DNA from: an uncultured Neomegalonema sp.
Lineage (GTDB): Bacteria > Pseudomonadota > Alphaproteobacteria > Rhodobacterales > Rhodobacteraceae
Assembly: GCA_937911325.1 (NCBI GenBank)
Contig: CALDSD010000101.1
Span: forward strand, 1 to 64,000
DNA: 64,000 nt
Direction of reading: 5' to 3'
Below the pieces are notes generated by a model, which worked only from the letters and a program-made list of their open reading frames with translations, did no database searches and was not told the origin of the DNA. Positions 1-64,000 of the stretch are shown piece by piece. The translations under genes were made by a program, and so were the position numbers. Positions within the stretch are counted from its first letter, which is position 1. Each line of letters opens with the position of its first letter.

Positions 1-32
1 TTTTATATTTTTGTTTTCGTTTTATCTAGGTT

Positions 33-257
33 TTGTGGTTGCTTCTCGCTTTGGCTTGCGCGTCTTATCGCTACTCGAATTCCGACCCGATCACCGGTCA
101 AGCGGCTTGGTTCGATCTTCGGGTTTCGATCGAGAAAGCCGAACAGGTCGAGACCGGCGAAACCCAGCCTCGCTTTGAAGCGACGGCGACCGGCGGTTTG
201 CCTCGATCGCCCAAGGTCGTGGCCTACGGCGCTCAGTTTCGGGAGGCGGCGCGGTGA
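33..257 (+). CDS. soeA: Molybdopterin sulfite dehydrogenase catalytic subunit, C-terminal fragment (SoeA-like)
   Basis: Only the last ~65 codons of a DMSO-reductase-family (CISM) catalytic subunit are present. The segment DPITGQAAWFDLRVSIEKAE matches the C-terminal strand that closes the molybdopterin-dinucleotide domain in this family. It is followed by a short tail and then overlaps the next gene by a GTGA junction, so it belongs to the same operon as the [4Fe-4S] and membrane subunits downstream. The symbol rests on that downstream pair, which resembles SoeBC (cytoplasmic-side sulfite oxidation). Upstream, the frame meets a TAG at 27-29 inside an AT-rich stretch (1 to about 45) unlike the rest of the window, so the true gene body is missing or the sequence end is unreliable. 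The apparent TTG start at 33 should not be taken as a real start. Confidence 0.6.
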   Translation: MWLLLALACASYRYSNSDPITGQAAWFDLRVSIEKAEQVETGETQPRFEATATGGLPRSPKVVAYGAQFREAAR

Positions 258-1015
258 CGACGCTGCCGGAAAAGACCGAAAAGAAGCTGGGTCTGGTCAT
301 CGACCTCGACATTTGCGTCGGCTGTCAGGCCTGCGCGACAAGCTGCAAGGAGTGGAACACCGGCGGGTACAGCGCGCCGCTGACGGATCATGACGCTTAC
401 GGCGCTGATCCCTCTGGCGCCTGGCTCAACCGCATCCATTCCTACGAGGTCGGGGAGGGGGCCGGTTCTCGTACGGTGCACTTCCCCCGATCGTGCCTGC
501 ATTGCGAGGAGCCTGACTGCGTCACCGTATGCCCGACCGGCGCCTCGTATAAGCGCGAAGTCGATGGGATCGTTCTGGTGAACCCGGACACGTGCATTGG
601 GTGCAAGCTGTGCTCCTGGGCTTGTCCCTATGGCGCGCGCGAATACGACTACGACGACGGCGTGATGAAGAAATGCACGCTCTGCGTCGACCGTATCTAC
701 AACGAGACGCTGGCGGAGGAAGACCGCGTCCCCGCCTGTGTGCGCGCATGTCCCACCGGCGCGCGTGCATTCGGCGATCTCGGCGATCCCGCGAGCGCCG
801 TCTCCCAGTCCGTCGCCGAACGTGGCGGGTTCGATCTCCTGGAAGAGTTTGGCTACAAACCCGTGAACAAGTATCTGCCGCCTCGCTCGCCGGCCGAGGT
901 GGTCGACACTCCGGCGGCGCCCATCCTCGAGGCGGCGATCGCTCAGCCTGACGGCTCGAAGGTCGAAGGTTTCTTCGCCTGGATCGACCAGGCCCTTTCT
1001 CGGTCGGAGGCCTGA
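254..1015 (+). CDS. soeB: SoeB-like [4Fe-4S] electron-transfer subunit
   Basis: Iron-sulfur subunit of a membrane-bound molybdoenzyme, 253 aa. It should pass electrons from the molybdenum subunit to the membrane anchor and quinone pool. Four cysteine clusters are visible: C21-x2-C24-x2-C27-x3-C31, C81/84/89/93, C114/117/120/124 and C141/144/162/166, the standard four-cubane DmsB/PsrB arrangement. The N-terminus (TEKKLGLVIDLD, then CKEWNTGGYSAPL) resembles SoeB of sulfite-oxidising alphaproteobacteria rather than DmsB or PhsB. The GTG start overlaps the upstream TGA by GTGA, and soeC begins 1 base after this stop, so the three genes are translationally coupled. There is no signal peptide, so the protein is cytoplasmic. 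A DmsB-type role on another substrate is the main alternative. Confidence 0.8.
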   Translation: MTTLPEKTEKKLGLVIDLDICVGCQACATSCKEWNTGGYSAPLTDHDAYGADPSGAWLNRIHSYEVGEGAGSRTVHFPRSCLHCEEPDCVTVCPTGASYKREVDGIVLVNPDTCIGCKLCSWACPYGAREYDYDDGVMKKCTLCVDRIYNETLAEEDRVPACVRACPTGARAFGDLGDPASAVSQSVAERGGFDLLEEFGYKPVNKYLPPRSPAEVVDTPAAPILEAAIAQPDGSKVEGFFAWIDQALSRSEA

Positions 1016-1016
1016 C

Positions 1017-1976
1017 ATGCACCCGGCCTATTCAGTCATTCTTTTCACAACGGCGTCGGGCGCAGGCTATGGTCTGATGTTCTGGGTCAGCCTGATCCAT
1101 ATCTTCGGCGCAGGTCCTGATAGCCGCTGGTTCGAGTTCACGGCGATGGCCGTCTCGCTGATCCTGGTGACCGTTGGCTTGTTGGCGTCGACGTTCCACC
1201 TTGGTCACCCGGAAAGGGCGTTTCGCGCGTTCTCGCAGTGGCGCAGCTCGTGGCTTTCGCGGGAGGGCGTCGCCGCGGTCGCGACGTATGCGCCGTCCGG
1301 CTTTCTTGCGTTGATCTGGCTGCTGGGTGGTGAGACGGCGTGGACCGCGCCGCTCGCGCTGCTTGCAGCGGTGGGCGCTGTCGTGACGGTCTACTGCACC
1401 GGCATGATCTACGCGTCGCTTCGCACTATCCGACAATGGAATCTCGGGCTGGTTCCCGTCGTCTATCTTGGTCTGGCCGCCGCCAGCGGAGCGGTCTTGC
1501 TCGCGTTCTTTCTGGCGGCGTTTGGTCAATCGCCCATTTGGGCTGCGATGCTGTCTTTGATCGGCCTCGGCGGCGCCGCCGCATTGAAGGCGCTGTATTG
1601 GCGCAGGATCGATGCCGACCCCGGACGTTACACTGTCGAGATGGCGTTGGGCTTGAGCGCCGTGTCGGTCGGAGCTCAGGCGGGCGGCGTCCGCCCCCTC
1701 GACCCGCCACATACGCGTCCGAACTTCGTCATGCGCGAAATGGGCTACCAAGTCGCCCGGAAACACGCCCTGAAGCTTCGTCAGTTCTCTCTGATTGCGC
1801 TTTTCGCCGCGCCAGCCGCTGCGATCGTCTTGGCGAGCACCTTCGGCGTCGCCGTCACGGCGCTTTATCTGTTGGCGGCGGTCTCCGTCGGCGTGGGCGC
1901 GGTGCTTGAGAGATGGCTCTTTTTTGCAGAGGCCGAGCACGTCGTTACGCTCTACTATGGAGCGAGTAGGGCGTAG
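1017..1976 (+). CDS. soeC: SoeC-like membrane anchor subunit (DmsC family)
   Basis: 319-aa polytopic membrane protein. It begins MHPAYSVILFTTASGAGYGL, typical of DmsC/NrfD-like anchors, and has roughly eight hydrophobic segments. One internal loop carries HLGHPERAFRAFSQWRSSWLSREG, a DmsC-family hallmark lying near the quinone site. The product should hold the SoeAB heterodimer at the inner membrane and hand electrons to quinone. Its ATG lies one base after the soeB stop, so it is the last gene of this operon. A 60-bp gap then separates it from the dioxygenase gene, which has its own ribosome site. Confidence 0.8.
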   Translation: MHPAYSVILFTTASGAGYGLMFWVSLIHIFGAGPDSRWFEFTAMAVSLILVTVGLLASTFHLGHPERAFRAFSQWRSSWLSREGVAAVATYAPSGFLALIWLLGGETAWTAPLALLAAVGAVVTVYCTGMIYASLRTIRQWNLGLVPVVYLGLAAASGAVLLAFFLAAFGQSPIWAAMLSLIGLGGAAALKALYWRRIDADPGRYTVEMALGLSAVSVGAQAGGVRPLDPPHTRPNFVMREMGYQVARKHALKLRQFSLIALFAAPAAAIVLASTFGVAVTALYLLAAVSVGVGAVLERWLFFAEAEHVVTLYYGASRA

Positions 1977-2056
1977 ACGATCTGCGCCGACGATGTAGAC
2001 GGTGGATCGCGGCCCTGGGATCGTTTCCTGTCTGCACAGTGCGAAGGAGACGCGAA

Positions 2057-3124
2057 ATGGGCGAAGCCGAAATTCGGTTCGATGAGCTGCGCGACGCCGC
2101 TCAATCGCGTGAGGAGCCTTCGCCGTTCGGCGCGCGGCTTTCCGTGTCGGGGTCGTCGATCTCTGAAAAGGTCGGCGCGATCCTTGAGGCGCGCGAAGAG
2201 ATCGTCGAGCAGTTTCACCGTGCCGGCGGACTGTTGCTGGTCCGGGGTCTCGAAGATCTGCGCGAGGCTCCCGATCTCCTCGTCAGGATCTCGGAGATCT
2301 TCGGACCCGAGGTCGAGAATGTCCGCCAGACGCTTACGAGCGATCGGTTCTTTCATGAGAGCGTTCCCGAGCTGATGGTTCTGTCGAACGAACCGCCGGT
2401 TGGTCATCCGCCGCCGCCGCTGCCCAGCCCGAGCCGAACGCCTGATGGCGCTCTCGTGGTCAGCCATCCTCAACAGTCGAACTGGCATACCGACCAGAGT
2501 TACCGACGGCCGCCGCCAGACGTGACGCTGCTGTTCGGTGTGGTCACCCCGCCGCCGGATCAGGGACAAACCCTTTTTGCGGATTGTTCGGCGGCGTTCG
2601 AGGCGCTCGACGCCGACACGAAAACGCGCCTTTGCGATCTGGACGGGATCCACGCGCCACGTTGGATTGGACGCAGCCCCGAAGATGTGCAGGCGGGCGT
2701 CACGCCGAAGCCGCTTTTGCCGCATCAGCGCCCCGTTCGGCAGCCGCTTGTAAGACGTCATCCCGCAACCCACCGGCCGGCGCTTTACCTTTGCCAGCCG
2801 CAGCAGATGGACTTCGTCGAGGGTCCGATCGTGGGTCTCGAAACAGGCCCGGACGGCGCCGGCGCGGATCTTCTCGAGCAGCTGCTGCGGCATGCGACGC
2901 AGGCGCGCTTCGTCTATACCCACGAATGGGCCGCCGGAGACCTTGTGATCGCGGACAATCGATGCCTGTTGCACTGCGCCACCTGGTACGCGGCGGACCG
3001 ATATCCGCGATTGATGTGGCGGACGACGGTCCGTGGCGCGCCCGGGGAGGAATACGCCGGCGAGGCAAAGAGCTGGATGCCTCGCGACGGCGAAGCGCTG
3101 ATGGCGGGGATGGAGGGCGTCTGA
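2057..3124 (+). CDS. TauD/TfdA-family Fe(II)/2-oxoglutarate dioxygenase
   Basis: 355-aa 2-oxoglutarate-dependent dioxygenase. The facial triad is visible: H144-x-D146 (in SNWHTDQSYRRPPP) and distal H306 (NRCLLHCATWY), followed by R322 (RLMWRTTVRG), which should bind the 2-oxoglutarate carboxylate. The ATG at 2057 is chosen because GAAGGAG lies 8 bases upstream; an earlier in-frame start at 2039 would put the ribosome site inside the gene. Family members hydroxylate taurine, alkyl sulfates, carnitine precursors or aryloxy acids. The adjacent sulfite dehydrogenase makes a sulfonate substrate attractive, since TauD-type cleavage releases sulfite, but the long proline-rich insert at about 113-126 is not a TauD feature. 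Substrate is unresolved. Confidence 0.75.
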   Translation: MGEAEIRFDELRDAAQSREEPSPFGARLSVSGSSISEKVGAILEAREEIVEQFHRAGGLLLVRGLEDLREAPDLLVRISEIFGPEVENVRQTLTSDRFFHESVPELMVLSNEPPVGHPPPPLPSPSRTPDGALVVSHPQQSNWHTDQSYRRPPPDVTLLFGVVTPPPDQGQTLFADCSAAFEALDADTKTRLCDLDGIHAPRWIGRSPEDVQAGVTPKPLLPHQRPVRQPLVRRHPATHRPALYLCQPQQMDFVEGPIVGLETGPDGAGADLLEQLLRHATQARFVYTHEWAAGDLVIADNRCLLHCATWYAADRYPRLMWRTTVRGAPGEEYAGEAKSWMPRDGEALMAGMEGV

Positions 3125-3277
3125 GGTCTTCGTCGCCGCAGAGGCGTCTCGGCCGGTCGCTAGGCGCGTCCGCCTGATCCTAAAAAAGACAGGTTTTTTG
3201 TTCACGATTTCGCGCGCTGACGATCCAAGCGATCGGCTGGCGCGAATACGTACAGGGGCACCGAAGAGGACGTGTTG

Positions 3278-3799
3278 ATGAAGATGATTGCTATCGCCGC
3301 GCTCGCTTTCGCGACGACCGTGGCCACTGCGGACGCTTTTGAACGTGCGCATTCACGCTTGCTGACCACCGCGTACGACTCGGGCGACGTGCGTCGGGCG
3401 CTGGCCGGAGATGGTCCGGTCGAAATCATCGGTGCGCCGGTCGACAGCCAGGTGGTCGCCGACGCTCTCGATACGCCTGCGTATCTGGGACGGCCCGACT
3501 TTGTCGCCTTGCCCTCGACGTCTGAAACCAGAGAGCTCTCACGCTTGGTTTTGGTCTTCGGAGGCGCCGCAGGCGGCGATGCGTGCGAAGGGGAAGCCTC
3601 GGCCGGCGGTCGGAGCGACGTGTTGTACGCAGCCTTCTGCCACGGCGACAAGACGGTGACGGAGGCGCGCCTGATCTCGGACACGCTTGCGAACCCGACA
3701 AACGAAGCGTTCACCCGCAGCGTGCGGAACCTGATTCGGTACATGGCGCCCCGCACGAACCCGCTGACGACGGGCGGCGACCGAAAGCGTCGCAACTAG
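3278..3799 (+). CDS. Small exported protein of unknown function
   Basis: 173-aa protein with a Sec signal peptide (MKMIAIAALAFATTVATADA, cleavage likely after ADA). I do not recognise the mature domain. It is acidic to neutral, has two cysteines that could form a disulfide (CEGEA and FCHGD), and a basic tail (GGDRKRRN). The ATG at 3278 is preferred over GTG 3272 and TTG 3275 because AAGAGGA at 3264-3270 is correctly spaced. It stands alone after the dioxygenase, separated by about 150 bases, and is followed by a strong hairpin at 3847-3877. Confidence 0.6.
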   Translation: MKMIAIAALAFATTVATADAFERAHSRLLTTAYDSGDVRRALAGDGPVEIIGAPVDSQVVADALDTPAYLGRPDFVALPSTSETRELSRLVLVFGGAAGGDACEGEASAGGRSDVLYAAFCHGDKTVTEARLISDTLANPTNEAFTRSVRNLIRYMAPRTNPLTTGGDRKRRN

Positions 3800-3846
3800 T
3801 CGCTTCGCGCGTCGGATGGGACGTTCCGTTCCTGTCCGCGCCCACA

Positions 3847-3877
3847 GAGCTTGGCGCCTTGCATCAGCGCCAAGCTC
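3847..3877. terminator. Perfect 11-bp hairpin between convergent genes
   Basis: Inverted repeat GAGCTTGGCGC (3847-3857) and GCGCCAAGCTC (3867-3877) with a 9-base loop. It sits between the end of the small exported-protein gene (+) and the end of the demethylase gene (-). Neither flank has a clear T tract, so it is either a factor-assisted terminator for both strands or an RNA 3'-end stabiliser. Nothing else is visible in 3800-4000. Confidence 0.5.
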
Positions 3878-4000
3878 CATCCCTGCAGCGGTCCAGTTCC
3901 CATCTTTCACGTCTTTTGCGCCTTGCGGGCGGAAGCCAGCCTATTGGTTCGGCGAAACGCGTGGGACTGAACAGTTTGCGGCATCCGCCGGGGCGAGGCC

Positions 4001-6049
4001 TCACATCGGGCTGCAGAGCCTGAGCGCATCGTACATCGCGGCGGCCGCGTTGCGGCTTGCGACGGCGTCGCCGATTCTGAAAAGGCTCGGACCCGGCTTC
4101 TCCAGGCAAGGCTGAGGATCGCCGGCGAAGAGGGCGTCCATGTCGGTCTCGCCGCGGTTGCTGGCGTGGCTTTGCAAACTCTGAAAAACATCCTCGACCG
4201 GGATGGTGCCAAATTCGCTGATCATCATGTCCGCTTCGAAAACGGAGATCTCGCCCGTCAGTTCGCTCACCATCACGGCTTCCAGCGCATTGCCCGCGCG
4301 GCGAACCGAAACCAACGTGTGCTCGGAAACCGGGTGGATGCCGTGTTCCGCGAACGACTTTCGCCAGATGACGCGCTCGGCGTATGCGAGCTCCTTGGCA
4401 AGGACGTCGTCGACCATGACGTAGTCGAGCGACGTCGCGTCGCCGACGAGGCGCATCGCGAGGCTTGGGCCCGCATGCCGCCCCGAGCCGTCATAAAGCA
4501 GCACGCGGCCGGCGGGCCGCACGGCTCCGGTCAGAACATCCCAAGGGTCCGTGCACAGCTCCGCGCCCTCGACCCACCCGCTGCTGGGCACGCCTCCGGT
4601 CGCAATGATGATCACATCGGGCGCTTCAGCGCGCACGGTTTCGTCCTCGACCAGCGTGTTGAGCCTGACGTCGACGCCAAGCGCGTCAAGTTCGTTCGCA
4701 CGCCAGTCAATGATGCTGTGAAGGTCCTTGCGCCAATCGGTTCCCGTCGCCAGGCGAAGCTGCCCGCCGAGCGCATTGCCCGCCTCAAAAAGCACGATCT
4801 CGTGGCCGCGTTCCGCCGAGATCCGAGCCGCTTCCAGCCCAGCTGGACCGCCGCCGACAACAACGATCTTGCGCGTCGGTCCAGAGGTCGTCTGGATGCG
4901 CTGCGGCCAGCGCCGTTCGCGCCCCGCAGCCTGATTGTGAAGACAGGTGGGCCTGTTCTCTCCCATGCAGACGGAGGCGCCGACGCAGGGTCGGATCCGG
5001 TTTTCCTCGCCGCGCGCGATCTTGTCGACAATGTACGGATCGGCGATATGGGCGCGCGTCATCGCGACCATATCAAGCAGCCCTTCGCGGATCGCATGCC
5101 GCGCCGTGGCGATGTCTGCGATCTTCGCCGCATGAAACACCGGTAGAGCGATCTCGCGTTTGAACCGCGCGACTTGGGTCAGCCATGGGGCGAGCGGCAT
5201 CGACATGCCTGGCATGCATTCCGTCGCGAGGCCCAGTTCAGTGTCGATCCGCCCGCAGTTCGCGTTGATAAAGTCGAGATGGCCTTCGCGCTCGAACAGC
5301 TGGGCGATCCTCACGCTTTCATCAAAGTCCGAACCTCCGCTGGCGCTTTCATCGACCCCGAAACGTAGGCCGAAGATGAAGGCGTCTCCGACGTTTCGCC
5401 TGACCTCTTCGAAGACCATGAGGGCGAACCGGCAGCGATTTTCGAGACTGCCGCCGTAGCGATCCGAGCGTTTATTGGTCGCCGGCGACAGGAACTGCCC
5501 GACGAGATGGCCGTGCGCCATGATCTCGACCCCGTCGAGACCCCCGGCCTGCGCGCGGCGAGCCGCTTCGCCGAGCTGGCGAACGACCCTTTGAACGTCG
5601 TCTTCGGTCATCTCTCTGGGGATCGCTCTGTGACCGATCTCTCGAATGGCGGAGGGAGCGATCGCCGGCGCCCAGTTCTGGGTGAGCGCCTCCGCCCGCC
5701 GACCCAAATGCGTGATCTGGATCATCAGCGCGGCGCCTTCGTCATGAATGCGTTCGGCGAACTGCCGCAGGTGCGGAATGACGTCGTCGGTCGCCATGTT
5801 CAGCTGCCCCGACGCCCAGAGCGAGTCATTCGCCACATAGGACGAACCGCCGAACATCGTCAGCGCCAAACCGCCCCTGGCTTTCTCGAGATGGTAGCGT
5901 TGGTAGGTCTCGCCGGGCATGTGGCTTTCGTCGCCGAGCCCGCAAGCGTGCGCCGTCGACATGATGCGGTTGCGCAGCGTGAGCGCTTTCAGTTGGAACG
6001 GCTGAAGCAGCGGGTCTTTCTCGGCTTGCGGAGAGAGCGTTTGCGTCAT
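4001..6049 (-). CDS. TMADH/DgcA/StcD-like flavin-dependent N-demethylase
   Basis: 682-aa multidomain oxidoreductase of the Old Yellow Enzyme / 2,4-dienoyl-CoA reductase / trimethylamine dehydrogenase family. An N-terminal FMN TIM barrel carries HGHLVGQFLSPATNKRSDRYGGSLENR. It is followed by a cysteine cluster (RPCVGASVC...TCLHNQAAGRE) and a C-terminal FAD/NAD domain starting KIVVVGGGPAGLEAA. The CVGAxxC...CxHNxAxGRE pattern is the arrangement I associate with dimethylglycine (DgcA) and N-methylproline/stachydrine (StcD) demethylases, although the gap to the last cysteine looks short here (7 residues). The likely reaction is oxidative N-demethylation of a methylated amine with electrons to an ETF. 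The ATG at 6049 has GGAAC upstream; a GTG at 6157 overlapping the transporter stop is possible and would add 36 residues. Last gene of the leftward arm of the amine region. Confidence 0.75.
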   Translation of the reverse strand: MTQTLSPQAEKDPLLQPFQLKALTLRNRIMSTAHACGLGDESHMPGETYQRYHLEKARGGLALTMFGGSSYVANDSLWASGQLNMATDDVIPHLRQFAERIHDEGAALMIQITHLGRRAEALTQNWAPAIAPSAIREIGHRAIPREMTEDDVQRVVRQLGEAARRAQAGGLDGVEIMAHGHLVGQFLSPATNKRSDRYGGSLENRCRFALMVFEEVRRNVGDAFIFGLRFGVDESASGGSDFDESVRIAQLFEREGHLDFINANCGRIDTELGLATECMPGMSMPLAPWLTQVARFKREIALPVFHAAKIADIATARHAIREGLLDMVAMTRAHIADPYIVDKIARGEENRIRPCVGASVCMGENRPTCLHNQAAGRERRWPQRIQTTSGPTRKIVVVGGGPAGLEAARISAERGHEIVLFEAGNALGGQLRLATGTDWRKDLHSIIDWRANELDALGVDVRLNTLVEDETVRAEAPDVIIIATGGVPSSGWVEGAELCTDPWDVLTGAVRPAGRVLLYDGSGRHAGPSLAMRLVGDATSLDYVMVDDVLAKELAYAERVIWRKSFAEHGIHPVSEHTLVSVRRAGNALEAVMVSELTGEISVFEADMMISEFGTIPVEDVFQSLQSHASNRGETDMDALFAGDPQPCLEKPGPSLFRIGDAVASRNAAAAMYDALRLCSPM

Positions 6050-6153
6050 GTCGGCTGTTCCGTTCAGATCTGAAGTCATCGAATGCAAGTCTGTCAGAGC
6101 TGCGTCGCTGATGACAGTCGCAGCTTGCCGGAGGAGGACCGGCCCAAACGCCG

Positions 6154-7071
6154 TCACATCGGACTGGGCCGCCCCCGCTTCAGGCGCGAAGAGGATCTCA
6201 ATTCGAGGACGGCGCGAAGCGCGACTGCGAAGATAACGATCGCGCCGCCGACAAGAGTAAGCTCTGTCGGGATCTCGTTGACGAATAGCCAGACCCAGAT
6301 CGGGCCGAGCGCAAATTCAAGAAGCATGAAAAGGGTAAGCTCCGCCGCAGCGAGATGGCGCGACGCCGCGACGAACAACGCGTTTGCAAATCCCGACAGC
6401 ACTCCGCCCAACAAGAAGCACAGCAGAATGTCCTGCGTGGAAAGGTCGAACCGACCCCACCGCCAAACGCCGGACACGATGAGAATGATGACGCCTGAGA
6501 CGATCAAAGTCGGCAGCATGTCGATCTGCCGGTTCCTGCGAACGATGATCGCAAAGCCTGAAAAACAGATCGCGGTGACGAGCGCCATCAGGTTGCCGTA
6601 GCTGGACCCGACCCCGACGCCCTCGATCATCATCACGCCGACGCCGATCGCGGCGGCGACCATGGTCGCCAGCGTCGCGCGACCGAGCGGCTCGCGGAGG
6701 AGCAGCCAGGCCAACGCCGCCGTGATGAAGGGGATCGCGCTGAGCGTGAACAGGGTGTTCGCGACTGTCGTGTTGGTGATCGCTTGAAGAAACGCCATGC
6801 CGGCCAGCGCCAGGCATGCGCCGCCCAGCAAACCCGGAGCGCCGATCTTTCTGACCTCCGCGAGCGTCCTGTCTCGGTGGCGCAGGATCATGATCAAGGA
6901 GATCGCCGCGAGCAGCGCCAGGGCTCGGAAAAAGTTGATCTGCCAGGCGTCGCTGGTCTCCATGCTGCGCAACACAAGGCCGCCGAAGCTGATGCAGACC
7001 GAGCTGACGACCATCAGCAGCATGGCGACGGCGCGCGGGTCGGTGCTCACTGAGGTGGTCGCATGCGGCAT
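6154..7071 (-). CDS. EamA/DMT-family transporter 1
   Basis: 305-aa membrane protein with ten hydrophobic segments in two repeated EamA halves (for example LNFFRALALLAAISLIM-like and LNLMALVTAICFSGFAIIV-like stretches). DMT carriers move amino acids, amines or other small metabolites, often as exporters. It lies 25 bases downstream of a second EamA gene and its stop abuts or overlaps the possible GTG start of the demethylase gene, so the three leftward genes probably share a transcript from the divergent promoter region near 8072-8223. The substrate cannot be read from sequence; context suggests an amine or an intermediate of its breakdown. Confidence 0.8.
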   Translation of the reverse strand: MPHATTSVSTDPRAVAMLLMVVSSVCISFGGLVLRSMETSDAWQINFFRALALLAAISLIMILRHRDRTLAEVRKIGAPGLLGGACLALAGMAFLQAITNTTVANTLFTLSAIPFITAALAWLLLREPLGRATLATMVAAAIGVGVMMIEGVGVGSSYGNLMALVTAICFSGFAIIVRRNRQIDMLPTLIVSGVIILIVSGVWRWGRFDLSTQDILLCFLLGGVLSGFANALFVAASRHLAAAELTLFMLLEFALGPIWVWLFVNEIPTELTLVGGAIVIFAVALRAVLELRSSSRLKRGRPSPM

Positions 7072-7096
7072 GTCACTCGTCTCGTCCGATCATCCA

Positions 7097-8071
7097 TCAT
7101 CGTCTGTCGCTCTGGTCGTTGTCCGTCGCGTAGGGGCCGCCGTTTGCGGATGACGCGTGAAGCGGCGTTGTCTTTTGCGACGCGGAGTAACGCAGTCTGC
7201 GCTCTCGATAGACGATCATCAGTCCGCCGAAGACGATCAGCAACGCGCCTGGAAACAAGTCCTCAACCGGCGCCTCGCCAAAGAAGATCCAACCCAAGCT
7301 AAAAGCGATCGGGATGCCGAAATAATTGAAGGGCGCGAGATTGCTTGGCTCGGTCATTCGATAGGCGATGATCAGGCAGAGCACGGCGCAACCGCCGAAG
7401 GCGCCCATCAAAACGATCAATAAGAAATCCGAAAGGCTGACGATCGGGGTGAAGCCGCCAAGCGCTGTGGCGAGCGCGACCGAGCCGACCGCTGCGACAG
7501 CCGAGGAATAGAGATTGAAAAGCGGCGTCGGCACGTCGGGGTCGATCAGACGCGCCGTGACGCCGGTAAACGCGTAGAGCGCGGCTGCGCCGACCGGAAG
7601 CAGCATGTGCCACGAAAACGTGTCTGCGCCCGGCTTGGTGATCAGCAGAACGCCGATGAAGCCGATCGCGACGGCCGACCAGCGCACCGCGCCGACGCGC
7701 TCTCCCAGGATCGGCACGGCGAGGGCCGTCGTAAACAGAGCGGTCGAATAAGAGATCGTCGTCGCAGTGGCGAACGCCATCAACCCCAGCGAGAGATAGA
7801 ACAACAGTTGAGCAAAGGTGACGGCGACGCCGCGCCAGACCGCCAGGCGCCACTGCCGCAAATGCAAGCTGCCGCCGCTATCGCGCCACGCCGCGCTTGT
7901 CCACAGGGCGAGAGCGCTGGGGAGCAAGCCAAACACGTTTCGATAAGCCGACAGCTCAGCGGCGCTGTAGACCGGGGACAAGTACTTGATGATGAGGCCC
8001 ATCAGATCGAACAGAACGAGCGCGGCGATGCTGATCGCAATAGCCAGAACCGCGTCGTCTGTTCGTCTCAT
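7097..8071 (-). CDS. EamA/DMT-family transporter 2
   Basis: 324-aa ten-segment EamA carrier, a paralogue of the neighbour at 6154-7071. The start at 8071 (MRRTDDAVLAIAISIAALVLFDLMG) places a hydrophobic first helix right after a short basic end, as expected; the longer open frame to 8185 adds a non-membrane stretch with no family look. The C-terminal tail is polar. Two EamA proteins in tandem may form a heterodimeric carrier, as seen for paired small multidrug-resistance proteins, but here each already has ten helices, so they more likely have different substrates. Confidence 0.8.
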   Translation of the reverse strand: MRRTDDAVLAIAISIAALVLFDLMGLIIKYLSPVYSAAELSAYRNVFGLLPSALALWTSAAWRDSGGSLHLRQWRLAVWRGVAVTFAQLLFYLSLGLMAFATATTISYSTALFTTALAVPILGERVGAVRWSAVAIGFIGVLLITKPGADTFSWHMLLPVGAAALYAFTGVTARLIDPDVPTPLFNLYSSAVAAVGSVALATALGGFTPIVSLSDFLLIVLMGAFGGCAVLCLIIAYRMTEPSNLAPFNYFGIPIAFSLGWIFFGEAPVEDLFPGALLIVFGGLMIVYRERRLRYSASQKTTPLHASSANGGPYATDNDQSDRR

Positions 8072-8223
8072 CACATCGCGTTCCAACCATCCGTCGCGCT
8101 CTGACCACAACGAAGCCACGAGCACCCGGGCGATGGCCAGCAGTTTCTGTCGGACGTTCCCTATAGGCGCTTGGCCCCGGATCATGCGACGCTCACAGGG
8201 TTAGGACGCATGGAGACTGCGCG

Positions 8224-9363
8224 GTGACCGATGACGATGCCAGCACCTCGTTACCCCGAGAGGAACTCGCTCAGGCGTCGGCTCCCATCGCGACAGCGCG
8301 CTCAATGCCAGCCGGTTTCTATACAGATCCCGCTGTGTTCGCCGCCGAGCGACGCGATGTTTTCCTGAAGCACTGGTTCTTCGTCGGTCGCGAAGACAGC
8401 TTGCCCGATCCTGGCGACTTCCGAGCGATCGAGACGCCCGGCGGCCCAGCCTTTCTGATCCGCGGCGAGGATGGCGAGCTTCGGGCGTTTGCGAACTTCT
8501 GCCGGCATCGCGGTTCCATTCTCGTCGAGGGTTCGGGAAATCAGAAGCGGCTCGTCTGCCCCTATCATGCATGGAGCTATTTCGCCGACGGGCGCCTTTA
8601 CGGCTGTCCTGACATGGAAGACGCACAGGGGTTCGATCGGGTTGAGAACGGGCTTTTGCCCATCCGGCTAGAGCGTTGGGCCGGGTTTGTTTTCCTCACT
8701 TATGCGCAAGACGCGCCGCCGCTGTTGGATCATCTGGGCGATCTTCCCGCGCACATGGCGTCGCATCGCCCGGCGGAGATGCGCCATGTCTGGACCCTGA
8801 CGCTCGACGTCGCCTGCAACTGGAAACTGCTCCTCGAAAACGCCATGGAGACCTATCACACCGGAACGGTGCATCGTGACAGCGTCGGCGCGCAGACCTC
8901 ACGCACGCTGCGCACGCAAGGGCAATGGTTCTGCATTCAAGTGCTCTCGGGTCGCAGCATCGCGACGCTGCCAGGCGCGCCGCCGAGTTTTCCTGCGATC
9001 GACGGGTTGGACGAGGAGGCGCGGCGGGGAACCTATTTCACGGCGATCATGCCGACCTGCCAGCTTGTCTTCGCGCAAGACTGCTTGTGGTGGCTGAATG
9101 TTCGACCTGTCGCCGAGAACAAATCCGTGCTCGAGATCGGCGGATGCTTTCCCGAAGCCGCAGTCGCCGATCCCGACTTCGAGGCAAAGGCCGCGCCCTA
9201 TTTTGAACGTTGGGAGCAGGTCGGGCGCGAGGATGTCGGTATTCTGGAAAAACAGCAGCATGCGCTTGGATCGGTCCTCCACCGTCCGGGTCCGCTCTCT
9301 GGTCGGGACGACATGGTCCAGGCCATCGGCGTGTGGGTTCTGGATCGACTAGGATCGTCATAG
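8224..9363 (+). CDS. Rieske-type ring-hydroxylating oxygenase (GbcA/CntA group), copy 1
   Basis: 379-aa oxygenase alpha subunit. The Rieske [2Fe-2S] ligands are C93-x-H95 and C112-x2-H115 (CRHRG...CPYHAW). The mononuclear iron motif is ENAMETYHTGTVH with H212 and H217; the bridging position before it is E209 where naphthalene dioxygenase has Asp. Glu at this site is a known trait of the carnitine oxygenase CntA. Members of this group hydroxylate N-methyl groups or C-N bonds of quaternary amines (glycine betaine, carnitine, stachydrine). The GTG start at 8224 follows GGAG at 8213-8216. No reductase partner gene is visible nearby. It diverges from the EamA/demethylase arm and precedes the AraC-type regulator. 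Confidence 0.8.
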   Translation: MTDDDASTSLPREELAQASAPIATARSMPAGFYTDPAVFAAERRDVFLKHWFFVGREDSLPDPGDFRAIETPGGPAFLIRGEDGELRAFANFCRHRGSILVEGSGNQKRLVCPYHAWSYFADGRLYGCPDMEDAQGFDRVENGLLPIRLERWAGFVFLTYAQDAPPLLDHLGDLPAHMASHRPAEMRHVWTLTLDVACNWKLLLENAMETYHTGTVHRDSVGAQTSRTLRTQGQWFCIQVLSGRSIATLPGAPPSFPAIDGLDEEARRGTYFTAIMPTCQLVFAQDCLWWLNVRPVAENKSVLEIGGCFPEAAVADPDFEAKAAPYFERWEQVGREDVGILEKQQHALGSVLHRPGPLSGRDDMVQAIGVWVLDRLGSS

Positions 9364-9439
9364 GACCGGCGGCTTGACCTGCTGTTGGGATGTTGCGCGG
9401 GTTCGGGCGAGAACGATAGGGTGAGCGCGCTCAACTTGT

Positions 9440-10477
9440 GTGCTTGCGCCAATGCCGTTCTCTGAAGACGATCCGGAAACGCTCGCGATAATCGTCACGC
9501 CGCATTTCAATCTCGCGACGACGACGGGTTTCATCGATCCGTTTCGGGCGGCGAATTATCTTGAAGGCAAAACGCTCTATCGTTGGCGGCTCTTCTCGTT
9601 GGAGGGCGGTCCGGTCGAGGCCAGCAACGGGATGACGATCGACGCCGAGCCGCTGGCCAGCATCAAGGTTCGCCCGGATCTTGTGGTCATCTCTTCAAGC
9701 TGGGCGCCCGAACAATATGCGCATCCGCTCATTCACGGCGCATTGCGGCGTTGGGCTCGACAAGGCGCCACCACCATCGGCCTGGACACAGGCGCGTTCC
9801 TTCTGGCTGGCGCGGGTTTGCTGTCGGGTCGCCGTGCGACCGTGCATTACGAGCATTACGACGCCTTTGAAGAGCTGGCGCGGGATGTCGAGGTCTGCAC
9901 CGATCTCTTTGTCGTCGATGGTCCCTGCATCACCTGTTGCGGCGGGGGCGCGTCGGTCGATCTGGCGCTTCAGATCATTCGCGAGCGTCACGGAGCGGGG
10001 CTCTCGAATTCAAGCGCTCGATACATCTTTCACGAGCGGAGCCGACCTCCGGGCGCTCAGCAGAACCCCGGCCTGATCGAACCGTTAGGCGGACTTGCGC
10101 CCGAAAAGCTGCGGCGCGCGATCGCCGTTATGGAGGCTAACCTCGAGGACCCGCTGACGATCCCCGAGATCTGCGCCGGCGTTGATCTTTCTCAGCGCCA
10201 GTTGGAGCGGCTGTTTCAGCAATATGTTCGCACATCGCCAAAGCTCTATTACCGCGACATCCGGTTGGACCGCGCGCGCGGTTTGGTCACGCAGACGACT
10301 CTGCCGCTGAAGGAGGTCGCCATCGCCTGCGGTTTCGCCAGTCAGGAACATTTCTCACGCGTGTATCGCGCGCGCTTTGGCGTGACGCCAAGCACGGATC
10401 GTGTCGAGGGGCGCGTGCGGTTCGAGTTTCGCGCATGGCCGATGCACCGCCCCGGCGCCCATTCTGACGCACCGTGA
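9440..10477 (+). CDS. GlxA-type AraC regulator with DJ-1/PfpI-like sensor (GbdR/CdhR-like)
   Basis: 345-aa transcription regulator. Residues about 10-185 form a class-I glutamine-amidotransferase-like (DJ-1/PfpI) domain, which in this group binds the inducing amine. Residues about 220-325 are the double helix-turn-helix AraC domain (LTIPEICAGVDLSQRQLERLFQQY and LPLKEVAIACGFASQEHFSRVYRARFGVTPS). GbdR (betaine) and CdhR (carnitine) of Pseudomonas have this layout. Its position between two Rieske oxygenase genes and upstream of the carnitine-type operon makes it the likely activator of the cluster. The start could be GTG 9440 or ATG 9452; neither has a strong ribosome site. Confidence 0.8.
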   Translation: MLAPMPFSEDDPETLAIIVTPHFNLATTTGFIDPFRAANYLEGKTLYRWRLFSLEGGPVEASNGMTIDAEPLASIKVRPDLVVISSSWAPEQYAHPLIHGALRRWARQGATTIGLDTGAFLLAGAGLLSGRRATVHYEHYDAFEELARDVEVCTDLFVVDGPCITCCGGGASVDLALQIIRERHGAGLSNSSARYIFHERSRPPGAQQNPGLIEPLGGLAPEKLRRAIAVMEANLEDPLTIPEICAGVDLSQRQLERLFQQYVRTSPKLYYRDIRLDRARGLVTQTTLPLKEVAIACGFASQEHFSRVYRARFGVTPSTDRVEGRVRFEFRAWPMHRPGAHSDAP

Positions 10478-10623
10478 AGCGAAGGGCGATGTTCCTCGCA
10501 TCTCATGTCGAATAAAATCAAATCCATGCCGCTCTGTGCATGGGATCCGACGGCGCTGCGGCCACTCTTGGATGGTGATCTTTGTCGCCGGCCGCGCAGC
10601 GGACGGCTTCTCGGAGGCCCGCC

Positions 10624-11763
10624 ATGACCAGGATGCCGACCAAGTCAGAGTTCAAATCGATCCGGAGAGGCTTTGACGCGAACCCGGCGCGGTCGATGTC
10701 CCTGAAGGCGGACGCCTACATTGACCCCAGCTGGTTCAAAGCCGATCAGGAGTTGGTCATCGCGAAGACGTGGCAATGGGTCTGCCATGTCGAGAAGGTC
10801 CGTGAGCCGGGCGCGTTCGCGACCTTCGAGATCGCTGGCCGGCCCATTGCGGTTGTGCGCGATCGCGACGGCGTGCTGCGCGCCTTTTACAATGTCTGCA
10901 AACACCGGGCGCATGAGCTCTTGCGGGGAGAGGGCCAGACCACGCGCATCATGTGCCCATACCACGCTTGGGTGTATCGCCTGGACGGCCAGCTCGTGCG
11001 CGCGCCGCACTCGGAAAGTCTGGAGAGCTTCGAGCCTGAGAAGATCTGCCTCGACGAAGTTCAAGTCGAAGAGTTCTGCGGCTTCATCTACGTGAACCTC
11101 GATCCCAAAGCGCCGTCGCTGTCCTCGCAAACGGGCGAGTTGGAGATGGAGATCAAGCACTGGGCGCCCGACATCGACGGGCTCACCTTCGGCCACCGTC
11201 TGACCTATGACATCAAGTCGAACTGGAAGAACGTCGTCGACAATTTCCTCGAGTGTTACCACTGCCCGACGGCGCACAAGGACTTTTGCACTCTGGTCGA
11301 TATGGACACCTACAAGGTGACCACGCACGGCATTTACTCGAGCCACATGGCGGACGCTGGCCAGGGCGCAAACAGCGCCTATGACGTGTCCAACGCCACC
11401 GTGAAGACCCATGCCGTCTGGTGGTTGCGGCCGACGACCTGTCTGATGCGCTACCCGGGCCGGTCTTCAATGATCGTGCTGAACATCATCCCCGTCGGCC
11501 CCGAGCGCACGCTGGAGACCTACGACTTCTTCCTGGAGACGCCAGAGCCGAACGCGGCTGAGAAAGAGTCGATCCGCTATCTCGACGAGGTGCTTCAGGC
11601 CGAAGACATCGCCATCGTTGAAAGCGTGCAAAAGGGCATGAGCACGCCGGCGTTTGATCAGGGGCGGATCGTTCACGACCCCGAGGGCTCGGGCAAGTCC
11701 GAGCACGCGGTGCACCATTTCCATGGACTGGTCTTAGATGCGTATGCCAACTGTCATGGATGA
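10624..11763 (+). CDS. Rieske-type oxygenase (GbcA/CntA group), copy 2
   Basis: 379-aa oxygenase alpha subunit, a distant paralogue of the 8224-9363 protein. Rieske ligands are C92-x-H94 and C111-x2-H114 (CKHRA...CPYHAW). The catalytic iron motif is NFLECYHCPTAH with H213 and H218, and E210 at the bridging position. NFLECYHCP is highly typical of glycine betaine monooxygenase (GbcA) and relatives. The start at 10624 is set by GGAGG six bases upstream. The expected reaction is NAD(P)H- and reductase-dependent oxidation of a quaternary amine; a GbcB/CntB-like reductase is not in the window. It immediately precedes the choline-sulfatase operon. Confidence 0.85.
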   Translation: MTRMPTKSEFKSIRRGFDANPARSMSLKADAYIDPSWFKADQELVIAKTWQWVCHVEKVREPGAFATFEIAGRPIAVVRDRDGVLRAFYNVCKHRAHELLRGEGQTTRIMCPYHAWVYRLDGQLVRAPHSESLESFEPEKICLDEVQVEEFCGFIYVNLDPKAPSLSSQTGELEMEIKHWAPDIDGLTFGHRLTYDIKSNWKNVVDNFLECYHCPTAHKDFCTLVDMDTYKVTTHGIYSSHMADAGQGANSAYDVSNATVKTHAVWWLRPTTCLMRYPGRSSMIVLNIIPVGPERTLETYDFFLETPEPNAAEKESIRYLDEVLQAEDIAIVESVQKGMSTPAFDQGRIVHDPEGSGKSEHAVHHFHGLVLDAYANCHG

Positions 11764-11856
11764 GACGCGGACGCCCAAAGCCGATGCACTTCCAGCCGCC
11801 GCCGGAGCGCGCCTGATAAGCCGTCAACGCAACGCTTTTCAGGAAGAACGCTCATC

Positions 11857-13383
11857 ATGAAAAAACCAAACATCGTGCTGGTCATGGCCGACCAGCTGGC
11901 GCCGCAGTTCACCGGCGCGTACGGCCATCCTCTGGTGAAGACCCCGCATATGGACGCGCTGGCGGCGCGGGGCGCCAAATTCGACGCCGCCTATTGCAGC
12001 GCGCCGCTGTGCGCGCCGTCGCGCTTCAGCTTCATGTCGGGTCAACTGGTCACGCGGATCGCCGCTTATGACAACGCCTCCGAGTTCCCGGCATCCGTGC
12101 CGACCTTCGCGCATCATCTGCGGCGCGCCGGGTATCGGACGTGCTTGTCGGGCAAGATGCACTTCGTCGGCCCGGATCAGCTGCACGGCTTCGAAGAGAG
12201 GCTGACCACGGACATCTACCCCTCGGACCATGCCTGGACGCCGGACTGGGAGCTTCCCGACGAGCGCATCGACAAGTGGTACCACAACATGGATTCGGTG
12301 CGGGAGGCGGGCGTCGCGGCGACCACGTTCCAGATCGAGTATGATGAAGAAACGGCCTTCTTCGCCCGCCGGCGGATCTTTGAATACGCGATGCAGAAGG
12401 TCGAACCGTTCTGCATGGTCGTCAGTTTCATCCACCCTCACGATCCCTATGTCGCACGACCTGAATGGTGGGATCTCTACGATCACGACGCCATCGACAT
12501 GCCGGGATCGCCCGAGGCCGAAGACCCGCATTCCAAACGGTTGATGAAGGGCATCGAGGCGGATGTCGTCGCCGTTTCCGACGAAGAGGTCCGCAACGCC
12601 CGACACGCCTATTACGCCAATACCTCGTACTTCGATTCGAAGGTGGGCGCCGTCGTGCAGGCGCTGGAAGAGAGCGGCCAGCTCGACGATACGATCGTCA
12701 TCGTCACGGCGGATCACGGCGACATGCTCGGCGAACGGGGGCTTTGGTACAAGATGACCTTCTTCGAGCACTCCGGGCGCGTGCCGATGATCGTCGCCGG
12801 TCCGGGCGTGGCGCGCCGCGACATCGCCGAGCCGTGTTCGCTGGTGGATCTGCTGCCGACGTTTCTCGACGTCGCCGGCGTCGGCCAGCAGGAGTTCGGC
12901 GCGCCAATCGACGGACGGTCGTTATGGCCGCTGGCGAATGGATCGGCCGAGGACGACGCGTCGGGCGGCGAGGCGATCGGGGAGTATTGCGCCGAATGCG
13001 CGTCGCACCCGGTGTTCATGATCCGGCGCGGTCGTTTCAAATACATTCACTGCGACGTGGACCCGCCGCAGCTCTTCGACCTGGAGGCCGATCCGCACGA
13101 GCTCGTGAACCTCGCTGACGATCCGGAGCATGCCCAGATCGCCGCCGCCTTCGCAACGGAAGTGGCGCAGCGTTGGGACAGCGACCGGATCCGCGAGAAC
13201 GTCATCGCCACGCAGCGACAACGCCGCGCCGTGCATGCGGCGATGGAGGCTGGGCAACTGACCTCTTGGGACTACCAGCCCAAACGCGACGCCTCACAGG
13301 AGTTCGTCCGCAACCACATGGACTGGACGGAAGCCGCCGAGAAGACACGCTTTCCGCCGCAGAAGGGGGAGGAGCCGGCATGA
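11857..13383 (+). CDS. betC: Choline-sulfatase (BetC-like)
   Basis: 508-aa type I sulfatase that should hydrolyse choline-O-sulfate to choline and sulfate in the cytoplasm; no signal peptide is present. The formylglycine motif is C52-A-P-S-R56, the modified cysteine being C52. Metal-binding residues include D12 in VMADQ and the TADHGDMLGERG segment. The block MHFVGPDQLHGFEERLTTD followed by YHNMDSVREAGVA is strongly BetC-like and separates it from arylsulfatases. Length fits the family. It heads a run of six genes, four of whose five junctions overlap by 1-4 bases. Its stop overlaps the SDR start by ATGA. A sulfated relative such as carnitine sulfate is a possible alternative substrate given the operon. 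Confidence 0.87.
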   Translation: MKKPNIVLVMADQLAPQFTGAYGHPLVKTPHMDALAARGAKFDAAYCSAPLCAPSRFSFMSGQLVTRIAAYDNASEFPASVPTFAHHLRRAGYRTCLSGKMHFVGPDQLHGFEERLTTDIYPSDHAWTPDWELPDERIDKWYHNMDSVREAGVAATTFQIEYDEETAFFARRRIFEYAMQKVEPFCMVVSFIHPHDPYVARPEWWDLYDHDAIDMPGSPEAEDPHSKRLMKGIEADVVAVSDEEVRNARHAYYANTSYFDSKVGAVVQALEESGQLDDTIVIVTADHGDMLGERGLWYKMTFFEHSGRVPMIVAGPGVARRDIAEPCSLVDLLPTFLDVAGVGQQEFGAPIDGRSLWPLANGSAEDDASGGEAIGEYCAECASHPVFMIRRGRFKYIHCDVDPPQLFDLEADPHELVNLADDPEHAQIAAAFATEVAQRWDSDRIRENVIATQRQRRAVHAAMEAGQLTSWDYQPKRDASQEFVRNHMDWTEAAEKTRFPPQKGEEPA

Positions 13384-14168
13384 GCGCGCGTCTCGCTGGG
13401 AAGGTGACGCTGGTGACCGGGGGGCGCGGCGGCATCGGCCGCGCCATCTGCGCGCGTTTCGCTCGCGAAGGCGCCAAGGTCTACGCCGCCGATCTCACGC
13501 CGGGCGGCAGTCTCGAAAACGACGCCGCCGAAGCCGCTCAGTTCCTCAAGCTCGACGTCACGTCCGAGGACGACGCGAAGGCCGCGATGGCCTTCGTAAA
13601 TGCAGAGGCCGGCCGGCTGGATGTGCTGGTCAACGCGGCGGGGATCGAGATCGAGGAGACGATCGAGACCACCACGCTCGAGCAGTGGAACAAGATCTTC
13701 GCTGTCAACGTCACCGGCGTCTTCTTGACGAGCAAGCATGCGCTGCCGTTGCTGCGGAAGTCTTCGGGCGCCAGCGTGATCAACTTCGGCTCCTACGACG
13801 GGTTCATCGCCGATCCGGGCCTGGCCGCCTATTGTGCGACCAAGGGCGCCGTGCATGCGCTGACCCGCGCCATGGCCTGCGACCACGGCCCCGAGGGCAT
13901 CCGCGTGAATGCGATCTGCCCGGGCTATGTCGACACGCCAATGCTGCAGAGCTTCTTTGAAGGCGACGGCTCTGGCGGCGGCGGCGGCACGATCGAGACG
14001 CTGCAGCAGGCCGTGCGCGACGTCCATCCGATGCGCACTTACGGCACGCCCGAAGACATCGCCAATCTGGTGCTCTGGCTCGCGTCGGATGAGGCGCGCT
14101 ACGCCTCGGGCCAGCTCTGGGTGCTCGATGGGGGGCTGTCCGCGCAAGTCCAGCAGATGAAGCTCTGA
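13380..14168 (+). CDS. SDR-family dehydrogenase 1 of the amine operon
   Basis: 262-aa classical short-chain dehydrogenase. It has the nucleotide motif TGGRGGIGRAI (TGxxxGxG), the NAAG motif (VNAAGIEIEE), catalytic Ser in FGSYDG, and Y-x3-K as YCATK. The start at 13380 overlaps the betC stop by ATGA; the open frame continues upstream inside betC but only this start gives the usual N-terminus (LAGKVTLVTGG). A glycine-rich insert (GDGSGGGGGT) near residue 200 is unusual. It likely oxidises a hydroxyl group of an operon intermediate to a ketone or aldehyde; the exact substrate cannot be told. Confidence 0.83.
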   Translation: MSARLAGKVTLVTGGRGGIGRAICARFAREGAKVYAADLTPGGSLENDAAEAAQFLKLDVTSEDDAKAAMAFVNAEAGRLDVLVNAAGIEIEETIETTTLEQWNKIFAVNVTGVFLTSKHALPLLRKSSGASVINFGSYDGFIADPGLAAYCATKGAVHALTRAMACDHGPEGIRVNAICPGYVDTPMLQSFFEGDGSGGGGGTIETLQQAVRDVHPMRTYGTPEDIANLVLWLASDEARYASGQLWVLDGGLSAQVQQMKL

Positions 14169-15097
14169 TGCCCAAACCCGTCATCATCACCTGCGCGCCG
14201 ACGGGCGGCATTCACACCCCGACGATGTCGCCTTATCTGCCCATTACGCCAGATCAGATCGCACAAGCGTCGATCGAGGCGGCGGAGGCCGGCGCGTCGA
14301 TCATTCATCTTCACGCGCGAGACCCGGAAACCGGCAAGCCCGATCCACGCGCCGAGACGTTCATGCGGTTCCTGCCCCGGATCAAGCAGTCGACCGACGC
14401 GGTGATCAACGTCTCGACCGGCGGTGGGCTCGGCATGACCCGCGAAGAACGTCTGCGCGCGGCGCTGACCGCCTCGCCCGAGATGGCGTCGCTCAATGTC
14501 GGGTCGCTCAACTTCGGCATCTTTCCGATGCTCGAAAAGTACTCCGACTGGAAGCATGACTGGGAGCCCGCGTTTCTCGAGATGACGCGGGACTTCATTT
14601 TCCGCAACACGTTCACGGATATCGAGTTCATCCTCAAGGAACTTGGCGAGGGCCACGGCACGCGCTTCGAGTTCGAATGCTACGACCTCGGCCACCTCTA
14701 CAACCTCGCCTGGTTCGTGGATAAGGGCGTGGTCAAGCCGCCCTTCTTTATCCAGATGGTGTTCGGGATCCTGGGCGGCGTCGGCGCAGACCCGGACAAT
14801 CTCATGCACATGCACACGATCGCGCAGAAGCTGTTCGGCGATCAGTACGAATGGTCGGTCCTGGCGGCGGGACGCCATCAGATGCCCTTCGCCACGCAAT
14901 CGGCGATGCTCGGCGGCAATCTGCGGGTGGGGCTCGAGGACGGCCTGTTCATCGGCAAGGGCGAGCTGGCGACATCGAACGCCGAGCAGGTCCGCAAGAT
15001 CAGATCGATCATCGAGAACCTCGGGCTGACCGTGGCGTCCCCGGCGGAGGCGCGGGCGCGTCTCGCGCTCAAGGGCGGCGATCAGGTCGGCTTCTAG
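14168..15097 (+). CDS. Beta-keto acid cleavage enzyme (BKACE, DUF849)
   Basis: 309-aa zinc-dependent BKACE protein. The family condenses a beta-keto acid with acetyl-CoA and releases acetoacetate plus a new acyl-CoA. Visible hallmarks are the metal histidines in IIHLHARDPETGKPDPR and the C-terminal LGGNLRVGLEDGLFIGKG. In carnitine breakdown a BKACE turns 3-dehydrocarnitine into glycine betainyl-CoA and acetoacetate. The carnitine-type dehydrogenase three genes downstream makes that the most likely role here. It starts on the last base of the upstream TGA (TGATG). Confidence 0.85.
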   Translation: MPKPVIITCAPTGGIHTPTMSPYLPITPDQIAQASIEAAEAGASIIHLHARDPETGKPDPRAETFMRFLPRIKQSTDAVINVSTGGGLGMTREERLRAALTASPEMASLNVGSLNFGIFPMLEKYSDWKHDWEPAFLEMTRDFIFRNTFTDIEFILKELGEGHGTRFEFECYDLGHLYNLAWFVDKGVVKPPFFIQMVFGILGGVGADPDNLMHMHTIAQKLFGDQYEWSVLAAGRHQMPFATQSAMLGGNLRVGLEDGLFIGKGELATSNAEQVRKIRSIIENLGLTVASPAEARARLALKGGDQVGF

Positions 15098-15118
15098 GCG
15101 AGAAACGGGAGGACGCTC

Positions 15119-16540
15119 ATGCAGGAGAAGATGCTCATAAATGGGGAACTGATCGCAGGCGAAGGCGAGGCTCTGCCGGTGATCGACCCCGCCACAGGCG
15201 CGGAGATCGGCCGGATCGCCGAGGCGTCCGGTGCGCAGGTCGACGCCGCCGCAGCGGCGGCGGAAGAGGCCTTCGAGAGTTGGTCGCAGACCACGCCGGC
15301 CGAGCGCTCGGCCCTGCTGCTTCAGCTCGCCGACGCGATCGAGGCCAACCAAGAAGAGCTGGCTGGGCTGGAGAGCCAGGATTGCGGCAAGCCCTGGCCG
15401 TCCGCGCGCGACGACGAGATGCCCCTGACCATCGACGTCTTCCGCTTTCTGGCCGGCGCCGCGCGGACGATGTCGGGGTCGGCGGCGGGCGAGTACGTCG
15501 AAGGCCACACCTCGATGATCCGGCGCGACCCGGTTGGTCCGGTCGCGGCGATCGCGCCCTGGAACTACCCGCTGATGATGGCGTCCTGGAAACTCGCGGC
15601 GCCGTTGGCGGCCGGTTGCACGCTGGTGTTGAAACCCTCGGAAGTCACGCCGCTTTCAACCCTGCGCGCCGCCGAGATCATGAACGAGATCCTCCCCAAG
15701 GGCGTGGTGAACGTCCTTCACGGACGCGGCCCAAGCATCGGCGACCGGATCATCAACCACCCGTCGATGGAGGGGATCACCGTGACCGGATCGCCTGCGA
15801 CCGGCATGGCGGCGATGCGGGCGGCGTCGAACCAGATCCGTCATGTGCATCTGGAGCTTGGCGGAAAGGCTCCGGTGATCGTGTTCGACGACGCGGACAT
15901 CGACGCCGTGGTCGAGACGATCCGGGGCGGTTCCTACTTCAATGCGGGTCAGGATTGCGCGCAGCCGTGTCGGATCATGGCGTCCGATGCGATCTATGAG
16001 CGGCTGGTCGCCGAAACGGCCTCTGCGGTCGAGAGCATCAAAACCGGCGCGCCGCATGACGACGGCGTGGAAATGGGGCCGATCATCTCGTCGACGCAAC
16101 GTGACCGGGTCGCAGGTTTCGTCGATCGCGCGCGCAGCGGCGCAGAGATTGCGGCTGGCGGCGCCGGCGAAGATCGACCGGGCTTCTTCTATCGCCCGCC
16201 GGTTGTCGCCAATGTCGACAACGACGCCGAGATCGCCTGTTCGGAGGTGTTTGGTCCGGTGGTGACGATCTCGCGCTTCTCCGACGCCGAGGATGCGCTC
16301 AAGTGGGCGAATGCGAGCCGTTACGGCCTCGCTTCGTCGGTCTGGACCAGAGACGTGGGTCGCGCGATGCGGATGTGCGCGCGGCTTCGCTATGGCTTCA
16401 CTTGGGTCAATACCCACGGCGTGGGCACGCCGGAGATGCCCTGGGCGGCGATGAAGGGGTCGGGCACGGGCTGCGACATGTCCGTCTATAGTCTCGACGC
16501 CTATACCTCGGTGCGGCACGTGATGCTGGCGCACGGATGA
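15119..16540 (+). CDS. NAD(P)-dependent aldehyde dehydrogenase (betaine-aldehyde / aminobutyraldehyde type)
   Basis: 473-aa ALDH-superfamily enzyme. Key features are the [10 protein letters not shown] segment, the catalytic Glu in [16 protein letters not shown], and the catalytic Cys in [13 protein letters not shown]. The FNAGQDC context is typical of betaine-aldehyde and 4-aminobutyraldehyde dehydrogenases. It could oxidise betaine aldehyde formed from choline (after BetC), or malic semialdehyde if a CntA-type oxygenase splits carnitine to trimethylamine. No choline dehydrogenase gene is in the window. GGGAGG precedes the ATG by seven bases, and the stop overlaps the next SDR start. Confidence 0.83.
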
Positions 16541-17298
16541 GCCGGTTCTCGGGAAAGGTCGCCGTCGTCACCGGCGGTGGGCGTGGGATCGGCCGCGCCA
16601 TTGTCGACGCATTTGTTGATGAAGGCGCGTCTGTAATGACCTGTGGCCGCGGACCTCGGCCGGACGAGCTGTCGAGCGAGGTCCATTGGGCCCGGGCCGA
16701 CGTCTCCAGACCGGAGGACGTCGAGAGGTTGCGTTCGGCCGTCGAAGACACGTTCGGGCCGGTCCAGATCCTCGTGAACAACGCGGGCGTCCAAGTCGAG
16801 AAGTCCGTCGTCGAGAGCTCCGACGAGGACTGGGATCTGGTCGTCGGCGCAAACTGCCGGGGCGTCTTCAACTGCTGCCGAGCGTTCATTCCAGCCATGC
16901 AAAGCGCGGGCGGCGGCGCGATCGTCAACATCGGGTCGATCTCCGGCGTCAACGCTGATCCGAACATGGCGCTCTACAATGCGTCGAAAGCCTTTGTTCA
17001 TGGGCTGACGAGGTCGATCGCCGTGGATCATGGGCCGCTGGTGCGGTGCAACGCCGTTCGGCCCGGCTGGATCATGACCGAGATGGCCGATGCGGCCTTT
17101 GCGCTCGCCGATGATCCTCAAAGAGCGAAGCAAGACGCGTTGGCCCGTCATCCGGCAGGACGTTTCGGGTCGCCGGAGGACATTGCGCGCCTGGTGCTCT
17201 GGCTTGCTTCGGACGAGGCGGCGTTCGTCACCGGTCAAGAGTTCACAGCGGATGGCGGCCTGACCGCCGCCTCGCCATTGCAGCCAGGATTGTTCTGA
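16537..17298 (+). CDS. SDR-family dehydrogenase 2 of the amine operon
   Basis: 253-aa classical SDR. It has [21 protein letters not shown], a Ser in IGSISG, and the Y-x3-K pair in YNASK. The C-terminus has the usual [19 protein letters not shown]. It is paralogous to the 13380-14168 protein, so the operon carries two non-identical SDRs plus a separate 3-hydroxyacyl-type dehydrogenase. This suggests two different hydroxyl oxidations, or oxidation of both stereoisomers of one substrate (D- and L-carnitine for example). ATGA overlap with the ALDH gene and TGATG with the next. Confidence 0.83.
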
Positions 17299-18233
17299 TG
17301 ACAGAGATTGAAAACACTGCCGTTCTGGGCGCTGGCGTGATCGGCGCGAGCTGGGTTTCACTGTTTCTCGCTGCGGGCAAGAACGTGTCGGTCCATGACC
17401 CAAGCGCGGCCGCCGAGGCGAGCGTGCGCCGCTATGTCGAGGACGCGTGGCCGACGCTCGAGCAACTTGGCCTGACGCAAAATGGCGATCCGGCCGCGTT
17501 GACGTTCCATGCCGACGCCGCCGCCGCGGTCGAGGGCGCGAGCTTCATTCAGGAAAGCGTGCCGGAGCGGATTGCGATCAAGCATGCGCTTTACGAGACG
17601 ATCGAACCTGCGCTCGCCGCAGGGGCGGTGGTCGCTTCTTCAGCATCGGGTCTGACGCTTTCCGAGATGCAACTCGGCTGGCGCAACCCCGGACGTCTGG
17701 TGCTTGGCCACCCATTCAACCCGCCGCATCTCATCCCACTGGTCGAAGTGATGGGGAACGACCGGACCGATCAAGGCGTGGTCGAGACTGCGGAGGCATT
17801 CTACCAGGCGGTCGGCAAAGTCACGATACGGGTCAAGAAGGAAGTGCCCGGCCATGTCGCAAACCGTCTGCAGGCGGCGCTGTGGCGCGAGGTGATCCAC
17901 CTGGTCAAGGAAGGCGTCGCCAGCGTCGAGGACGTCGACAAGGCCGTGTGGGCGGGTCCGGGTCTTCGTTGGGCTGCGATGGGGCCGACGATGTTGTTCC
18001 ATCTGGGCGCAGGCGAAGGCGGCTTGCCGGAGTTCTGTGAACGATACTCCGAGAGCTTCAATCGCTGGTGGGACGATCTTGGAGTGCTCCACCTCGATCC
18101 GGAGCTTTCGGACCTTTTGGCCCAGGGCGTCGGCGAGGAAGCTCGCGGAGAGGCGCCGGAGGCGTTGTCCGCCCGTCGCGACGCCTTGATCAGCGCAATG
18201 CAAACGGCGAGCGCGCCTCTGCGCCGCGGCTAG
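17298..18233 (+). CDS. lcdH: L-carnitine 3-dehydrogenase-like protein (3-hydroxyacyl-CoA dehydrogenase family)
   Basis: 311-aa NAD-dependent dehydrogenase. The Rossmann motif LGAGVIGASW is at residues 9-18, and the family signature LGHPFNPPHLIPLVEVMG and a VANRLQAALWREVIHLV helix follow. The segments WAGPGLRWAAMGPTMLFHLGAGEGG and the tail EGLxxxRD-like region match carnitine dehydrogenases, which convert L-carnitine to 3-dehydrocarnitine. Many bacterial homologues carry an extra C-terminal thioesterase domain of about 150 residues; this one stops at 311 aa and no betainyl-CoA thioesterase gene is seen in the operon. Last gene of the coupled run, followed by an inverted-repeat region. Confidence 0.82.
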   Translation: MTEIENTAVLGAGVIGASWVSLFLAAGKNVSVHDPSAAAEASVRRYVEDAWPTLEQLGLTQNGDPAALTFHADAAAAVEGASFIQESVPERIAIKHALYETIEPALAAGAVVASSASGLTLSEMQLGWRNPGRLVLGHPFNPPHLIPLVEVMGNDRTDQGVVETAEAFYQAVGKVTIRVKKEVPGHVANRLQAALWREVIHLVKEGVASVEDVDKAVWAGPGLRWAAMGPTMLFHLGAGEGGLPEFCERYSESFNRWWDDLGVLHLDPELSDLLAQGVGEEARGEAPEALSARRDALISAMQTASAPLRRG

Positions 18234-18266
18234 CGTCAGGTTCCTCACGGCCAGCGGAACGATCGA

Positions 18267-18324
18267 ATTTCGAGTTTCAAGTTCGCGAGATTCGAAATCC
18301 AGAAAACGCAAACGTGTTTTCTGG
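18267..18324. repeat. Two inverted repeats between the amine operon and the molybdenum hydroxylase genes
   Basis: First dyad: ATTTCGA (18267-18273) and TCGAAAT (18292-18298). Second dyad: CCAGAAAAC (18299-18307) and GTTTTCTGG (18316-18324) with an 8-base loop. The region is AT-richer than its surroundings and lies 34-90 bases after the dehydrogenase stop and 87-144 bases before iorA. No T tract follows either stem, so an operator or promoter region for the downstream pair is as likely as a terminator. Confidence 0.4.
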
Positions 18325-18410
18325 AAGGCTGTCGAACGCTCCCAACCCATTTGAGCTTTGTCCAAACGTCGCCGCCACGCTGACGTGAACACAGCCAAAA
18401 GGGAACACAG

Positions 18411-18863
18411 ATGACCCGTCTGACTGTCAACGGATCCGCCGTCGAGATCGACGCGCCCCCGGAAACGCCGCTGTTGATCGCATTGCGCGAGCACCTGGGG
18501 CTCACCGGCTCAAAATATGGGTGCGGGGCGGCGATGTGCGGCTCGTGCACCGTCCATTTGGACGGCGCCGCGACTTACGCCTGCGTTACTCCGATTGGGG
18601 ACGTCGAAGGGGCCGATGTTCGAACGATTGAAGGCCTGTCGGAGAACGGAGACCATCCTGTGCAGCTCGCCTGGATCGCCGAGCAGGTTCCGCAGTGCGG
18701 ATACTGTCAGTCGGGTCAGATCATGCGCGCCGCCGCGCTCCTTGAGGAAAACCCACGCCCGTCGCGCGAAGAGATCATCGACGCGATGAGCAGCAACCTG
18801 TGCCGCTGCGGCACCTATGTCCGCATCGTGAAGGCTGTCGAGCGCGCCGCGAGCGAAGCTTAA
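18411..18863 (+). CDS. [2Fe-2S] subunit of a molybdenum hydroxylase (IorA/CoxS-like)
   Basis: 150-aa small subunit of a xanthine-oxidase-family enzyme. It binds two [2Fe-2S] clusters: the plant-type site C38/C43/C46/C58 ([11 protein letters not shown]...YAC) and the C-terminal site [11 protein letters not shown] with LCRCGTYVR. It delivers electrons from the molybdenum subunit encoded directly downstream, whose ATG follows after a GGGAGG site. Two-subunit enzymes of this kind (isoquinoline 1-oxidoreductase, some aldehyde or nicotinate-type hydroxylases) lack an FAD subunit and pass electrons to a cytochrome c. Confidence 0.85.
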
Positions 18864-18874
18864 GGGAGGTCAGG

Positions 18875-21085
18875 ATGAGCAACTCAGCGCAACTCTCTGT
18901 CAGCCGTCGGGCCTTTCTTGCGAGCGCCGGGGCGACCGCCGGTTTCGCCTTCGCGATTGGCGTCGACGGTCTTCAACGCGTCGCCAACGCGGGAACCGCC
19001 GCAAGTTCCGCCAAACCGAACATCTGGGTGTCGATCGCCGCGAGCGGCAAGATCCGGATCATCTACCCTGCGACGGATCTTGGCCAAGGCTCCACCACCG
19101 CCCTGCCGCTGATGCTGGCCGAGGAGCTCGACGCGAACTGGTCGGACGTGGAGGTCGAACAGCTCAACGTCGATGATCGGCGCTACGGCAACCCGAAATT
19201 CGGCATGGTGCGCTACACGGCCGGCAGCAGCGCGGTTCAAGGCTATTACATGCCGCTTCGCCTCGCTGGCGCACAGGCGAGGTCCATGCTGATCTCCGCA
19301 GCGGCCGCGCATTGGGCGGTTCCAGAGGATCGCCTGCGGACCGAGCCGAGCGCGGTCGTGGATCACGAAACCGGCGAGCGACTGAGCTACGGAGAGATCG
19401 CCGCCTTGCCGGAGCTGGCGACCACGCGGGTTCCAGATGCGTCGGAGGCGCTGCTGAAGCCGACCTCGGATTTCCGGTTGATCGGGGCGGACGTTGCGCG
19501 GATCGACATCCCCGCGAAAAGCCGCGGCGCCTATCAATACGGCGTCGACGTCCGCGTGCCGGAGATGCTCTACGCGACGGTCGTGCGGGCTCCGGTCGAG
19601 GACGAAACACCCATCTCCGTCGATGAGACCGGCGCGTTGGCGATACCGGGCGTTCTGCGCACCGTCACGCTGCCCGACGGCGTCGCGGTGATTGCGGAAA
19701 CACAGGAAGCCGCGTTGTTCGGCAAGTTTGCGTTGTCGATCGAATGGAGTGAGACATCGTCGTCGCGCGGCAACAACAGCGATCAGGATCTGATCGACTA
19801 CGCGGCGACCGCCGAGGATCTGTCGCAGGACGGCGCCGTCTGGCGCGAGACGGGCGACGCCGGCGCAGCAGTCGGCGGCGCGGACCGACAGGTGGAGCGG
19901 ACGTATCTGTCTGACTACGCCTATCATGCGCAGTTCGAGCCGATGGGCGCTGTCGCCTCGGTTGAGAACGATGGCGCGAGCGCCGAAGTCTGGATCGCAA
20001 GCCAAACCCAAAGCTGGTCCTTGCGCACCGTGACGGAAACGCTCGGCATCGACGCCGAGCAGGTCACCTTGCACATGATGCCGATGGGCGGGAGTTTCGG
20101 AAGACGAACCGAACTGACCCAACCCTATTTGCGAGACGCGCTGCTGACGTCGAAGGCTGTGGGCCGCCCTGTAAAGGTGCTCTGGACCCGCGAAGACGAC
20201 GTCAAGTTTGGCGCCTATCGGCCCGCGGCGGCTCAGCGGATGATCGCTGGTCTGAAAGCCGAAGGCGGTTTGCAAGGGTGGCGGCATCGCGTCGCCGCGC
20301 CGTCGGTGATCGCGTATTTCAACCCGCTGCGCTGGGCGCAGGTCGAGCCGCAGGACATCATTACGATGCGCGGCGCCGAGAACAAGTTCTACGATCTCGG
20401 CGACATGCGGGCCGAGCATCTGATCACCGATCGGCGGGCGCGTCTTGCACCGTGGCGCGGCATCGGCGCCGCCTATACGAGTTTCGCGGCTGAAGCGTTC
20501 ATGGACGAACTCGCGGAGGAGGCGGGCGCAGACCCGGTGGAGTTCCGCCTCGCGCTGCTCAAGGACAATCCGAGGGGCCGTTGGCTGGTCGAGCGTGTCC
20601 TCGAGATGTCAGACTGGAAGCGTGCGCGGGACGGGACGGCGCTTGGCCTTGCGTTCGCCGGCTATGGCGACTCGATGGCGGCCGGCGTCGCCGAGATCAG
20701 CCTTGATCGGGAGAGCGGCGTCATCGCTGTGAAGAACTTCTGGACCACCGTTGACGCCGGGGTGATCGTCTCGCCGGACAACTCGCTCGCCCAGATCGAA
20801 GGCGGCGTCGTGCACGGGGTTGGCAGCGCGCTCAAGGAGCGGATCACCATCGTGGACGGCGAAGTGCAACAGAACAACTTCTACGACTACGAGATCTTGC
20901 GGATCGACGAGACGCCGGAAATCGCGGTCGATATCGCGCAGGTGGACGCGCCGCCAACCAGCATTGGCGAAGTCAGCACGCCCGTCGTCGCCCCCGCGAT
21001 CGCCAATGCGTTCTTCGCGCTGACCGGACGTCGACTGCGGCATATGCCGTTCACCCCCGAGCGGGTTCTGGCGGCCTTGGCGTAA
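18875..21085 (+). CDS. Molybdopterin-binding subunit of a molybdenum hydroxylase (IorB-like), Tat-exported
   Basis: 736-aa large subunit. A twin-arginine signal (SRRAFLASAGATAGFAFAIG) sends the folded complex to the periplasm, carrying the IorA-like subunit along. Molybdopterin-contact segments include GQGSTTALPLMLAEEL, MMPMGGSFGRR and the C-terminal IGEVSTPVVAPAIANAFFALTG, which holds the catalytic Glu region. The ATG at 18875 is fixed by GGGAGGT 5 bases upstream; a longer frame from 18800 lies inside iorA. The substrate is not evident. Between quaternary-amine genes and an MttB/reductase pair, an aldehyde or N-heterocycle substrate is plausible. Confidence 0.85.
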   Translation: MSNSAQLSVSRRAFLASAGATAGFAFAIGVDGLQRVANAGTAASSAKPNIWVSIAASGKIRIIYPATDLGQGSTTALPLMLAEELDANWSDVEVEQLNVDDRRYGNPKFGMVRYTAGSSAVQGYYMPLRLAGAQARSMLISAAAAHWAVPEDRLRTEPSAVVDHETGERLSYGEIAALPELATTRVPDASEALLKPTSDFRLIGADVARIDIPAKSRGAYQYGVDVRVPEMLYATVVRAPVEDETPISVDETGALAIPGVLRTVTLPDGVAVIAETQEAALFGKFALSIEWSETSSSRGNNSDQDLIDYAATAEDLSQDGAVWRETGDAGAAVGGADRQVERTYLSDYAYHAQFEPMGAVASVENDGASAEVWIASQTQSWSLRTVTETLGIDAEQVTLHMMPMGGSFGRRTELTQPYLRDALLTSKAVGRPVKVLWTREDDVKFGAYRPAAAQRMIAGLKAEGGLQGWRHRVAAPSVIAYFNPLRWAQVEPQDIITMRGAENKFYDLGDMRAEHLITDRRARLAPWRGIGAAYTSFAAEAFMDELAEEAGADPVEFRLALLKDNPRGRWLVERVLEMSDWKRARDGTALGLAFAGYGDSMAAGVAEISLDRESGVIAVKNFWTTVDAGVIVSPDNSLAQIEGGVVHGVGSALKERITIVDGEVQQNNFYDYEILRIDETPEIAVDIAQVDAPPTSIGEVSTPVVAPAIANAFFALTGRRLRHMPFTPERVLAALA

Positions 21086-21118
21086 CGCGGCGCCTCGTCG
21101 GCTCGTGGCTGGCCCGTC

Positions 21119-22054
21119 TTACGCGCGCGGTTTCTCAAAGGCCTCTTCGCGCCGCCTCAACACCGCGACCAAGGTATCGTTGTAGGGCGTTGCAATCCCA
21201 TGGCGTCGACCGAGGATCGGCACTTGCCCATTGATGGCGTCCAACTCGGACAGACGGCCCGCCAGATGATCAAGCAGCATCGACGGTCGCGCTTCAGGCA
21301 TCCGCGCGGCAAAGGCGGAAACATAGGCGACCGGATCGTCGAACGAGAGGTTCACACGCAGAGCCTGGGCCAGCGCATAGGCCTCACGCATCGCGCCAAG
21401 AGCGATCTCCCATCGCGCTGGATCCGCCATGAGTTCGCCGACCGTCACGCCAAAGACGGTGCAGGGAGCGCTCAGCGTGACGTTGCATATGAACTTCTCC
21501 CAGATCAGCTGCTCGATGTCTTCGAAAGCGCGAGCAGTAAAGCCGGCGCCCCGCCACAACTCGGCGAGGCGTTCGGCTCGGTCAGATTTTCCTCCGTCAA
21601 TCTCTCCGATACGGATCAGCTTCATCGCGTTGTGATGCACGTGCCCCGGCGCGCGTATCGATGCGCCGAACCCGTCCGCCACGCCCAAAAGCACGTTGCG
21701 GGTCTCCATGTGCTCGGAGATCCGCTCGGCCGCGCCGAGGCCGTTCTGGATCGTCAGAACAAGCGCGCCGTCGACCATCACCGGCGCAATCGCGCGCCCC
21801 GCCGCGCCCACGCCGCTGGCTTTGGTCGCAATTACGATCAGGTCGCACGGGCCGGCCTCGGCCATGTCGGTCGTCGCGCGGATGTCCGCCACGACGCGGT
21901 CTCCGCTTGCGCCCTCGATCCTGAGACCGTTCGCGTTGATCGCGGCGATATGCTCTGACCAGGGATCGACGACCCAGACCTCGTATCCCGCTTCGCGGAA
22001 CAGCGCCGCATAAACCGACCCCATCGCGCCGGCGCCGTAGACTGCAATCTTCAT
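21119..22054 (-). CDS. Ketopantoate-reductase-family (PanE/ApbA-like) dehydrogenase
   Basis: 311-aa NAD(P)-dependent reductase. GAGAMGSVYAALFREAGYEV is the Rossmann motif and the C-terminal ApbA domain has a conserved lysine in EKFICNVTLSAPCTVFG and an Asn/Ser-rich region with SMLLDHLAGRLSELDAINGQ. Canonical PanE makes pantoate for CoA synthesis. Here the ATG overlaps the stop of the mttB-like gene by ATGA, so it is more likely a catabolic dehydrogenase acting on a 2-keto or 2-hydroxy acid linked to the methyltransferase substrate. Genome-wide presence of another panE would support that. Confidence 0.8.
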   Translation of the reverse strand: MKIAVYGAGAMGSVYAALFREAGYEVWVVDPWSEHIAAINANGLRIEGASGDRVVADIRATTDMAEAGPCDLIVIATKASGVGAAGRAIAPVMVDGALVLTIQNGLGAAERISEHMETRNVLLGVADGFGASIRAPGHVHHNAMKLIRIGEIDGGKSDRAERLAELWRGAGFTARAFEDIEQLIWEKFICNVTLSAPCTVFGVTVGELMADPARWEIALGAMREAYALAQALRVNLSFDDPVAYVSAFAARMPEARPSMLLDHLAGRLSELDAINGQVPILGRRHGIATPYNDTLVAVLRRREEAFEKPRA

Positions 22055-23589
22055 TTCGGCTCCATACGGGACTGCGCAAGACGAATGTCGAACATGGAGC
22101 GTAGTCGGATGTCGAGCTCCGGGGAAATATGAGATGGGTAATGCGTTGCGAGAATGGTTTGCGCGCGCGCCCGGGCGACGTCGCGAATGTCCGGCGCCCC
22201 TCCGGCCTCCCAATCCTCGACGGAACGCCGGTCAGCCAGATCAGGATACAGAAAATCGGACGTCATCCGGTCAAAGGTCTGCGGATGCCCAAGGAAGTGA
22301 CCTTCTCCGCGGACGGCCTCCACAATCATCGAGGGCGACAGCGCTTCCGGCCCCGTGTCAATCGGCGAGAGGCTGCGCAACACCGCGCCCAGCATGTCAT
22401 TGTCGATCACATAGGCGTCGAAAGACGCGCCCATCAGGCCGGCCTGCATTCCAGCCGCTTGGGTGATGACGTTCGCCCCCGCTTGAGCCGCCATGGTCAC
22501 GGAGAGCGCTTTTTCGTAACCCGCTTGCGCGTCGGCGGTTTTGCTATCGGTGGCGCCGGCTATGGTTGAAGACGGAACGCCGTAGGCGCGCGCCATTTGC
22601 ACTGCAGCTGCGGTCAGAATGGACTGTTCTCCGCTGCCGCCAGCCATGGCGCCGGAGCGAAGGTCGGTCACCATCGGACGCGAGCCGTGGATCACGCGGG
22701 CGTCGGGATTGGCGAGCCAGGCGATGACAAGACCCGCCAGCGTTTCAGCGTTTGTCTGCGCAACGCAGCCAGAGATCGTCACCGGGCTGGAGGCGCCGAG
22801 TTGCCCGAACGTGTTCACCATACAGGGTATGTCGGCTCTGGCGGCTGCGACCAGCACCTCGACGGCATCCGCGGCAAAGCGCATGGGTGGGGCGACGTGA
22901 TTGATGTTGAGCGACAGAAAAGGGCGCGCGGCGAACGCGTCGGGCGACCCCGCGAGCAAATGACAGATCGCTGTGATTTCGGCGACGTGATCGGCTTTGG
23001 CGGCGCTCACCATCACATGCTTGGATGTGCCCGCCAGCGCCGCGTAGCAGGTGTTCACGTCGAGCAAACGTTCGTCATCGAGATCGCGTGCGACGAGAGA
23101 GCGTGAGAAAAACTGCACATGTGGCAATCGGTCGACCAACCGCGCGGCGTCATAGAGATCCGCCAGGGTCGAGGGACGGTAGCGACCTGTCTCCAAATCG
23201 TGGATCAGGGGCGCCGCTCCGCCGGACCCCAGATAGACCGAGCCGAGCTCAAGCGAGAGGTCATGCGCTGGATCCTGACCGCAAAGGGTCACGTCGCGAC
23301 GAAGTCCCTTCAGCGCTTCCTCGCAAAGTTCAGATGGAAATGTAAGACGCTGATCTTGTGAAACTCGTCCGCCGGCCGCGCAGACGAGATCAACGACGCC
23401 AGGGGGCGCATCCTCCAATCCAAAGTCGGAAAGCAGCGCAAGCGACGCGGCATGAATGCGGCGCACGTCGTCATCGCTCAAGACGTTCAGACGCCCGCCC
23501 ATGGTCTGGAGTTTGACAGCGGCCTCTGCAGGCGTTCGAGCGCTCTCCCGCCGCCGGGTGGCGCGACGAGGTCCTTTCTTCCTAGTCAT
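22051..23589 (-). CDS. MttB-family (trimethylamine methyltransferase-like) protein, no pyrrolysine codon
   Basis: 512-aa member of the MttB superfamily. The basic N-terminus is followed by the LSDDDVRRIHAASLALLSDFGL segment and a TIM barrel with FLSLNINHVAPPMRF, VIHGSRPMVTDLRSGAM and TDSKTADAQAGYEKALSVTMAAQAGANVI. Archaeal MttB has an in-frame amber (pyrrolysine) codon; this gene reads through without any TAG, so it belongs to the non-Pyl group, whose characterised members demethylate glycine betaine, proline betaine, carnitine or butyrobetaine with a corrinoid protein. No corrinoid protein, activase or methyltetrahydrofolate-transfer gene is visible in the window. Overlap with the downstream reductase gene shows a coupled pair. 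Confidence 0.83.
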   Translation of the reverse strand: MTRKKGPRRATRRRESARTPAEAAVKLQTMGGRLNVLSDDDVRRIHAASLALLSDFGLEDAPPGVVDLVCAAGGRVSQDQRLTFPSELCEEALKGLRRDVTLCGQDPAHDLSLELGSVYLGSGGAAPLIHDLETGRYRPSTLADLYDAARLVDRLPHVQFFSRSLVARDLDDERLLDVNTCYAALAGTSKHVMVSAAKADHVAEITAICHLLAGSPDAFAARPFLSLNINHVAPPMRFAADAVEVLVAAARADIPCMVNTFGQLGASSPVTISGCVAQTNAETLAGLVIAWLANPDARVIHGSRPMVTDLRSGAMAGGSGEQSILTAAAVQMARAYGVPSSTIAGATDSKTADAQAGYEKALSVTMAAQAGANVITQAAGMQAGLMGASFDAYVIDNDMLGAVLRSLSPIDTGPEALSPSMIVEAVRGEGHFLGHPQTFDRMTSDFLYPDLADRRSVEDWEAGGAPDIRDVARARAQTILATHYPSHISPELDIRLRSMFDIRLAQSRMEPK

Positions 23590-23918
23590 AGACCCCGTAT
23601 CCGCCTTGTTGTCCGAATTGGCAAGGCGCCGCCGCAGATGCAGGGCGAAGGTGTTCTCCGGTCAGCGCGATCGACACGGGTTGGCGGACCCGTCCATCCG
23701 GCGGACGAGCCTGCGCGTGTCGGCAAGCTGCGCGGGCTGAAGACGTCACGGCGCGAGAGATCCGCGTTCGAAGTGGTCTGCGACGGAACCCAAACGGATC
23801 TTTTCGGGCGACTGGCGTGAGAGGCGCCCCGGAGGCTTAGGCGGCTCTGGCGCCTGGCGCGACCAGCCACCCGCTGAACCTTCGCTTGCGCGCGCTTCGT
23901 CGGACCATGTCCCCGGCT
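23590..23918. other. Gap without a supported gene
   Basis: About 330 bases between the start of the mttB-like gene and the end of the aldo/keto-reductase gene, both on the minus strand. Short open frames exist on both strands but show GC-driven Arg/Ser-rich composition, no family look and no ribosome site. The promoter for the mttB-like pair should lie at its left part, but I see no convincing -10/-35 or operator dyad. Confidence 0.4.
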
Positions 23919-24911
23919 TTACTTCTCGCTATCGAGCATCGCCATGCCATGCGCGTCATAACGATCGCCTGCGACCGCGGACGCGGGCATCGCTGTTTCA
24001 AGCGCCGCGATCTCCGCTTGCGACAAAGTGATTTCAAGCGCGCCAAGCGCTTCCGTCAGTTGATCGCGGCGGCGCGCGCCGATCATCGGACAGATGTCGT
24101 CTCCCTTGTGGAGAGCCCAGGCGATCGCGAGTTGTCCAGGCGTCACGCTCTTCTGAGACGCGAAATCCCGCAATGTCTCGACCAGCGCCAGGTTCTGGCT
24201 CATATTGTCGCCTTGAAACCGAGGCGCCATGGCCCGGAAGTCGCGTTTGCCCGCATAGGCGTCTCGTGCGATCCGCCCCGACAAGAGCCCGCGCGACAGA
24301 ACGCCGTAGGCGGTGACGCCGAGGCCGAGTTCACGGCATGTCCTGAGGATCGCGCCTTCCAGAGTCCGGCTGATCAGCGAGTACTCGATCTGCAGCGCGG
24401 TGATGGGCGCCGCGCGGTGGGCCCGGCGGATCGTCTCTGGGCCTGCCTCCGACAGACCGATGTGGCGCACGTAGCCCTGCGTCTGGAGATCTGCGACCGC
24501 GCCGACGACCTCTTCGATCGGGATGTCGGCCGGAACCCGCGCCGGCTGATAGAGATCGACATGGTCGGTTTTCAATCGCCGTAAGCTTTGGGCCAAAGCA
24601 TTCTTGATCGCGACCGGACGGTAGTCGCCGCCGATAAAGCCGCCGCCTGGATCGCGCATGACCCCGAACTTCACTTGAATGAAGGCCTTGTCGCGCCGTC
24701 CTGCGATCGCCTCGGCGATCAGCATTTCGTTATGCCCCGATCCATAGAAATCAGCGGTGTCGATCAACGTGACGCCCGCGTTCAATGCGGCGTCGAGCGT
24801 CGCTCGGCTCTCCGCCTCATCGGCTGGGCCATAGAAATCGCTCATGCCCATCGCGCCGAGGCCAAGCGCTGAGACGGTCGGACCGCTCGGCCCAAGGTTG
24901 CGCATCTTCAT
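23919..24911 (-). CDS. Aldo/keto reductase
   Basis: 330-aa NADPH-dependent aldo/keto reductase of the AKR13/YakC-like group. The catalytic tetrad is visible: D in TLIDTADFYGSGHNE with the Tyr of DFYG, K in FIQVKFG, and the fourth residue in the LYQPARV segment, where most homologues have a His (LYYQHRVD); here it reads YQPARV, so the usual His appears replaced by Pro. NADP-binding residues lie in the C-terminal PMIGARRRDQLTEALGAL. The ATG at 24911 follows AGGAG. It lies 62 bases downstream of the Tat-SDR gene, with a hairpin between. Confidence 0.82.
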   Translation of the reverse strand: MKMRNLGPSGPTVSALGLGAMGMSDFYGPADEAESRATLDAALNAGVTLIDTADFYGSGHNEMLIAEAIAGRRDKAFIQVKFGVMRDPGGGFIGGDYRPVAIKNALAQSLRRLKTDHVDLYQPARVPADIPIEEVVGAVADLQTQGYVRHIGLSEAGPETIRRAHRAAPITALQIEYSLISRTLEGAILRTCRELGLGVTAYGVLSRGLLSGRIARDAYAGKRDFRAMAPRFQGDNMSQNLALVETLRDFASQKSVTPGQLAIAWALHKGDDICPMIGARRRDQLTEALGALEITLSQAEIAALETAMPASAVAGDRYDAHGMAMLDSEK

Positions 24912-24937
24912 CAAGTGCTCCTGTGCGGTAACGGGAT

Positions 24938-24960
24938 CGAGCGCGGAAGGCCCGCGCTCG
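24938..24960 (-). repeat. Intercistronic 9-bp hairpin
   Basis: CGAGCGCGG (24938-24946) and CCGCGCTCG (24952-24960) with a 5-base loop, between the Tat-SDR stop and the aldo/keto-reductase start. There is no T tract on either strand. It may dampen readthrough or protect the upstream message rather than end transcription fully. Confidence 0.45.
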
Positions 24961-24973
24961 CCGACTGGATCAT

Positions 24974-25849
24974 TTAGCGGGTGATATAGCCGCCATTGAC
25001 GAACAGCGTCTGCCCGTTGACCCATTGGCTCTCCGGCGACGCGAGGAAGGCGACGACAGGGGTGATGTCCGCGATTTCGCCAAGGCGCTTTTCCGCCGCC
25101 AGTCGGCTGGCGTAGGCGACGGATCGCTCGTTCTCTTGTCCGTGAAAGAACGGCGTGTCGATCGGGCCCGGGGCGAAAGAGTTTACGGTGACGCGTTTCT
25201 CTCCCAGCTCTTTGGCCAGCATTCTGCTGTACTCTTCAGCCGGCGCTTTGGTGCCTGAGTAGATCGCATAGCCTGGGGCCGCCCCGGCAAGGAGTGAGGT
25301 CGCGTTGTTGATGATGCGCCCGCCCGGGCGCACGCGCCGGGCCGCCTCGCGCAGCATATGAAACAGGCCGCGGTTGTTGACCCGGTCCAGCCGATCGAAC
25401 TCCGCGTCGGTGAACTCTGCGAGGGGCTTCTTGATGATCGCGCCGGCGTTGTTGACGACGATGTCGACGCCCCCAAACCGCTCTTGAGCTGCATCGAATA
25501 TGGCCCGCGCCGTCGCCGGGTCGCCAAGGTCGCCCTGCACGAGCGCCGTTCGGGCGCCGGCCTTTTCGACGAGGCGGGCGGTTTCCTGCGCCTGTGCGAC
25601 GGTTTCGGCTCGGTGATAATGGACCACGACGTCCGCGCCCATGCCGCCCAGCGCGATCGAAAACGCGCGGCCCATGTTTGCGCGCGCGCCGGTGACGACG
25701 GCGACCTTGCCTGCGAGAGGCTTCGCTTCGTTCGTCGCAGCTGCGGCCTTGGTCGTGGAGAGGGCGGCTGCCGCGGCGCCCAGCCCTGCTGCGCCGAAAC
25801 CGGCGAGCGCGCGGCGGCGCGTGATTTCTGGCGATTGGCGGTCGGTCAT
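24974..25849 (-). CDS. Tat-targeted SDR-family oxidoreductase
   Basis: 291-aa SDR with an N-terminal twin-arginine leader (ITRRRALAGFGAAGLGAAAA, ending around KAAAA). The SDR domain follows: TGARANMGRAF, VNNAGAIIKK, a Ser in NATSLL and Y-x3-K as YSGTK. Most SDRs are cytoplasmic because they need NAD(P); a Tat leader implies folding with cofactor before export, or a lipid-anchored or mis-targeted protein. The start at 25849 gives the full leader; an internal start would give a normal cytoplasmic SDR. It is divergent from the LysR gene at 25968, which probably controls it. Confidence 0.8.
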   Translation of the reverse strand: MTDRQSPEITRRRALAGFGAAGLGAAAAALSTTKAAAATNEAKPLAGKVAVVTGARANMGRAFSIALGGMGADVVVHYHRAETVAQAQETARLVEKAGARTALVQGDLGDPATARAIFDAAQERFGGVDIVVNNAGAIIKKPLAEFTDAEFDRLDRVNNRGLFHMLREAARRVRPGGRIINNATSLLAGAAPGYAIYSGTKAPAEEYSRMLAKELGEKRVTVNSFAPGPIDTPFFHGQENERSVAYASRLAAEKRLGEIADITPVVAFLASPESQWVNGQTLFVNGGYITR

Positions 25850-25967
25850 TTCTTGTGTCCTTCAGAGGAGGCGCCAGCGTCGTTGCTGGACTGCGCTGAA
25901 GATGATGCATCCGGAAAAATGTTGGGACTGCGAAAAAACTGCTAACTTTGATCAGATAAATAGATGG

Positions 25968-26924
25968 ATGGAGTGGCTTTTGCTCGATGCAGTCACCTTG
26001 GATCAGCTGCGCATGCTCGTCGCGGTCGCCGACGCCGGCAGCTTCACCGCCGCCGCAAAACGGGTTCAGCGTGCGCAGTCGGCGGTCAGCCACGCGATTG
26101 CGACGCTGGAGGAGCAACTCGAAGTCCAACTGTTTGATCGCTCGACAAAACGTCCGACCTTCACAGCGCATGGCGAGGCGATCTTGGCCGAAGCCAGGAC
26201 GGTGCTGGTGCGGGCGGAAAGACTGCGCGCCACCGCTCGCGGCCTCGCCGCCGGCTTGGAGAGCGAGGTGACGCTCGCCACCAGCGTCATCGTGCCGGAA
26301 GACCCGCTTGTTGAAACGCTCGACAGGTTCCGTCACGCCTTTCCGGGGATCACCCTGCGTATCTTCCGAGAAGAGGTCGGTGGCGCCCCGGAACTTGTGG
26401 CGGGTGGCGTGGCGGATCTCGGCTTCGCCGGCTCTGAAAGCCTGGCCGCCTATGCTGAGGACGTATTCGACCGCACGCCGATTGGCGGCGCCGATGTCGT
26501 AACGGTCGCCTCGCAGGATCATCCGCTCGCGTCGCTCGATCGACCTTTGACCGACGCGGACCTCGCGGATTACCGGCAGCTGTCGCCCACCAGCCGGGTC
26601 GCGGCGAACTACCAGCACACCTTGGTTCATGACGTATGGGAGTTGGCTGATTTGCCGCTCCGTCATCGTCTGATCCGGCGCGGCGTTGGGTGGGGGACGT
26701 TGCCGGTCGCGCTGGCGGCTTCGGACCTCTCGACAGGACAGCTCAGGCGTTTGCGGGTCGAGGCGCGACCAGAGCAAGCTCTTAAGGTGCCGCTGTTCGC
26801 GATCTCGCGGACAGGCGACGCCATCGGCCCGGCGCGCCGCTGGCTGATCGAGGCGGTGCAGTCAGCCTTGAACGGAGCAGCCAGCGAGCGATCCGGTGAG
26901 ATCGAGCTGGGTTGCGAGTTCTAG
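25968..26924 (+). CDS. LysR-family regulator 1
   Basis: 318-aa LysR-type transcription factor. The N-terminal winged helix is LDQLRMLVAVADAGSFTAAAKRVQRAQSAVSHAIATLEEQL. The remainder is the periplasmic-binding-like effector domain. ATG 25968 or TTG 25980 may be the start; the upstream frame is open through the intergenic region and cannot decide it. It is transcribed divergently from the Tat-SDR/aldo-keto-reductase pair 118 bases away and likely regulates it in response to a small metabolite or aldehyde. Confidence 0.83.
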   Translation: MEWLLLDAVTLDQLRMLVAVADAGSFTAAAKRVQRAQSAVSHAIATLEEQLEVQLFDRSTKRPTFTAHGEAILAEARTVLVRAERLRATARGLAAGLESEVTLATSVIVPEDPLVETLDRFRHAFPGITLRIFREEVGGAPELVAGGVADLGFAGSESLAAYAEDVFDRTPIGGADVVTVASQDHPLASLDRPLTDADLADYRQLSPTSRVAANYQHTLVHDVWELADLPLRHRLIRRGVGWGTLPVALAASDLSTGQLRRLRVEARPEQALKVPLFAISRTGDAIGPARRWLIEAVQSALNGAASERSGEIELGCEF

Positions 26925-27027
26925 AGACTGTCGCGCAACCGCTTACGGATGCGCACGGACATCCCGGTTCGCCTGACAATCGCAAGCTTCAGCGGATGTC
27001 CCAAAGCCGGGGCGACAAGCCGCGCCC

Positions 27028-27060
27028 TGACCAAGGCTCGGTCAAGACAAGGCTTGGTCA
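27028..27060. terminator. 8-bp inverted repeat between convergent LysR genes
   Basis: TGACCAAG (27028-27035) and CTTGGTCA (27053-27060) flank a 17-base spacer. The right arm overlaps the stop of the leftward LysR gene. Long loop and absence of a T tract make this a weak terminator candidate only. Confidence 0.3.
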
Positions 27061-27957
27061 AGAACTGGACAGGACCTCGGCGACCAGCGATCTGAGCCAG
27101 GCATGGGCCGGGTCGCCCTGTCGCCGAGGATGCCACAGGAGGTCGACCTTGAACGTGGGAGATGGGAAAGGCGGGTCGAATTGATCGATCATGTGACGGT
27201 TCAACTCGGCAAGCCTGGCTGGAAGCAAGGCGACGAGGTCCGAGCCGGCGACAAGCGCCGGCGCGAGCAGGAAGCTGGGCAGCGAACAAACAACCCGTCG
27301 TTCGCGGTTCGTCGCCGCCAGGATCTCGTCAGTTGCGCCGAAAAAACCGCCGCCTTCCGTAGATATCAACGCATGATCCGCTGCGCTGAAGGCGTCCAGC
27401 GTCCAGTCTTCTGTGCCGCGAGGATGCCCCTTGCGCTGGATGACCTTGAACGTCTCGGTCAACCCCGGCCGTCGTCGCGCATCCGGCGAGTTCATCCCTG
27501 TCGCCAAAGCGAGATCGGCTTCGTCGCTCTCAAGCTGCGGCCAGGCCTTTTGCGGGTCGAAGGGCAAGAGCGCGACACGGGCGTTCGGCGCCCGTAACGC
27601 AACAGATTTCAACAGTGGAGCGGCGAGGACCGCATGCACGTAATCCGTTGCGACGATGCGAAACGCTCTATCGGTGGTGGCGGCGTCGAACTGAGCGCTT
27701 TCGCGCACCAGAAGATCGAGATCCGCGAGCAGAGCCCGAAGGGACGGCTTGATCTGCGAGGCCCGCGCCGTTGGAACGAGTTTCCGTCCTGAAGCCGTCA
27801 GCAGGGGCTCGATGAACAAAACCCAGAGCCGAGCCAACTGAGCGGACATCGCTGGTTGGCTGACGCCGAGATCGCGCGCCGCCATCGTCACGCTCTCCTG
27901 CTCAAGGAGCGCGTCCAGTGCGATCAGCAACCCGACGTCTGATTGCTTCAGATCCAT
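27058..27957 (-). CDS. LysR-family regulator 2 (NodD/LinR-like)
   Basis: 299-aa LysR-type protein. The DNA-binding end is LKQSDVGLLIALDALLEQESVTMAARDLGVSQPAMSAQLARL, a layout typical of the NodD/NahR/LinR side of the family (start with a short acidic leader before the helix-turn-helix). The effector domain extends to the C-terminus. It is divergent from the SDR gene at 28147, with an AT-rich dyad in between that is a likely binding site. Confidence 0.83.
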   Translation of the reverse strand: MDLKQSDVGLLIALDALLEQESVTMAARDLGVSQPAMSAQLARLWVLFIEPLLTASGRKLVPTARASQIKPSLRALLADLDLLVRESAQFDAATTDRAFRIVATDYVHAVLAAPLLKSVALRAPNARVALLPFDPQKAWPQLESDEADLALATGMNSPDARRRPGLTETFKVIQRKGHPRGTEDWTLDAFSAADHALISTEGGGFFGATDEILAATNRERRVVCSLPSFLLAPALVAGSDLVALLPARLAELNRHMIDQFDPPFPSPTFKVDLLWHPRRQGDPAHAWLRSLVAEVLSSS

Positions 27958-27973
27958 GAAGGTTATGCCTCAT

Positions 27974-27994
27974 ATAAAAACGATCGATTTTTAT
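27974..27994. promoter_or_regulatory. AT-rich dyad in the divergent LysR/SDR promoter
   Basis: ATAAAAA (27974-27980) and TTTTTAT (27988-27994) separated by CGATCGA. Looser symmetry extends outward (GCCT on the left, AGGC on the right near 28004). It lies 17 bases upstream of the LysR start and 153 bases before the SDR start, where a LysR autoregulatory/activating site would be expected. It is by far the most AT-rich stretch nearby. Confidence 0.5.
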
Positions 27995-28146
27995 TATGCA
28001 TAGGCTTTGTCTACTTCTCCAGCAGGACATGATGCACGAGGCGATGTCGCGGATGGGTTTTGGCGGCGCGGAACGATCGTCGATCGAAACAGGGTTCTCC
28101 GATTGTCTCGACGAAGCGGCAATCGATCCACTGAGGAGCTGAAGAA

Positions 28147-28881
28147 ATGAAGTTTAAAGGTCAGACTGTGGCAGTTGTCGGCGGTGGTTCGGGCATCGGA
28201 AAGGCGATTGCCCACGCCTTGGTTTTGGCCGGCGCCAAAGTCGTCGTGTCGAGTCGAGACAGCGCCAAGCTTGATGCGGCGATCTCGGAGTTTGGCGACG
28301 GCGGTGTCGCTGCGCCCATCGATATGACGGCGCCAGAGTCGGTCGCGGCTTGGGCCGAGGAGATCCCACAGATCGATCATCTCGTGATCTCCGCGTCGAG
28401 CGCCGCGCATGGCTCATTCGAGGAGCTCTCGAACGCAGACCTTCGGCATATGTTCGATGCAAAGTTCTTTGGTCCTTACGCCACTGCGAGAGCCGCGGTG
28501 AAGAAGTTGGCTGAAGGCGGTTCGATAACGTTCTTCTCCGGAGTGCTCTCGCGGCGTCCGGGGTTGAATTGCAGTGGATTGGGCGCGGTGAATGGAGCGG
28601 TCGAGGCGTTGACGCGCGGACTGGCGCTGGAGCTCGGCCCGAGACTGCGCGTCAATTGCGTCTCTCCAGGGATGGTCCGCTCGGAGGCCTATGCCGGCAT
28701 GGAGCCCTCCGCCCGGGAGGCGATGTATGAGGCGACCGGCGAGTCTCTGCCGACCGCAAGGGTGGGAGAAGTCGAAGAGGCGGCGGAAGCGGCGCTGTTT
28801 CTCATGTCGAACGCCTACACCACGGGTGTGGTGCTGGACGTGGACGGCGGCCATATGATCCGGCAGTACGCGAAACGATAG
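28147..28881 (+). CDS. SDR-fold protein lacking the YxxxK catalytic pair
   Basis: 244-aa SDR-fold protein. The cofactor motif GGGSGIGKAIA is intact and the end (TGVVLDVDGGHMI) is normal. At the active-site helix, where SDRs read Y-x3-K, this protein reads LNCSGLGAVNGAVEALTRGLALELG: aligning the A-V-E-A-L helix puts Leu at the Tyr position and Asn at the Lys position. The active-site Ser (FFSG) is retained. It may be a non-classical SDR subgroup with a different catalytic mechanism or a non-catalytic binding protein. AGGAG precedes the ATG. Expected to be controlled by the divergent LysR protein. Confidence 0.8.
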   Translation: MKFKGQTVAVVGGGSGIGKAIAHALVLAGAKVVVSSRDSAKLDAAISEFGDGGVAAPIDMTAPESVAAWAEEIPQIDHLVISASSAAHGSFEELSNADLRHMFDAKFFGPYATARAAVKKLAEGGSITFFSGVLSRRPGLNCSGLGAVNGAVEALTRGLALELGPRLRVNCVSPGMVRSEAYAGMEPSAREAMYEATGESLPTARVGEVEEAAEAALFLMSNAYTTGVVLDVDGGHMIRQYAKR

Positions 28882-28892
28882 TCTCCCATATA

Positions 28893-28923
28893 CCGGGCGG
28901 CGCGCAGTCGACGCGCCCTCCGG
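28893..28923. terminator. GC-rich hairpin after the SDR gene
   Basis: CCGG (28893-28896) + GGCGCG (28899-28904) pair with CGCGCC (28912-28917) + CCGG (28920-28923), with a 2-nt internal loop and a 7-base terminal loop. It lies 11 bases after the SDR stop and before the end of the convergent acetyltransferase gene. No T tract, so likely a weak or factor-assisted terminator. Confidence 0.4.
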
Positions 28924-28991
28924 TCGGTCCGAGCTGGTTTCAGCGGTCGCTAGCGGAGACAGCCGATCGCGGAAGCCTGCAACTCAGGTGA

Positions 28992-29798
28992 TCAAGGTCG
29001 TTGCGAGCGCGGCGGTGCGTAGTTGGCTCGAACATAGGTCTCTTTGAAACCGCAGCGCAGGATGTTCGAGTATGAGTGTTGGGGATCGCCCGGAACATCC
29101 TCGCCCGTGCACGTGAAGATCCGCGAACACCCATGATCGAGCGCAAACTGGATCCTGTGCGTCAGTAGCGCGGACTGCGCGCCGCGCCGGCGAAAGTCCG
29201 GCGCGGTTGCTCCAAAATCCGCCCAGGCTACGCCGCCGTCAATGAACACGGCGCCGGTTCCCGCCGGATGTCCGCCGTCAAACGCGACAAACACGCGCCA
29301 CTTGTCGGATCTCGGCAAACGCGCCAGCCACGGCTCCGCCGCGGATCCCAGGTCAAAACCGTCGCACACGATCTTCGCGCTTGCTTCGGCTTGTTCGACG
29401 TCAATCAGCTTCACGTCGAGATCCGTCTTCTGAACTGCGACGGCGTCGCGACCGCGCTCGAACTTTTGCCACCCTCGCGCTTTCTCAAGACCGAGCTCTT
29501 GAAGCGACTGGTTTATCGTCGCGGGTTGCGCGTCGGGATGGACTTGAACAAAGAACCTTGAAACGCCGTCATACGCCTTAACGACACGCTCGATGGTCTG
29601 AGCCGTTGCCGGAGCCTGCAACCCCAAGCCGATGGTCCGATTGATCACAATCGCGGAGGCTGGCAGGGCTGACGCGACCGAGACGAACCCGCCCCCGATC
29701 TCCACGCCAGTGATCCCAAGCCTGGAGCGCACGTCCGAAGTCGCGCAGTTGTGGAGCTCTTCCAGGGCTAAGCGCTCGATTTCTTCTGCTGGATGCAT
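28992..29798 (-). CDS. GNAT-family N-acetyltransferase 1
   Basis: 268-aa acetyltransferase. The C-terminal half carries the GNAT fold, with motif A around DFRRRGAQSALLTHRIQFALDHGC (R/Q-x2-G-x-G/A type) and motif B SNILRCGFKETYVRANY. The N-terminal half (about 1-125) is a divergent, possibly degenerate, GNAT repeat. Acceptor substrate unknown. Upstream is the hydrolase gene on the same strand, 142 bases away with a hairpin between, so they are probably separate units. Confidence 0.75.
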   Translation of the reverse strand: MHPAEEIERLALEELHNCATSDVRSRLGITGVEIGGGFVSVASALPASAIVINRTIGLGLQAPATAQTIERVVKAYDGVSRFFVQVHPDAQPATINQSLQELGLEKARGWQKFERGRDAVAVQKTDLDVKLIDVEQAEASAKIVCDGFDLGSAAEPWLARLPRSDKWRVFVAFDGGHPAGTGAVFIDGGVAWADFGATAPDFRRRGAQSALLTHRIQFALDHGCSRIFTCTGEDVPGDPQHSYSNILRCGFKETYVRANYAPPRSQRP

Positions 29799-29885
29799 TG
29801 CTGGTCTCCGTGTTCCAGAATCTAAGGAAGCCGCTCATGTCGAAGCTCGATGAGCTGTGCCGGCTCGAAGGATTTCGACGAGATC

Positions 29886-29909
29886 AGGAGCCGATCTTCA
29901 CCGGCTCCT
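29886..29909 (-). terminator. 8-bp hairpin downstream of the hydrolase gene
   Basis: AGGAGCCG (29886-29893) and CGGCTCCT (29902-29909), loop of 8. It lies about 30 bases after the hydrolase stop on the minus strand. On the plus strand it is followed by TTTACG, on the minus strand by no T run, so strength is uncertain. Confidence 0.4.
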
Positions 29910-29940
29910 TTACGCGTCATTCGTTTCGCACGTCCATGTG

Positions 29941-30762
29941 CTAGCCGACGAGAGATCTTGGCGTGGCGTCGATCTGGTCCGCCGTCCGCAAGGCTTCGAG
30001 GATCACAGGGTTCACCCGATCAGGATGTGTCACCGGCGCCATGTGGCCGGCATGTCCGATGGTGCGATGCTTTGCGGTGAAAACAGACTTCGCCAGCACG
30101 CGACTGACCGCGCGCGCCGATTTGGGAGAGTCTGTGCCGCACAGAACCAGCAAAGGGATCCCCAGCGCTTCGAACGTCGAAGGCGAGGGACCGGGGTCAA
30201 GCAGCGCTGCGAAGTGATGGGCGACAAGCAACGCCTTCGCCGAGAGCTCCGCGCGCAGCGTCTCCGGCATGCGGCTCCAAGCGCCCGCGCCGTTCCAATA
30301 ATCGACGAAACGCGCCATTGCGGACCGATAGTCGCCAAGAAGAACCAGTGATGACACGGCTTTGGCGACGGCTTCGATCTCGTCCAGCGCTGCGGATTCG
30401 TCGGGGTCGAAGCGAAGAAGGTCGAACAAGGCGGGCTCGAACAGGGTCAGGGATCGCACTCGGGCGGGATGCTTGAGCGCGTATCGGAACGCCACGGCGC
30501 CGCCGTAAGAGTGTCCAACGATGTGAACGGCGTCTTCGCCGCCGATCGTCGCCGCCAGGTCACGCGCTTCTTCAGCCAAACTCAGAACGCGTTCGCCGCC
30601 CCAGGGCGCGCGATCGCCGTGGCCTGTCAGCGTCACGCTGTGAGGTTCGAATTGCGGCGCGCGCCACGCTTCCAGCAGCGTCCCTTGCGCGGGTGCGCTG
30701 CCGGAACAGTGGATGCGCACCACACGCGCCGCGCGGCGCGCGACAGAGGTTGTGTCGGTCAT
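29941..30762 (-). CDS. Alpha/beta-fold hydrolase
   Basis: 273-aa alpha/beta hydrolase. The nucleophile elbow is GHSYGGA, the acid is probably Asp in LCGTDSPKS, and the catalytic His lies in IGHAGHMAPVTHPDRV. No signal peptide. Family members include esterases, haloperoxidase-like enzymes and C-C bond hydrolases; sequence gives no specific substrate. It lies 75 bases downstream of the peroxiredoxin gene on the same strand and may be co-transcribed with it. Confidence 0.8.
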   Translation of the reverse strand: MTDTTSVARRAARVVRIHCSGSAPAQGTLLEAWRAPQFEPHSVTLTGHGDRAPWGGERVLSLAEEARDLAATIGGEDAVHIVGHSYGGAVAFRYALKHPARVRSLTLFEPALFDLLRFDPDESAALDEIEAVAKAVSSLVLLGDYRSAMARFVDYWNGAGAWSRMPETLRAELSAKALLVAHHFAALLDPGPSPSTFEALGIPLLVLCGTDSPKSARAVSRVLAKSVFTAKHRTIGHAGHMAPVTHPDRVNPVILEALRTADQIDATPRSLVG

Positions 30763-30837
30763 GAGAAAGCCCTCGCTGAACGATTTGAGTTGAGATGCTC
30801 CGGCGGCGGTCCCGCCAGAGCCCGGCGCGTCATCCCC

Positions 30838-31497
30838 TCAGGCGGGTTGCCCAACGATGCGCAGATACGGTCTTGGCGCGGTCCAGCCGTCTGGAAACTT
30901 CTCCTTCGCGGCGTCGTCCGAGACAGCGGGAACGATGATGACGTCCTCGCCATAGGACCAGTCTGCCGGAGTGGCGACTTGATGGGCCGACGTAAGCTGG
31001 AGCGAGTCGATCACCCGAAGAAGTTCGGAAAAGTTCCGACCGGTCGACATTGGGTAGGTGATCGTCACTTTGATCTTCTTGTCCGGCCCGATGATGAAGA
31101 CGCTGCGCGCCGTCTGGTTGTCGAGCGCGGTCCGTTCGCCTGCGACGCCCGCGACTGCTGCAGGCAACATGCCGTACAGTTTCGCGATCCTGAGCTCATC
31201 GTCCGCGATGAGCGGATAGTTCAGGGTGACGCTCTGGGTCTCTTCGATGTCTCCCCGCCAACGACGGTGAGAGTCCAACGAATCGACGCTGAGCCCAATC
31301 ACCTTGACGCCCCGCCGAGCGAATTCGGGCATCGCGCGGGCGACCGCGCCGAGCTCGGTGGTGCAAACCGGCGTGAAGTCCTTGGGATGCGAGAAAAACA
31401 CGCACCAAGAACCTTCGATCCAGTCATGAAATCGGATCTCGCCATCTGTGCTTTGGGCGATGAAGTCCGGCGCCAAATCTCCAATTGTGAGGGTCAT
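30838..31497 (-). CDS. 1-Cys peroxiredoxin (Prx6-like)
   Basis: 219-aa peroxiredoxin. The peroxidatic cysteine lies in FFSHPKDFTPVCTTELG, the Prx6 signature. The conserved Arg lies in the NQTARSVFIIGPDKKIK segment. The long C-terminal arm (YGEDVIIVPAVSD...PYLRIVGQP) is typical of the 1-Cys group. It reduces hydrogen peroxide and alkyl hydroperoxides in the cytoplasm. The start at 31497 follows AAAGGA; the open frame runs upstream to 31548 without family similarity. It is divergent from a winged-helix/TPR regulator. Confidence 0.9.
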   Translation of the reverse strand: MTLTIGDLAPDFIAQSTDGEIRFHDWIEGSWCVFFSHPKDFTPVCTTELGAVARAMPEFARRGVKVIGLSVDSLDSHRRWRGDIEETQSVTLNYPLIADDELRIAKLYGMLPAAVAGVAGERTALDNQTARSVFIIGPDKKIKVTITYPMSTGRNFSELLRVIDSLQLTSAHQVATPADWSYGEDVIIVPAVSDDAAKEKFPDGWTAPRPYLRIVGQPA

Positions 31498-31643
31498 TTT
31501 CGTTGGTCCTTTCGAAATCTGATGATCGAGGCCGCGCCTGTCGGCCACGGGGGCACCGCCTACGCATCGTTTCGGCGCGTGACCTGAGAAAGTTCTGAAA
31601 GAAATCTGAAGGCGAACTTTTTGGCGGGCCGTCGCATTCCGTT

Positions 31644-31665
31644 GTGTTCACGTATGATTGAACAC
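31644..31665. promoter_or_regulatory. 7-bp inverted repeat in the peroxiredoxin/regulator intergenic region
   Basis: GTGTTCA (31644-31650) and TGAACAC (31659-31665) with an 8-base spacer, giving about 1.5 helical turns centre to centre. It is 12 bases upstream of the TTG candidate start of the winged-helix regulator and 147 bases from the peroxiredoxin ATG. Position and symmetry fit an operator bound by the adjacent regulator. Confidence 0.5.
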
Positions 31666-31676
31666 GAGGCTCTTCT

Positions 31677-32963
31677 TTGGCCTTGGATCTTCTGCGAATG
31701 CTCCCGCGCGTGGACGCTCCGCCGAGGATTTCGCCTCCGGACCGTCGGAGATCGAATGACGCGATGATAGGCGACGGCGATTGGGCATTGGAGACAGACA
31801 GTCGTCTCCTGACGCGCGGCGATCATGTGTCTCGCCTCACTCCGAAAGCCGCGCATGTTCTCCGGCTTCTGTGGGGTGCGGAAGGGCGCGCGCTCTCACG
31901 TGAGGCGCTGCTCGAACACGTGTGGCCGGATGTGGTGGTCGGCGAGGAAGTCTTGACCCAATCAGTGGCCGAGATCCGCCGCGCTCTCGGCGAACCGGCT
32001 CGCGGCGCCGAGCGTCTCCAGACCGTGCACAAGCACGGATATCTGCTGCGCCGCTCGCGTTCCGCCTCCGACGCGCGCCCCACGGAATTGCGCTCGAGCG
32101 GGGCCATCGACGCCTACGCCGCCTATTGCGACGCCTGTGAACGCTTCAATGACGGCGGCGCGGAAAACGTCCAGAACTCTGTCGCCATGTTCGCGGAAAT
32201 CGAAGCGAGCGGGGATGAGTTGAAGGCCATGTGCCTCGCGGGCGAGGCCCGCTCGCTCGGGTTTCTCTATCTTTATTACGGAGGCGGGGACGCGGCGCTC
32301 CAAACAATGCGGGCGCGCGCGGAGGCGGCCGTCGCGCTGAAGCCGCGCCAACCTCTGGCGCAAAGCGCCTTGGGGTTTGCCCTGTCGGTGCATGGTTGTG
32401 AAGATGAAGCCTTCGCCGCCTTTGAAACTGCGCTCGAGCTCGATCCGGCGCTTTGGGAGACGAACTATCTCCTGGGGCGGGCCTGCTTTGTCGCCGGCCG
32501 CGGACGCACCGCCGCCCTGATGCTTGAACGGGCGGCCGCCGTTCGGCCGGAGGACCACCACTCGCTGTTGTTCGCCGCGAAGTCGCGCAAATCCGCCGGC
32601 GATGACGAAAGGTCGCGCCTCAATCTGTCCCGCGCGTTAATGCGGATTGAGGCTCAGGCGGCTCATCTGCCGCAAGGGCCCCGGCTCGCAGCCGACCGGC
32701 TGGTATGCGCGATTGGCCTGGGCGCAGGGGAGCCGAAGGAACTCGAGAGTGCAGCCGACGACATGCTGCGCGGCGGCGAACCCTACGGATACTATCTTGC
32801 CGGCGCGCTCGCGGCGGTGGGTGCGGGGGAGATCGCGCTTCGCGCCCTCGACGCGATGGTTGAGAACGGTTGGAGCCACGGCGCCTGGATGCGGCGGGAC
32901 CCGAACCTGAAAGACCTGCGAGAGACCTCGGGTTACAAGCGTCTTGAATCTGCTCTGTTTTAG
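31677..32963 (+). CDS. Winged-helix (OmpR/CadC-type) regulator with TPR-like C-terminal region
   Basis: 428 aa from TTG 31677 (GAGG 7 bases upstream) or 399 aa from ATG 31764; the earlier 29 residues have no family similarity. Residues about 30-120 form a trans_reg_C winged helix (LTPKAAHVLRLLWGAEGRALSREALLEHVWPD...LTQSVAEIRRALGEPARG...TVHKHGYLL). The rest is alanine-rich helical repeats that look like degenerate TPRs (LGRACFVAGRGRTAALMLERAAAVRPEDH). It lacks a transmembrane segment, unlike CadC. The product is probably a cytoplasmic regulator with a TPR sensor. Divergent from the peroxiredoxin gene. Confidence 0.75.
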   Translation: MALDLLRMLPRVDAPPRISPPDRRRSNDAMIGDGDWALETDSRLLTRGDHVSRLTPKAAHVLRLLWGAEGRALSREALLEHVWPDVVVGEEVLTQSVAEIRRALGEPARGAERLQTVHKHGYLLRRSRSASDARPTELRSSGAIDAYAAYCDACERFNDGGAENVQNSVAMFAEIEASGDELKAMCLAGEARSLGFLYLYYGGGDAALQTMRARAEAAVALKPRQPLAQSALGFALSVHGCEDEAFAAFETALELDPALWETNYLLGRACFVAGRGRTAALMLERAAAVRPEDHHSLLFAAKSRKSAGDDERSRLNLSRALMRIEAQAAHLPQGPRLAADRLVCAIGLGAGEPKELESAADDMLRGGEPYGYYLAGALAAVGAGEIALRALDAMVENGWSHGAWMRRDPNLKDLRETSGYKRLESALF

Positions 32964-33165
32964 CGCGAGCCCTTTTTTGGTGTCTGAGGCGCACGGTTTG
33001 CCCTGTCGATCGGATGACTTGCGATAGCCGACGGTTTGGTTTCAGGCGCAAGCCGATCGAAGGCCGCCGCTCCGGCGTGCGGGGCGCGCTTGTGTCAGCT
33101 ATGGGCTGGGAAGAGGACGCGCCGACCGTGGCAGCCGCGAGGCGCTTGGGTTTGACCAACAGTCT

Positions 33166-33888
33166 TTATCTTTGAAGAACGCAGCGGGTGACGCCGAAGT
33201 CCAGATTGGGAAGTTCGCCGACAAAATCGCCTTTGAACTCCAGGCAACGGCCTCTTTGAACAGTCGCGCACCAGTATCGCCCGGCCGCATCGCGGTCCGG
33301 GGAGACCTCGCCGTCTCCCTTGACTTCGACAAACTCCCTCGCCGAACCCGGGGGCGTCTTCCACGTGAAACGGGTCTTGATGCGAGTTGCTTCGATCTTC
33401 GCCCGAAACTCGGTCGCGCGTTGGTTGTCGCATTCACCGCGCCAGTCGCCCTGCAAGTCTGCGAACGCCGTGGCGCGTTCTCGGCGCAGCTTTTCGGACC
33501 GAAGGCGCGCCAGCTTGGCCTGCGGGGCCTGTGAACAGCTTTCTGCGAAGGCGTCGAGTTCGTCAGGATCGGTGCTGAACTTGAGCGCATCAAACAACTG
33601 CCGCGCGTCTTCGGGACCACAGCTTTCTGATCCGGCGCTTCGCGGCGCGTCGCCGCAGTCGCGGATCGCTGCGCTCAGACAAGCGCGGTATCGTGTGAAC
33701 TGCGCCTCGCACTTCTGGTCAGCGTTTTTCGGAACCGCGGTCTCGGCTGTCAGGACCCCGGCGCCGAGATCGGTCAGACATTCGCGCGCGAGGATGCTGC
33801 TGCATGTCCCGGCCGGGTTGGAACAGTCGGCGGTTTCGGCGGCCGAAATCGGAACCGTTGCGGCAAGGAAGTAAGCGAGCCAGCGCAT
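33166..33888 (-). CDS. Secreted cysteine-rich protein of unknown function
   Basis: 240-aa exported protein with signal peptide MRWLAYFLAATVPISAAE. The mature N-terminal half is cysteine-rich (about ten Cys: DCSNPAGTCSSILARECL, KCEAQFTRYRACLSAAIRDC, SCGPEDA, SCSQAP), suggesting several disulfides. The C-terminal part (LQGDWRGECDNQ...GRYWCATVQRGRCLEFKGDF) looks like a small beta domain. No family is recognised. The ATG at 33888 has AAAGGAAC eight bases upstream. It stands alone between a convergent regulator gene and an acetyltransferase gene. Confidence 0.65.
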   Translation of the reverse strand: MRWLAYFLAATVPISAAETADCSNPAGTCSSILARECLTDLGAGVLTAETAVPKNADQKCEAQFTRYRACLSAAIRDCGDAPRSAGSESCGPEDARQLFDALKFSTDPDELDAFAESCSQAPQAKLARLRSEKLRRERATAFADLQGDWRGECDNQRATEFRAKIEATRIKTRFTWKTPPGSAREFVEVKGDGEVSPDRDAAGRYWCATVQRGRCLEFKGDFVGELPNLDFGVTRCVLQR

Positions 33889-33969
33889 CAGACTGTTCCT
33901 TTCGCCAGACCACAATCTTGGCAAAGCGAGGTCTTTAGCACAAGGCGCGGCGAGGTTGTGGCGCGGTCG

Positions 33970-34443
33970 TCATCTGGTCTCAAGTCGAAACTTGAGAAAC
34001 TCTACGCCCTCGTACTCGACCCCGCCAATATGCTCTGCGCCCAGCCTTTTGAGCGCCCCGAGGTTCTTTCGAGACGGCGGCAAGAGAAACGTTACGAATG
34101 GAATACGGTCATCCTTGGCTGCGAACTCCATCGCCTTTCTCAGAATGCGGTTCCCAAGGCCGAAAGCGTCGGGCCGCAAAACCAGCCCGAAATCCCAGTC
34201 GTCCCCCTCTTTCTGAAAGCCGCCCCAGCCAACGTATCGGCTGTCGGATAGAAACGCCCAGTGCCCAAGCCCGTCCCGGGCCCAGCAGTCCTCCTTCTGA
34301 GCGACAAACCGCGTCACCGCCGCGGCGTCCCATTTGAAGGTCAGAAGCGGCATGTGCTCTGCGACACGAGGGTCGGACATGTGCGCCAAAATCTCTGACG
34401 GCTCAACTTCCGACAACCGAACAAAGGCGATATCATGTGTCAC
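33970..34443 (-). CDS. GNAT-family N-acetyltransferase 2 (RimJ/RimL-like)
   Basis: 157-aa acetyltransferase. GHWAFLSDSRYVGWGGFQKEGDDWDFGLVLRPDAFGLGNRILRKAMEFA holds the acetyl-CoA loop in the usual GxGxG/A region (AFGLGNRI). It starts at GTG 34443, overlapping by GTGA the stop of the upstream kinase remnant, which suggests the two once formed an operon. Substrate unknown. Confidence 0.72.
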   Translation of the reverse strand: MTHDIAFVRLSEVEPSEILAHMSDPRVAEHMPLLTFKWDAAAVTRFVAQKEDCWARDGLGHWAFLSDSRYVGWGGFQKEGDDWDFGLVLRPDAFGLGNRILRKAMEFAAKDDRIPFVTFLLPPSRKNLGALKRLGAEHIGGVEYEGVEFLKFRLETR

Positions 34444-34655
34444 GGCGGCGTCCTTTCACGGCGCTCGGGTTCAAACGGCAGTTCTTCACGTTGGCCCCCT
34501 CGGCAGGAACGTCGAGATCGTGGATGAGATGACGGCCTCGCACGGCCTGGCTCAGTGTTTCGAAATACGCCCGCCTCCTCGGCGATGGCCTTGGCGAGGG
34601 TCGATTTGCCAGAGGCGATCAGACCGCAGAACGTGTGCAGCCTTGGCTTGTTCAT
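34440..34655 (-). pseudogene. P-loop kinase/AAA ATPase remnant
   Basis: Only the first ~28 codons look like a protein: MNKPRLHTFCGLIASGKSTL, a Walker A of the small AAA/zeta-toxin-like kinase family that is normally about 150-170 aa. After that the frame turns into Arg/Ser/Pro-rich sequence. In the alternative frame the same DNA reads ...LSQAVRGRHLIHDLDVPAE..., resembling a later part of such kinases, so an internal deletion plus a frameshift joined the start and end of the gene. It retains an overlap with the acetyltransferase downstream. Confidence 0.6.
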
Positions 34656-34670
34656 GACCCCTCCCTGACT

Positions 34671-35639
34671 TTAAGCTTCGTTGCGGGTGTTCTGGTCGGC
34701 GTCTGACGTCGCCCCGCGACCAGCATCAGCTCCACCCAACGGCGGTCGCGCTTTGGCCGCCAACCCTGCGGCGAGGATGTCGAACACAATCCGGATGCGC
34801 CGGTTTGTTCTAAGCTCGCGGTGCGTCGCCAACCAGATCGGAAACTCCGGCGAGGGCAGCCCCGAAAGCACTTTCTCAATCCCTGGCTCCGCCTCCGCCA
34901 GCGGCTCGGGCTGCATTGAGACGCCATAGCCGTGTTTCACCAGCTCCCACGCCACGACGCCGTTTTCGGTCGACATCACAAAGTTCTCGGGCCGAACGGG
35001 GATGCCCTGATTGTGTAGGGGTGCAATGAGCCGCTCCGGATCGGCATTCCCCACGAAAGCATGGTCGGCCACCTCGCGCGGGGTCCGCGGGCGACCCGCT
35101 CGCTCGAGATAGGACGTGGCTGCGTAAAGGCTCGCGCGGAAGTCGCCGACATGCCGCGCGATCAACTCGGGTTGGTCGGGCCGGACATGCCTGATCGCGA
35201 TGTCCGCCTCGCGCTCTAGCAGATTGCTAAGATCGTTTGAGCAGACAAGGCGGACGCGAACGCCAGGCGCTTTCAATCGGAGAGGCTCCAGGACCGCGGG
35301 CAGGATCGCCGCCGAGAGAAGATCCGTCGCAGTGACCGTGACCTCGCCCGTCACCTCCTGCGACCGCCCATCGGCGGACAGTGAAATCAGCGTCGCGGCC
35401 TCTGCCATCGCACGCACATGATCGAGAAGTTCGCGACCTGTCTGGGTCAGTGTCAGACCACGGACGCTCCGCTCGACCAGAGTGACGCTGAGCGACGCCT
35501 CCAGCGCCGAGATCTGCCGGCCGATTGTCGGCTGGGTCGATTTCAAGGCGCGCGCAGCGCCGCTGAAGGACCCTTCTTCGGCGACGGCAAGGAACGCGCG
35601 CACCTGGTTCCAATCGAAGGATATCGCCTGCCAGTTCAT
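34671..35639 (-). CDS. LysR-family regulator 3
   Basis: 322-aa LysR-type regulator. The winged helix is FDWNQVRAFLAVAEEGSFSGAARALKSTQPTIGRQISALEASLSVTLVERSVRGL. The rest is an effector-binding domain. ATG 35639 (MNWQAISFDWNQ) gives the standard N-terminus; longer frames upstream run into the divergent membrane-protein gene. It probably regulates the DUF2306-like gene at 35748. Confidence 0.82.
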   Translation of the reverse strand: MNWQAISFDWNQVRAFLAVAEEGSFSGAARALKSTQPTIGRQISALEASLSVTLVERSVRGLTLTQTGRELLDHVRAMAEAATLISLSADGRSQEVTGEVTVTATDLLSAAILPAVLEPLRLKAPGVRVRLVCSNDLSNLLEREADIAIRHVRPDQPELIARHVGDFRASLYAATSYLERAGRPRTPREVADHAFVGNADPERLIAPLHNQGIPVRPENFVMSTENGVVAWELVKHGYGVSMQPEPLAEAEPGIEKVLSGLPSPEFPIWLATHRELRTNRRIRIVFDILAAGLAAKARPPLGGADAGRGATSDADQNTRNEA

Positions 35640-35747
35640 GCATGCGCGTATAGCAGATGCACATATTTCGACAATCCACTGTTCATCACCGCATGGGTAA
35701 ACGAGCCGGGCCTCGGTAAAGGCGACAGGATCGCGAAAGGGATCTCC

Positions 35748-36422
35748 ATGAAATCGATAAGCCGGCGCGAGTGGGCGCTCATGGCGGTTATTCTCGTCTA
35801 TTCCTTCGTGCCAAGCTTTGGCGGTTTGGCGCGTGCGGTCGAGCTGTTCGGTGGTCCGGCGCTGGCGCCTGCGAACCCCAGGGCTCTCGCGGCTCCCGTG
35901 CCCGTGGGGCTGCATATTTTCAGCAGCGTCTTGTTCTGCTTGGCCGGCGCGCTGCAGTTCGTGGAAAGCCTGCGGAGCAACTATCCGGCGCTGCATCGCG
36001 TGGTCGGGCGCGCCGTCGCGGCCGCCGGGTGCGTCAGCGCGCTTACCGGCTTGTGGATGACCCATTTCTACGCGTTTCCGGCGGAGCTACAGGGCCCATT
36101 GCTGTACTGGGTTCGAATTGCGCTGAGCTTATCAATGCTTGGTCTGATCGCCTGGGCCGTCGTCACGATCAGATCTGGCGACGTCGTCGGTCACAAGAGC
36201 GCGATGCTTCGCGCCTATGCGATCGGTCAAGGGGCGTCCACGCAGTCAGTGCTTGGCATCGCCTGGATCGTCGTTGTCGGAAGCGAACCGCTCGGGCTGG
36301 TCAGGGACGGGATGATGGTGTTTGCGTGGGGGCTGAACCTGCTGGCGGCCGAGCTCTTGATCGGCCGGGTCTTTTCAACCCGAGAAAAGCGCCGCCGAGG
36401 CGTCGCCTGGGTGCAACGTTGA
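35748..36422 (+). CDS. DUF2306-like membrane protein
   Basis: 224-aa integral membrane protein with about seven hydrophobic segments and conserved histidines: VGLHIFSSVLFCLAGALQFVESLR, ALHRVVGRA, and VGHKSAMLRAYAIGQGASTQ. The His-rich HxxxGR pattern is typical of the DUF2306 family, whose role is unknown though heme or quinone binding has been suggested for similar proteins. GAAAGGGA precedes the ATG at 35748. Its stop overlaps a possible TTG start of the next membrane-protein gene. Confidence 0.7.
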   Translation: MKSISRREWALMAVILVYSFVPSFGGLARAVELFGGPALAPANPRALAAPVPVGLHIFSSVLFCLAGALQFVESLRSNYPALHRVVGRAVAAAGCVSALTGLWMTHFYAFPAELQGPLLYWVRIALSLSMLGLIAWAVVTIRSGDVVGHKSAMLRAYAIGQGASTQSVLGIAWIVVVGSEPLGLVRDGMMVFAWGLNLLAAELLIGRVFSTREKRRRGVAWVQR

Positions 36423-36496
36423 GCTCTTCAGCTGGCGCCGCCCCCGCAGAAGCCCCCTCCATCTCCGCGATCGAAAAGAGGACCAAAGAGACGAGT

Positions 36497-37192
36497 TTGC
36501 CCAACGCTGCAGGCTCTCACCTCCATCGTCTTAGACGGATTGCTTCACTCCTCCTCGGGCTAGGCTGCTTGATGCTCGGCGGCCTCGCCGTCGCCGAGCG
36601 CGTGGGATCGACCTGGGTTCATGAAAGCCTCGCGGCGGATGAGATGGATCCGATACTCATGGGCGCGATCTTGTTTGTCTATGTGGCGATGCTGGCCCTG
36701 CCGTTCGTGCCTGGCGCTGAAATCGGCCTCTTGTTGCTGCTGACTTTCGGCGCCGAGATGGCTGTGCCGGTCTATCTCGCGACGGTGCTCGCCCTTATGC
36801 TCTCCTATTCGGTTGGGCGACTGGTTCCTGATGCGCTGCGCTTGGCTCTTCTTGGAAGACTTGGGCTGGCGCATGCGGATGCGCCGACATGCGCGCCGGG
36901 GCGAGGAGCGCCTGAATGGGGGCGGGGCCTGAGCGCATCTTCCTGGCTGAAGAGGATCCTTGAGCACCGCGGCTTGACCCTTGTTGTTCTGCTCAACACC
37001 CCGGGCAACGCGGTTCTCGGCGGGGGCGGCGGGATCGCATTGGCGGCCGGGCTCAGCCGAGCTTTCAGCTTCCGAGCGTTCCTGTTCTGCGTCGCGATCG
37101 CAGTCGCGCCAGTTCCGCTCGCCGTGGTCGCGTCAGCGCAGTTTGGCGATCCATGGGATGGCGTCTTGCGGGCAACCGATCTGTTTCGCTGA
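36497..37192 (+). CDS. Polytopic membrane protein of unknown function (VTT/SNARE-associated-like)
   Basis: 231 aa from TTG 36497 (AAAGAG 6 bases upstream), or 257 aa from TTG 36419 that overlaps the previous stop by TTGA; the choice is open. Four to six hydrophobic segments are seen, with a luminal-type GAEIGLLLLLTFGAEMAVPVYL and a glycine-rich NTPGNAVLGGGGGIALAAGLSR loop followed by APVPLAVV. This faintly recalls VTT/DedA proteins, with a proline/glycine re-entrant loop, but no firm family match is claimed. Likely co-transcribed with the DUF2306-like gene. Confidence 0.6.
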   Translation: MPNAAGSHLHRLRRIASLLLGLGCLMLGGLAVAERVGSTWVHESLAADEMDPILMGAILFVYVAMLALPFVPGAEIGLLLLLTFGAEMAVPVYLATVLALMLSYSVGRLVPDALRLALLGRLGLAHADAPTCAPGRGAPEWGRGLSASSWLKRILEHRGLTLVVLLNTPGNAVLGGGGGIALAAGLSRAFSFRAFLFCVAIAVAPVPLAVVASAQFGDPWDGVLRATDLFR

Positions 37193-37302
37193 ATCGCAAA
37201 CAGACGCAGATCGAAAGGGTTCGCCATTACCGACGCGATGTCGGCAAGAGACGCCGCGAAAGGCCCGGGTGTCGACGTTTGAACAATCTGTCGTCTGACG
37301 GC

Positions 37303-37328
37303 GCCGCAGGGCAAAGTGCGGCTGCGGC
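37303..37328. terminator. 7-bp hairpin at the end of the organic-acid operon
   Basis: GCCGCAG (37303-37309) and CTGCGGC (37322-37328) with a 12-base loop, directly after the SMP-30 gene stop on the minus strand and between convergent genes. No T tract follows. Confidence 0.35.
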
Positions 37329-38261
37329 TTAGGGCCTCAACCCGAACACGACGAGGCCGCTTGTATCGAGCGTATACGTCAAGATCACGCCGGTGTCGGA
37401 CTCGGTCACGACGACGCGTTTGGCGTCCATTGGGTCAAAAGCGATGTTGGTTGTGGTGCGCCCGCCGGTTGGCGACGCCAGCCTGAGGTTTGGCTCGCCC
37501 CATTTCGAGAATGTCCAGACACAGCCGTTGCCAGCGTCACAGACCGCAAGGTTCCCAGCCTGGTCCATGGCCATTCCGTCGGCTCCGCTGACGCCGCCGG
37601 CAAGCTGCGTGAAGACGCCGACTTTCGACGTTGAGCCGTTGGGATGTATCGGAGCGCGCCAGACCGCGTTGCCGCGCGTCATCGCGACATAGAGCGCCGT
37701 CTCCTCTGGGTTGAAGACGAGCCCGTTGGGGCTCGGGCAGTTGTCGAGCAGCACGTCGAGGCGTTCGGTCTTCAGATCGTAGCGGTACACTCGACCGGTC
37801 GGATCGTGCATCCCGGTCTGACCCTGATCGGTGAAATAGAGCCGGCCGTCGCGGTCGAAGGTCAGGTCGTTGACGCCCTTGAAGCCCTCGCTCCTGATCG
37901 AGGTCAGCACTGGCGAGACGCGGCCGCTCTGCGGATCGAGAACCATGACGCCGTTCTTGTAGTCGGCGATGAAGATCCGACCGTCGCGATGCAGGGCAAG
38001 ACCGTTGGGCCAGCCGTCATACTCGGTGACAAGCTCCCACTTTCCGCCGCGATCGATCCGAAAGATCCGGCCGTGTGGAATGTCCGCGACAAAGAGTTCG
38101 CCGTCGCGGTTGAAACAGGGACCTTCGAGGAAGCTCGGGACCCGTTGTCCAGGCTTGTTCGCGTCAATCCACCCGGACGTGCGCTCAGGGTCGGCGAAGT
38201 GATCGGGAAGGCGGGTGAAGACTTCCAGCTCTCGGATTTCAGGAGGTGGGTACAGGCTCAT
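37329..38261 (-). CDS. SMP-30/gluconolactonase-family lactonase
   Basis: 310-aa six-bladed beta-propeller lactonase. Metal ligands are visible in family positions: Glu in FLEGPCFNRDGELFVAD, Asn in SPNGLVFNPEETALYVA, and Asp in GADGMAMDQAGNLAVCDAG. It has no signal peptide and should open a lactone ring in the cytoplasm. Its ATG overlaps the stop of the citryl-CoA-lyase-like gene by ATGA, so the lactone hydrolysis belongs to the same pathway as the CoA-transferase and lyase upstream. Likely substrate: a lactone of a hydroxy di- or tricarboxylic acid, or a sugar-acid lactone. Confidence 0.8.
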   Translation of the reverse strand: MSLYPPPEIRELEVFTRLPDHFADPERTSGWIDANKPGQRVPSFLEGPCFNRDGELFVADIPHGRIFRIDRGGKWELVTEYDGWPNGLALHRDGRIFIADYKNGVMVLDPQSGRVSPVLTSIRSEGFKGVNDLTFDRDGRLYFTDQGQTGMHDPTGRVYRYDLKTERLDVLLDNCPSPNGLVFNPEETALYVAMTRGNAVWRAPIHPNGSTSKVGVFTQLAGGVSGADGMAMDQAGNLAVCDAGNGCVWTFSKWGEPNLRLASPTGGRTTTNIAFDPMDAKRVVVTESDTGVILTYTLDTSGLVVFGLRP

Positions 38262-39103
38262 GCGTCGCTGTCCTCCGCGCGGCCGACGGGCGCGTCGATC
38301 GGGTTCGGCCCGTCATAGGTCCAGCGATAGGCGGGCGGGGTCGGGCCCTTGTTCCGCTCGCCCTGCTGCAACTGCTCCCACGCGTGAGCGAGCACGCCGA
38401 CGGACCGAGACAGGCAGAACAGGCCACGAGCGAGCGGCCCGGCGAAGCCAAGCTCAGCATAGATAACGGCGGTCGCGCCGTCGATGTTCATCGGAACCGG
38501 CTTGCCCTTGCGATCATTGAGCACCTTCTGCACGGCGCGGCCAATGGCGGCGAAACGTCCCGTGACGACGCCCTCGGACGCCGCGGCGTCGACCAGCCCC
38601 AGCAGACGCGGGGCGCGCGGATCTTCGGGTTTGTGAAAGCGGTGGCCAAAGCCCGGCGCGAACCTGGTGCGCTCGGCTTGCCATCGATCGATCATAGCGG
38701 CGGCCGCGTCTTCCAGGTCGGGATCGGCGCCCGCCGCCTCGTCGATCCAGCCATAAAGCTCGACCGCCTGTTCGCCGGCCCCGCCGTGAACGTCGTCGAG
38801 CATGTTCACCGCGCTGGCCATGGCGCCGTTCAGACCGAGCCCGCAGGTCACCGCCATTCTGGCGGCGGCGATCGAGGGCGCCTGGGGTCCGTGATCGACG
38901 GCCGCCACGAGCGCGCATTCCAGCAGGCGCGACTGCGCCTCGTTGGGCAGCTCGCCCCGGGTCATCAACCAGACCATCTGCGGAAAGCTCACCGCGCCGA
39001 TCAAATCCTCGATCGGACGCCCGCGCATCCGGATCTGGCCCGGCGCCATGTCGATGATCGAGGTGGTCCACCAGTCGGAGACGTCGCTGCGTGGGCCGCT
39101 CAT
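38258..39103 (-). CDS. Citryl-CoA lyase-like (citrate synthase-fold) protein
   Basis: 281-aa citrate-synthase-superfamily protein of the short citryl-CoA-lyase type. The conserved active-site block is RFAPGFGHRFHKPEDPRAPRLLGLV (G-x-G-H-x3-K-x2-DPR). Citrate synthase proper is about 430 aa with a larger N-terminal domain, so a lyase acting on a preformed acyl-CoA is more likely: cleavage of citryl-CoA or an analogue to acetyl-CoA and a keto acid. The CoA-transferase gene directly upstream (ATGA overlap) would supply that CoA ester. Confidence 0.75.
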   Translation of the reverse strand: MSGPRSDVSDWWTTSIIDMAPGQIRMRGRPIEDLIGAVSFPQMVWLMTRGELPNEAQSRLLECALVAAVDHGPQAPSIAAARMAVTCGLGLNGAMASAVNMLDDVHGGAGEQAVELYGWIDEAAGADPDLEDAAAAMIDRWQAERTRFAPGFGHRFHKPEDPRAPRLLGLVDAAASEGVVTGRFAAIGRAVQKVLNDRKGKPVPMNIDGATAVIYAELGFAGPLARGLFCLSRSVGVLAHAWEQLQQGERNKGPTPPAYRWTYDGPNPIDAPVGRAEDSDA

Positions 39104-40293
39104 ATTGCTCGCTCCTCGCGGAGCGCGGCGATCTCATCAGCGGTGCATCCGAGCTCCGACCAGATCTCGTCCGCGTGCTGTCCGAGGCGCGGCGGCGGGT
39201 CCTCGACGCACGGGGCCTCGCCGTCGATCTTGAGGCCTGTGGTCACGACCGCGATATCCCGGCCCACGCCGGGCACGTCCTCGTAGCGCGCGAGAAAGCC
39301 GCGATCCGCGACCTGCGGCGTCGCCAACACTTCCGGCACGCTCAAAACCGCGCCCGCCGGCACGCCGAGGCGGTTCAGTTCCTTGGCCCAGTCGCGCGCC
39401 GGACGCGTCATGAGCACGTCCTCAAGCTCTGTCCGGAGCTGAAGCCGGTTGCGTTTGCGGTCCTCGCGCGTGGCGAATTCGGGGCGCTCCAGCAGGTCCT
39501 CACGATCCAGATGCCGCGCCAACAATCGCCATTGCTCGTCCTTGTTGGCGGCGATGTTGATGAGGCCGCCGCCGGCCCGGAAAGCCCCGGAAGGGGCAGA
39601 GGTCGGGTTCTCGTTTCCGTGCGGCGCGGGCTCGACCCCGGCGATCAGGTGGTTCGAGACCACCCAGCCCATGGTCGCCAGCACCGACTCGAGCATCGAC
39701 ACATCCAGAAACCCGCCCCGCGGGTCGTCATTCAGCGCCGCGGCGATCCCGAAGGCGGCGGTCATGCCGCCGACCGTGTCGGCGATCGGATAACCGACGC
39801 GCAGCGGCGCGCTCTCAGCATCGCCGGTGATCGACATGACGCCGGAGGCGCCCTGGATGATCTGGTCATAGGCCGGTCGGTGGACCCACGGCCCTTCCTG
39901 CCCGAAGCCCGAGATCGCGCAGTAGACGAGACGCGGAGCGACGTCCTTGAGCGTCTCGTATCCGAGGCCCAACCGATCCATCACCCCAGGGCGAAAGTTC
40001 TCGACCACCACGTCGGCCGTCTCAACCAGTTTTAGGAACAGCGCCTTGCCGCGCGGATGTTTGAGATTGATCGTGACGGACTTCTTGCCCGCGTTCTGCG
40101 CCAGGAAGGACACGCCCATCCCTTTCGCGTTCAACTCCGCGTCCGCGCCGAGCTGGCGGGCGAGATCGCCCCGTCCGGTCGCCTCGACCTTGATCACTTC
40201 CGCGCCCAGATGCGCCAGCTGGTGGCAGCAGAAGGGCCCAGCGAGAACATTGGTCAGATCCAGAACCCGCACACCGTCGAGAGGTTTGGACAT
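39100..40293 (-). CDS. CaiB/BaiF family III CoA-transferase
   Basis: 397-aa class III CoA-transferase. It opens KPLDGVRVLDLTNVLAGPFC, the family N-terminus, followed by LAHLGAEVIKVEATGRGDLAR. The catalytic aspartate lies in RPAYDQIIQGASGVMS, equivalent to Asp169 of formyl-CoA transferase. It transfers CoA to a carboxylic acid (succinyl-CoA or acetyl-CoA donors are common). Its place between the TRAP transporter and the citryl-CoA-lyase-like protein says that the imported acid is activated here and then cleaved. Confidence 0.85.
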   Translation of the reverse strand: MSKPLDGVRVLDLTNVLAGPFCCHQLAHLGAEVIKVEATGRGDLARQLGADAELNAKGMGVSFLAQNAGKKSVTINLKHPRGKALFLKLVETADVVVENFRPGVMDRLGLGYETLKDVAPRLVYCAISGFGQEGPWVHRPAYDQIIQGASGVMSITGDAESAPLRVGYPIADTVGGMTAAFGIAAALNDDPRGGFLDVSMLESVLATMGWVVSNHLIAGVEPAPHGNENPTSAPSGAFRAGGGLINIAANKDEQWRLLARHLDREDLLERPEFATREDRKRNRLQLRTELEDVLMTRPARDWAKELNRLGVPAGAVLSVPEVLATPQVADRGFLARYEDVPGVGRDIAVVTTGLKIDGEAPCVEDPPPRLGQHADEIWSELGCTADEIAALREERAI

Positions 40294-40302
40294 CGTCTCA
40301 CC

Positions 40303-41574
40303 TCACAGGTTGTTGGGTATCCAGAGCGCCAGATCCGGCCAGAACCATAGCAAGACCGCTGTCGCCAGCATGATCGCCGCGAAGGGCGTCGCGCCGCGCA
40401 CCACTTCGCTCAATCGCGCCTTGCCGACCGCCTGGATGACAAAGAGGTTCAACCCGACCGGCGGCGTGATCAGCGCGGTCTCGATCAGGACGACGAAGAA
40501 GATCCCGAACCAGATCGGGTGGATGCCCATCGCCTCGAGCGACGGGAACAGCACCGGCACCATGATCAGCAGCATCGACAGCGCTTCGAGAAAGAAGCCG
40601 ATGAACAGCAGCACAGCGCCGACCGCAAGCATGAACCAGTTCGGGTCCGAGAGGTTCTCGGTGATCAGCTGGCTGATCGTCTGCGGGATCAGGTAGAGCG
40701 TGATCGAGTAGGAGAACACCTTCGCGCCGAGGATGATCATGAAGATCATCGCCGTAGTGACCATCGCCTTGTGCGTCGCCTCGCGGACCTTCTGCAGGTT
40801 CATGCGCCCCATCGCGAAGGTGATCGCCAGCGCCATCACAAAGCCGACGCTGGCGCTCTCGGACGGGGTCGCCACTCCGGTGTAGATCGACACGATGATG
40901 ATGGTCGCCAGCAGGATCGTGGGCGCCGCGAGCAGCGAGGCGCGGCCGCATTCCGACCAGCTCGCCTTCGGGGTTGGCGTGTAGCCGCCGCCGAAGCTCG
41001 AATAGGCGATCCCGTAGATCACGAACATGGAGGCCAGGAACAACCCCGGCCCGATGCCGGCCAAGAACAGGGTCGGGATCGATTCCTCGGTCACCACGCC
41101 GTAGATGATGAGCGGGATGGAGGGCGGGATCAGGATCCCCAAGGTTCCTCCCGCCGCCAGCATGCCGAGCGTGAAAGATCGGTCATAGCCGCGTTTCGCC
41201 ATTTCGGGGATCGCCACCGTGCCGATCGTCGCCGCGGTGGCCACCGACGAACCGGAAATCGCGGCGAACAGCGTGCAGCTGATGATCGTGGCCACGCCCA
41301 ATCCCCCCGGCCAGTGTCCGACCCAGGACTGCACGGCCGCGAACAGGTCGCGCCCCACGCCGCCGGCGAGCAGGATGTTCGACATCAGCAGGAACATCGG
41401 GACCGCAAGCAGCTCGAAGCTGTCGAGCGTTCCGTAGATCCGCTGCGGGACGCTGATCAGCGGGAAGCCCTTCCACCAGAGCAGTGCGATGCCCAATGTG
41501 CCCAGTGCGAAAGCGACCGGCACGCGAATGAGGAGCAGGAAGACCAGCAGCCCAAGGATCAGGAACGGTTCCAT
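40303..41574 (-). CDS. dctM: TRAP transporter large permease (DctM)
   Basis: 423-aa integral membrane protein with about twelve helices, starting MEPFLILGLLVFLLLIRVPVAFALG. GSSVATAATIGTVAIPEMAKRGYDRSFTLGMLAAGGTLGILIPPSIPLIIYG is the diagnostic DctM signature. It drives Na+/H+-coupled uptake of the solute delivered by the DctP protein. Its ATG lies 3 bases from the DctQ stop, and it precedes the CoA-transferase gene by 9 bases, so transport and activation are one operon. Confidence 0.9.
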   Translation of the reverse strand: MEPFLILGLLVFLLLIRVPVAFALGTLGIALLWWKGFPLISVPQRIYGTLDSFELLAVPMFLLMSNILLAGGVGRDLFAAVQSWVGHWPGGLGVATIISCTLFAAISGSSVATAATIGTVAIPEMAKRGYDRSFTLGMLAAGGTLGILIPPSIPLIIYGVVTEESIPTLFLAGIGPGLFLASMFVIYGIAYSSFGGGYTPTPKASWSECGRASLLAAPTILLATIIIVSIYTGVATPSESASVGFVMALAITFAMGRMNLQKVREATHKAMVTTAMIFMIILGAKVFSYSITLYLIPQTISQLITENLSDPNWFMLAVGAVLLFIGFFLEALSMLLIMVPVLFPSLEAMGIHPIWFGIFFVVLIETALITPPVGLNLFVIQAVGKARLSEVVRGATPFAAIMLATAVLLWFWPDLALWIPNNL

Positions 41575-41577
41575 GGC

Positions 41578-42081
41578 TCAGAGCTCCTCGTGGTTCGCGG
41601 TGGCGGGAACGCCGTCGACCCAGATCCGGATCAACTCGACGACGCACTGGACCAGCATCAGCCCGAAGCCGACCCAGAGAGAGCTCTGGATCATCCACTT
41701 GGGCGGTCCCAGGAAGGTGTCGGTCGTGTGCCCCGCAAGCGTCGACTTCAGCCAGAGGTCGAAACCGTATTTCGCCGCGACGAAGCAGAAGATCCCGATC
41801 AGCACGATCGAGAAGGATTCGACGACCTTGCGTGCGACGGTCGTGCGGTCGCGAAAGGCGATGTCGATCAGGATCAGCTCGCGATGCCTGAGCAGATAGG
41901 CGCCAGCAATGAGCGTCGCCCAGATCTGGAAGATGCGGCTGACTTCGTCGACCCAGATCGTCGGCGCGTTGAAGGCGTAGCGGAGCAGCACCTCCCAGGC
42001 GACGAACAGGCCAATTGCGAAAAACATCCAGGCTGCGATCGCGCCGAACGCGTCGCTGACGACATCGAACTTACGCCACAT
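41578..42081 (-). CDS. dctQ: TRAP transporter small permease (DctQ)
   Basis: 167-aa membrane protein with four hydrophobic helices: AIAAWMFFAIGLFVAWEVLLRYAF, IWATLIAGAYLL, FSIVLIGIFCFVAAKYG and SLWVGFGLMLVQCVVELIRI. The WEVLLRYAFNAPTIWVDEVSRIF segment is the DctQ hallmark. It partners with DctM. It lies 75 bases downstream of the dctP gene, a common spacing that lets the binding protein be made in excess. Confidence 0.87.
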   Translation of the reverse strand: MWRKFDVVSDAFGAIAAWMFFAIGLFVAWEVLLRYAFNAPTIWVDEVSRIFQIWATLIAGAYLLRHRELILIDIAFRDRTTVARKVVESFSIVLIGIFCFVAAKYGFDLWLKSTLAGHTTDTFLGPPKWMIQSSLWVGFGLMLVQCVVELIRIWVDGVPATANHEEL

Positions 42082-42156
42082 AGCGAGGCTCCACGGATTC
42101 AGTCGAAGGCGCGTCGCCCGGACGCGAACGGTCGGGCGACGCGAGCATCGCGCGAC

Positions 42157-43137
42157 TTACTGCGCGGCTTCGATCACGGCCGCAGCCGTGTCTCCGCCCT
42201 CGCTGACGAAGCGATCGACGACGCCTTTGGTCGCGTCGCGCCACTGGGCGCGCTCGTCCTCGGTGAGTTCGACCACGTTCATCTTCGTCCTGAGATACTT
42301 GAGCGCCTCGGCCTCGATTTCGAAGATGCTGTCGCGCAGCTCCCGTTCGACCTGCAGGCCGCACTCGTTGACGACGGCTTTCTTGTCGTCGGACAACGCC
42401 TGGTAGAAGTCCTCGTTCATCACGGCGACGAACTCGATGTCGCTGTCGAATGTGAGGGTCATGTTCGGCATGACTTCATAGAGCTTGCGGGACTTCGTGC
42501 CGGTCAACCCGGTGATGCCGGCGTCCACCGCGCCCTGCTGATAGGCGAGGAATTGCTTTGAGCCCGACATCAACGTCGGCGCGCCGCCCAGAGCCTCGAC
42601 GGTCCAGCCGAGCAGCTTGCCGAAAGTGCGGACCTTCTTGTCCTCGATGTCGGCAGGCACGCGGATCGGGTCTTTCGACAGGTAAACGGTGCGACCGAAG
42701 GCCTGCCACCACAGGATGCGGGCGTTGCTCTCTTTCAGCACCGCCTCATCGAGGATGGCCCGCATCGCCGACTCGGGCGCCGTCGCCTTGCGGACTTTCT
42801 CCTCGCTGTCGAGCAGGAACGGCACATAGACCGCGTCGACAGCCGGGACCTGCCCGGCGAAGCGGGTCAGCGACGCTGTGCCCATTTCGATTGCGCCGGA
42901 CCCCACCGCCTCGGGCACCTGGCTGTCCTTGTAGAGCTGCGCGGACGGGAAGATCTGGACCTGCAGGTCGTCCGACTTTTCTTCGACGCATGACTTCCAG
43001 GCGGCCAGATTGACGCCGAGCGGATGCGTCTCCGGCAGCTGAAGGGTCACGCGGATGATCTCGGCCGATGCGGTGCTCGCGCCCATCGCCAACGCGGCGG
43101 CGGCGGTCATGCCCAAAAGTGCGTTTCGAAACTTCAT
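42157..43137 (-). CDS. dctP: TRAP transporter solute-binding protein (DctP)
   Basis: 326-aa periplasmic binding protein. Signal peptide MKFRNALLGMTAAAALAMG...ASA is followed by IIRVTLQLPETHPLGVNLAAWK. The conserved Arg that binds the solute carboxylate should lie in the KVRTFGKLLGWTVEALGGAP segment, where DctP proteins read (K)IRVP or (K)VRT. The ATG at 43137 follows GGGAGGAAG. The gene is first in the leftward operon and divergent from the IclR regulator, with a clear dyad in the shared promoter. Confidence 0.87.
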   Translation of the reverse strand: MKFRNALLGMTAAAALAMGASTASAEIIRVTLQLPETHPLGVNLAAWKSCVEEKSDDLQVQIFPSAQLYKDSQVPEAVGSGAIEMGTASLTRFAGQVPAVDAVYVPFLLDSEEKVRKATAPESAMRAILDEAVLKESNARILWWQAFGRTVYLSKDPIRVPADIEDKKVRTFGKLLGWTVEALGGAPTLMSGSKQFLAYQQGAVDAGITGLTGTKSRKLYEVMPNMTLTFDSDIEFVAVMNEDFYQALSDDKKAVVNECGLQVERELRDSIFEIEAEALKYLRTKMNVVELTEDERAQWRDATKGVVDRFVSEGGDTAAAVIEAAQ

Positions 43138-43176
43138 GTCTTCCTCCCGATGGCTTGGAGCCAGGTCTTGTTTTGC

Positions 43177-43195
43177 CGTTCTGATAGACAGAACG
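43177..43195. promoter_or_regulatory. Likely IclR operator in the divergent dctP/iclR promoter
   Basis: Perfect 19-base dyad CGTTCTGATAGACAGAACG (7-base arms, 5-base spacer). A second half-site (ACAGAAC) appears at 43215-43221. Immediately to the right is an AT-rich stretch (TTCTATTTTATAAG) whose minus strand offers TATAAA as a -10 for the dctP operon. IclR proteins bind short dyads of this kind, so binding here could control both directions. Confidence 0.6.
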
Positions 43196-43251
43196 TGCAT
43201 TCTATTTTATAAGTTACAGAACCAGACGCAAGCTGAAATGCGAGTGCCCTC

Positions 43252-43926
43252 ATGCCCGAGAACCGAGTCGAAGCAGTCGAGCGGGCTTTGACGATCCTGG
43301 AGAGCTTTTCCGAGCCGGGGGAGGAGGTCAGCCTTGGCGAGCTCTCCAAACGCACCGGTTTCTACAAGAGCACGCTCCTGCGCCTCCTCGGATCGCTCCA
43401 GCATTTCGGCTACGTCGTCCGCCAACCAAACGGCGCTTACAGACTTGGACCCAGCCTCTGGCGTCTCGGATCGCTCTACCGACGCGAGTTCCTGCCGGCG
43501 GAAACGGTGCGTCCGATCCTGCGTGAGCTTCAGGCGCTCTCCGGCGAAACCGCGTCGTTCTATGTCCGGGATGGGGACGAGCGCGTCTGCCTCTACCGGA
43601 TCAACTCGAGCAAGCCGATCCGACACCATCTGGAGGAGGGCGCTCGCCTGCCGCTGCGTCGGGGCGCGGCGGGCAAGCTCATTTCTGCATACATGGATGC
43701 GAGCGACCCCGAATTCGCCGAGATCCGTGACCGCGGCGTTGCGATTTCGCGCGGCGAGCGGGATCCAGAGATTGCGGCGATCGCAGTGCCGCTGTTCACC
43801 AGCGACGGGCGGTTTGCCGGTGCGCTTGCACTGTCCGGTCTGGTCGCTCACTTCGACACCGATGCGTCGCAGAAGTATGTCGCCGCGATGAAGGAGGCGG
43901 CGCGCACGCACGCCAGCGCTCTCTGA
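43252..43926 (+). CDS. IclR-family regulator of the TRAP/organic-acid cluster
   Basis: 224-aa IclR-type regulator. The N-terminal winged helix is VEAVERALTILESFSEPGEEVSLGELSKRTGFYKSTLLRLLGSLQHFGYV. The effector domain ends with GRFAGALALSGLVAHF. It is divergent from dctP and 12-30 bases upstream of the isocitrate-lyase-family gene. The effector is probably the imported acid or its CoA ester. Confidence 0.87.
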   Translation: MPENRVEAVERALTILESFSEPGEEVSLGELSKRTGFYKSTLLRLLGSLQHFGYVVRQPNGAYRLGPSLWRLGSLYRREFLPAETVRPILRELQALSGETASFYVRDGDERVCLYRINSSKPIRHHLEEGARLPLRRGAAGKLISAYMDASDPEFAEIRDRGVAISRGERDPEIAAIAVPLFTSDGRFAGALALSGLVAHFDTDASQKYVAAMKEAARTHASAL

Positions 43927-43956
43927 GCGCGCACCGAGATGAAAAAAGGCTCGCCC

Positions 43957-44844
43957 ATGAAGACGACGGCTCCTGACAGGTTGCGACGCTTGCTCGCGGA
44001 AGATCCGTTCCTGACGATGCCATGCTGCTTCGATGCTTTGTCGGCCAAGCTGATCGAGCAGGAGGGCTTTCCACTGACCTTCATGTCGGGGTTCGCCGCC
44101 TCCGCCTCGCGGATCGGTGCGCCGGATCTCGGCTTGATGAGCTATGGCGAGGTCGTCGACCATGCGCGCAACATCACCGATGCGATCTCCATCCCGCTCA
44201 TCGGCGACGGCGACACCGGCTATGGCAACGCGATGAACGTGAAGCGAACGGTGAAGGGTTTCGCCCGGGCCGGATGCGCGGCCGTCATGATCGAGGATCA
44301 GCGCGCGCCAAAGCGCTGTGGCCACACTCCCGGCAAGGAGGTCGTCGATCGGGAGGAGGCGTTCGATCGGATCCGCGCGGCGGTCGACGCGCGCACCGAA
44401 AGGGATGGAGCTGACGACATTCTGATCCTGGCGCGCACCGACTCATTGCGCTCGCACGGATTGTCGGAAGCGATCGCGCGCGCGGCCCACTTCAAGGAGC
44501 TGGGGGCCGACATCCTCTTCGTCGAAGCGCCGACGACGCTCGAGGAGATGCGGACAATCTGCGACGAGCTGCCAGGGCCAAAGATGGCGAACATCCTGGA
44601 AGGCGGTGAAACGCCCGTCTTGACTCAGCGCCAGCTGCGCGAGATCGGCTTTTCGATCGCCGCTTACCCCCTGACTCTGATGGCGGCGGCGTTGCAGGCG
44701 ATGACGTCGACCTTGTCGGCCCTTCGGGATGACAGCGACCCGTCGAGCGGCCTGATGGGCTTCGCTGAACTCCGTCGTCGCATTGGCTTTGACGAGTACT
44801 ACGACGCATCGGCAAGCTACGATACCTCTCGTCGAAACAAATGA
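43957..44844 (+). CDS. Isocitrate lyase / PEP mutase-family C-C lyase
   Basis: 295 aa from ATG 43957 (AAAAGG upstream), or 301 aa from ATG 43939. The lyase active-site motif KRCGH is present (APKRCGHTPGKEVV) and GDGDTGYGN supplies metal-binding Asp residues. This places it with 2-methylisocitrate lyase, 2,3-dimethylmalate lyase and related enzymes that cleave a C-C bond next to a carboxylate, rather than with phosphonomutases. It is expressed in the opposite direction from the transporter operon but shares its regulator, suggesting a second cleavage in the same pathway. Confidence 0.8.
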   Translation: MKTTAPDRLRRLLAEDPFLTMPCCFDALSAKLIEQEGFPLTFMSGFAASASRIGAPDLGLMSYGEVVDHARNITDAISIPLIGDGDTGYGNAMNVKRTVKGFARAGCAAVMIEDQRAPKRCGHTPGKEVVDREEAFDRIRAAVDARTERDGADDILILARTDSLRSHGLSEAIARAAHFKELGADILFVEAPTTLEEMRTICDELPGPKMANILEGGETPVLTQRQLREIGFSIAAYPLTLMAAALQAMTSTLSALRDDSDPSSGLMGFAELRRRIGFDEYYDASASYDTSRRNK

Positions 44845-45024
44845 TCGCGGTGACGATCTCGGGGATGATCGCGATGTCGCCGCGGCGCGGACGCTCGCCG
44901 ATCCGCCAGCATTCTCGGCGGGCGGCGCGCGCGTGAACGTCTGCTCAAGCGATCAAGATCCGACGCCCAGTTCCGCACTTCATTGACGGTTCGGGGGCGA
45001 CACCGACATCGAAGAAGGTGGATC

Positions 45025-46467
45025 TCAAACCACAGACAGTTCCGCGGCGCGGTCGCTACGCCGTGATGCGGCCTTGCTCGCCGATCGCGGGGCACGCTCG
45101 CAACCCGCCGCCGGAAAGGGCCATTCAACAAACAGGACTGCGGGGTTTGAGACACCTTCGTCACGGACAAGCTGGCCGAGTTCCGAAAGTCTTCCGGTGA
45201 AAACGCGCGTTTGCGCATGGGCCGCGTTCTCGACAACCTGCACCAAAAGGTCAGAAGGCGCTCCCGCGGATTGAAGCGCGCGCGCCATTCTGTCTGCGTT
45301 CTCGACGCACATGTAATAGGCGATGGTGCCGCCCGGACGCGCTTCCGCGACGAAGTCGGGTTCGGCGGCTCCTTTCGCACTGTGGCCGGTCGCCAGAACC
45401 AAGCGCTGGGTTTTCCCGCGAGAGGTCGGAAAGATCTTGGCTTGGGATGCGGCCGCGAGCGCCGCCGTGACCCCTGGAACCACTTCCCACTCGACGCCCG
45501 CCGCATCGAGCGCCTCGGCCTCTTCCGCCGCGCGCCCAAACACAAGCGGGTCCCCGCATTTAAGGCGCACCACGCGTTTCCCCGCCAGCGCCGCCGCGGC
45601 GATCACGCGGTTGATCCGGTCCTGCGGCCAGTGATGGGCGCCAGGCTTTTTGCCGACATACACACGCTCCGCATCCCGGCGGGCAAGCTCAAGAACGCCT
45701 GGATCGACCAGGCGATCGTAGAAAATCACGTCCGCCTCCTGAAGGCGTTGCACGCCCCGCAGCGTCATCAGATCGGCCGCGCCGGGCCCGGCGCCGACCA
45801 GGCTGACGAGGCCTTTGCCCGCAGTTTGTTCAACCTGTCCTCTGGCGTCGATCGCCTCCTTGATCGCGCGCGCCGCCTCTGTTTCGCGTCCGCTGGCGAA
45901 GCTTCGGCGCGGCGCGCCGACGAAGACCCAACGCCAAAAGGCGCGATGCCGGGCGCGGGGCACCTTGTGGGCGACTGCGTTGCGTAGCCGGCCCGCCAGA
46001 GCTGCGAGGTCGCCGAGCTTGGGCTCGAGCAGTTCTTCGATGCGGGTCTTGATCTGTCGCGCCAGAACCGGCGCTGTGCCTTCGGTGCCGATGGCGATCA
46101 CGACGGGATCGCGGTCGACCAAAGCCGGGGTCGTGAGGTCGCACAGGTCTGGGCGGTCGACGACATTGACGAGAACCCCGACATCGCGCGCGATGCCCGC
46201 CACGCTGGCGTCCGCGCCGGCGCAGCCCGTCGCGACAAAAGCAAATCTCGCCTGCTGCAAGGCGTCGACAAGACCATCAGACGAGACCTGTGTAGCGCGA
46301 CCGCGCGCGACGAGCTGGCGCAGCTCGTCGTCCAGCGCGTCGGCGACCAAGAGGAGGCGCGCCTCGGTCTTGAGCGCGAGGCGGGTCTTCTGCGCCGCCT
46401 GTTCGCCCCCGCCCACGACGACAATCGTCTTGTCCGCGACATTGATGAACATCGGGAAGCTCTTCAT
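45025..46467 (-). CDS. cysG: Siroheme synthase CysG (fused dehydrogenase/chelatase and uroporphyrinogen III methyltransferase)
   Basis: 480-aa bifunctional enzyme. Residues about 1-205 are the precorrin-2 dehydrogenase/ferrochelatase domain (FINVADKTIVVVGGGEQAAQK). Residues about 220-460 are the SAM-dependent uroporphyrinogen III methyltransferase (VSLVGAGPGAADLMTLRG, then VVPGVTAALAAAS). The product is siroheme, the prosthetic group of NirB two genes upstream, which explains its position at the 3' end of the nitrate operon, 21 bases after nasA. The C-terminal tail is basic and extra to the fold. Confidence 0.9.
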   Translation of the reverse strand: MKSFPMFINVADKTIVVVGGGEQAAQKTRLALKTEARLLLVADALDDELRQLVARGRATQVSSDGLVDALQQARFAFVATGCAGADASVAGIARDVGVLVNVVDRPDLCDLTTPALVDRDPVVIAIGTEGTAPVLARQIKTRIEELLEPKLGDLAALAGRLRNAVAHKVPRARHRAFWRWVFVGAPRRSFASGRETEAARAIKEAIDARGQVEQTAGKGLVSLVGAGPGAADLMTLRGVQRLQEADVIFYDRLVDPGVLELARRDAERVYVGKKPGAHHWPQDRINRVIAAAALAGKRVVRLKCGDPLVFGRAAEEAEALDAAGVEWEVVPGVTAALAAASQAKIFPTSRGKTQRLVLATGHSAKGAAEPDFVAEARPGGTIAYYMCVENADRMARALQSAGAPSDLLVQVVENAAHAQTRVFTGRLSELGQLVRDEGVSNPAVLFVEWPFPAAGCERAPRSASKAASRRSDRAAELSVV

Positions 46468-46488
46468 GCGTCGTCTCCTAGCGTTCTG

Positions 46489-49194
46489 TTATTCTGCAGC
46501 AACGGCGGGCTGAGCCGGCGCATTCTGCGCGAGCATCTCGAGAAGATCGGTGCGGCACGAACCGCAGTTCGTTCCCGCGCGGCAGGCGGAGCCGATCTTG
46601 TCGAGAGTGTCGGCGCCCGAGCTGATCGCGCGGGTGATCGCGTCGACGCTCACGTTCTCGCAGATGCAGACCGTGCGGCCTTGTTGGGCTTGTCCGGATC
46701 CCGCGCGACCGGCGAGCAGGGCCGAGCGCAGGTTCGACTGCGGCTTGCCGTCGTCGAACTGCGCCGCCAACCAATCCCGCGCGAGTGCGATCGGCCCCGG
46801 CCCCAGATAGAGGACGCCTTCCAGGCGGTCGCCGTCGAACAGCGCAAAACGGTGAGTTCTCTTCGCTGCGTCGTTGACGCTTAAGAGATCGCTTGGATCG
46901 CCGCCAAGCACGCTCCGCGCGAGCTCTTCGGGGTTGGAGAGCTTCCGGTCATCCGCCATCTCGGCGCGCCATCCGCGTTCGGTGCGCGCAAGCGCCCAAT
47001 AGGCGCAGTCGAATTCCGGCTCGCGGGTGAAGAGCGCGAACGCATGCCATTTGGCGGCGAAGCGGCTGACGCGAACCGGGGTTCGTTTGCTTTCGGGTTG
47101 CCCAGAGACCGGATCCGTCAGGGGCTGCACGAGCGCGTCGACACGCCCTCGGCTGGCGGTCTGGCTGCTCCAGTGCATCGGCACGAAAACCGAGCCTCGG
47201 CGTTGGCGGTCAGTGCGCCGCACGCGAGCAATCACCTCGCCATGCCGGCTCGTGAGCCAAGCGAGATCGGCGTCGAGCAACCCGAGGTCATCCGCATCTT
47301 GCGGGTGCAGCTCGACATAGGGTTCAGCGACATGCTTGGAAAGCCGCGCGGATTTCGCTGTACGGGTCATCGTGTGCCAGTGGTCGCGCACACGCCCTGT
47401 GTTCAAAACGAACGGGTAGGCGTCATCGAGCGGAGCGCCGGTCTCTCGCGGGCTGAGAGGCAACAGCCGTGCGCGACGATCCGGTGTGAAGAACCCACCC
47501 TCGGAAAAGAACCGCTGCGGCTGCTCTGCGTCGGCCGCGCCGGCGGGAGCCGGCCACTGAAACGGCTGCATGGTCTCGAAATCGGCGTCTGCGATCGAGG
47601 CATGTGCGGAGATGTCGAAACCACGTGCGCCAGCATTCTCAAAACCGGAAAGAGCGGCGTACTCTCGAAATATCTGAGCTGGCGCGTCGAAGGCGAAGGC
47701 GGGGGACCAGTCCTCGCCAAGCTTGCGCCCGATCGCGCGCGCGACGTCACAGATGATCCGCCAGTCATGGCGCGCCTCGCCAGGGGCGTCGAGGAACGGG
47801 CGCTGCCGCGAGATCCGCCGCTCGGAGTTGGTGACGGTTCCGTCCTTTTCACCCCAACCGGTGGCGGGCAGCAGCACATCGGCCAGTTCGGTGGTGTCGG
47901 TCCGGCGCATGATGTCTGAAACCGCGACGAAGCCGCCTGAATGCGCGATCGCCGACGCGACGCGATCCGCATCGGGAAGGCTGACGGCGGGGTTCGTCGC
48001 CATCACCCAAAGCGCCTTGATCCGGCCATCGCCCAGCGCTTCGAACATCTCGACAGCCTTTAAGCCCGACGCCGCCGCCATCCGCGGAGCCGACCAGAAC
48101 CGCTGAACAGTTTCTCGGTGGCTCGGGTTCTCCAACGCCATGTGCGCGGCCAGCATATTGGCCAACCCGCCGACTTCGCGACCGCCCATCGCATTTGGTT
48201 GCCCGGTCACCGAAAAAGGTCCGGCGCCAGGGCGACCGATCCGACCTGTGAAGAGATGGCAATTCAGGATCGCGTTGACCTTGTCCGTGCCGGTCGACCA
48301 CTGATTGACGCCTTGGCTGTAGATCGTGACGACCCGGGGAGCGCGCCCCCAGGCGTCGTAGAACCGCGCCAGAATCTCCCGCGGGAGCTCGGTCGCCTTC
48401 GAGATCGCTTCGAGGTCGAGCGGGCCTGCCGCTGCAAGCGCCTCACCGACGCCTGTGGTGTGGCGCGCGACATAGTCGGCGTCTCGCAGGTCATAGGCGT
48501 CCAACCAACTCAAGAGGCCGTTGAACAAGGCGACGTCGGCTCCGGGCTTCAGTCCCAGATGCATATCCGCGATCTGACTGGTCGCTGTCCGACGGGGATC
48601 GATGTTGACGACCTGAAGGGCCGGGCGGGCGTTCTTGAGGGCGGCGATCCGCTGGAAGAGGACCGGGTGACACCACGCCAAGTTGGAGCCGACAAGGACA
48701 ATCAGATCCGCTTGGTCGAAGTCCTCGTAGACGCCAGGGACGATGTCCGCGCCGAACGCACGTTTGTGCCCTGCCACTGACGACGCCATGCAAAGACGCG
48801 AGTTGGTGTCGATGTTCGCGGAACCAACGAAGCCTTTCATCAGCTTGTTGGCGACGTAGTAGTCCTCGGTCAGCAACTGGCCTGAGACGTAGAGAGCGAC
48901 GCTGTCGGGTCCGTGATCTCGGATCGAACTGGCGAAGGCGTCTGCGACTGTCTCGATCGCCACATCCCAAGAGGCTTGGCGGCCATCGATCTCGGGGTGC
49001 GACAGCCGGTCTTCCGGGCCGACTGTCTCACCAAGCATTGTCCCTTTGACGCAAAGACGACCAGCGTTGGCGGGATGCTCCGGATCGCCGGCGATCTCGA
49101 CCTGACCATTGGACCTCTTGGCCAACACGCCGCAACCGACCCCGCAATAGGGGCAAGCGGTGCGTATCGCGGGCGTATCAGCCGTATCGCGCAT
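46489..49194 (-). CDS. nasA: Assimilatory nitrate reductase catalytic subunit
   Basis: 901-aa molybdenum enzyme reducing nitrate to nitrite in the cytoplasm. The N-terminal [4Fe-4S] site is CPYCGVGCGV...LCVKG. The bis-MGD body follows (NQWSTGTDKVNAILNCHLFTGRIGRPGAGPFSVTGQPNAMGGREVGG). A C-terminal BFD-like [2Fe-2S] domain (CICENVSVDAITRAI...CRAGTNCGSCRTDLL) is present, as in NasA types that take electrons from a ferredoxin or flavoprotein. No signal peptide. The ATG at 49194 lies 4 bases after the nirD stop. No separate NADH-dependent NasC subunit is seen, so the donor is unresolved. Confidence 0.93.
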   Translation of the reverse strand: MRDTADTPAIRTACPYCGVGCGVLAKRSNGQVEIAGDPEHPANAGRLCVKGTMLGETVGPEDRLSHPEIDGRQASWDVAIETVADAFASSIRDHGPDSVALYVSGQLLTEDYYVANKLMKGFVGSANIDTNSRLCMASSVAGHKRAFGADIVPGVYEDFDQADLIVLVGSNLAWCHPVLFQRIAALKNARPALQVVNIDPRRTATSQIADMHLGLKPGADVALFNGLLSWLDAYDLRDADYVARHTTGVGEALAAAGPLDLEAISKATELPREILARFYDAWGRAPRVVTIYSQGVNQWSTGTDKVNAILNCHLFTGRIGRPGAGPFSVTGQPNAMGGREVGGLANMLAAHMALENPSHRETVQRFWSAPRMAAASGLKAVEMFEALGDGRIKALWVMATNPAVSLPDADRVASAIAHSGGFVAVSDIMRRTDTTELADVLLPATGWGEKDGTVTNSERRISRQRPFLDAPGEARHDWRIICDVARAIGRKLGEDWSPAFAFDAPAQIFREYAALSGFENAGARGFDISAHASIADADFETMQPFQWPAPAGAADAEQPQRFFSEGGFFTPDRRARLLPLSPRETGAPLDDAYPFVLNTGRVRDHWHTMTRTAKSARLSKHVAEPYVELHPQDADDLGLLDADLAWLTSRHGEVIARVRRTDRQRRGSVFVPMHWSSQTASRGRVDALVQPLTDPVSGQPESKRTPVRVSRFAAKWHAFALFTREPEFDCAYWALARTERGWRAEMADDRKLSNPEELARSVLGGDPSDLLSVNDAAKRTHRFALFDGDRLEGVLYLGPGPIALARDWLAAQFDDGKPQSNLRSALLAGRAGSGQAQQGRTVCICENVSVDAITRAISSGADTLDKIGSACRAGTNCGSCRTDLLEMLAQNAPAQPAVAAE

Positions 49195-49198
49195 CGGA

Positions 49199-49546
49199 CT
49201 AGGCGGCCGCGCGCGCGCGCAGCGCGTCTCGGTCCAGCAGAATTCGCCCATCTTCGATCCGCGCGGCGATCGAACTCGTGCGGCCCTCGTCGGCGCCCTG
49301 CGCATGGCCTGTTTCGAGCGAGATCACCCAGTTGTGCAACGGGCACGTGACCGATCTGCCGTGCACGATCCCCTGGCTCAAGGGTCCGCCCGCGTGGGGG
49401 CAACGATCTTCGAGCGCGAAAACTTCGTTCTCCGCCGTGCGAAACACCGCAACGCACCCCAACGGCGTCTTCACGACACGCGCGCCGCGCAACGGAATGT
49501 CGGCCACCGCGCCCACGTCGATCCAACTGGAGACGATGACGTCCAT
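49199..49546 (-). CDS. nirD: Nitrite reductase small subunit (Rieske-like)
   Basis: 115-aa NirD. The Rieske-fold motifs CPHAGGPLSQG and CPLHNWVISLETG bind the [2Fe-2S] cluster (C-x-H and C-x2-H both present). The ATG overlaps the nirB stop by one base (TAATG). It is the partner of NirB in NADH-dependent nitrite reduction to ammonium. Confidence 0.9.
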   Translation of the reverse strand: MDVIVSSWIDVGAVADIPLRGARVVKTPLGCVAVFRTAENEVFALEDRCPHAGGPLSQGIVHGRSVTCPLHNWVISLETGHAQGADEGRTSSIAARIEDGRILLDRDALRARAAA

Positions 49547-51990
49547 TACGCCACCTCCGCCAACGGCTTGAACTCGTGCGCATCGACATCGCGCCGCGCC
49601 CGTTCCGCCCATGGATCCACCTGAAAGATGCTTTGGGAAAAGCGGAACCGATCCGACAGCGCCTCACGACTGTCGGCGTCCTCAACGACCCGCGACTGGA
49701 TGTGCTCCATGCCGACCCGAGCGAGCCACTTGTACATGCGGTGAAGATACTGGGCTTCTTCTCGGTAGAGCTGAAGGAGCGCCTCGACGTGTTCGAACAC
49801 CTCCGCTTCAGTCGCGACCTTGCACAGGAACTCGGTCTGCTTCACGTCCAGTCCAGCCGCGCCTGCAAAGGAGATCTCGTAGCCGCTGTCGACGCAAACG
49901 ACCCCGATGTCCTTGCAGGTCGCCTCCGCGCAGTTTCGCGGACAACCGGACACGCCCAGCTTGACCTTGGCGGGCGTCCAGGACCCCCATAGCCGTTTCT
50001 CAAGCTGCACGCCCAGGCCTGTGGAGTCCTGCGTTCCGAAGCGGCACCATTCCTTGCCGACGCAGGTCTTCACCGTCCGCAACCCTTTGGCGTAGTCGTG
50101 GCCGGAGACGAAGCCGGCTTTGCCGAGATCCTCCCACACGCCCGGCAGGTCCTCCTTCTGCACGCCCAGCATATCGATGCGTTGACCGCCAGTGACCTTC
50201 ACGGTCGGGATCTTGAACTTGTCGACCACATCCGCGATCGCACGCAGCTCGTCAGACGAGGTCATGCCGCCCCACATCCGCGGGACGACGGAATAGGTGC
50301 CATCCTTTTGAATATTGGCGTGGACGCGTTCGTTGATGAACCGGCTTTGGCCGTCGTCGATCGCTTCGCCAGGCCATGCGCAGAGCAGGTAGTAGTTGAG
50401 CGCTGGCCGGCATTTCGCGCAGCCGCACGACGTCTTCCATTCCAGCGCCTGAAGCACCTCTGGGATCGACTTCAACGATTGCGAGACGATCAACCGACGC
50501 ACGTCCAAATGGGTGAGATCGGTGCAACCGCACATTGGCTCCACCGTCTTGGCCTCGAAACCGTCGCCGAGTTCGATCGCCATGACCTGCTCGACCAGAC
50601 CCGCGCAGGTTCCGCAGGACGACGACGCCTTCGTATGGGCCTGCACCTCCGCCAGCGAGGTCAGTCCCTTCTCGGCGATCGCTTCGATGATGGCGCCCTT
50701 GCATACGCCGTTGCAGCCGCAGATCTCCGCCTCAAGCGGCAACGCTGCAACGGCTTGTAGAGGGTCCGCGGCACCGCCTTCCGCGAAAGTCGGCCCGAAG
50801 ATGACGGTGTCGCGAATATCCGAGATATCCGTCCCGTCCTTGAGCAGTTGGAAAAAGTACGGCCCGTCGACCGTATCGCCGAACATGACCGCGCCGATGA
50901 TGCGGTCATCCTCGATGACAAGGCGCTTGTAGACGCCGCGCGCCGCATCGCGGAACACGATCTCCTGTCGCCCTTCGCCCTCCGCGAAGTCGCCGGCCGA
51001 GAACACGTCGCATCCTGTGACCTTCAGTTTCGTCGAGGTCACGGACCCGGCGTAAGCCGCTTCCGTATCCCCGGCCAGACGCGCGGCGAGAACCTTCGCC
51101 ATATCGTAGAGCGGAGCGACCAAGCCGTAGACGGCGCCCCGATGCTCGACGCATTCGCCGACTGCGAAGATGTCCGGGTCCGACGTCGCCATATGGTCGT
51201 CGACGAGCACCCCGCGACCCAGCTCCAGACCAGCCTCTTTTGCGACGGCGATGCTTGGTCGGATGCCGACCGCCATGCAAACGAGGTCCGCCGCCAGTTC
51301 GGTTCCATCATCGAGCTTCACCGCCCGCACGCCGGCATCAGCGTCGCCGAGGATCGCGGCGGTGTTGGCGCGCGTGTGGATCTTGATGCCTTTCGCCTCG
51401 AGCGAGCGGCGCAGGAGGGACCCGGCCGCCTCGTCGAGCTGGCGCTCCATCAGCGTCGGCATGAGGTGAAGGACGGCGACGTCGACGCCATGCGTCGCCA
51501 TCCCGGCGGCGGCTTCGAGACCAAGGAGCCCGCCGCCGATGACAACGGCCTTGGCGCCCGGCTTCGCGCCCAGCTTCATCATCGCTTCGGTGTCTTCGAG
51601 GTCGCGATACGCAAGCACGCCAGGCAAGTCGCGCCCAGGAACGGGAATGATGAAGGGATCCGACCCAGTGGCGAGCACGAGCTTGTCATAGTTGTGAGTC
51701 TCGCCCGCATCGTCGGTGACCGTTTTGAAAGCCCGGTCGATCTTCGTCACCCGCCGGCCAAACACGGTGCGCACGCCCTTTTCGGCGTACCAGGCGTCGT
51801 CATGCGTCACGATCTCTTCGTAAGTCTTGTCGCCCGCCAGAACCGGCGAGAGCATGATGCGGTTGTAGTTTCCGCGCGGTTCGGCGTTGAAGAGCGTGAT
51901 TTCGTAGGCGCCGGGCGCACGATCGAGCAGCTCTTCGAGCATTCGCCCAGAGGCCATACCAGCCCCAATGATCAGGAGTTTTTTCGCCAT
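49546..51990 (-). CDS. nirB: NADH-dependent nitrite reductase large subunit
   Basis: 814-aa siroheme protein that reduces nitrite to ammonium. An FAD/NAD domain (KLLIIGAGMASGRMLEELL, then VIGGGLLGLEAAAGMATHGVDV) is followed by BFD-like [2Fe-2S] domains (CGCNGVCKGAII; CGCAKCRPALNYY) and a sulfite/nitrite-reductase domain with the siroheme/[4Fe-4S] cysteines in CVGKEWCRFG and VSGCPRNCAE. Start at 51990 overlaps the globin stop (TGATG). Siroheme comes from cysG at the end of the operon. Confidence 0.95.
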   Translation of the reverse strand: MAKKLLIIGAGMASGRMLEELLDRAPGAYEITLFNAEPRGNYNRIMLSPVLAGDKTYEEIVTHDDAWYAEKGVRTVFGRRVTKIDRAFKTVTDDAGETHNYDKLVLATGSDPFIIPVPGRDLPGVLAYRDLEDTEAMMKLGAKPGAKAVVIGGGLLGLEAAAGMATHGVDVAVLHLMPTLMERQLDEAAGSLLRRSLEAKGIKIHTRANTAAILGDADAGVRAVKLDDGTELAADLVCMAVGIRPSIAVAKEAGLELGRGVLVDDHMATSDPDIFAVGECVEHRGAVYGLVAPLYDMAKVLAARLAGDTEAAYAGSVTSTKLKVTGCDVFSAGDFAEGEGRQEIVFRDAARGVYKRLVIEDDRIIGAVMFGDTVDGPYFFQLLKDGTDISDIRDTVIFGPTFAEGGAADPLQAVAALPLEAEICGCNGVCKGAIIEAIAEKGLTSLAEVQAHTKASSSCGTCAGLVEQVMAIELGDGFEAKTVEPMCGCTDLTHLDVRRLIVSQSLKSIPEVLQALEWKTSCGCAKCRPALNYYLLCAWPGEAIDDGQSRFINERVHANIQKDGTYSVVPRMWGGMTSSDELRAIADVVDKFKIPTVKVTGGQRIDMLGVQKEDLPGVWEDLGKAGFVSGHDYAKGLRTVKTCVGKEWCRFGTQDSTGLGVQLEKRLWGSWTPAKVKLGVSGCPRNCAEATCKDIGVVCVDSGYEISFAGAAGLDVKQTEFLCKVATEAEVFEHVEALLQLYREEAQYLHRMYKWLARVGMEHIQSRVVEDADSREALSDRFRFSQSIFQVDPWAERARRDVDAHEFKPLAEVA

Positions 51991-52499
51991 CACGCCGCCT
52001 CCCGCCCGTAAGCGGCCTGGATCATCGCGGAGGAAAGAACGCCGTAGGCCGAGGCCCAAGCCTCTTTGACGTCAGGCGTGAACTCGTCCTGAAGACCTTG
52101 TTCCAGCGCCCAAAGCAGCGCCTCGCCGACCGGCGCGTAATGCGCGGCTTTGACGCTGTAGCCAACGTGGCGTTTGGCGAGGTCCGCCGCCGCCGGCATC
52201 AGGACATCGGGGTTGTCGAGCTCTTGAACGACGATCGCCAGCATCGCCATCAGCTTCTTGCCCTGAGCCGCCATTTCAGGCGAACCGCTCTCGCCGACAA
52301 ACAGGGGTTTGACGTCAGGCGCGATGAAGAACAGGCGGTCGTAGAAAAGCTCCGCCGCCGTCGTCGAGATCGGCACGACCTTGCGGAACGTCGTTCGGAT
52401 CAGCGCGATCTGCTCGACGCTCAAGGCGTCGGGCGCGGACGGGGCTGCGACCGCCTCAGCGATCTTCTTGCGGGTGAAGAATGTGCTTAGTCTGAGCAT
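51990..52499 (-). CDS. Single-domain globin (Hmp-type globin domain) of the nitrate operon
   Basis: 169-aa haemoglobin. It aligns with the globin half of flavohaemoglobin: LSVEQIALIRTTFRKVVPISTTAAELFYDRLFFIAPDVKPLF, then the proximal-His segment DLAKRHVGYSVKAAHYAPVGEALLWALEQ. It lacks the FAD/NAD reductase half. ATG 52499 overlaps the ABC-ATPase stop (TGATG); a GTG 3 bases earlier is also possible. In this operon it may remove nitric oxide formed from nitrite, or link to NirB electron flow. Globins in nas operons are known, but how this one is re-reduced is not evident. Confidence 0.85.
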   Translation of the reverse strand: MLRLSTFFTRKKIAEAVAAPSAPDALSVEQIALIRTTFRKVVPISTTAAELFYDRLFFIAPDVKPLFVGESGSPEMAAQGKKLMAMLAIVVQELDNPDVLMPAAADLAKRHVGYSVKAAHYAPVGEALLWALEQGLQDEFTPDVKEAWASAYGVLSSAMIQAAYGREAA

Positions 52500-54226
52500 C
52501 ACGCAGCCTCCTTCTCAGGCTTTTCCCCCGTCGCGGCCTCGGCATGTTTGGCCAGCGGCTTTGTGGGGTCCTTGCCGCCTTCATAGGCTTCCAGGAACTC
52601 GAGCAGCTCTTCGCGATAGGCGTAGTAATCGGGGTGTTCGAGCAACGCCTTGCGCGTGCGCGGTCGCGGCAGGTTCACGTTCATGATGTTGCCGATCGTG
52701 GCCCGCGGACCATTTGTCATCATGATGCAGCGGTCTGCGAGCAGGATCGCCTCGTCGACATCATGGGTCACGCAGATCGCCGTGACCTGGGTGCGCGACC
52801 AGACCTCCATGAGCACCTCCTGAAGCTCCCAACGCGTCAGGCTGTCGAGCATTCCGAACGGCTCGTCGAGGAGGAGAAGCTTCGGCGAAAGAGCGAACGC
52901 GCGGGCGATGCCGACCCGCTGCTGCATGCCGTTCGACAACTCAGATGCCGGTTTGTCCATCGCGTCCGCAAGGCCGACGCGCTCAAGGTAGTATTCAACG
53001 ACGTCCTGCCGCTCGGACCGAGAGGCTCTCGGATAGACGCGGTCGACGCCGACCGCGACGTTCTCCTTGGCGGTCAGCCAGGGAAACAGCGACGGCGACT
53101 GGAACACCACCGCGCGTTCAGGATCCGCGTCGACGACATGCTTGCCGTCGAGGACAATCGCGCCCTTCGAGATCTCGTTGAGACCGGCGGCCATGGTCAG
53201 AACAGTCGACTTGCCGCAGCCGGAATGCCCGATCAAGGTGACGAACTCGCCCTTCTCGAGCTTGAGCTCGAAATCCTCGACCACTGTCAGAGGTCCTTTC
53301 GGCGTCGGATAGACCTTGTGCAACTGCGAGAACTCGAGGAACCGATCAGGGCGCGGCGTCGTTGGTTCGGCCGCCTTGCGGTAGGCGTTTGGCAAGGCGT
53401 GCAGGGGGGTGACGTCAGGCAATGTGCGACCGCCCGCAGTTGCGGCTTTCGCCTCGATCCCTGTCTCCATCAGGTAACGGGTGATGTCGCCCCGCAGCGT
53501 CTTGAACGTCTCCGAATGATTGAGCGCGCTGCGCTCACGCGGACGGGGCAGATCAACAGCGAACTCCGGGCCGAGCGTCGCCTCCGGCCCCGGCGTCAAG
53601 GGGATGATCCTGTCCGCGAGAAGGATCGCCTCATCCACATCATTGGTGATCAGGACGATGGTCTTCTTTTCCTGTTCGCAGATCGCTGCGAACTCGTCTT
53701 GCAACTTTGACCGGGTCAGGGCATCCAGCGCGGACAGAGGCTCGTCGAGAAGCAGCATCTCGGGGTTCATGGCCAGCGCGCGCGCCACGGACACGCGCTG
53801 GCGCATGCCGCCCGACAACTCCGCCGGGCGTCGGTCACGGGCGTGGGAGAGCCCGACCATGTCGATGTACTTGCTGATCCGCGCTTCGCGGTCTGCTTTG
53901 CTCTCGCTGCCGAACAGACTGTCCACAGCCAGCTTGATGTTCCCATGGACAGTCAGCCACGGCATCAGCGAATAGCTCTGAAAGACCAGCGCCCGCGCAG
54001 GGTCCGGCTCGGTCACGGGCTCGCCTTTGAAGAGCATCTCGCCCGCGGATGGACGTTCAAGCCCCGCCGCGAGGTTCATCAAGGTCGACTTCCCCGACCC
54101 GGAGAAGCCGACGACCGCCACGAACTCTCCCGGCTCAACCGCGAGGTTGATGTCGGCGAGGACGTCCTCCCGGCGCGCGCCCTCACCGAAGCTTTTGCTG
54201 ACATTGCGATATTCGAGAACGCTCAT
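52499..54226 (-). CDS. Nitrate ABC transporter ATPase with two fused ATP-binding domains (NrtC/NrtD fusion)
   Basis: 575-aa protein with two complete ABC ATPase domains. First: Walker [10 protein letters not shown], signature LSGGMRQR, Walker B MLLLDEP. Second: Walker [10 protein letters not shown], signature LSNGMQQR, Walker B LLLLDEP, each followed by a His switch region (ITNDVDEA in domain 1, where the usual His is Asn; VTHDVDEA in domain 2). In cyanobacteria the two ATPases are separate proteins (NrtC with an extra binding domain, NrtD). Here both are on one chain and no NrtA-like extension is present. The start at 54226 ([13 protein letters not shown]) follows GAGGAGG. Confidence 0.9.
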
Positions 54227-54236
54227 ACCGGCCTCC

Positions 54237-55331
54237 TCAACGTTTTGCTGCATGGGTGAAAGCCGCCTGGATCGCGTACATCGTCCGATCGAGCAGCAGA
54301 CCGATGATCCCGATGGTCAGCACCGCGACCATGATCTTTGCGAGCGACTGGCTGGAGCCGTTCTGGAACTCGTCCCAGACGAACTTCCCGAGCCCTGGGT
54401 TCTGCGCGAGCATCTCCGCCGCGATCAGAACCATCCAGCCGACGCCCAGCGACAGGCGGAGACCCGTGAAGATCAACGGCAGCGCCGACGGGAGCACCAG
54501 TTTGAAAACCTTGGTCCAGAAGCCGAGCTTGAGGACACGCCCAACGTTGACCAGGTCCTTGTCGATCGATGCGACACCCAGCGCCGTGTTGATCAGCGTC
54601 GGCCAAAGCGAGCAGAGCGTCACCGTGATGGCGGAGGTCAGGAAGGACTTCGAAAAGGTTGGATCCTTGGTCACATAGACCGCTGAAACAACCATCGTGA
54701 CGATCGGCAACCAGGCCAGTGGCGACACGGGTTTAAAGACCTGTATCAGCGGATTGAGCGCGGCCTGGAATGACGGCGACAGACCGCAGAGGATCCCGAG
54801 CGGAACCGCGAACGCCGTGCCGATCATGAAGCCCATCAGGACTGTCTGGATCGAGGTCCAGATCTGATCGTAGTAGGTCGGCTTGCCGGTATAGTCGCGC
54901 CACTTGACGCGATCTTCCTTGCCTGCCGCCATCAGTTTGGCGTTGCGCTCTTCCTGGCGCTCGTAGAATGCAGCGCCTTTCTCTCGCTCGCGAACATGGT
55001 CTTGATGCAGCAGCTCCGCCGCCGCCCATACCTGTGCGGGGCCGGGCACGGCGCCAAGCGATGTCTGCACCATCGGCGCCGACCATGCCCAAAGCGAGAG
55101 GAACGCGATAATCGCGAGCAACGGCGCGCCGATCAGGCGCCAAAGATCGCGCGTGTTTTGCTTGACGCTGTCGCCTGCGCCAATGCGCAGAAGCGGCGTG
55201 ATGAAGGACAGCCCGATCAGATCGAACCATTTGCCGATCTTGTTGATCCGGGCGAAGAGCCGCTCTCGACGCGCTTCGGTCGCTGCGTCTTCCGAGGAGG
55301 ATGGCGAAAGAGGGCCGGTTGCGGTGGCCAT
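54237..55331 (-). CDS. nrtB: Nitrate ABC transporter permease
   Basis: 364-aa permease of the NrtB/TauC (BPD_transp_1) family. The EAA-like loop is [28 protein letters not shown] long soluble insert between the first helices (about 105-150, [40 protein letters not shown]) is characteristic of alphaproteobacterial nitrate permeases. It sits between the hairpin that follows nrtA and the ATPase gene. Confidence 0.9.
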
Positions 55332-55373
55332 GGCGGGCTCCCGTCCGTTGGAGAAAGTGACTAAGTGAAAAAG

Positions 55374-55401
55374 CGCAGGGCGGGCTCGTCTCCGCCCTGC
55401 G
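55374..55401 (-). terminator. Partial terminator between nrtA and nrtB
   Basis: Perfect 10-bp stem, CGCAGGGCGG (55374-55383) and CCGCCCTGCG (55392-55401), loop of 8. On the minus strand it is followed by CTTTTTC, a classic intrinsic-terminator tail. It lies 17 bases after the nrtA stop and about 40 bases before the nrtB start. It would end most transcripts after nrtA, giving excess binding protein over membrane components. Confidence 0.75.
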
Positions 55402-55417
55402 GTTCAAGGATGCGCGA

Positions 55418-56812
55418 TCAGCCGCCGACGACCTCGTTGCCGGAGACTTTCTGCTCACCCTTCAGGCCGATCGGGAACTGCTGCAGGTAATCGTTGGGTT
55501 TGCGCCCGTCGTAAGTGATCCCGTCGATGAACTCGGTCTGCGGATCACGGTAGCCGTCGGTGTCCCAGGGGAAGTCCGCTTCAGCGGCGAGACCCTCGTC
55601 AACCAGCATGCGCGCGGCCTGCAGGTAGATGTCCGGGCGATAGACTTTCTTGGCGACTTCGTCGTACCAGCTGTCCGGCTTGGATTCGGCGATCTGACCC
55701 CAACGGCGCATCTGGCTCAGGTACCAAACAGCGTCGGAGTAGTAGGGGTACGTCGCGTAGTAGCGGAAGAACACGTTGAAGTCCGGCGCCTCGCGGCGGT
55801 CGCCCTTTTCGTACTCGAAGAAGCCCGTCATCGAGTTGGCGATCACTTCGTAGTCGGCGCCGACATATTCAGAGCGCGCGAGGATCTCCACCGCCTCTGG
55901 ACGGTTCGCGTTGTCGTTCTCGTCGAGCCAGATCGCAGCGCGGATCAACGCCTTGGTCAGCGCCAGGGTCGTGTTCGGGTACTCGTCTGCGAACTCCTTG
56001 GTGATCCCGAAGACCTTCTCTGGGTTGTTCTTCCAGATTTCGTAGTCGGTGATCACCGGCACGCCGATGCCTTTGAACACCGCTTGCTGGTTCCAAGGCT
56101 CGCCGACGCAGTAGCCGTAGATGGTGCCCGCCTCGAGCGTCGCCGGCATCTGCGGCGGCGGGGTCACCGACAGCAGAACCTCCGCGTCGATCTGACCTGA
56201 GACGTTCTCGGGCGAGTAGTAGCCTGGCTTCAGTCCGCCAGCGGCGAGCCAGTAGCGCAGCTCGTAGTTATGGGTGGAGACCGGGAAGACCATGCCCATG
56301 TTGAACGGCTTGCCTTCGCCGCGGATGCGATCGACGACCGGTTTCAGCGCCGATGCGGAGATCGGGTGGATGGGCTTGCCGTCCGCATCGTGCGGCACGT
56401 ACTGTTTCATCTCCTCCCAGATCTCGTTCGAGACGGTGATCCCGTTCCCGTTTAGATCCATCGAGAACGGCGTGATGACATGCGCCTCGGTGCCAAAACC
56501 GATTGTCGCCGCCAAAGGTTGCCCGGCAAGCATATGAGCGCCGTCGAGCTCGCCGTCGATCACGCGATCGAGCAGCACCTTCCAGTTCGCTTGCGGCTCG
56601 AGCGTGACGAACAGGCCTTCGTCTTCGAAGTAGCCTTTCTCATAGGCGATCGCGAGCGGCGCCATATCAGTGAGTTTGATGAAGCCGAATTTCAGCTCGT
56701 CTTTTTCGACATCCAGCAATTCGGCTTGAGCCGAGCCGGCGGTCAGGCCGACCGATACGGCCCAGGCCAGAACGCCTTTCAGCGTCGTACGGCGAGAGAA
56801 GAATGAGCGCAT
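55418..56812 (-). CDS. nrtA: Nitrate ABC transporter substrate-binding protein
   Basis: 464-aa periplasmic nitrate-binding protein. A twin-arginine-like leader ([18 protein letters not shown]...AQA) is followed by the NrtA/CmpA fold: [43 protein letters not shown], and [36 protein letters not shown]. The ATG at 56812 is preceded by TGGAGGACTCC. It is the first structural gene of the nitrate operon, downstream of a leader with a terminator. NrtA usually has a lipoprotein signal; here a Tat-type leader without lipobox is seen. Confidence 0.92.
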
Positions 56813-56855
56813 GGAGTCCTCCAGTCTGCTCAGCGGCGACACCAGCGCCGCAAAC

Positions 56856-56936
56856 AAAAAAACCGCCCATCACGACCGGGACCAGAAATCCCTGTGTGAG
56901 GAGCGGCGATGCTCGGAAGTGGCCGATCATCGGCCA
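56856..56936 (-). ncRNA. NasT-responsive antitermination leader (two hairpins, the second a terminator)
   Basis: On the minus strand, between nasS and nrtA. First hairpin: TGGCCGA and TCGGCCA (56920-56936). Second, a nested stem: outer arms CCGCTC (56906-56901) and GGGCGG (56868-56863) with one G-U pair; inner arms TCAC/GTGA and GGGA/TCCC; then seven T (56862-56856), about 44 bases before the nrtA ATG. Upstream, TATAAT (57035-57030) can serve as the -10 with no recognisable -35. ANTAR proteins such as NasT bind tandem hairpins and prevent such terminators from forming; nasT and nasS lie just upstream. Confidence 0.72.
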
Positions 56937-57056
56937 TATGTTTTGCGCGACCGTCGTTGGACTCGCTGACTTTAGGATGCAGAAATGCTGCGCCGCATCA
57001 AGCCCAAAGTGACCACGAAACAGGCGGACATTATACCGCGCCTAAAATCTATGCAT

Positions 57057-58244
57057 CTACAGTTGGTTGGGATCGAAGACGCTCTCGTCAAAGAACTGAT
57101 CCGGGCCAAGCCGAAGCGAGCCGGAGACGCCGGGAGCCTCCACCGCCTGGGGCATCGCGCCTTCGAGTTTGGCCGAGGCGGCAGGCAGATTCGGCGCGAT
57201 GCGCGAGACTGCGGACCGATAGACGTCGGGCCGGAACACGTCGCTCGCACGCGCCGCCAGATCCGCGTCCAAACCGTGCCGGTCGACCAGCCGGGCGGCG
57301 ATCCAGGCCGCCTGACTGCGCCACGGAAATGTCGCGGCCGACCCGAACAGCTCGAGAGCACGGGGCGTGTTTCTGACTTCACCCGCGCCACTGACGATCA
57401 AGGAGCCACTCAACGCGCGCTCGATCAGTTCCGCCGGGGCGTCGACATACTCGGGCCGTGAAAGAACCTCGGCGATGGCGCCGCGATGCATCGGGCGCGA
57501 CGCCCACTCAGCGGCCCGATAAAGCGCCCTGAGCAGGGCCGCCAAAGTCTCCGGGCGATCGCGCAACAGCGGCTCGCCGACGCCAAGAACCTTTTCCGGA
57601 GCAAAGCTCCAGATCGACGCGGCCGAGAGAACGAGCGCGCCCGCGCCGCTCTCACCCGCCGCGGACCCCCACGGCTCGCCGACGCAAAAGAGGTCGATCT
57701 CGCCGGCCGCCAGCGCCTCGGACATAAAAGGCGGCGGCACCACGTTCAGCGCGATCTCGCGATCCAGATCGAAACCGCAGCGGCCGAGCCAGTAGTCGGT
57801 GAGAACAGTGTGCATCGAGAACAGCCAAGGCACGCCGACGCGCAGCGGCCGCCGATCTGCAGCAGACGCCAAAGCGTCGGCGGCCAGCCTTGGTTCATCA
57901 AAGAAAACAGATCCTTGCGCTGCAGATATGCGCGAGGCCAACGCCTGTGAGACCCCAAAGACATCCCCGTTCACCGACAATACGAACGGCGCATGGATAG
58001 GGGCGGCGAAAGCCGACAAACCAAGGCTCATGGCGAGCGGCATGGGCGCCAACATGTGAGCGGCGTCGAACAAGCCGAGCGCCATCTTGTCACGGATATT
58101 CGACCATGACGCTTCGCGCCGAAGCACAAGGTCGACCCCTTCCTCGGCTGCAAACCCAAACTCGCGCGCAACGACCAGCGTCGCGCAATCCGTCAGCGGA
58201 ATAAAACCGCAGACGATCTCGCCCTGTCCTCGCTCGACGCTCAT
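57057..58244 (-). CDS. nasS: Nitrate sensor NasS (NrtA-like, cytoplasmic)
   Basis: 395-aa NrtA/CmpA-fold protein without a signal peptide (starts MSVERGQGEIVCGFIPLTDCATLVVARE), which marks it as the cytoplasmic nitrate sensor NasS rather than a transporter component. Ligand-site blocks parallel NrtA: DAAHMLAPMPLA and LFCVGEPWG. In the known system NasS binds NasT when nitrate is absent and releases it when nitrate is bound. Its ATG overlaps the nasT stop by ATGA, ensuring equal synthesis. Confidence 0.9.
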   Translation of the reverse strand: MSVERGQGEIVCGFIPLTDCATLVVAREFGFAAEEGVDLVLRREASWSNIRDKMALGLFDAAHMLAPMPLAMSLGLSAFAAPIHAPFVLSVNGDVFGVSQALASRISAAQGSVFFDEPRLAADALASAADRRPLRVGVPWLFSMHTVLTDYWLGRCGFDLDREIALNVVPPPFMSEALAAGEIDLFCVGEPWGSAAGESGAGALVLSAASIWSFAPEKVLGVGEPLLRDRPETLAALLRALYRAAEWASRPMHRGAIAEVLSRPEYVDAPAELIERALSGSLIVSGAGEVRNTPRALELFGSAATFPWRSQAAWIAARLVDRHGLDADLAARASDVFRPDVYRSAVSRIAPNLPAASAKLEGAMPQAVEAPGVSGSLRLGPDQFFDESVFDPNQL

Positions 58245-58819
58245 TTCAACAACTCCGCGGCGGTGACGATGCTCTGCGCGATCTCGGAGATTTTGCGGTT
58301 CTGATCCATCGCGGCGCGCCTGAGCGCGCCATAGGCTTCTTCTTCGGACAGGCCCTTCGCCTTCATCAGAATGCCCTTGGCGCGGTCGAGGATCTTCCGC
58401 TCGGCCAGGGCGGCCTTGGTGGCGTCGAGTTCAGCGCGCAGGCGGGCGATCGAATGAAATCGCGCGATCGCCGCCTCCAGCACGGGCTTGATGCGCTCCT
58501 TGCGCAAGCCGTCGACGACATAGGCGCTGACGCCCGCTTCGATTGCTGAGCGGATCATCCCTTCGTCCGACCGATCTACGAACATGGCGACCGGCCGCTC
58601 CATCGCGCCGGAGGCGTGCGCGACCTGCTCCATGACGTCGCGACTGGGGTTCTCAAGATCGATCAGAACAATGTCCGGGTTGATCTCGGCCAATCTTCGG
58701 GCGACCCCGGTATCGTCTCCGATCACATGAATGTCGTTCTCCCCAGCCTCCTTGAGGCCGTCGACAATCAGCAATGCGCGTTCACGATCCGGGTCGATGA
58801 CAGCGATTCGAGTAGACAT
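58241..58819 (-). CDS. nasT: ANTAR-domain transcription antiterminator NasT
   Basis: 192-aa regulator. Residues about 1-120 form a receiver-like domain (RIAVIDPDRERALLIVDGL, DIVLIDLENPS). A coiled-coil link is followed by the C-terminal ANTAR domain (AERKILDRAKGILMKAKGLSEEEAYGALRRAAMDQNRKISEIAQSIV), which binds RNA hairpins. Free NasT stops premature termination in the nitrate-operon leader, here the structure upstream of nrtA. GGAGG precedes the ATG. A TGCTGCG/CGCAGCA dyad lies just upstream at 58839-58853. Confidence 0.92.
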   Translation of the reverse strand: MSTRIAVIDPDRERALLIVDGLKEAGENDIHVIGDDTGVARRLAEINPDIVLIDLENPSRDVMEQVAHASGAMERPVAMFVDRSDEGMIRSAIEAGVSAYVVDGLRKERIKPVLEAAIARFHSIARLRAELDATKAALAERKILDRAKGILMKAKGLSEEEAYGALRRAAMDQNRKISEIAQSIVTAAELLK

Positions 58820-59037
58820 GCCTCCAGTTTAAGCATCTTGCTGCGCCGCAGCATAGCGCCAACTCCGCCGTCCGCTCCAAGCATACGCGCCTCAGAAGCG
58901 GATACAGCGATCTGGATGCGCGCCGCCGAGAGAGAGCGGTCATCCCCACCGCCGACGCGCCAGCGATATCGGTCGACTGTCGCTGCAATCCATGTTGGTC
59001 TCTGCGGCCCGAGAGGGTCTGAAACACCGGCGAGAAC

Positions 59038-60228
59038 ATGCGAAAAATGACTGAAGCCGATTTGGAGCGTATCCGCGCTGAAACTCCAGGTGTCAATCAC
59101 AGCGTTCATTTGCTCGCCTGTGGTTCGGCCCTGATGCCCAAGCCTGTCGTTGATGCCGTGATCGAGTTCACCGAACTTGAAGCGACCATCGGCGGCTACC
59201 AGGCCCATGCGCAACGGGCCGCGGAATTGGATGCCGTCTACGACAGCATCGCCCGCCATATCGGCGCGAACCGTCGCGAAATCGCCTTGGCGGAAAACGC
59301 AACGGTTGCATGGTGTCATGCATTCTACGCGCTCCCACTGAAGTGAGGCTCGCGCATCCTGACCTGCGAGGCTGAGTACGCGGCCAACTATGTCGCGTTT
59401 CTCCAACGGGCCAAGCGAGATGATCTGAAGATCGATGTGGCGCCAAGCGACGCGTCTGGGATGCTCGACCACGAGGCCCTCGAGAGGATGATCGACGATG
59501 ATGTCGGGCTCGTTGCGATGACTTGGGTCCCGACAAACGGGGGGTTGGTCAATCCGGCGCAAGAGGTGGGAAACATCGCGCGGAAACACGGCGTGCCGTA
59601 CCTCCTGGACGCTTGCCAGGCGGCGGGGCAGATGCCGATCGATGTCAAAGCTCTGGGCTGTGATTTCCTTTCGGCGACAGGCCGCAAGTTCCTTCGAGGG
59701 CCAAGGGGAACCGGTTTTCTTTTCGTTGCGGAGAGGTGGTTGGAGGACTTGGAGCCCGTGACGATCGATCATTTTGCGGCGCCCTGGACGGCGCGCGACC
59801 AATACACCTTGCGCGACGACGCAAGACGGTTCGAAACCTGGGAGAACTCCTACGCATTGCGGATGGGTCTCGGAGCGGCAGTCGACTACGCCGACAGGAT
59901 CGGAATTCATGTGATCGAGCAGCGCGTTCGTGCGCTGGCTGCTCGGTGCCGAGAAAAGCTAAGCCGGCTCGACCGGGTCATTGTGAGAGATCTTGGCGAA
60001 GAGCCATGCGGCATCGTCAGCTTTTCGGCGGATGGCGTCGAGCCCAAGACGATCTGCGCCAAGTTGTCTGATTCGGGATATGTGATCGGCGCTTCGGCGA
60101 CCGCCTCAACTCGGCTCGATTCCGAGCGAAGGGCGCTTCCGACCTTGTTGCGGATCTCGCCGCACTATTACAACTCCGAGCAAGAAGTCGACGCCGCAGT
60201 CGATCAGATCGAGGCGCTTTTGAGCTGA
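59038..60228 (+). pseudogene. Class V aminotransferase-fold PLP enzyme gene interrupted by one TGA
   Basis: The frame reads 102 codons, then TGA at 59344-59346, then continues in the same frame for 293 more codons. Joined, the product is a full-length (about 396 aa) cysteine-desulfurase-fold protein resembling EgtE-type or isopenicillin-epimerase-like lyases: LLACGSALMPKPVVDAVIEF at the start, DACQAAGQMPIDVKALGCDFLSATGRKFLRGPRGTGFLFV with the PLP lysine in GRK, and DDARRFETWENSYA near the middle. Around the stop the sequence reads YALPLK-stop-GSRILTCEAEYAANY, where homologues read LPLxPGDRIL, so no other damage is seen. Restart downstream would lose the N-terminal arm. Confidence 0.8.
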
Positions 60229-60416
60229 GGCCGAGACGTCGGGAAGGGCGGCGAACCACGGTGTCGACACCCAGAGCTGAAACGGCCGCTTTATCTCAGG
60301 AGCGGACGATTGCCGTGTGATCGGGTATGATGTCTGCGGATCAAAGGGCTGAGCTGAGTAAGGCGAACACCCAAGGGCTGAGGGTCGCCATCCGTTTTTT
60401 GTTGGGAGACCCCGCG

Positions 60417-60821
60417 ATGACCAAAACCAGGGCGACGGTCGTTTTACTCTGTTCCCTCATGCTCACACTGATGGTGAGAGCCGCTTTGGCCGCCGACGGC
60501 GACGAGTGGCGTATTCACTCCCAAGAAGCGAACGGCGATATCCATTTCTTCGATGAGACGCGGATGGACGTGACGGACGACTCGCATCGGGTTTGGACGC
60601 GAATTCGCTACAACACATCGGTCATGGGTGCGATGAGCTATCAGAGCCTTTTGGAGGTCGATTGCTCGGAGCGCACGGTGAGAACGTTGCAGAGGACTTT
60701 TTTCTCCGACAGGAAGTGGGAAAAGCCTGCGATGAGCACTGACAAGAAAGAAAAGCCGAAGCGCCCGATCAAGGCGGACTCCGCCGTGGGGCGCCTTTCT
60801 GAAATCTTGTGCGATCAGTAG
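60417..60821 (+). CDS. Small exported protein (surface-adhesin-E-like)
   Basis: 134-aa protein with a signal peptide (MTKTRATVVLLCSLMLTLMVRAALA). The mature part DEWRIHSQEANGDIHFFDETRMDVTDDSHRVWTRIRYN...YQSLLEVDCSERTVRTLQ matches the general layout of the small 'surface-adhesin protein E' domain, including the paired cysteines (VDCSE and ILCDQ). Function unknown. ATG 60417 follows GGGAG; an upstream in-frame ATG at 60327 would bury the signal. A strong terminator follows. Confidence 0.68.
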   Translation: MTKTRATVVLLCSLMLTLMVRAALAADGDEWRIHSQEANGDIHFFDETRMDVTDDSHRVWTRIRYNTSVMGAMSYQSLLEVDCSERTVRTLQRTFFSDRKWEKPAMSTDKKEKPKRPIKADSAVGRLSEILCDQ

Positions 60822-60872
60822 CGACAACCTCGAGGCCGACGCGGCCAACGGCTTGCCACGACGCAAAAGAAA

Positions 60873-60900
60873 CACCCGCGCCGGTTCTGCGGCGCAGGTG
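60873..60900. terminator. Bidirectional intrinsic terminator
   Basis: Arms CACC (60873-60876) + GCGCCG (60878-60883) and CGGCGC (60890-60895) + GGTG (60897-60900), one C/A mismatch, 6-base loop. T-rich tails occur on both sides (CATTTGTT on plus; TTCTTTTG on minus). It separates the convergent small exported-protein gene and the aldose dehydrogenase gene. Confidence 0.75.
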
Positions 60901-60914
60901 CATTTGTTAACAGG

Positions 60915-62237
60915 TTACTGGAGGCTTTCCGCCGTCACTCTGTAGATGTCGCCCGCGTCTGTGGCGACGTAGAGAGCGTTGTCCGGTCCCATCACCAGAC
61001 CCCGGAACCGCGCCGAGAAGCCCAGAGGCATCCGCGTGATCCCATTGATGCCCAGGCCATCCGGCGTGAGGCTGATCATATCGATTCTGGAACCCTCAGG
61101 CGTGTCGCCGAAACCGATGCCCATAATGCCGACAGCCAAGTGGCCCTCGTAGACCCCCCAGTTGCCGCCCTTGAGAAAAGCCGCAGAGCCAGTGCCTTGC
61201 GAGTATCCGTTGTTGTTCCAAGAGGCCGGCATCAGATCTTCGAAACGCGTGTCGCTCATCGGGGTGTAGGCCGCACGCAGCGCCGGATCCATCGCATCCT
61301 TCTGATTAGGCTCATACCCACAATACTCATCCGGGCACTCGCCGCGGCCACCCGTGTTTTGCGCTGGGTCCCAACCAGCGTTCCCGCCATTCACAAGAGC
61401 CGTGATCTCGTCGTTGTGCCAAGGACCATGTTCAGCGGTGAACGCTTTGCCGTCGCTTGGACGGAAGTCGATGCCCTGAACGTTTCTGTGCCCATAAGTG
61501 TAAATGCGCTTGTCGAAACCTTCAGGCGGGTTGTTGTCCGGGTGCGCGTTCCCGTCAGAGTCGATGCGCAGAACTTTCCCGCATAAAAGCGTTCCATCCT
61601 GAGGGCAGATCCCTCTGTGTCGATCGCCGCCGGCGACCCAGATGTAACCACCCGGCCCGACGCGGAGCCGGCCGCCGTTGTGCGCGCCCGGACCGCCAAA
61701 AGGCTGATCCGAATCGAAAGGCTTGTATTGAATGTCGGTGACGATGTCAGTTCGGTCAGAGACGCTCTTGAGGTCTTCGCTGACCGTGAACCGCATCACG
61801 ATATTGCCGTCGCATTTCTCGAAGTTCGTCTTGCAGCCGTCGCCGTGATACTTCGTTGAAGAAGAATAGACGTAAAGGTAGCGGTTCTTTGTGAAGTGCC
61901 GGTCCGGAACGACGCCGAGCATTCCGGCTTGTCCTTCGCAGAACAGGTCGTCGCCGCTATCCGCGTAGCCCTCGGTCTCCTCCATACCGTACAAGGCGTT
62001 CACGGCGCCGTCCGCCGTTCTGACCGAGAGCCCCTCGCATTTCTCTGTGTAGAACATCGTGCCATCGGGCAAGAACGCCATGTCCCAGGGATCCTGCAGC
62101 CCTTCCAACACGGCGGTTGGCGTTATCTTGGGCACGTCCATTCCTTGGTGACCGTCGGCCTGAGATGTCAACGGCGCCCCGATAATGACGGCGGACGCCA
62201 AGACCCCAACGTGTAGGTTAGAAATTTTTTTCATCAT
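60915..62237 (-). CDS. PQQ-dependent soluble aldose dehydrogenase (Asd/YliI-like)
   Basis: 440-aa periplasmic beta-propeller enzyme. Signal peptide MMKKISNLHVGVLASAVIIGAPLTSQA. Family segments: LEGLQDPWDMAFLPDGTMFYTEK, GAHNGGRLRVGPGGYIWVAGGDRH (catalytic His region), YTYGHRNVQGIDFRPSDGKAFTAEHGPWHNDEI and GLVMGPDNALYVATDAGDIYRV. These proteins oxidise aldose sugars with PQQ and pass electrons to the respiratory chain. Extra cysteines (KCEG, DLFCEGQAG, GDGCKTNFEKCDG, ECPDEYCGYEP) suggest disulfide stabilisation. The neighbouring pqq genes run in the opposite direction, so cofactor synthesis and enzyme share a control region. Confidence 0.88.
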   Translation of the reverse strand: MMKKISNLHVGVLASAVIIGAPLTSQADGHQGMDVPKITPTAVLEGLQDPWDMAFLPDGTMFYTEKCEGLSVRTADGAVNALYGMEETEGYADSGDDLFCEGQAGMLGVVPDRHFTKNRYLYVYSSSTKYHGDGCKTNFEKCDGNIVMRFTVSEDLKSVSDRTDIVTDIQYKPFDSDQPFGGPGAHNGGRLRVGPGGYIWVAGGDRHRGICPQDGTLLCGKVLRIDSDGNAHPDNNPPEGFDKRIYTYGHRNVQGIDFRPSDGKAFTAEHGPWHNDEITALVNGGNAGWDPAQNTGGRGECPDEYCGYEPNQKDAMDPALRAAYTPMSDTRFEDLMPASWNNNGYSQGTGSAAFLKGGNWGVYEGHLAVGIMGIGFGDTPEGSRIDMISLTPDGLGINGITRMPLGFSARFRGLVMGPDNALYVATDAGDIYRVTAESLQ

Positions 62238-62304
62238 TCTTTTCCTCCCAGTTTTTTGTGCGGACGCGTCTCTGCGGTGCGGCGCCCACTAGCTCAACCG
62301 TGCA

Positions 62305-62353
62305 GTATTCGGCAATACAAACAGCGGTCGGAGACGTAGTATCATAATACTAC
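62305..62353. promoter_or_regulatory. Two related dyads in the asd/pqqA intergenic region
   Basis: GTATT (62305-62309) and AATAC (62314-62318) with 4-base spacer, and GTAGTAT (62336-62342) and ATACTAC (62347-62353) with 4-base spacer. The two centres are 33 bases apart, close to three helical turns, on the same face. They are 68-116 bases upstream of the dehydrogenase start and 120-170 before pqqA, so one regulator dimer pair could act on both operons. Confidence 0.5.
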
Positions 62354-62439
62354 ATCTTGAAATCGGCGATCTGGAGCGAAGTCCAATCGTCGACGAAAAT
62401 AATGTTGGCGCCGGTTTCCAAATTGCGCTAGCGTTTTTT

Positions 62440-62451
62440 CTGTGATCACAG
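62440..62451. promoter_or_regulatory. 12-base palindrome upstream of pqqA
   Basis: CTGTGATCACAG, a perfect palindrome preceded by six T and set 10 bases before the pqqA ribosome site. Half-sites resemble TGTGA of CRP-type proteins but with no central spacer. It could be an operator covering the pqqA start or part of a 5' RNA stem (flanks TAGCG and CGCTA also pair). Confidence 0.4.
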
Positions 62452-62473
62452 CGCTATGGACGGAGGTAATAAC

Positions 62474-62551
62474 ATGGTTTGGAGCGCACCTAAGGCTGAA
62501 GAGCTTTGTGTCGGCATGGAAATCAACATGTATGTCTCTGCTCGGCGTTAG
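62474..62551 (+). CDS. pqqA: PQQ precursor peptide PqqA
   Basis: 25-codon gene, ATG at 62474 with GGAGG at 62462-62466, stop TAG at 62549. The peptide begins MVWSAPKAEELCVGM and then has E-I-N-M-Y, placing Glu16 and Tyr20 at the conserved E-x3-Y spacing that PqqE crosslinks to make pyrroloquinoline quinone. The C-terminus is short and basic (SARR), typical of PqqA. It is followed 23 bases later by a decayed pqqB and then pqqC and pqqD, confirming identity by context. Too short for normal gene prediction. Confidence 0.92.
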   Translation: MVWSAPKAEELCVGMEINMYVSARR

Positions 62552-62573
62552 GCCGAGCTAGGTCGACGGACAA

Positions 62574-63112
62574 TTGAACCAGGTTTCCAGCAGCGGGGCC
62601 GAGTCTGCTCAGCTCCGCTGTTTTGTGTTGGGATCCGCCGCGAGCGACGGCTTTCCACCGGGTGACGGCTTTCGACAATGGAACCGCCGCTGCGCGAACC
62701 GCGAAGTCTGCTGGTCGAGCGATCCTGATCTGAACGGGCGCATGCCGTCGTCTGTGGTGGCCGCCGTCAACGCCGAGGATGGGTCGGTCCTGACCGCTTC
62801 CCTGATCTTCGCGCGCAAATCATCGTATCGCCGCCGCCTTGCCCGAGTAGCGGAAAACGCCATTCGCCGAGCGTGTGGGCTCGGCCGACCAACGGCGATC
62901 TCGATCCATCCTTTGGGCGCACGCCCGGACTGGCGGCGGCCCTTCTCGCGCCGAAGGGCAAAGCGGCTTTCTTTCTCGAAGGCGCCGCCCGCAAGGTCTC
63001 TGTCCATACCAACAAAGCCAGTCCAGGGTTCGAAGAGCGCTCGGAGAAGCGCCGGGTTCCGAAGAGCGCGGGCTGGGAGGTGAGATACGACCGTATGGAG
63101 GTCCCGCTATGA
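62574..63112 (+). pseudogene. pqqB: Decayed pqqB
   Basis: PqqB is normally about 300 aa (metallo-beta-lactamase fold). Here the N-terminus is recognisable (LRCFVLGSAASDGFP...QWN, then SSVVAAVNAEDGSVLTAS). One base is missing from a C run at 62800-62802: with one more C the frame would read ASPDLRAQI, as expected. It then reaches RHSPS, where the normal protein continues into the metal-binding region, but jumps to the C-terminus (KVSVHTNKASPGFEERSEKRR...AGWEVRYDRMEVPL). The whole metal-site middle (roughly 120-150 residues) is gone. An 18-base duplicated segment (GACGGCTTTC at 62646 and 62664) also inserts six residues. The end still overlaps pqqC by ATGA. Confidence 0.82.
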
Positions 63113-63867
63113 GCCAGCCAATGTCGCGGGAGGCGTTCGAGGCGAAGCTGCGCGCGATCGGCGACGCGCGCTATCATGACAAGCATCCGTTCCACGGCAT
63201 GCTTCATGGCGGGGACTGTACGCAGGACCAAGTACGGGCATGGGTCTTGAACCGGTACTGCTATCAGGCGGCGATCCCCCGAAAGGATGCGGCGCTCATG
63301 TCCCGTTGCGAGGAAATCGAGATGCGCCGAGCGTGGCGCTCCCGCATCGAAGACCATGACGGCAGCGCCGGCGAGGAAGGCGGTATCGCGCGCTGGCTGC
63401 GTCTGGCCGAGGCGGTTGGTTTCGACCGGCGCTACGTCGCCTCGATGACGGGCGCGCTCCCCGCCTGTAAGTTTGCTGTCGAAGCTTATGTGCGGTTCGT
63501 CCGGGACGCGACGCTGCTGGAGGCTGTTGCCTCGTCGCTCACCGAGTTGTTCGCGCCAAAGATCCACCGGGACCGAATCGCCGGGCTTCTGCGGCACTAC
63601 GAGTTCGCAGACGAGAATTCGCTCGCCTACTTTCGCACCCGGCTCGACCAGGCGCCGAAGGACGTCGCCTTTGGTCTCGCTTATGTGCTGGAGCATGCCG
63701 ATACAGCGGAGAAACAGGAAGCGGCGGCTGCGGCGCTGATTTTCAAGACGGATGTTCTCTGGGCACAGCTGGATGCGATCTACGGAGCGTATGTTTCTCC
63801 AGGTGTCCCACCGCCCGGCGCATGGGCGCCCGGTGAAGGCCTGAAGGACGTCGATCGCCATGGCTGA
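63109..63867 (+). CDS. pqqC: Pyrroloquinoline-quinone synthase PqqC
   Basis: 252-aa oxidase catalysing the last step of PQQ formation (ring closure and eight-electron oxidation). Full length and intact: MSREAFEAKLRAIGDARYHDKHPFHGMLHGGDCTQDQVRAWVLNRYCYQAAIPRKDAALMSRC is the canonical PqqC N-terminus with active-site His, Arg and Tyr residues, and ELFAPKIHRDRIAGLLRHYEF follows in the middle. ATG 63109 overlaps the pqqB remnant stop, and pqqD starts 8 bases before its end. Confidence 0.95.
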   Translation: MSQPMSREAFEAKLRAIGDARYHDKHPFHGMLHGGDCTQDQVRAWVLNRYCYQAAIPRKDAALMSRCEEIEMRRAWRSRIEDHDGSAGEEGGIARWLRLAEAVGFDRRYVASMTGALPACKFAVEAYVRFVRDATLLEAVASSLTELFAPKIHRDRIAGLLRHYEFADENSLAYFRTRLDQAPKDVAFGLAYVLEHADTAEKQEAAAAALIFKTDVLWAQLDAIYGAYVSPGVPPPGAWAPGEGLKDVDRHG

Positions 63868-64000
63868 TCTCAACGACGCCTCCGTTCCGAAGCTGCCCCG
63901 CGGCGTGAAGCTCCGGGAGGACGCCGAGCGCGGCTGGCTCCTGCTGGCGCCTGAACGGGTGCTCACGCTCGACGCGATCGCAATCGCGGTCCTCGGCGAG
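63860..64000 (+). CDS. pqqD: PqqD (PqqA chaperone), 5' part
   Basis: First 47 codons; the gene runs off the window. It starts MADLNDASVPKLPRGVKLRE and continues with RGWLLLAPERVLTLDAIA, matching PqqD, which presents the PqqA peptide to the radical SAM enzyme PqqE. It overlaps pqqC by 8 bases. PqqE should follow beyond 64000. Confidence 0.92.
   Translation, partial: MADLNDASVPKLPRGVKLREDAERGWLLLAPERVLTLDAIAIAVLGE

Follow-up and report, generated by a model that had tools for sequence, protein, structure and literature searches.

The window analysed here, a 64,000-nucleotide stretch of DNA from an uncultured Neomegalonema sp., carries a conserved gene block (positions 9440 to 18233) that probably degrades a nitrogen compound resembling choline or carnitine, which can come with a sulfate group attached. 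Every enzyme type of the block is known; of their combination we have seen no description in the open-licence literature.

Gene content of the block

All genes of the block lie on the forward strand. The sulfatase (SULF, 11857..13383) exhibits a CAPSR formylglycine-type motif, a Choline_sulf_C domain, and matches to TIGR03417 (723 bits), PF12411 (73 bits) and PDB 6fny (525 bits). It is followed by a short-chain dehydrogenase (SDR1, 13380..14168; PF13561, 208 bits), a BKACE (14168..15097; PF05853, 349 bits), an aldehyde dehydrogenase of the aminobutyraldehyde dehydrogenase subfamily (ALDH, 15119..16540; NF010000, 683 bits for a cut-off of 615; Aldedh, 520 bits), another short-chain dehydrogenase (SDR2, 16537..17298; PF13561, 200 bits) and a 3-hydroxyacyl-CoA/carnitine-dehydrogenase-type enzyme forming a separate clade (CDH, 17298..18233; PF02737, 139 bits). 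The initial annotation had described these six genes (11857-18233) as overlapping at all but one junction, and the frames read directly confirm four overlaps out of five: four bases at SULF/SDR1 (ATGA, the SDR1 start ATG at 13380 overlapping the sulfatase stop) and at ALDH/SDR2, one base at SDR1/BKACE (TGATG) and at SDR2/CDH. The sole non-overlapping junction is the 21-base gap between BKACE and ALDH. The identities given to the sulfatase, the BKACE, the aldehyde dehydrogenase and the two SDRs were also correct, while "carnitine-type" holds for CDH only at the superfamily level.

The boundary drawn around the six genes was too narrow, as two further genes recur with them and are part of the conserved block. 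One is a GbdR-like AraC-family regulator with a DJ-1/PfpI domain (9440..10477; PF12833, PF01965), which scores 237 bits against the GbdR model NF052371, under its cut-off of 480. The other, RO2 (10582..11763), is a CntA-like Rieske oxygenase of the quaternary-amine group (243 bits against CntA, PDB 6y8j; motif VDNFLECYHC), its likely start being the in-frame ATG at 10624. An Rfam scan yielded no match reaching the gathering threshold, and promoter and terminator patterns were not above those of shuffled sequences.

Recurrence in other genomes

We examined 80 named-genome loci, each with a close relative of the block sulfatase, and a sample of 292 genomes of the order (113 genera). Conservation of the block, which the initial annotation had proposed as a check, was found: its genes recur jointly in other genomes, many of them of marine bacteria, and their grouping is therefore more than chance. 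The block adjoins the sulfatase in 32 of the 80 loci. Within these 32, an orthologue of the GbdR-like regulator lies at most 9 kb from the sulfatase in 23, BKACE is found in 19 and ALDH in 12, so that many blocks are without the latter two; a ProU-type substrate-binding gene is present in seven, and the OpuAC domain of one such protein (locus L011) was confirmed. A further 19 genomes of the order sample encode CDH orthologues (60-72% identity). In that sample the sulfatase clade is present in 25 of 292 genomes, RO2 in 19 and both in 15 (Fisher p 2e-15); by genus, the clade is present in 11 of 113 and RO2 in nine, with six shared (p 1e-5).

Gene orders vary, and linkage to the sulfatase has been repeatedly gained or lost among block carriers. 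We considered the sulfatase as the defining gene of the block and rejected this, since it occurs after RO2, before RO2, at the block end or elsewhere in the genome. Three blocks (L120, L128, L160) are free of it.

The sulfatase clade

The TIGR03417 score of the block sulfatase is well above the cut-off of 433 bits; a canonical bet-operon member scores 913. The residues Trp129, His145 and Glu386 of the Sinorhizobium meliloti enzyme, described in the available text of PMC9063841 and PMC5870055 as the quaternary-ammonium clamp of choline sulfatase, are conserved as W127, H143 and E380, and in 95 of 95 aligned clade members, block-linked or not. The lid residue Leu499, contributed by the neighbouring subunit over the methyl groups, is Leu in nine of nine canonical choline sulfatases but Trp in the window sulfatase and all 95 aligned members. 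From the gatekeeper pair Asp500/Asn146, the window sulfatase keeps Asn146 and has Thr at 500. At the latter position 74 of the 95 members carry Thr and 12 carry Asp; it does not separate the clade from canonical enzymes, since these have Asn there (9/9). A pocket specific to block-linked sulfatases was rejected, these residues being common to linked and unlinked members. Given the conserved clamp and the linkage of sulfatase and block across many genomes, it is a sound guess that the substrate of the sulfatase would be a quaternary-ammonium sulfate ester.

The oxygenase and the carnitine-like enzymes

Among 67 aligned RO2 rows (window included, RO1 excluded), the motif is VDNFLECYHC in 62 and IDNFLECYHC in five. 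All 67 have the bridging Glu205, Cys206/Cys209 and a Phe at the place of CntA Tyr203, as expected of group Va; roles of the bridging Glu, the Cys pair and the aromatic residue 203 in CntA are given in the available parts of PMC7948474 and PMC10952381. These residues suggest that RO2 probably cleaves a C-N bond, which is not certain because group V Rieske enzymes can demethylate too. A CntB-type reductase gene was not found in the block; in the window genome, PF00970 has no match and PF00175 has two, one of them in a 275-aa protein.

The initial annotation had proposed a carnitine pathway, with an O-sulfated carnitine as a possible entry substrate. Neither is borne out. CDH scores below both carnitine-dehydrogenase cut-offs (NF005471, 257 against 414 bits; NF005716, 236 against 592), and 18 of the 19 RO2 genomes have a canonical carnitine dehydrogenase over cut-off elsewhere. 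The block BKACE belongs by its sequence to NF053538 (516 bits, cut-off 430), a subfamily associated with beta-keto acids that bear no charge; the carnitine-locus BKACE scores 221, and the BKACEs of two carnitine-type loci fall outside this subfamily. Against BKACE15 the block protein scores 387 bits and keeps the equivalents of Glu171 and Arg254; substrates reported for BKACE15 in the accessible text of PMC11961710 have an uncharged side chain, and BKACEs are described as promiscuous in that of PMC4922564. A separate AraC-BKACE-LcdH carnitine locus (C92) lies on another contig of the window genome. We thus rejected O-sulfocarnitine as the favoured substrate. What stands of the proposed union of sulfatase and pathway is the coupling in many genomes and the conserved clamp, not the carnitine chemistry; RO2 and the regulator had been missed.

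A putative degradation route

Our preferred reading, tentative and given somewhat less than even odds, is that the genes in 9440-18233 form a module for the breakdown of a betaine or quaternary-ammonium alcohol distinct from carnitine, which the sulfatase would enter as an optional opening step by stripping the O-sulfate from a masked form of the compound. We infer the following substrate and order of steps. Uptake would rely on a transporter of the betaine type, which is encoded close to the block in some relatives. The sulfatase, whose enzyme class is indicated by family and residues, would free the hydroxyl of its presumed substrate. Judging from its active-site residues, RO2 would oxidise the carbon beside the nitrogen and, like CntA, release trimethylamine together with an aldehyde; ALDH would convert the aldehyde to a beta-hydroxy acid, and the CDH-type enzyme would oxidise this to a beta-keto acid. 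SDR1 and SDR2 may oxidise further hydroxyls, these roles being guesses. With acetyl-CoA, the BKACE would yield acetoacetate and an acyl-CoA, a reaction type given by the family, with an uncharged side chain predicted from the subfamily. The signal for the GbdR-like regulator is probably an intermediate of the betaine type.

A more specific proposal, which we regard as doubtful, is that marine bacteria share a pathway devoted to an O-sulfated quaternary-ammonium metabolite that is as yet undescribed, may be abundant and is distinct from both choline-O-sulfate and carnitine. This pathway would run from desulfation through Rieske C-N cleavage with trimethylamine release and beta-oxidation-like steps to the BKACE. 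If true, the sea would contain an unrecognised sulfated nitrogen compound, and bacteria would have a route that returns its sulfate and carbon and also its nitrogen, possibly in the form of trimethylamine. Named strains exist in genera that carry the block (Ruegeria, Leisingera, Mameliella, Roseovarius and Limibaculum), so knockouts combined with metabolomics could find the substrate directly.

Alternative explanations

A plainer account would make the sulfatase an ordinary choline-O-sulfatase in a quaternary-amine neighbourhood, the other genes serving a different betaine and the co-location reflecting shared regulation by betaine-type signals, not one pathway. The TIGR03417 score and the clamp kept in linked and unlinked members agree with it, while Trp at 499 and the lack in the block of a choline or betaine-aldehyde dehydrogenase over cut-off argue against it: no GMC choline dehydrogenase is found among the block proteins, and ALDH is below both BetB cut-offs (431 against 669; 391 against 593). 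Second choline sulfatases bear on both sides. A second BetC-type match exists in 14 of the 15 genomes with sulfatase and RO2, and in all nine other block genomes fetched it exhibits the canonical choline hairpin in a betI-betC-betA-like setting (BetI scanned in four and BetA in four, each over cut-off), so the block sulfatase is not the only choline sulfatase there. None of the 10 sulfatase-only genomes has such a match (E <= 1e-130), as if the clade had replaced BetC, which suggests that the clade can hydrolyse plain choline sulfate. The window genome has a BetA over cut-off, and its only other BetC-family protein over cut-off is without the Trp-Tyr-His-Asn part of the choline hairpin; its block sulfatase may therefore be the working choline sulfatase, and plain choline sulfate, the other option of the initial annotation, is a candidate substrate here above all. 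With this genome scored as lacking a second one, the contrast is 13/15 against 0/10 (p 2e-5 by genome, 0.045 by genus; nine of the 13 inspected), which again counts against the plainer account. No bet gene was seen among eight neighbour proteins of unlinked sulfatases (from five of the 10 order genomes) plus one from L151; these nine represent type I secretion, peptide-type transport, an acetolactate-synthase-like enzyme, an amidohydrolase-like protein and an anion symporter. On balance we consider this account unlikely.

Quite improbable in our view is a gamma-butyrobetaine/carnitine-type route like that of the Arctic SAR11 island, with an SDR replacing CHDH, RO2 replacing BBOX and an entry compound such as 4-trimethylammoniobutyl sulfate. 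It would explain the step-for-step parallel with that island (available text of PMC12421898), the aminobutyraldehyde subfamily of ALDH, the acceptance of gamma-butyrobetaine by CntA (excerpts of PMC7948474) and the carnitine-type locus close to the block or a block fragment in L133 and L047. It is at odds with the subfamily of the block BKACE, which the BKACEs of the two carnitine-type loci do not share, and with the position of CDH outside curated carnitine dehydrogenases. We also know of no Rieske butyrobetaine hydroxylase. A dimethylsulfonium analogue such as gonyol, from which the BKACE would yield a DMSP thioester, is the least probable by far. Gonyol is a beta-hydroxy acid, which favours it, but is not known to carry a sulfate ester, and Rieske group Va is tied to ammonium compounds. 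A cupin directly 3' of the sulfatase in one MAG (L014; PF16867 DMSP_lyase, 53 bits, cut-off 27) supports it but is a single instance, and gonyol is used by marine bacteria through a route given as unknown in the accessible part of PMC7221440.

The catabolic-module reading that we prefer has points against it as well: the block has no reductase gene, often no BKACE or ALDH and sometimes no sulfatase, RO2 may demethylate, BKACEs are promiscuous, and the window genome (which has no canonical second choline sulfatase) and the sulfatase-only genomes (which have no second BetC match) suggest that the clade can act on plain choline sulfate.

Comparison with known systems

In the carnitine loci AraC-BKACE-LcdH (C92 and L145), as in the block, a BKACE and a 3-hydroxyacid dehydrogenase accompany a regulator of the AraC type, but the proteins of these loci are 33-36% identical to those of the block, and their BKACE falls outside NF053538. 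The Pseudomonas counterpart is caiX-cdhCAB-hocS. The bet genes for choline-O-sulfate (S. meliloti betICBA and R. pomeroyi; available text of PMC12442346) likewise combine a choline-sulfatase-family enzyme with quaternary-ammonium metabolism. In contrast, the block has no betI, betA or betB over cut-off, its sulfatase forms a separate clade marked by Trp at 499, and it includes a Rieske oxygenase, a BKACE and CDH. CntA is the closest solved relative of RO2, which keeps the group Va residues, yet RO2 is accompanied by a BKACE and dehydrogenases rather than by a CntB-type reductase. BKACE15 of Paracoccus denitrificans (PDB 8RIO) has its catalytic Glu and Arg in common with the block BKACE; in contrast to the block, the genes around BKACE15 have been taken to point to aromatic degradation (excerpts of PMC11961710). 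The Arctic SAR11 island (betaine ABC transporter, CHDH, ALDH, CDH, BBOX and BKACE) exhibits the same logic around CDH, ALDH, BKACE and a betaine transporter, with BBOX and CHDH where the block has a Rieske oxygenase and SDRs; the word "sulfatase" is absent from the main text describing that island (PMC12421898).

Results

In the window, a GbdR-like AraC regulator (9440-10477) and RO2, a CntA-like Rieske oxygenase (10582-11763, with an in-frame ATG at 10624), both recognized by NCBIfam/Pfam, lie upstream of six genes called from open frames and NCBIfam/Pfam: the sulfatase (11857-13383), the short-chain dehydrogenase SDR1 (13380-14168), BKACE (14168-15097), ALDH (15119-16540), SDR2 (16537-17298) and the carnitine-dehydrogenase-type protein CDH (17298-18233). 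All are on the + strand, and the sulfatase starts 93 bases after the end of RO2. We thus confirm the positions of the six genes in the initial annotation (11857-18233), and its statement that all but one junction overlap is also correct: four of five overlap by 1 or 4 bases, the remaining one being a 21-base gap. Promoter- and terminator-like patterns were no more frequent than in shuffles. A two-subunit molybdenum hydroxylase (2Fe-2S and MoCoBD subunits; 18411-21085, +) directly follows the block. About 4 kb from the block is another methylated-amine enzyme, an MttB-superfamily methyltransferase (22051-23589, -; PF06253 403 bits, TIGR02369 337 bits against a cut-off of 525). The window also carries an old-yellow-enzyme-family FMN/FAD oxidoreductase (4001-6157, -), a 52% relative of which occurs after a block in locus L175 (14182-16233).

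Scanning the sulfatase against named genomes gave 355 relatives among 359 stretches, of which the best 80 were kept. A block was called (tblastn with the window proteins and a context script) where RO2 occurred together with one or more of SDR1, SDR2 and CDH within 9 kb at an identity of at least 48%. A block is present in 32 of these best 80 loci; the position of the sulfatase varies (RO2-sulfatase 19, sulfatase-RO2 9, sulfatase last 3, further away 1) and its partners are unevenly retained (SDR1 31, SDR2 25, CDH 24, AraC 23, BKACE 19, ALDH 12, some loci being cut by contig ends). The 22 block loci of at least 19 kb contain SDR1 in 22, SDR2 and CDH in 20 each, AraC in 18, BKACE in 15 and ALDH in 10. 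The other 48 loci have a partial block (6) or none (42, in 24 of which the contig extends under 5 kb to one side). Most block carriers are labelled alphaproteobacterial; the others include Granulosicoccaceae, Arenicellales and a single Anaerolineales MAG. Of the 32 block loci 7 contain a ProU-type substrate-binding gene, versus 5 of the 48 others. In L175 a beta-lactamase-family protein (PF00144; 12922-14172) directly follows the block, perhaps an esterase removing another ester from the substrate. A Neomegalonema MAG (L014:3735-4370) has a cupin matching Pfam DMSP_lyase (52.7 bits, cut-off 27) between sulfatase and BKACE. The sulfatase match of L137 (G021) is split into several pieces, and L122 (G181; also L161) has a 92-residue RO2 remnant followed by SDR2 and CDH; both are possibly decaying blocks.

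The sulfatase is a facultative member of the block. For 36 of the 48 loci lacking a full block in cis, a whole-genome search detected RO2 in 20 at E <= 1e-60 and in 17 at an identity of at least 59%. Among these 17 RO2 contexts, SDR1 or SDR2 adjoins RO2 in 15, the exceptions having unrelated neighbours (L172) or a contig end at RO2 (L176), and none showed a relative of the sulfatase at an identity of at least 45%. Blocks without a nearby sulfatase include L120, L128 and L160. A quick sulfatase tree of 104 sequences (with poor support for 32 of its 101 inner branches) requires at least 17 changes of block linkage, counted over 46 linked and 27 unlinked sequences with 31 truncated or partial ones excluded.

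The sulfatase and RO2 co-occur across genomes. The order to which the window belongs was sampled with 292 genomes, all assigned to the same family; the sulfatase clade (identity at least 64%, next matches at most 52%) is present in 25 of them, RO2 in 19 and both in 15 (Fisher p 2e-15 by genome, ignoring kinship, with 8 of the 15 shared genomes from one genus). By genus (n=113) the counts are 11, 9 and 6 (p 1e-5). CDH at 60% identity or more occurs in 20 of the 292 genomes, of which 18 also have RO2 and 15 the sulfatase clade; one more, G021, carries a sulfatase copy that is broken. Beside these CDHs we found SDR2 in 19, SDR1 in 18, AraC in 17, BKACE in 15 and ALDH in 13, counts that take in the window, partial matches and one contig-end locus.

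Aligned with the S. meliloti enzyme, whose pocket residue roles are given in PMC9063841 and PMC5870055, the window sulfatase keeps Tyr123, Trp129, Trp143, Tyr144, His145, Asn146, Glu386 and Asn495 (S. meliloti numbering). Since Trp129, His145 and Glu386 are kept, its substrate is likely, judging from these residues, a quaternary-ammonium sulfate ester. Trp142 is replaced by Lys, Leu499 by Trp and Asp500 by Thr, and the lid that covers the methyl groups is different. Trp129, His145, Glu386 and Trp499 do not vary across 95 aligned clade members. Position 500 carries Thr in 74 of these and Asp in 12, and no clear residue difference separates linked from unlinked sulfatases.

A BetC-type match at E <= 1e-130 occurs in 221 of the 267 order-sample genomes without the block-sulfatase clade. 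A second such match is present in 14 of the 15 genomes with sulfatase and RO2, and in none of the 10 with the sulfatase only. The second BetC was fetched from nine of the 13 other block genomes (all but G145, G197, G278 and G283). All nine are 502 aa long, carry the hairpin GWTPDYRKPGERIDWWYHN and have Leu at position 499; one scores 913 bits. Their neighbours have sizes fitting betI and betA where the contig allows, and BetI in 4/4 and BetA in 4/4 scanned exceeded their cut-offs. The window genome's second BetC-family protein (G000:C50:1486-3009, -; L144) exceeds the TIGR03417 cut-off (609 bits) and keeps Trp129 and Glu386, but lacks the Trp-Tyr-His-Asn hairpin stretch; it lies beside a pipecolate-oxidase-like protein that does not reach its cut-off. 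This BetC-family protein probably acts on another substrate, and it cautions that the cut-off of the family is permissive. The block sulfatase is thereby the sole over-cut-off BetC-family protein with a full clamp in this genome, which has a BetA over cut-off at C92:33675-35270. With the window genome counted as lacking a canonical BetC, 13/15 versus 0/10 genomes count as having one (nine of the 13 inspected; p 2e-5 by genome, 0.045 by genus). Block genomes other than that of the window therefore have the block sulfatase on top of the usual enzyme, and this speaks for a substrate other than choline sulfate there; the block sulfatase may use choline sulfate in the window genome and the sulfatase-only genomes.

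The solved structure closest to RO2 is CntA (243 bits; Stc2 entries 3vca/3vcp, 111 bits). All 67 aligned rows have the motif VDNFLECYHC or IDNFLECYHC, which includes the bridging Glu, the pair of Cys and, where CntA has Tyr203, an aromatic residue; at the Tyr295 position 63 rows have Tyr and 4 have Phe. PMC7948474 links the motif residues to group Va rather than to the demethylases of group Vb, from which we infer that RO2 cleaves a C-N bond. The second Rieske oxygenase of the window, RO1 (8224-9363, +; motif LENAMETYHT), is without RO2's aromatic residue and Cys pair. The block contains no reductase gene for RO2. A profile search of the window genome found PF00175 just twice and PF00970 not at all, although there are two Rieske oxygenases in the window alone.

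The "carnitine-dehydrogenase" label given to CDH applies at superfamily level only: the window protein is far below the cut-offs (236 versus 592 and 257 versus 414 bits), every listed block CDH scores at most 254 bits against NF005716, and the canonical enzyme sits elsewhere (C92:28148-29563 by NF005716, adjoined by a BKACE at C92:27246-28109). NF005716 detects a canonical carnitine dehydrogenase over cut-off in 18 of the 19 RO2 genomes, G232 being the exception. Against NF053538, a BKACE subfamily linked to uncharged beta-keto acids, the block BKACEs of L060 and L054 score 508 and 506 bits, and those of the carnitine-type loci L145 and L133 score 221 and 217 bits. A second NF053538-type BKACE (554 bits, 60% identical to the block BKACE) is encoded at G000:C61:7014-7904 (-). 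In L133 and L047 a second, carnitine-like BKACE-AraC-CDH set lies roughly 10 kb or less from the block or from a fragment of it.

Discussion

We propose a route in which the sulfatase would remove sulfate, RO2 would cleave the C-N bond, the resulting aldehyde would be oxidised, the CDH-type enzyme would oxidise a beta-hydroxy acid and BKACE would cleave the product. A substrate of the type Me3N-CH2-CH2-CH(OH)-R would be processed successively by RO2, ALDH, CDH and BKACE. It would present BKACE with an uncharged side chain, leaving the SDRs for hydroxyls in R. All protein families of the block are already known; of their combination we recognised no description in the open-licence papers searched. 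The Arctic SAR11 island, with its betaine ABC transporter, CHDH, ALDH, CDH, BBOX and BKACE (PMC12421898), is the nearest published parallel to the block pathway. It supports a gamma-butyrobetaine-type route, an improbable alternative to the route proposed here.
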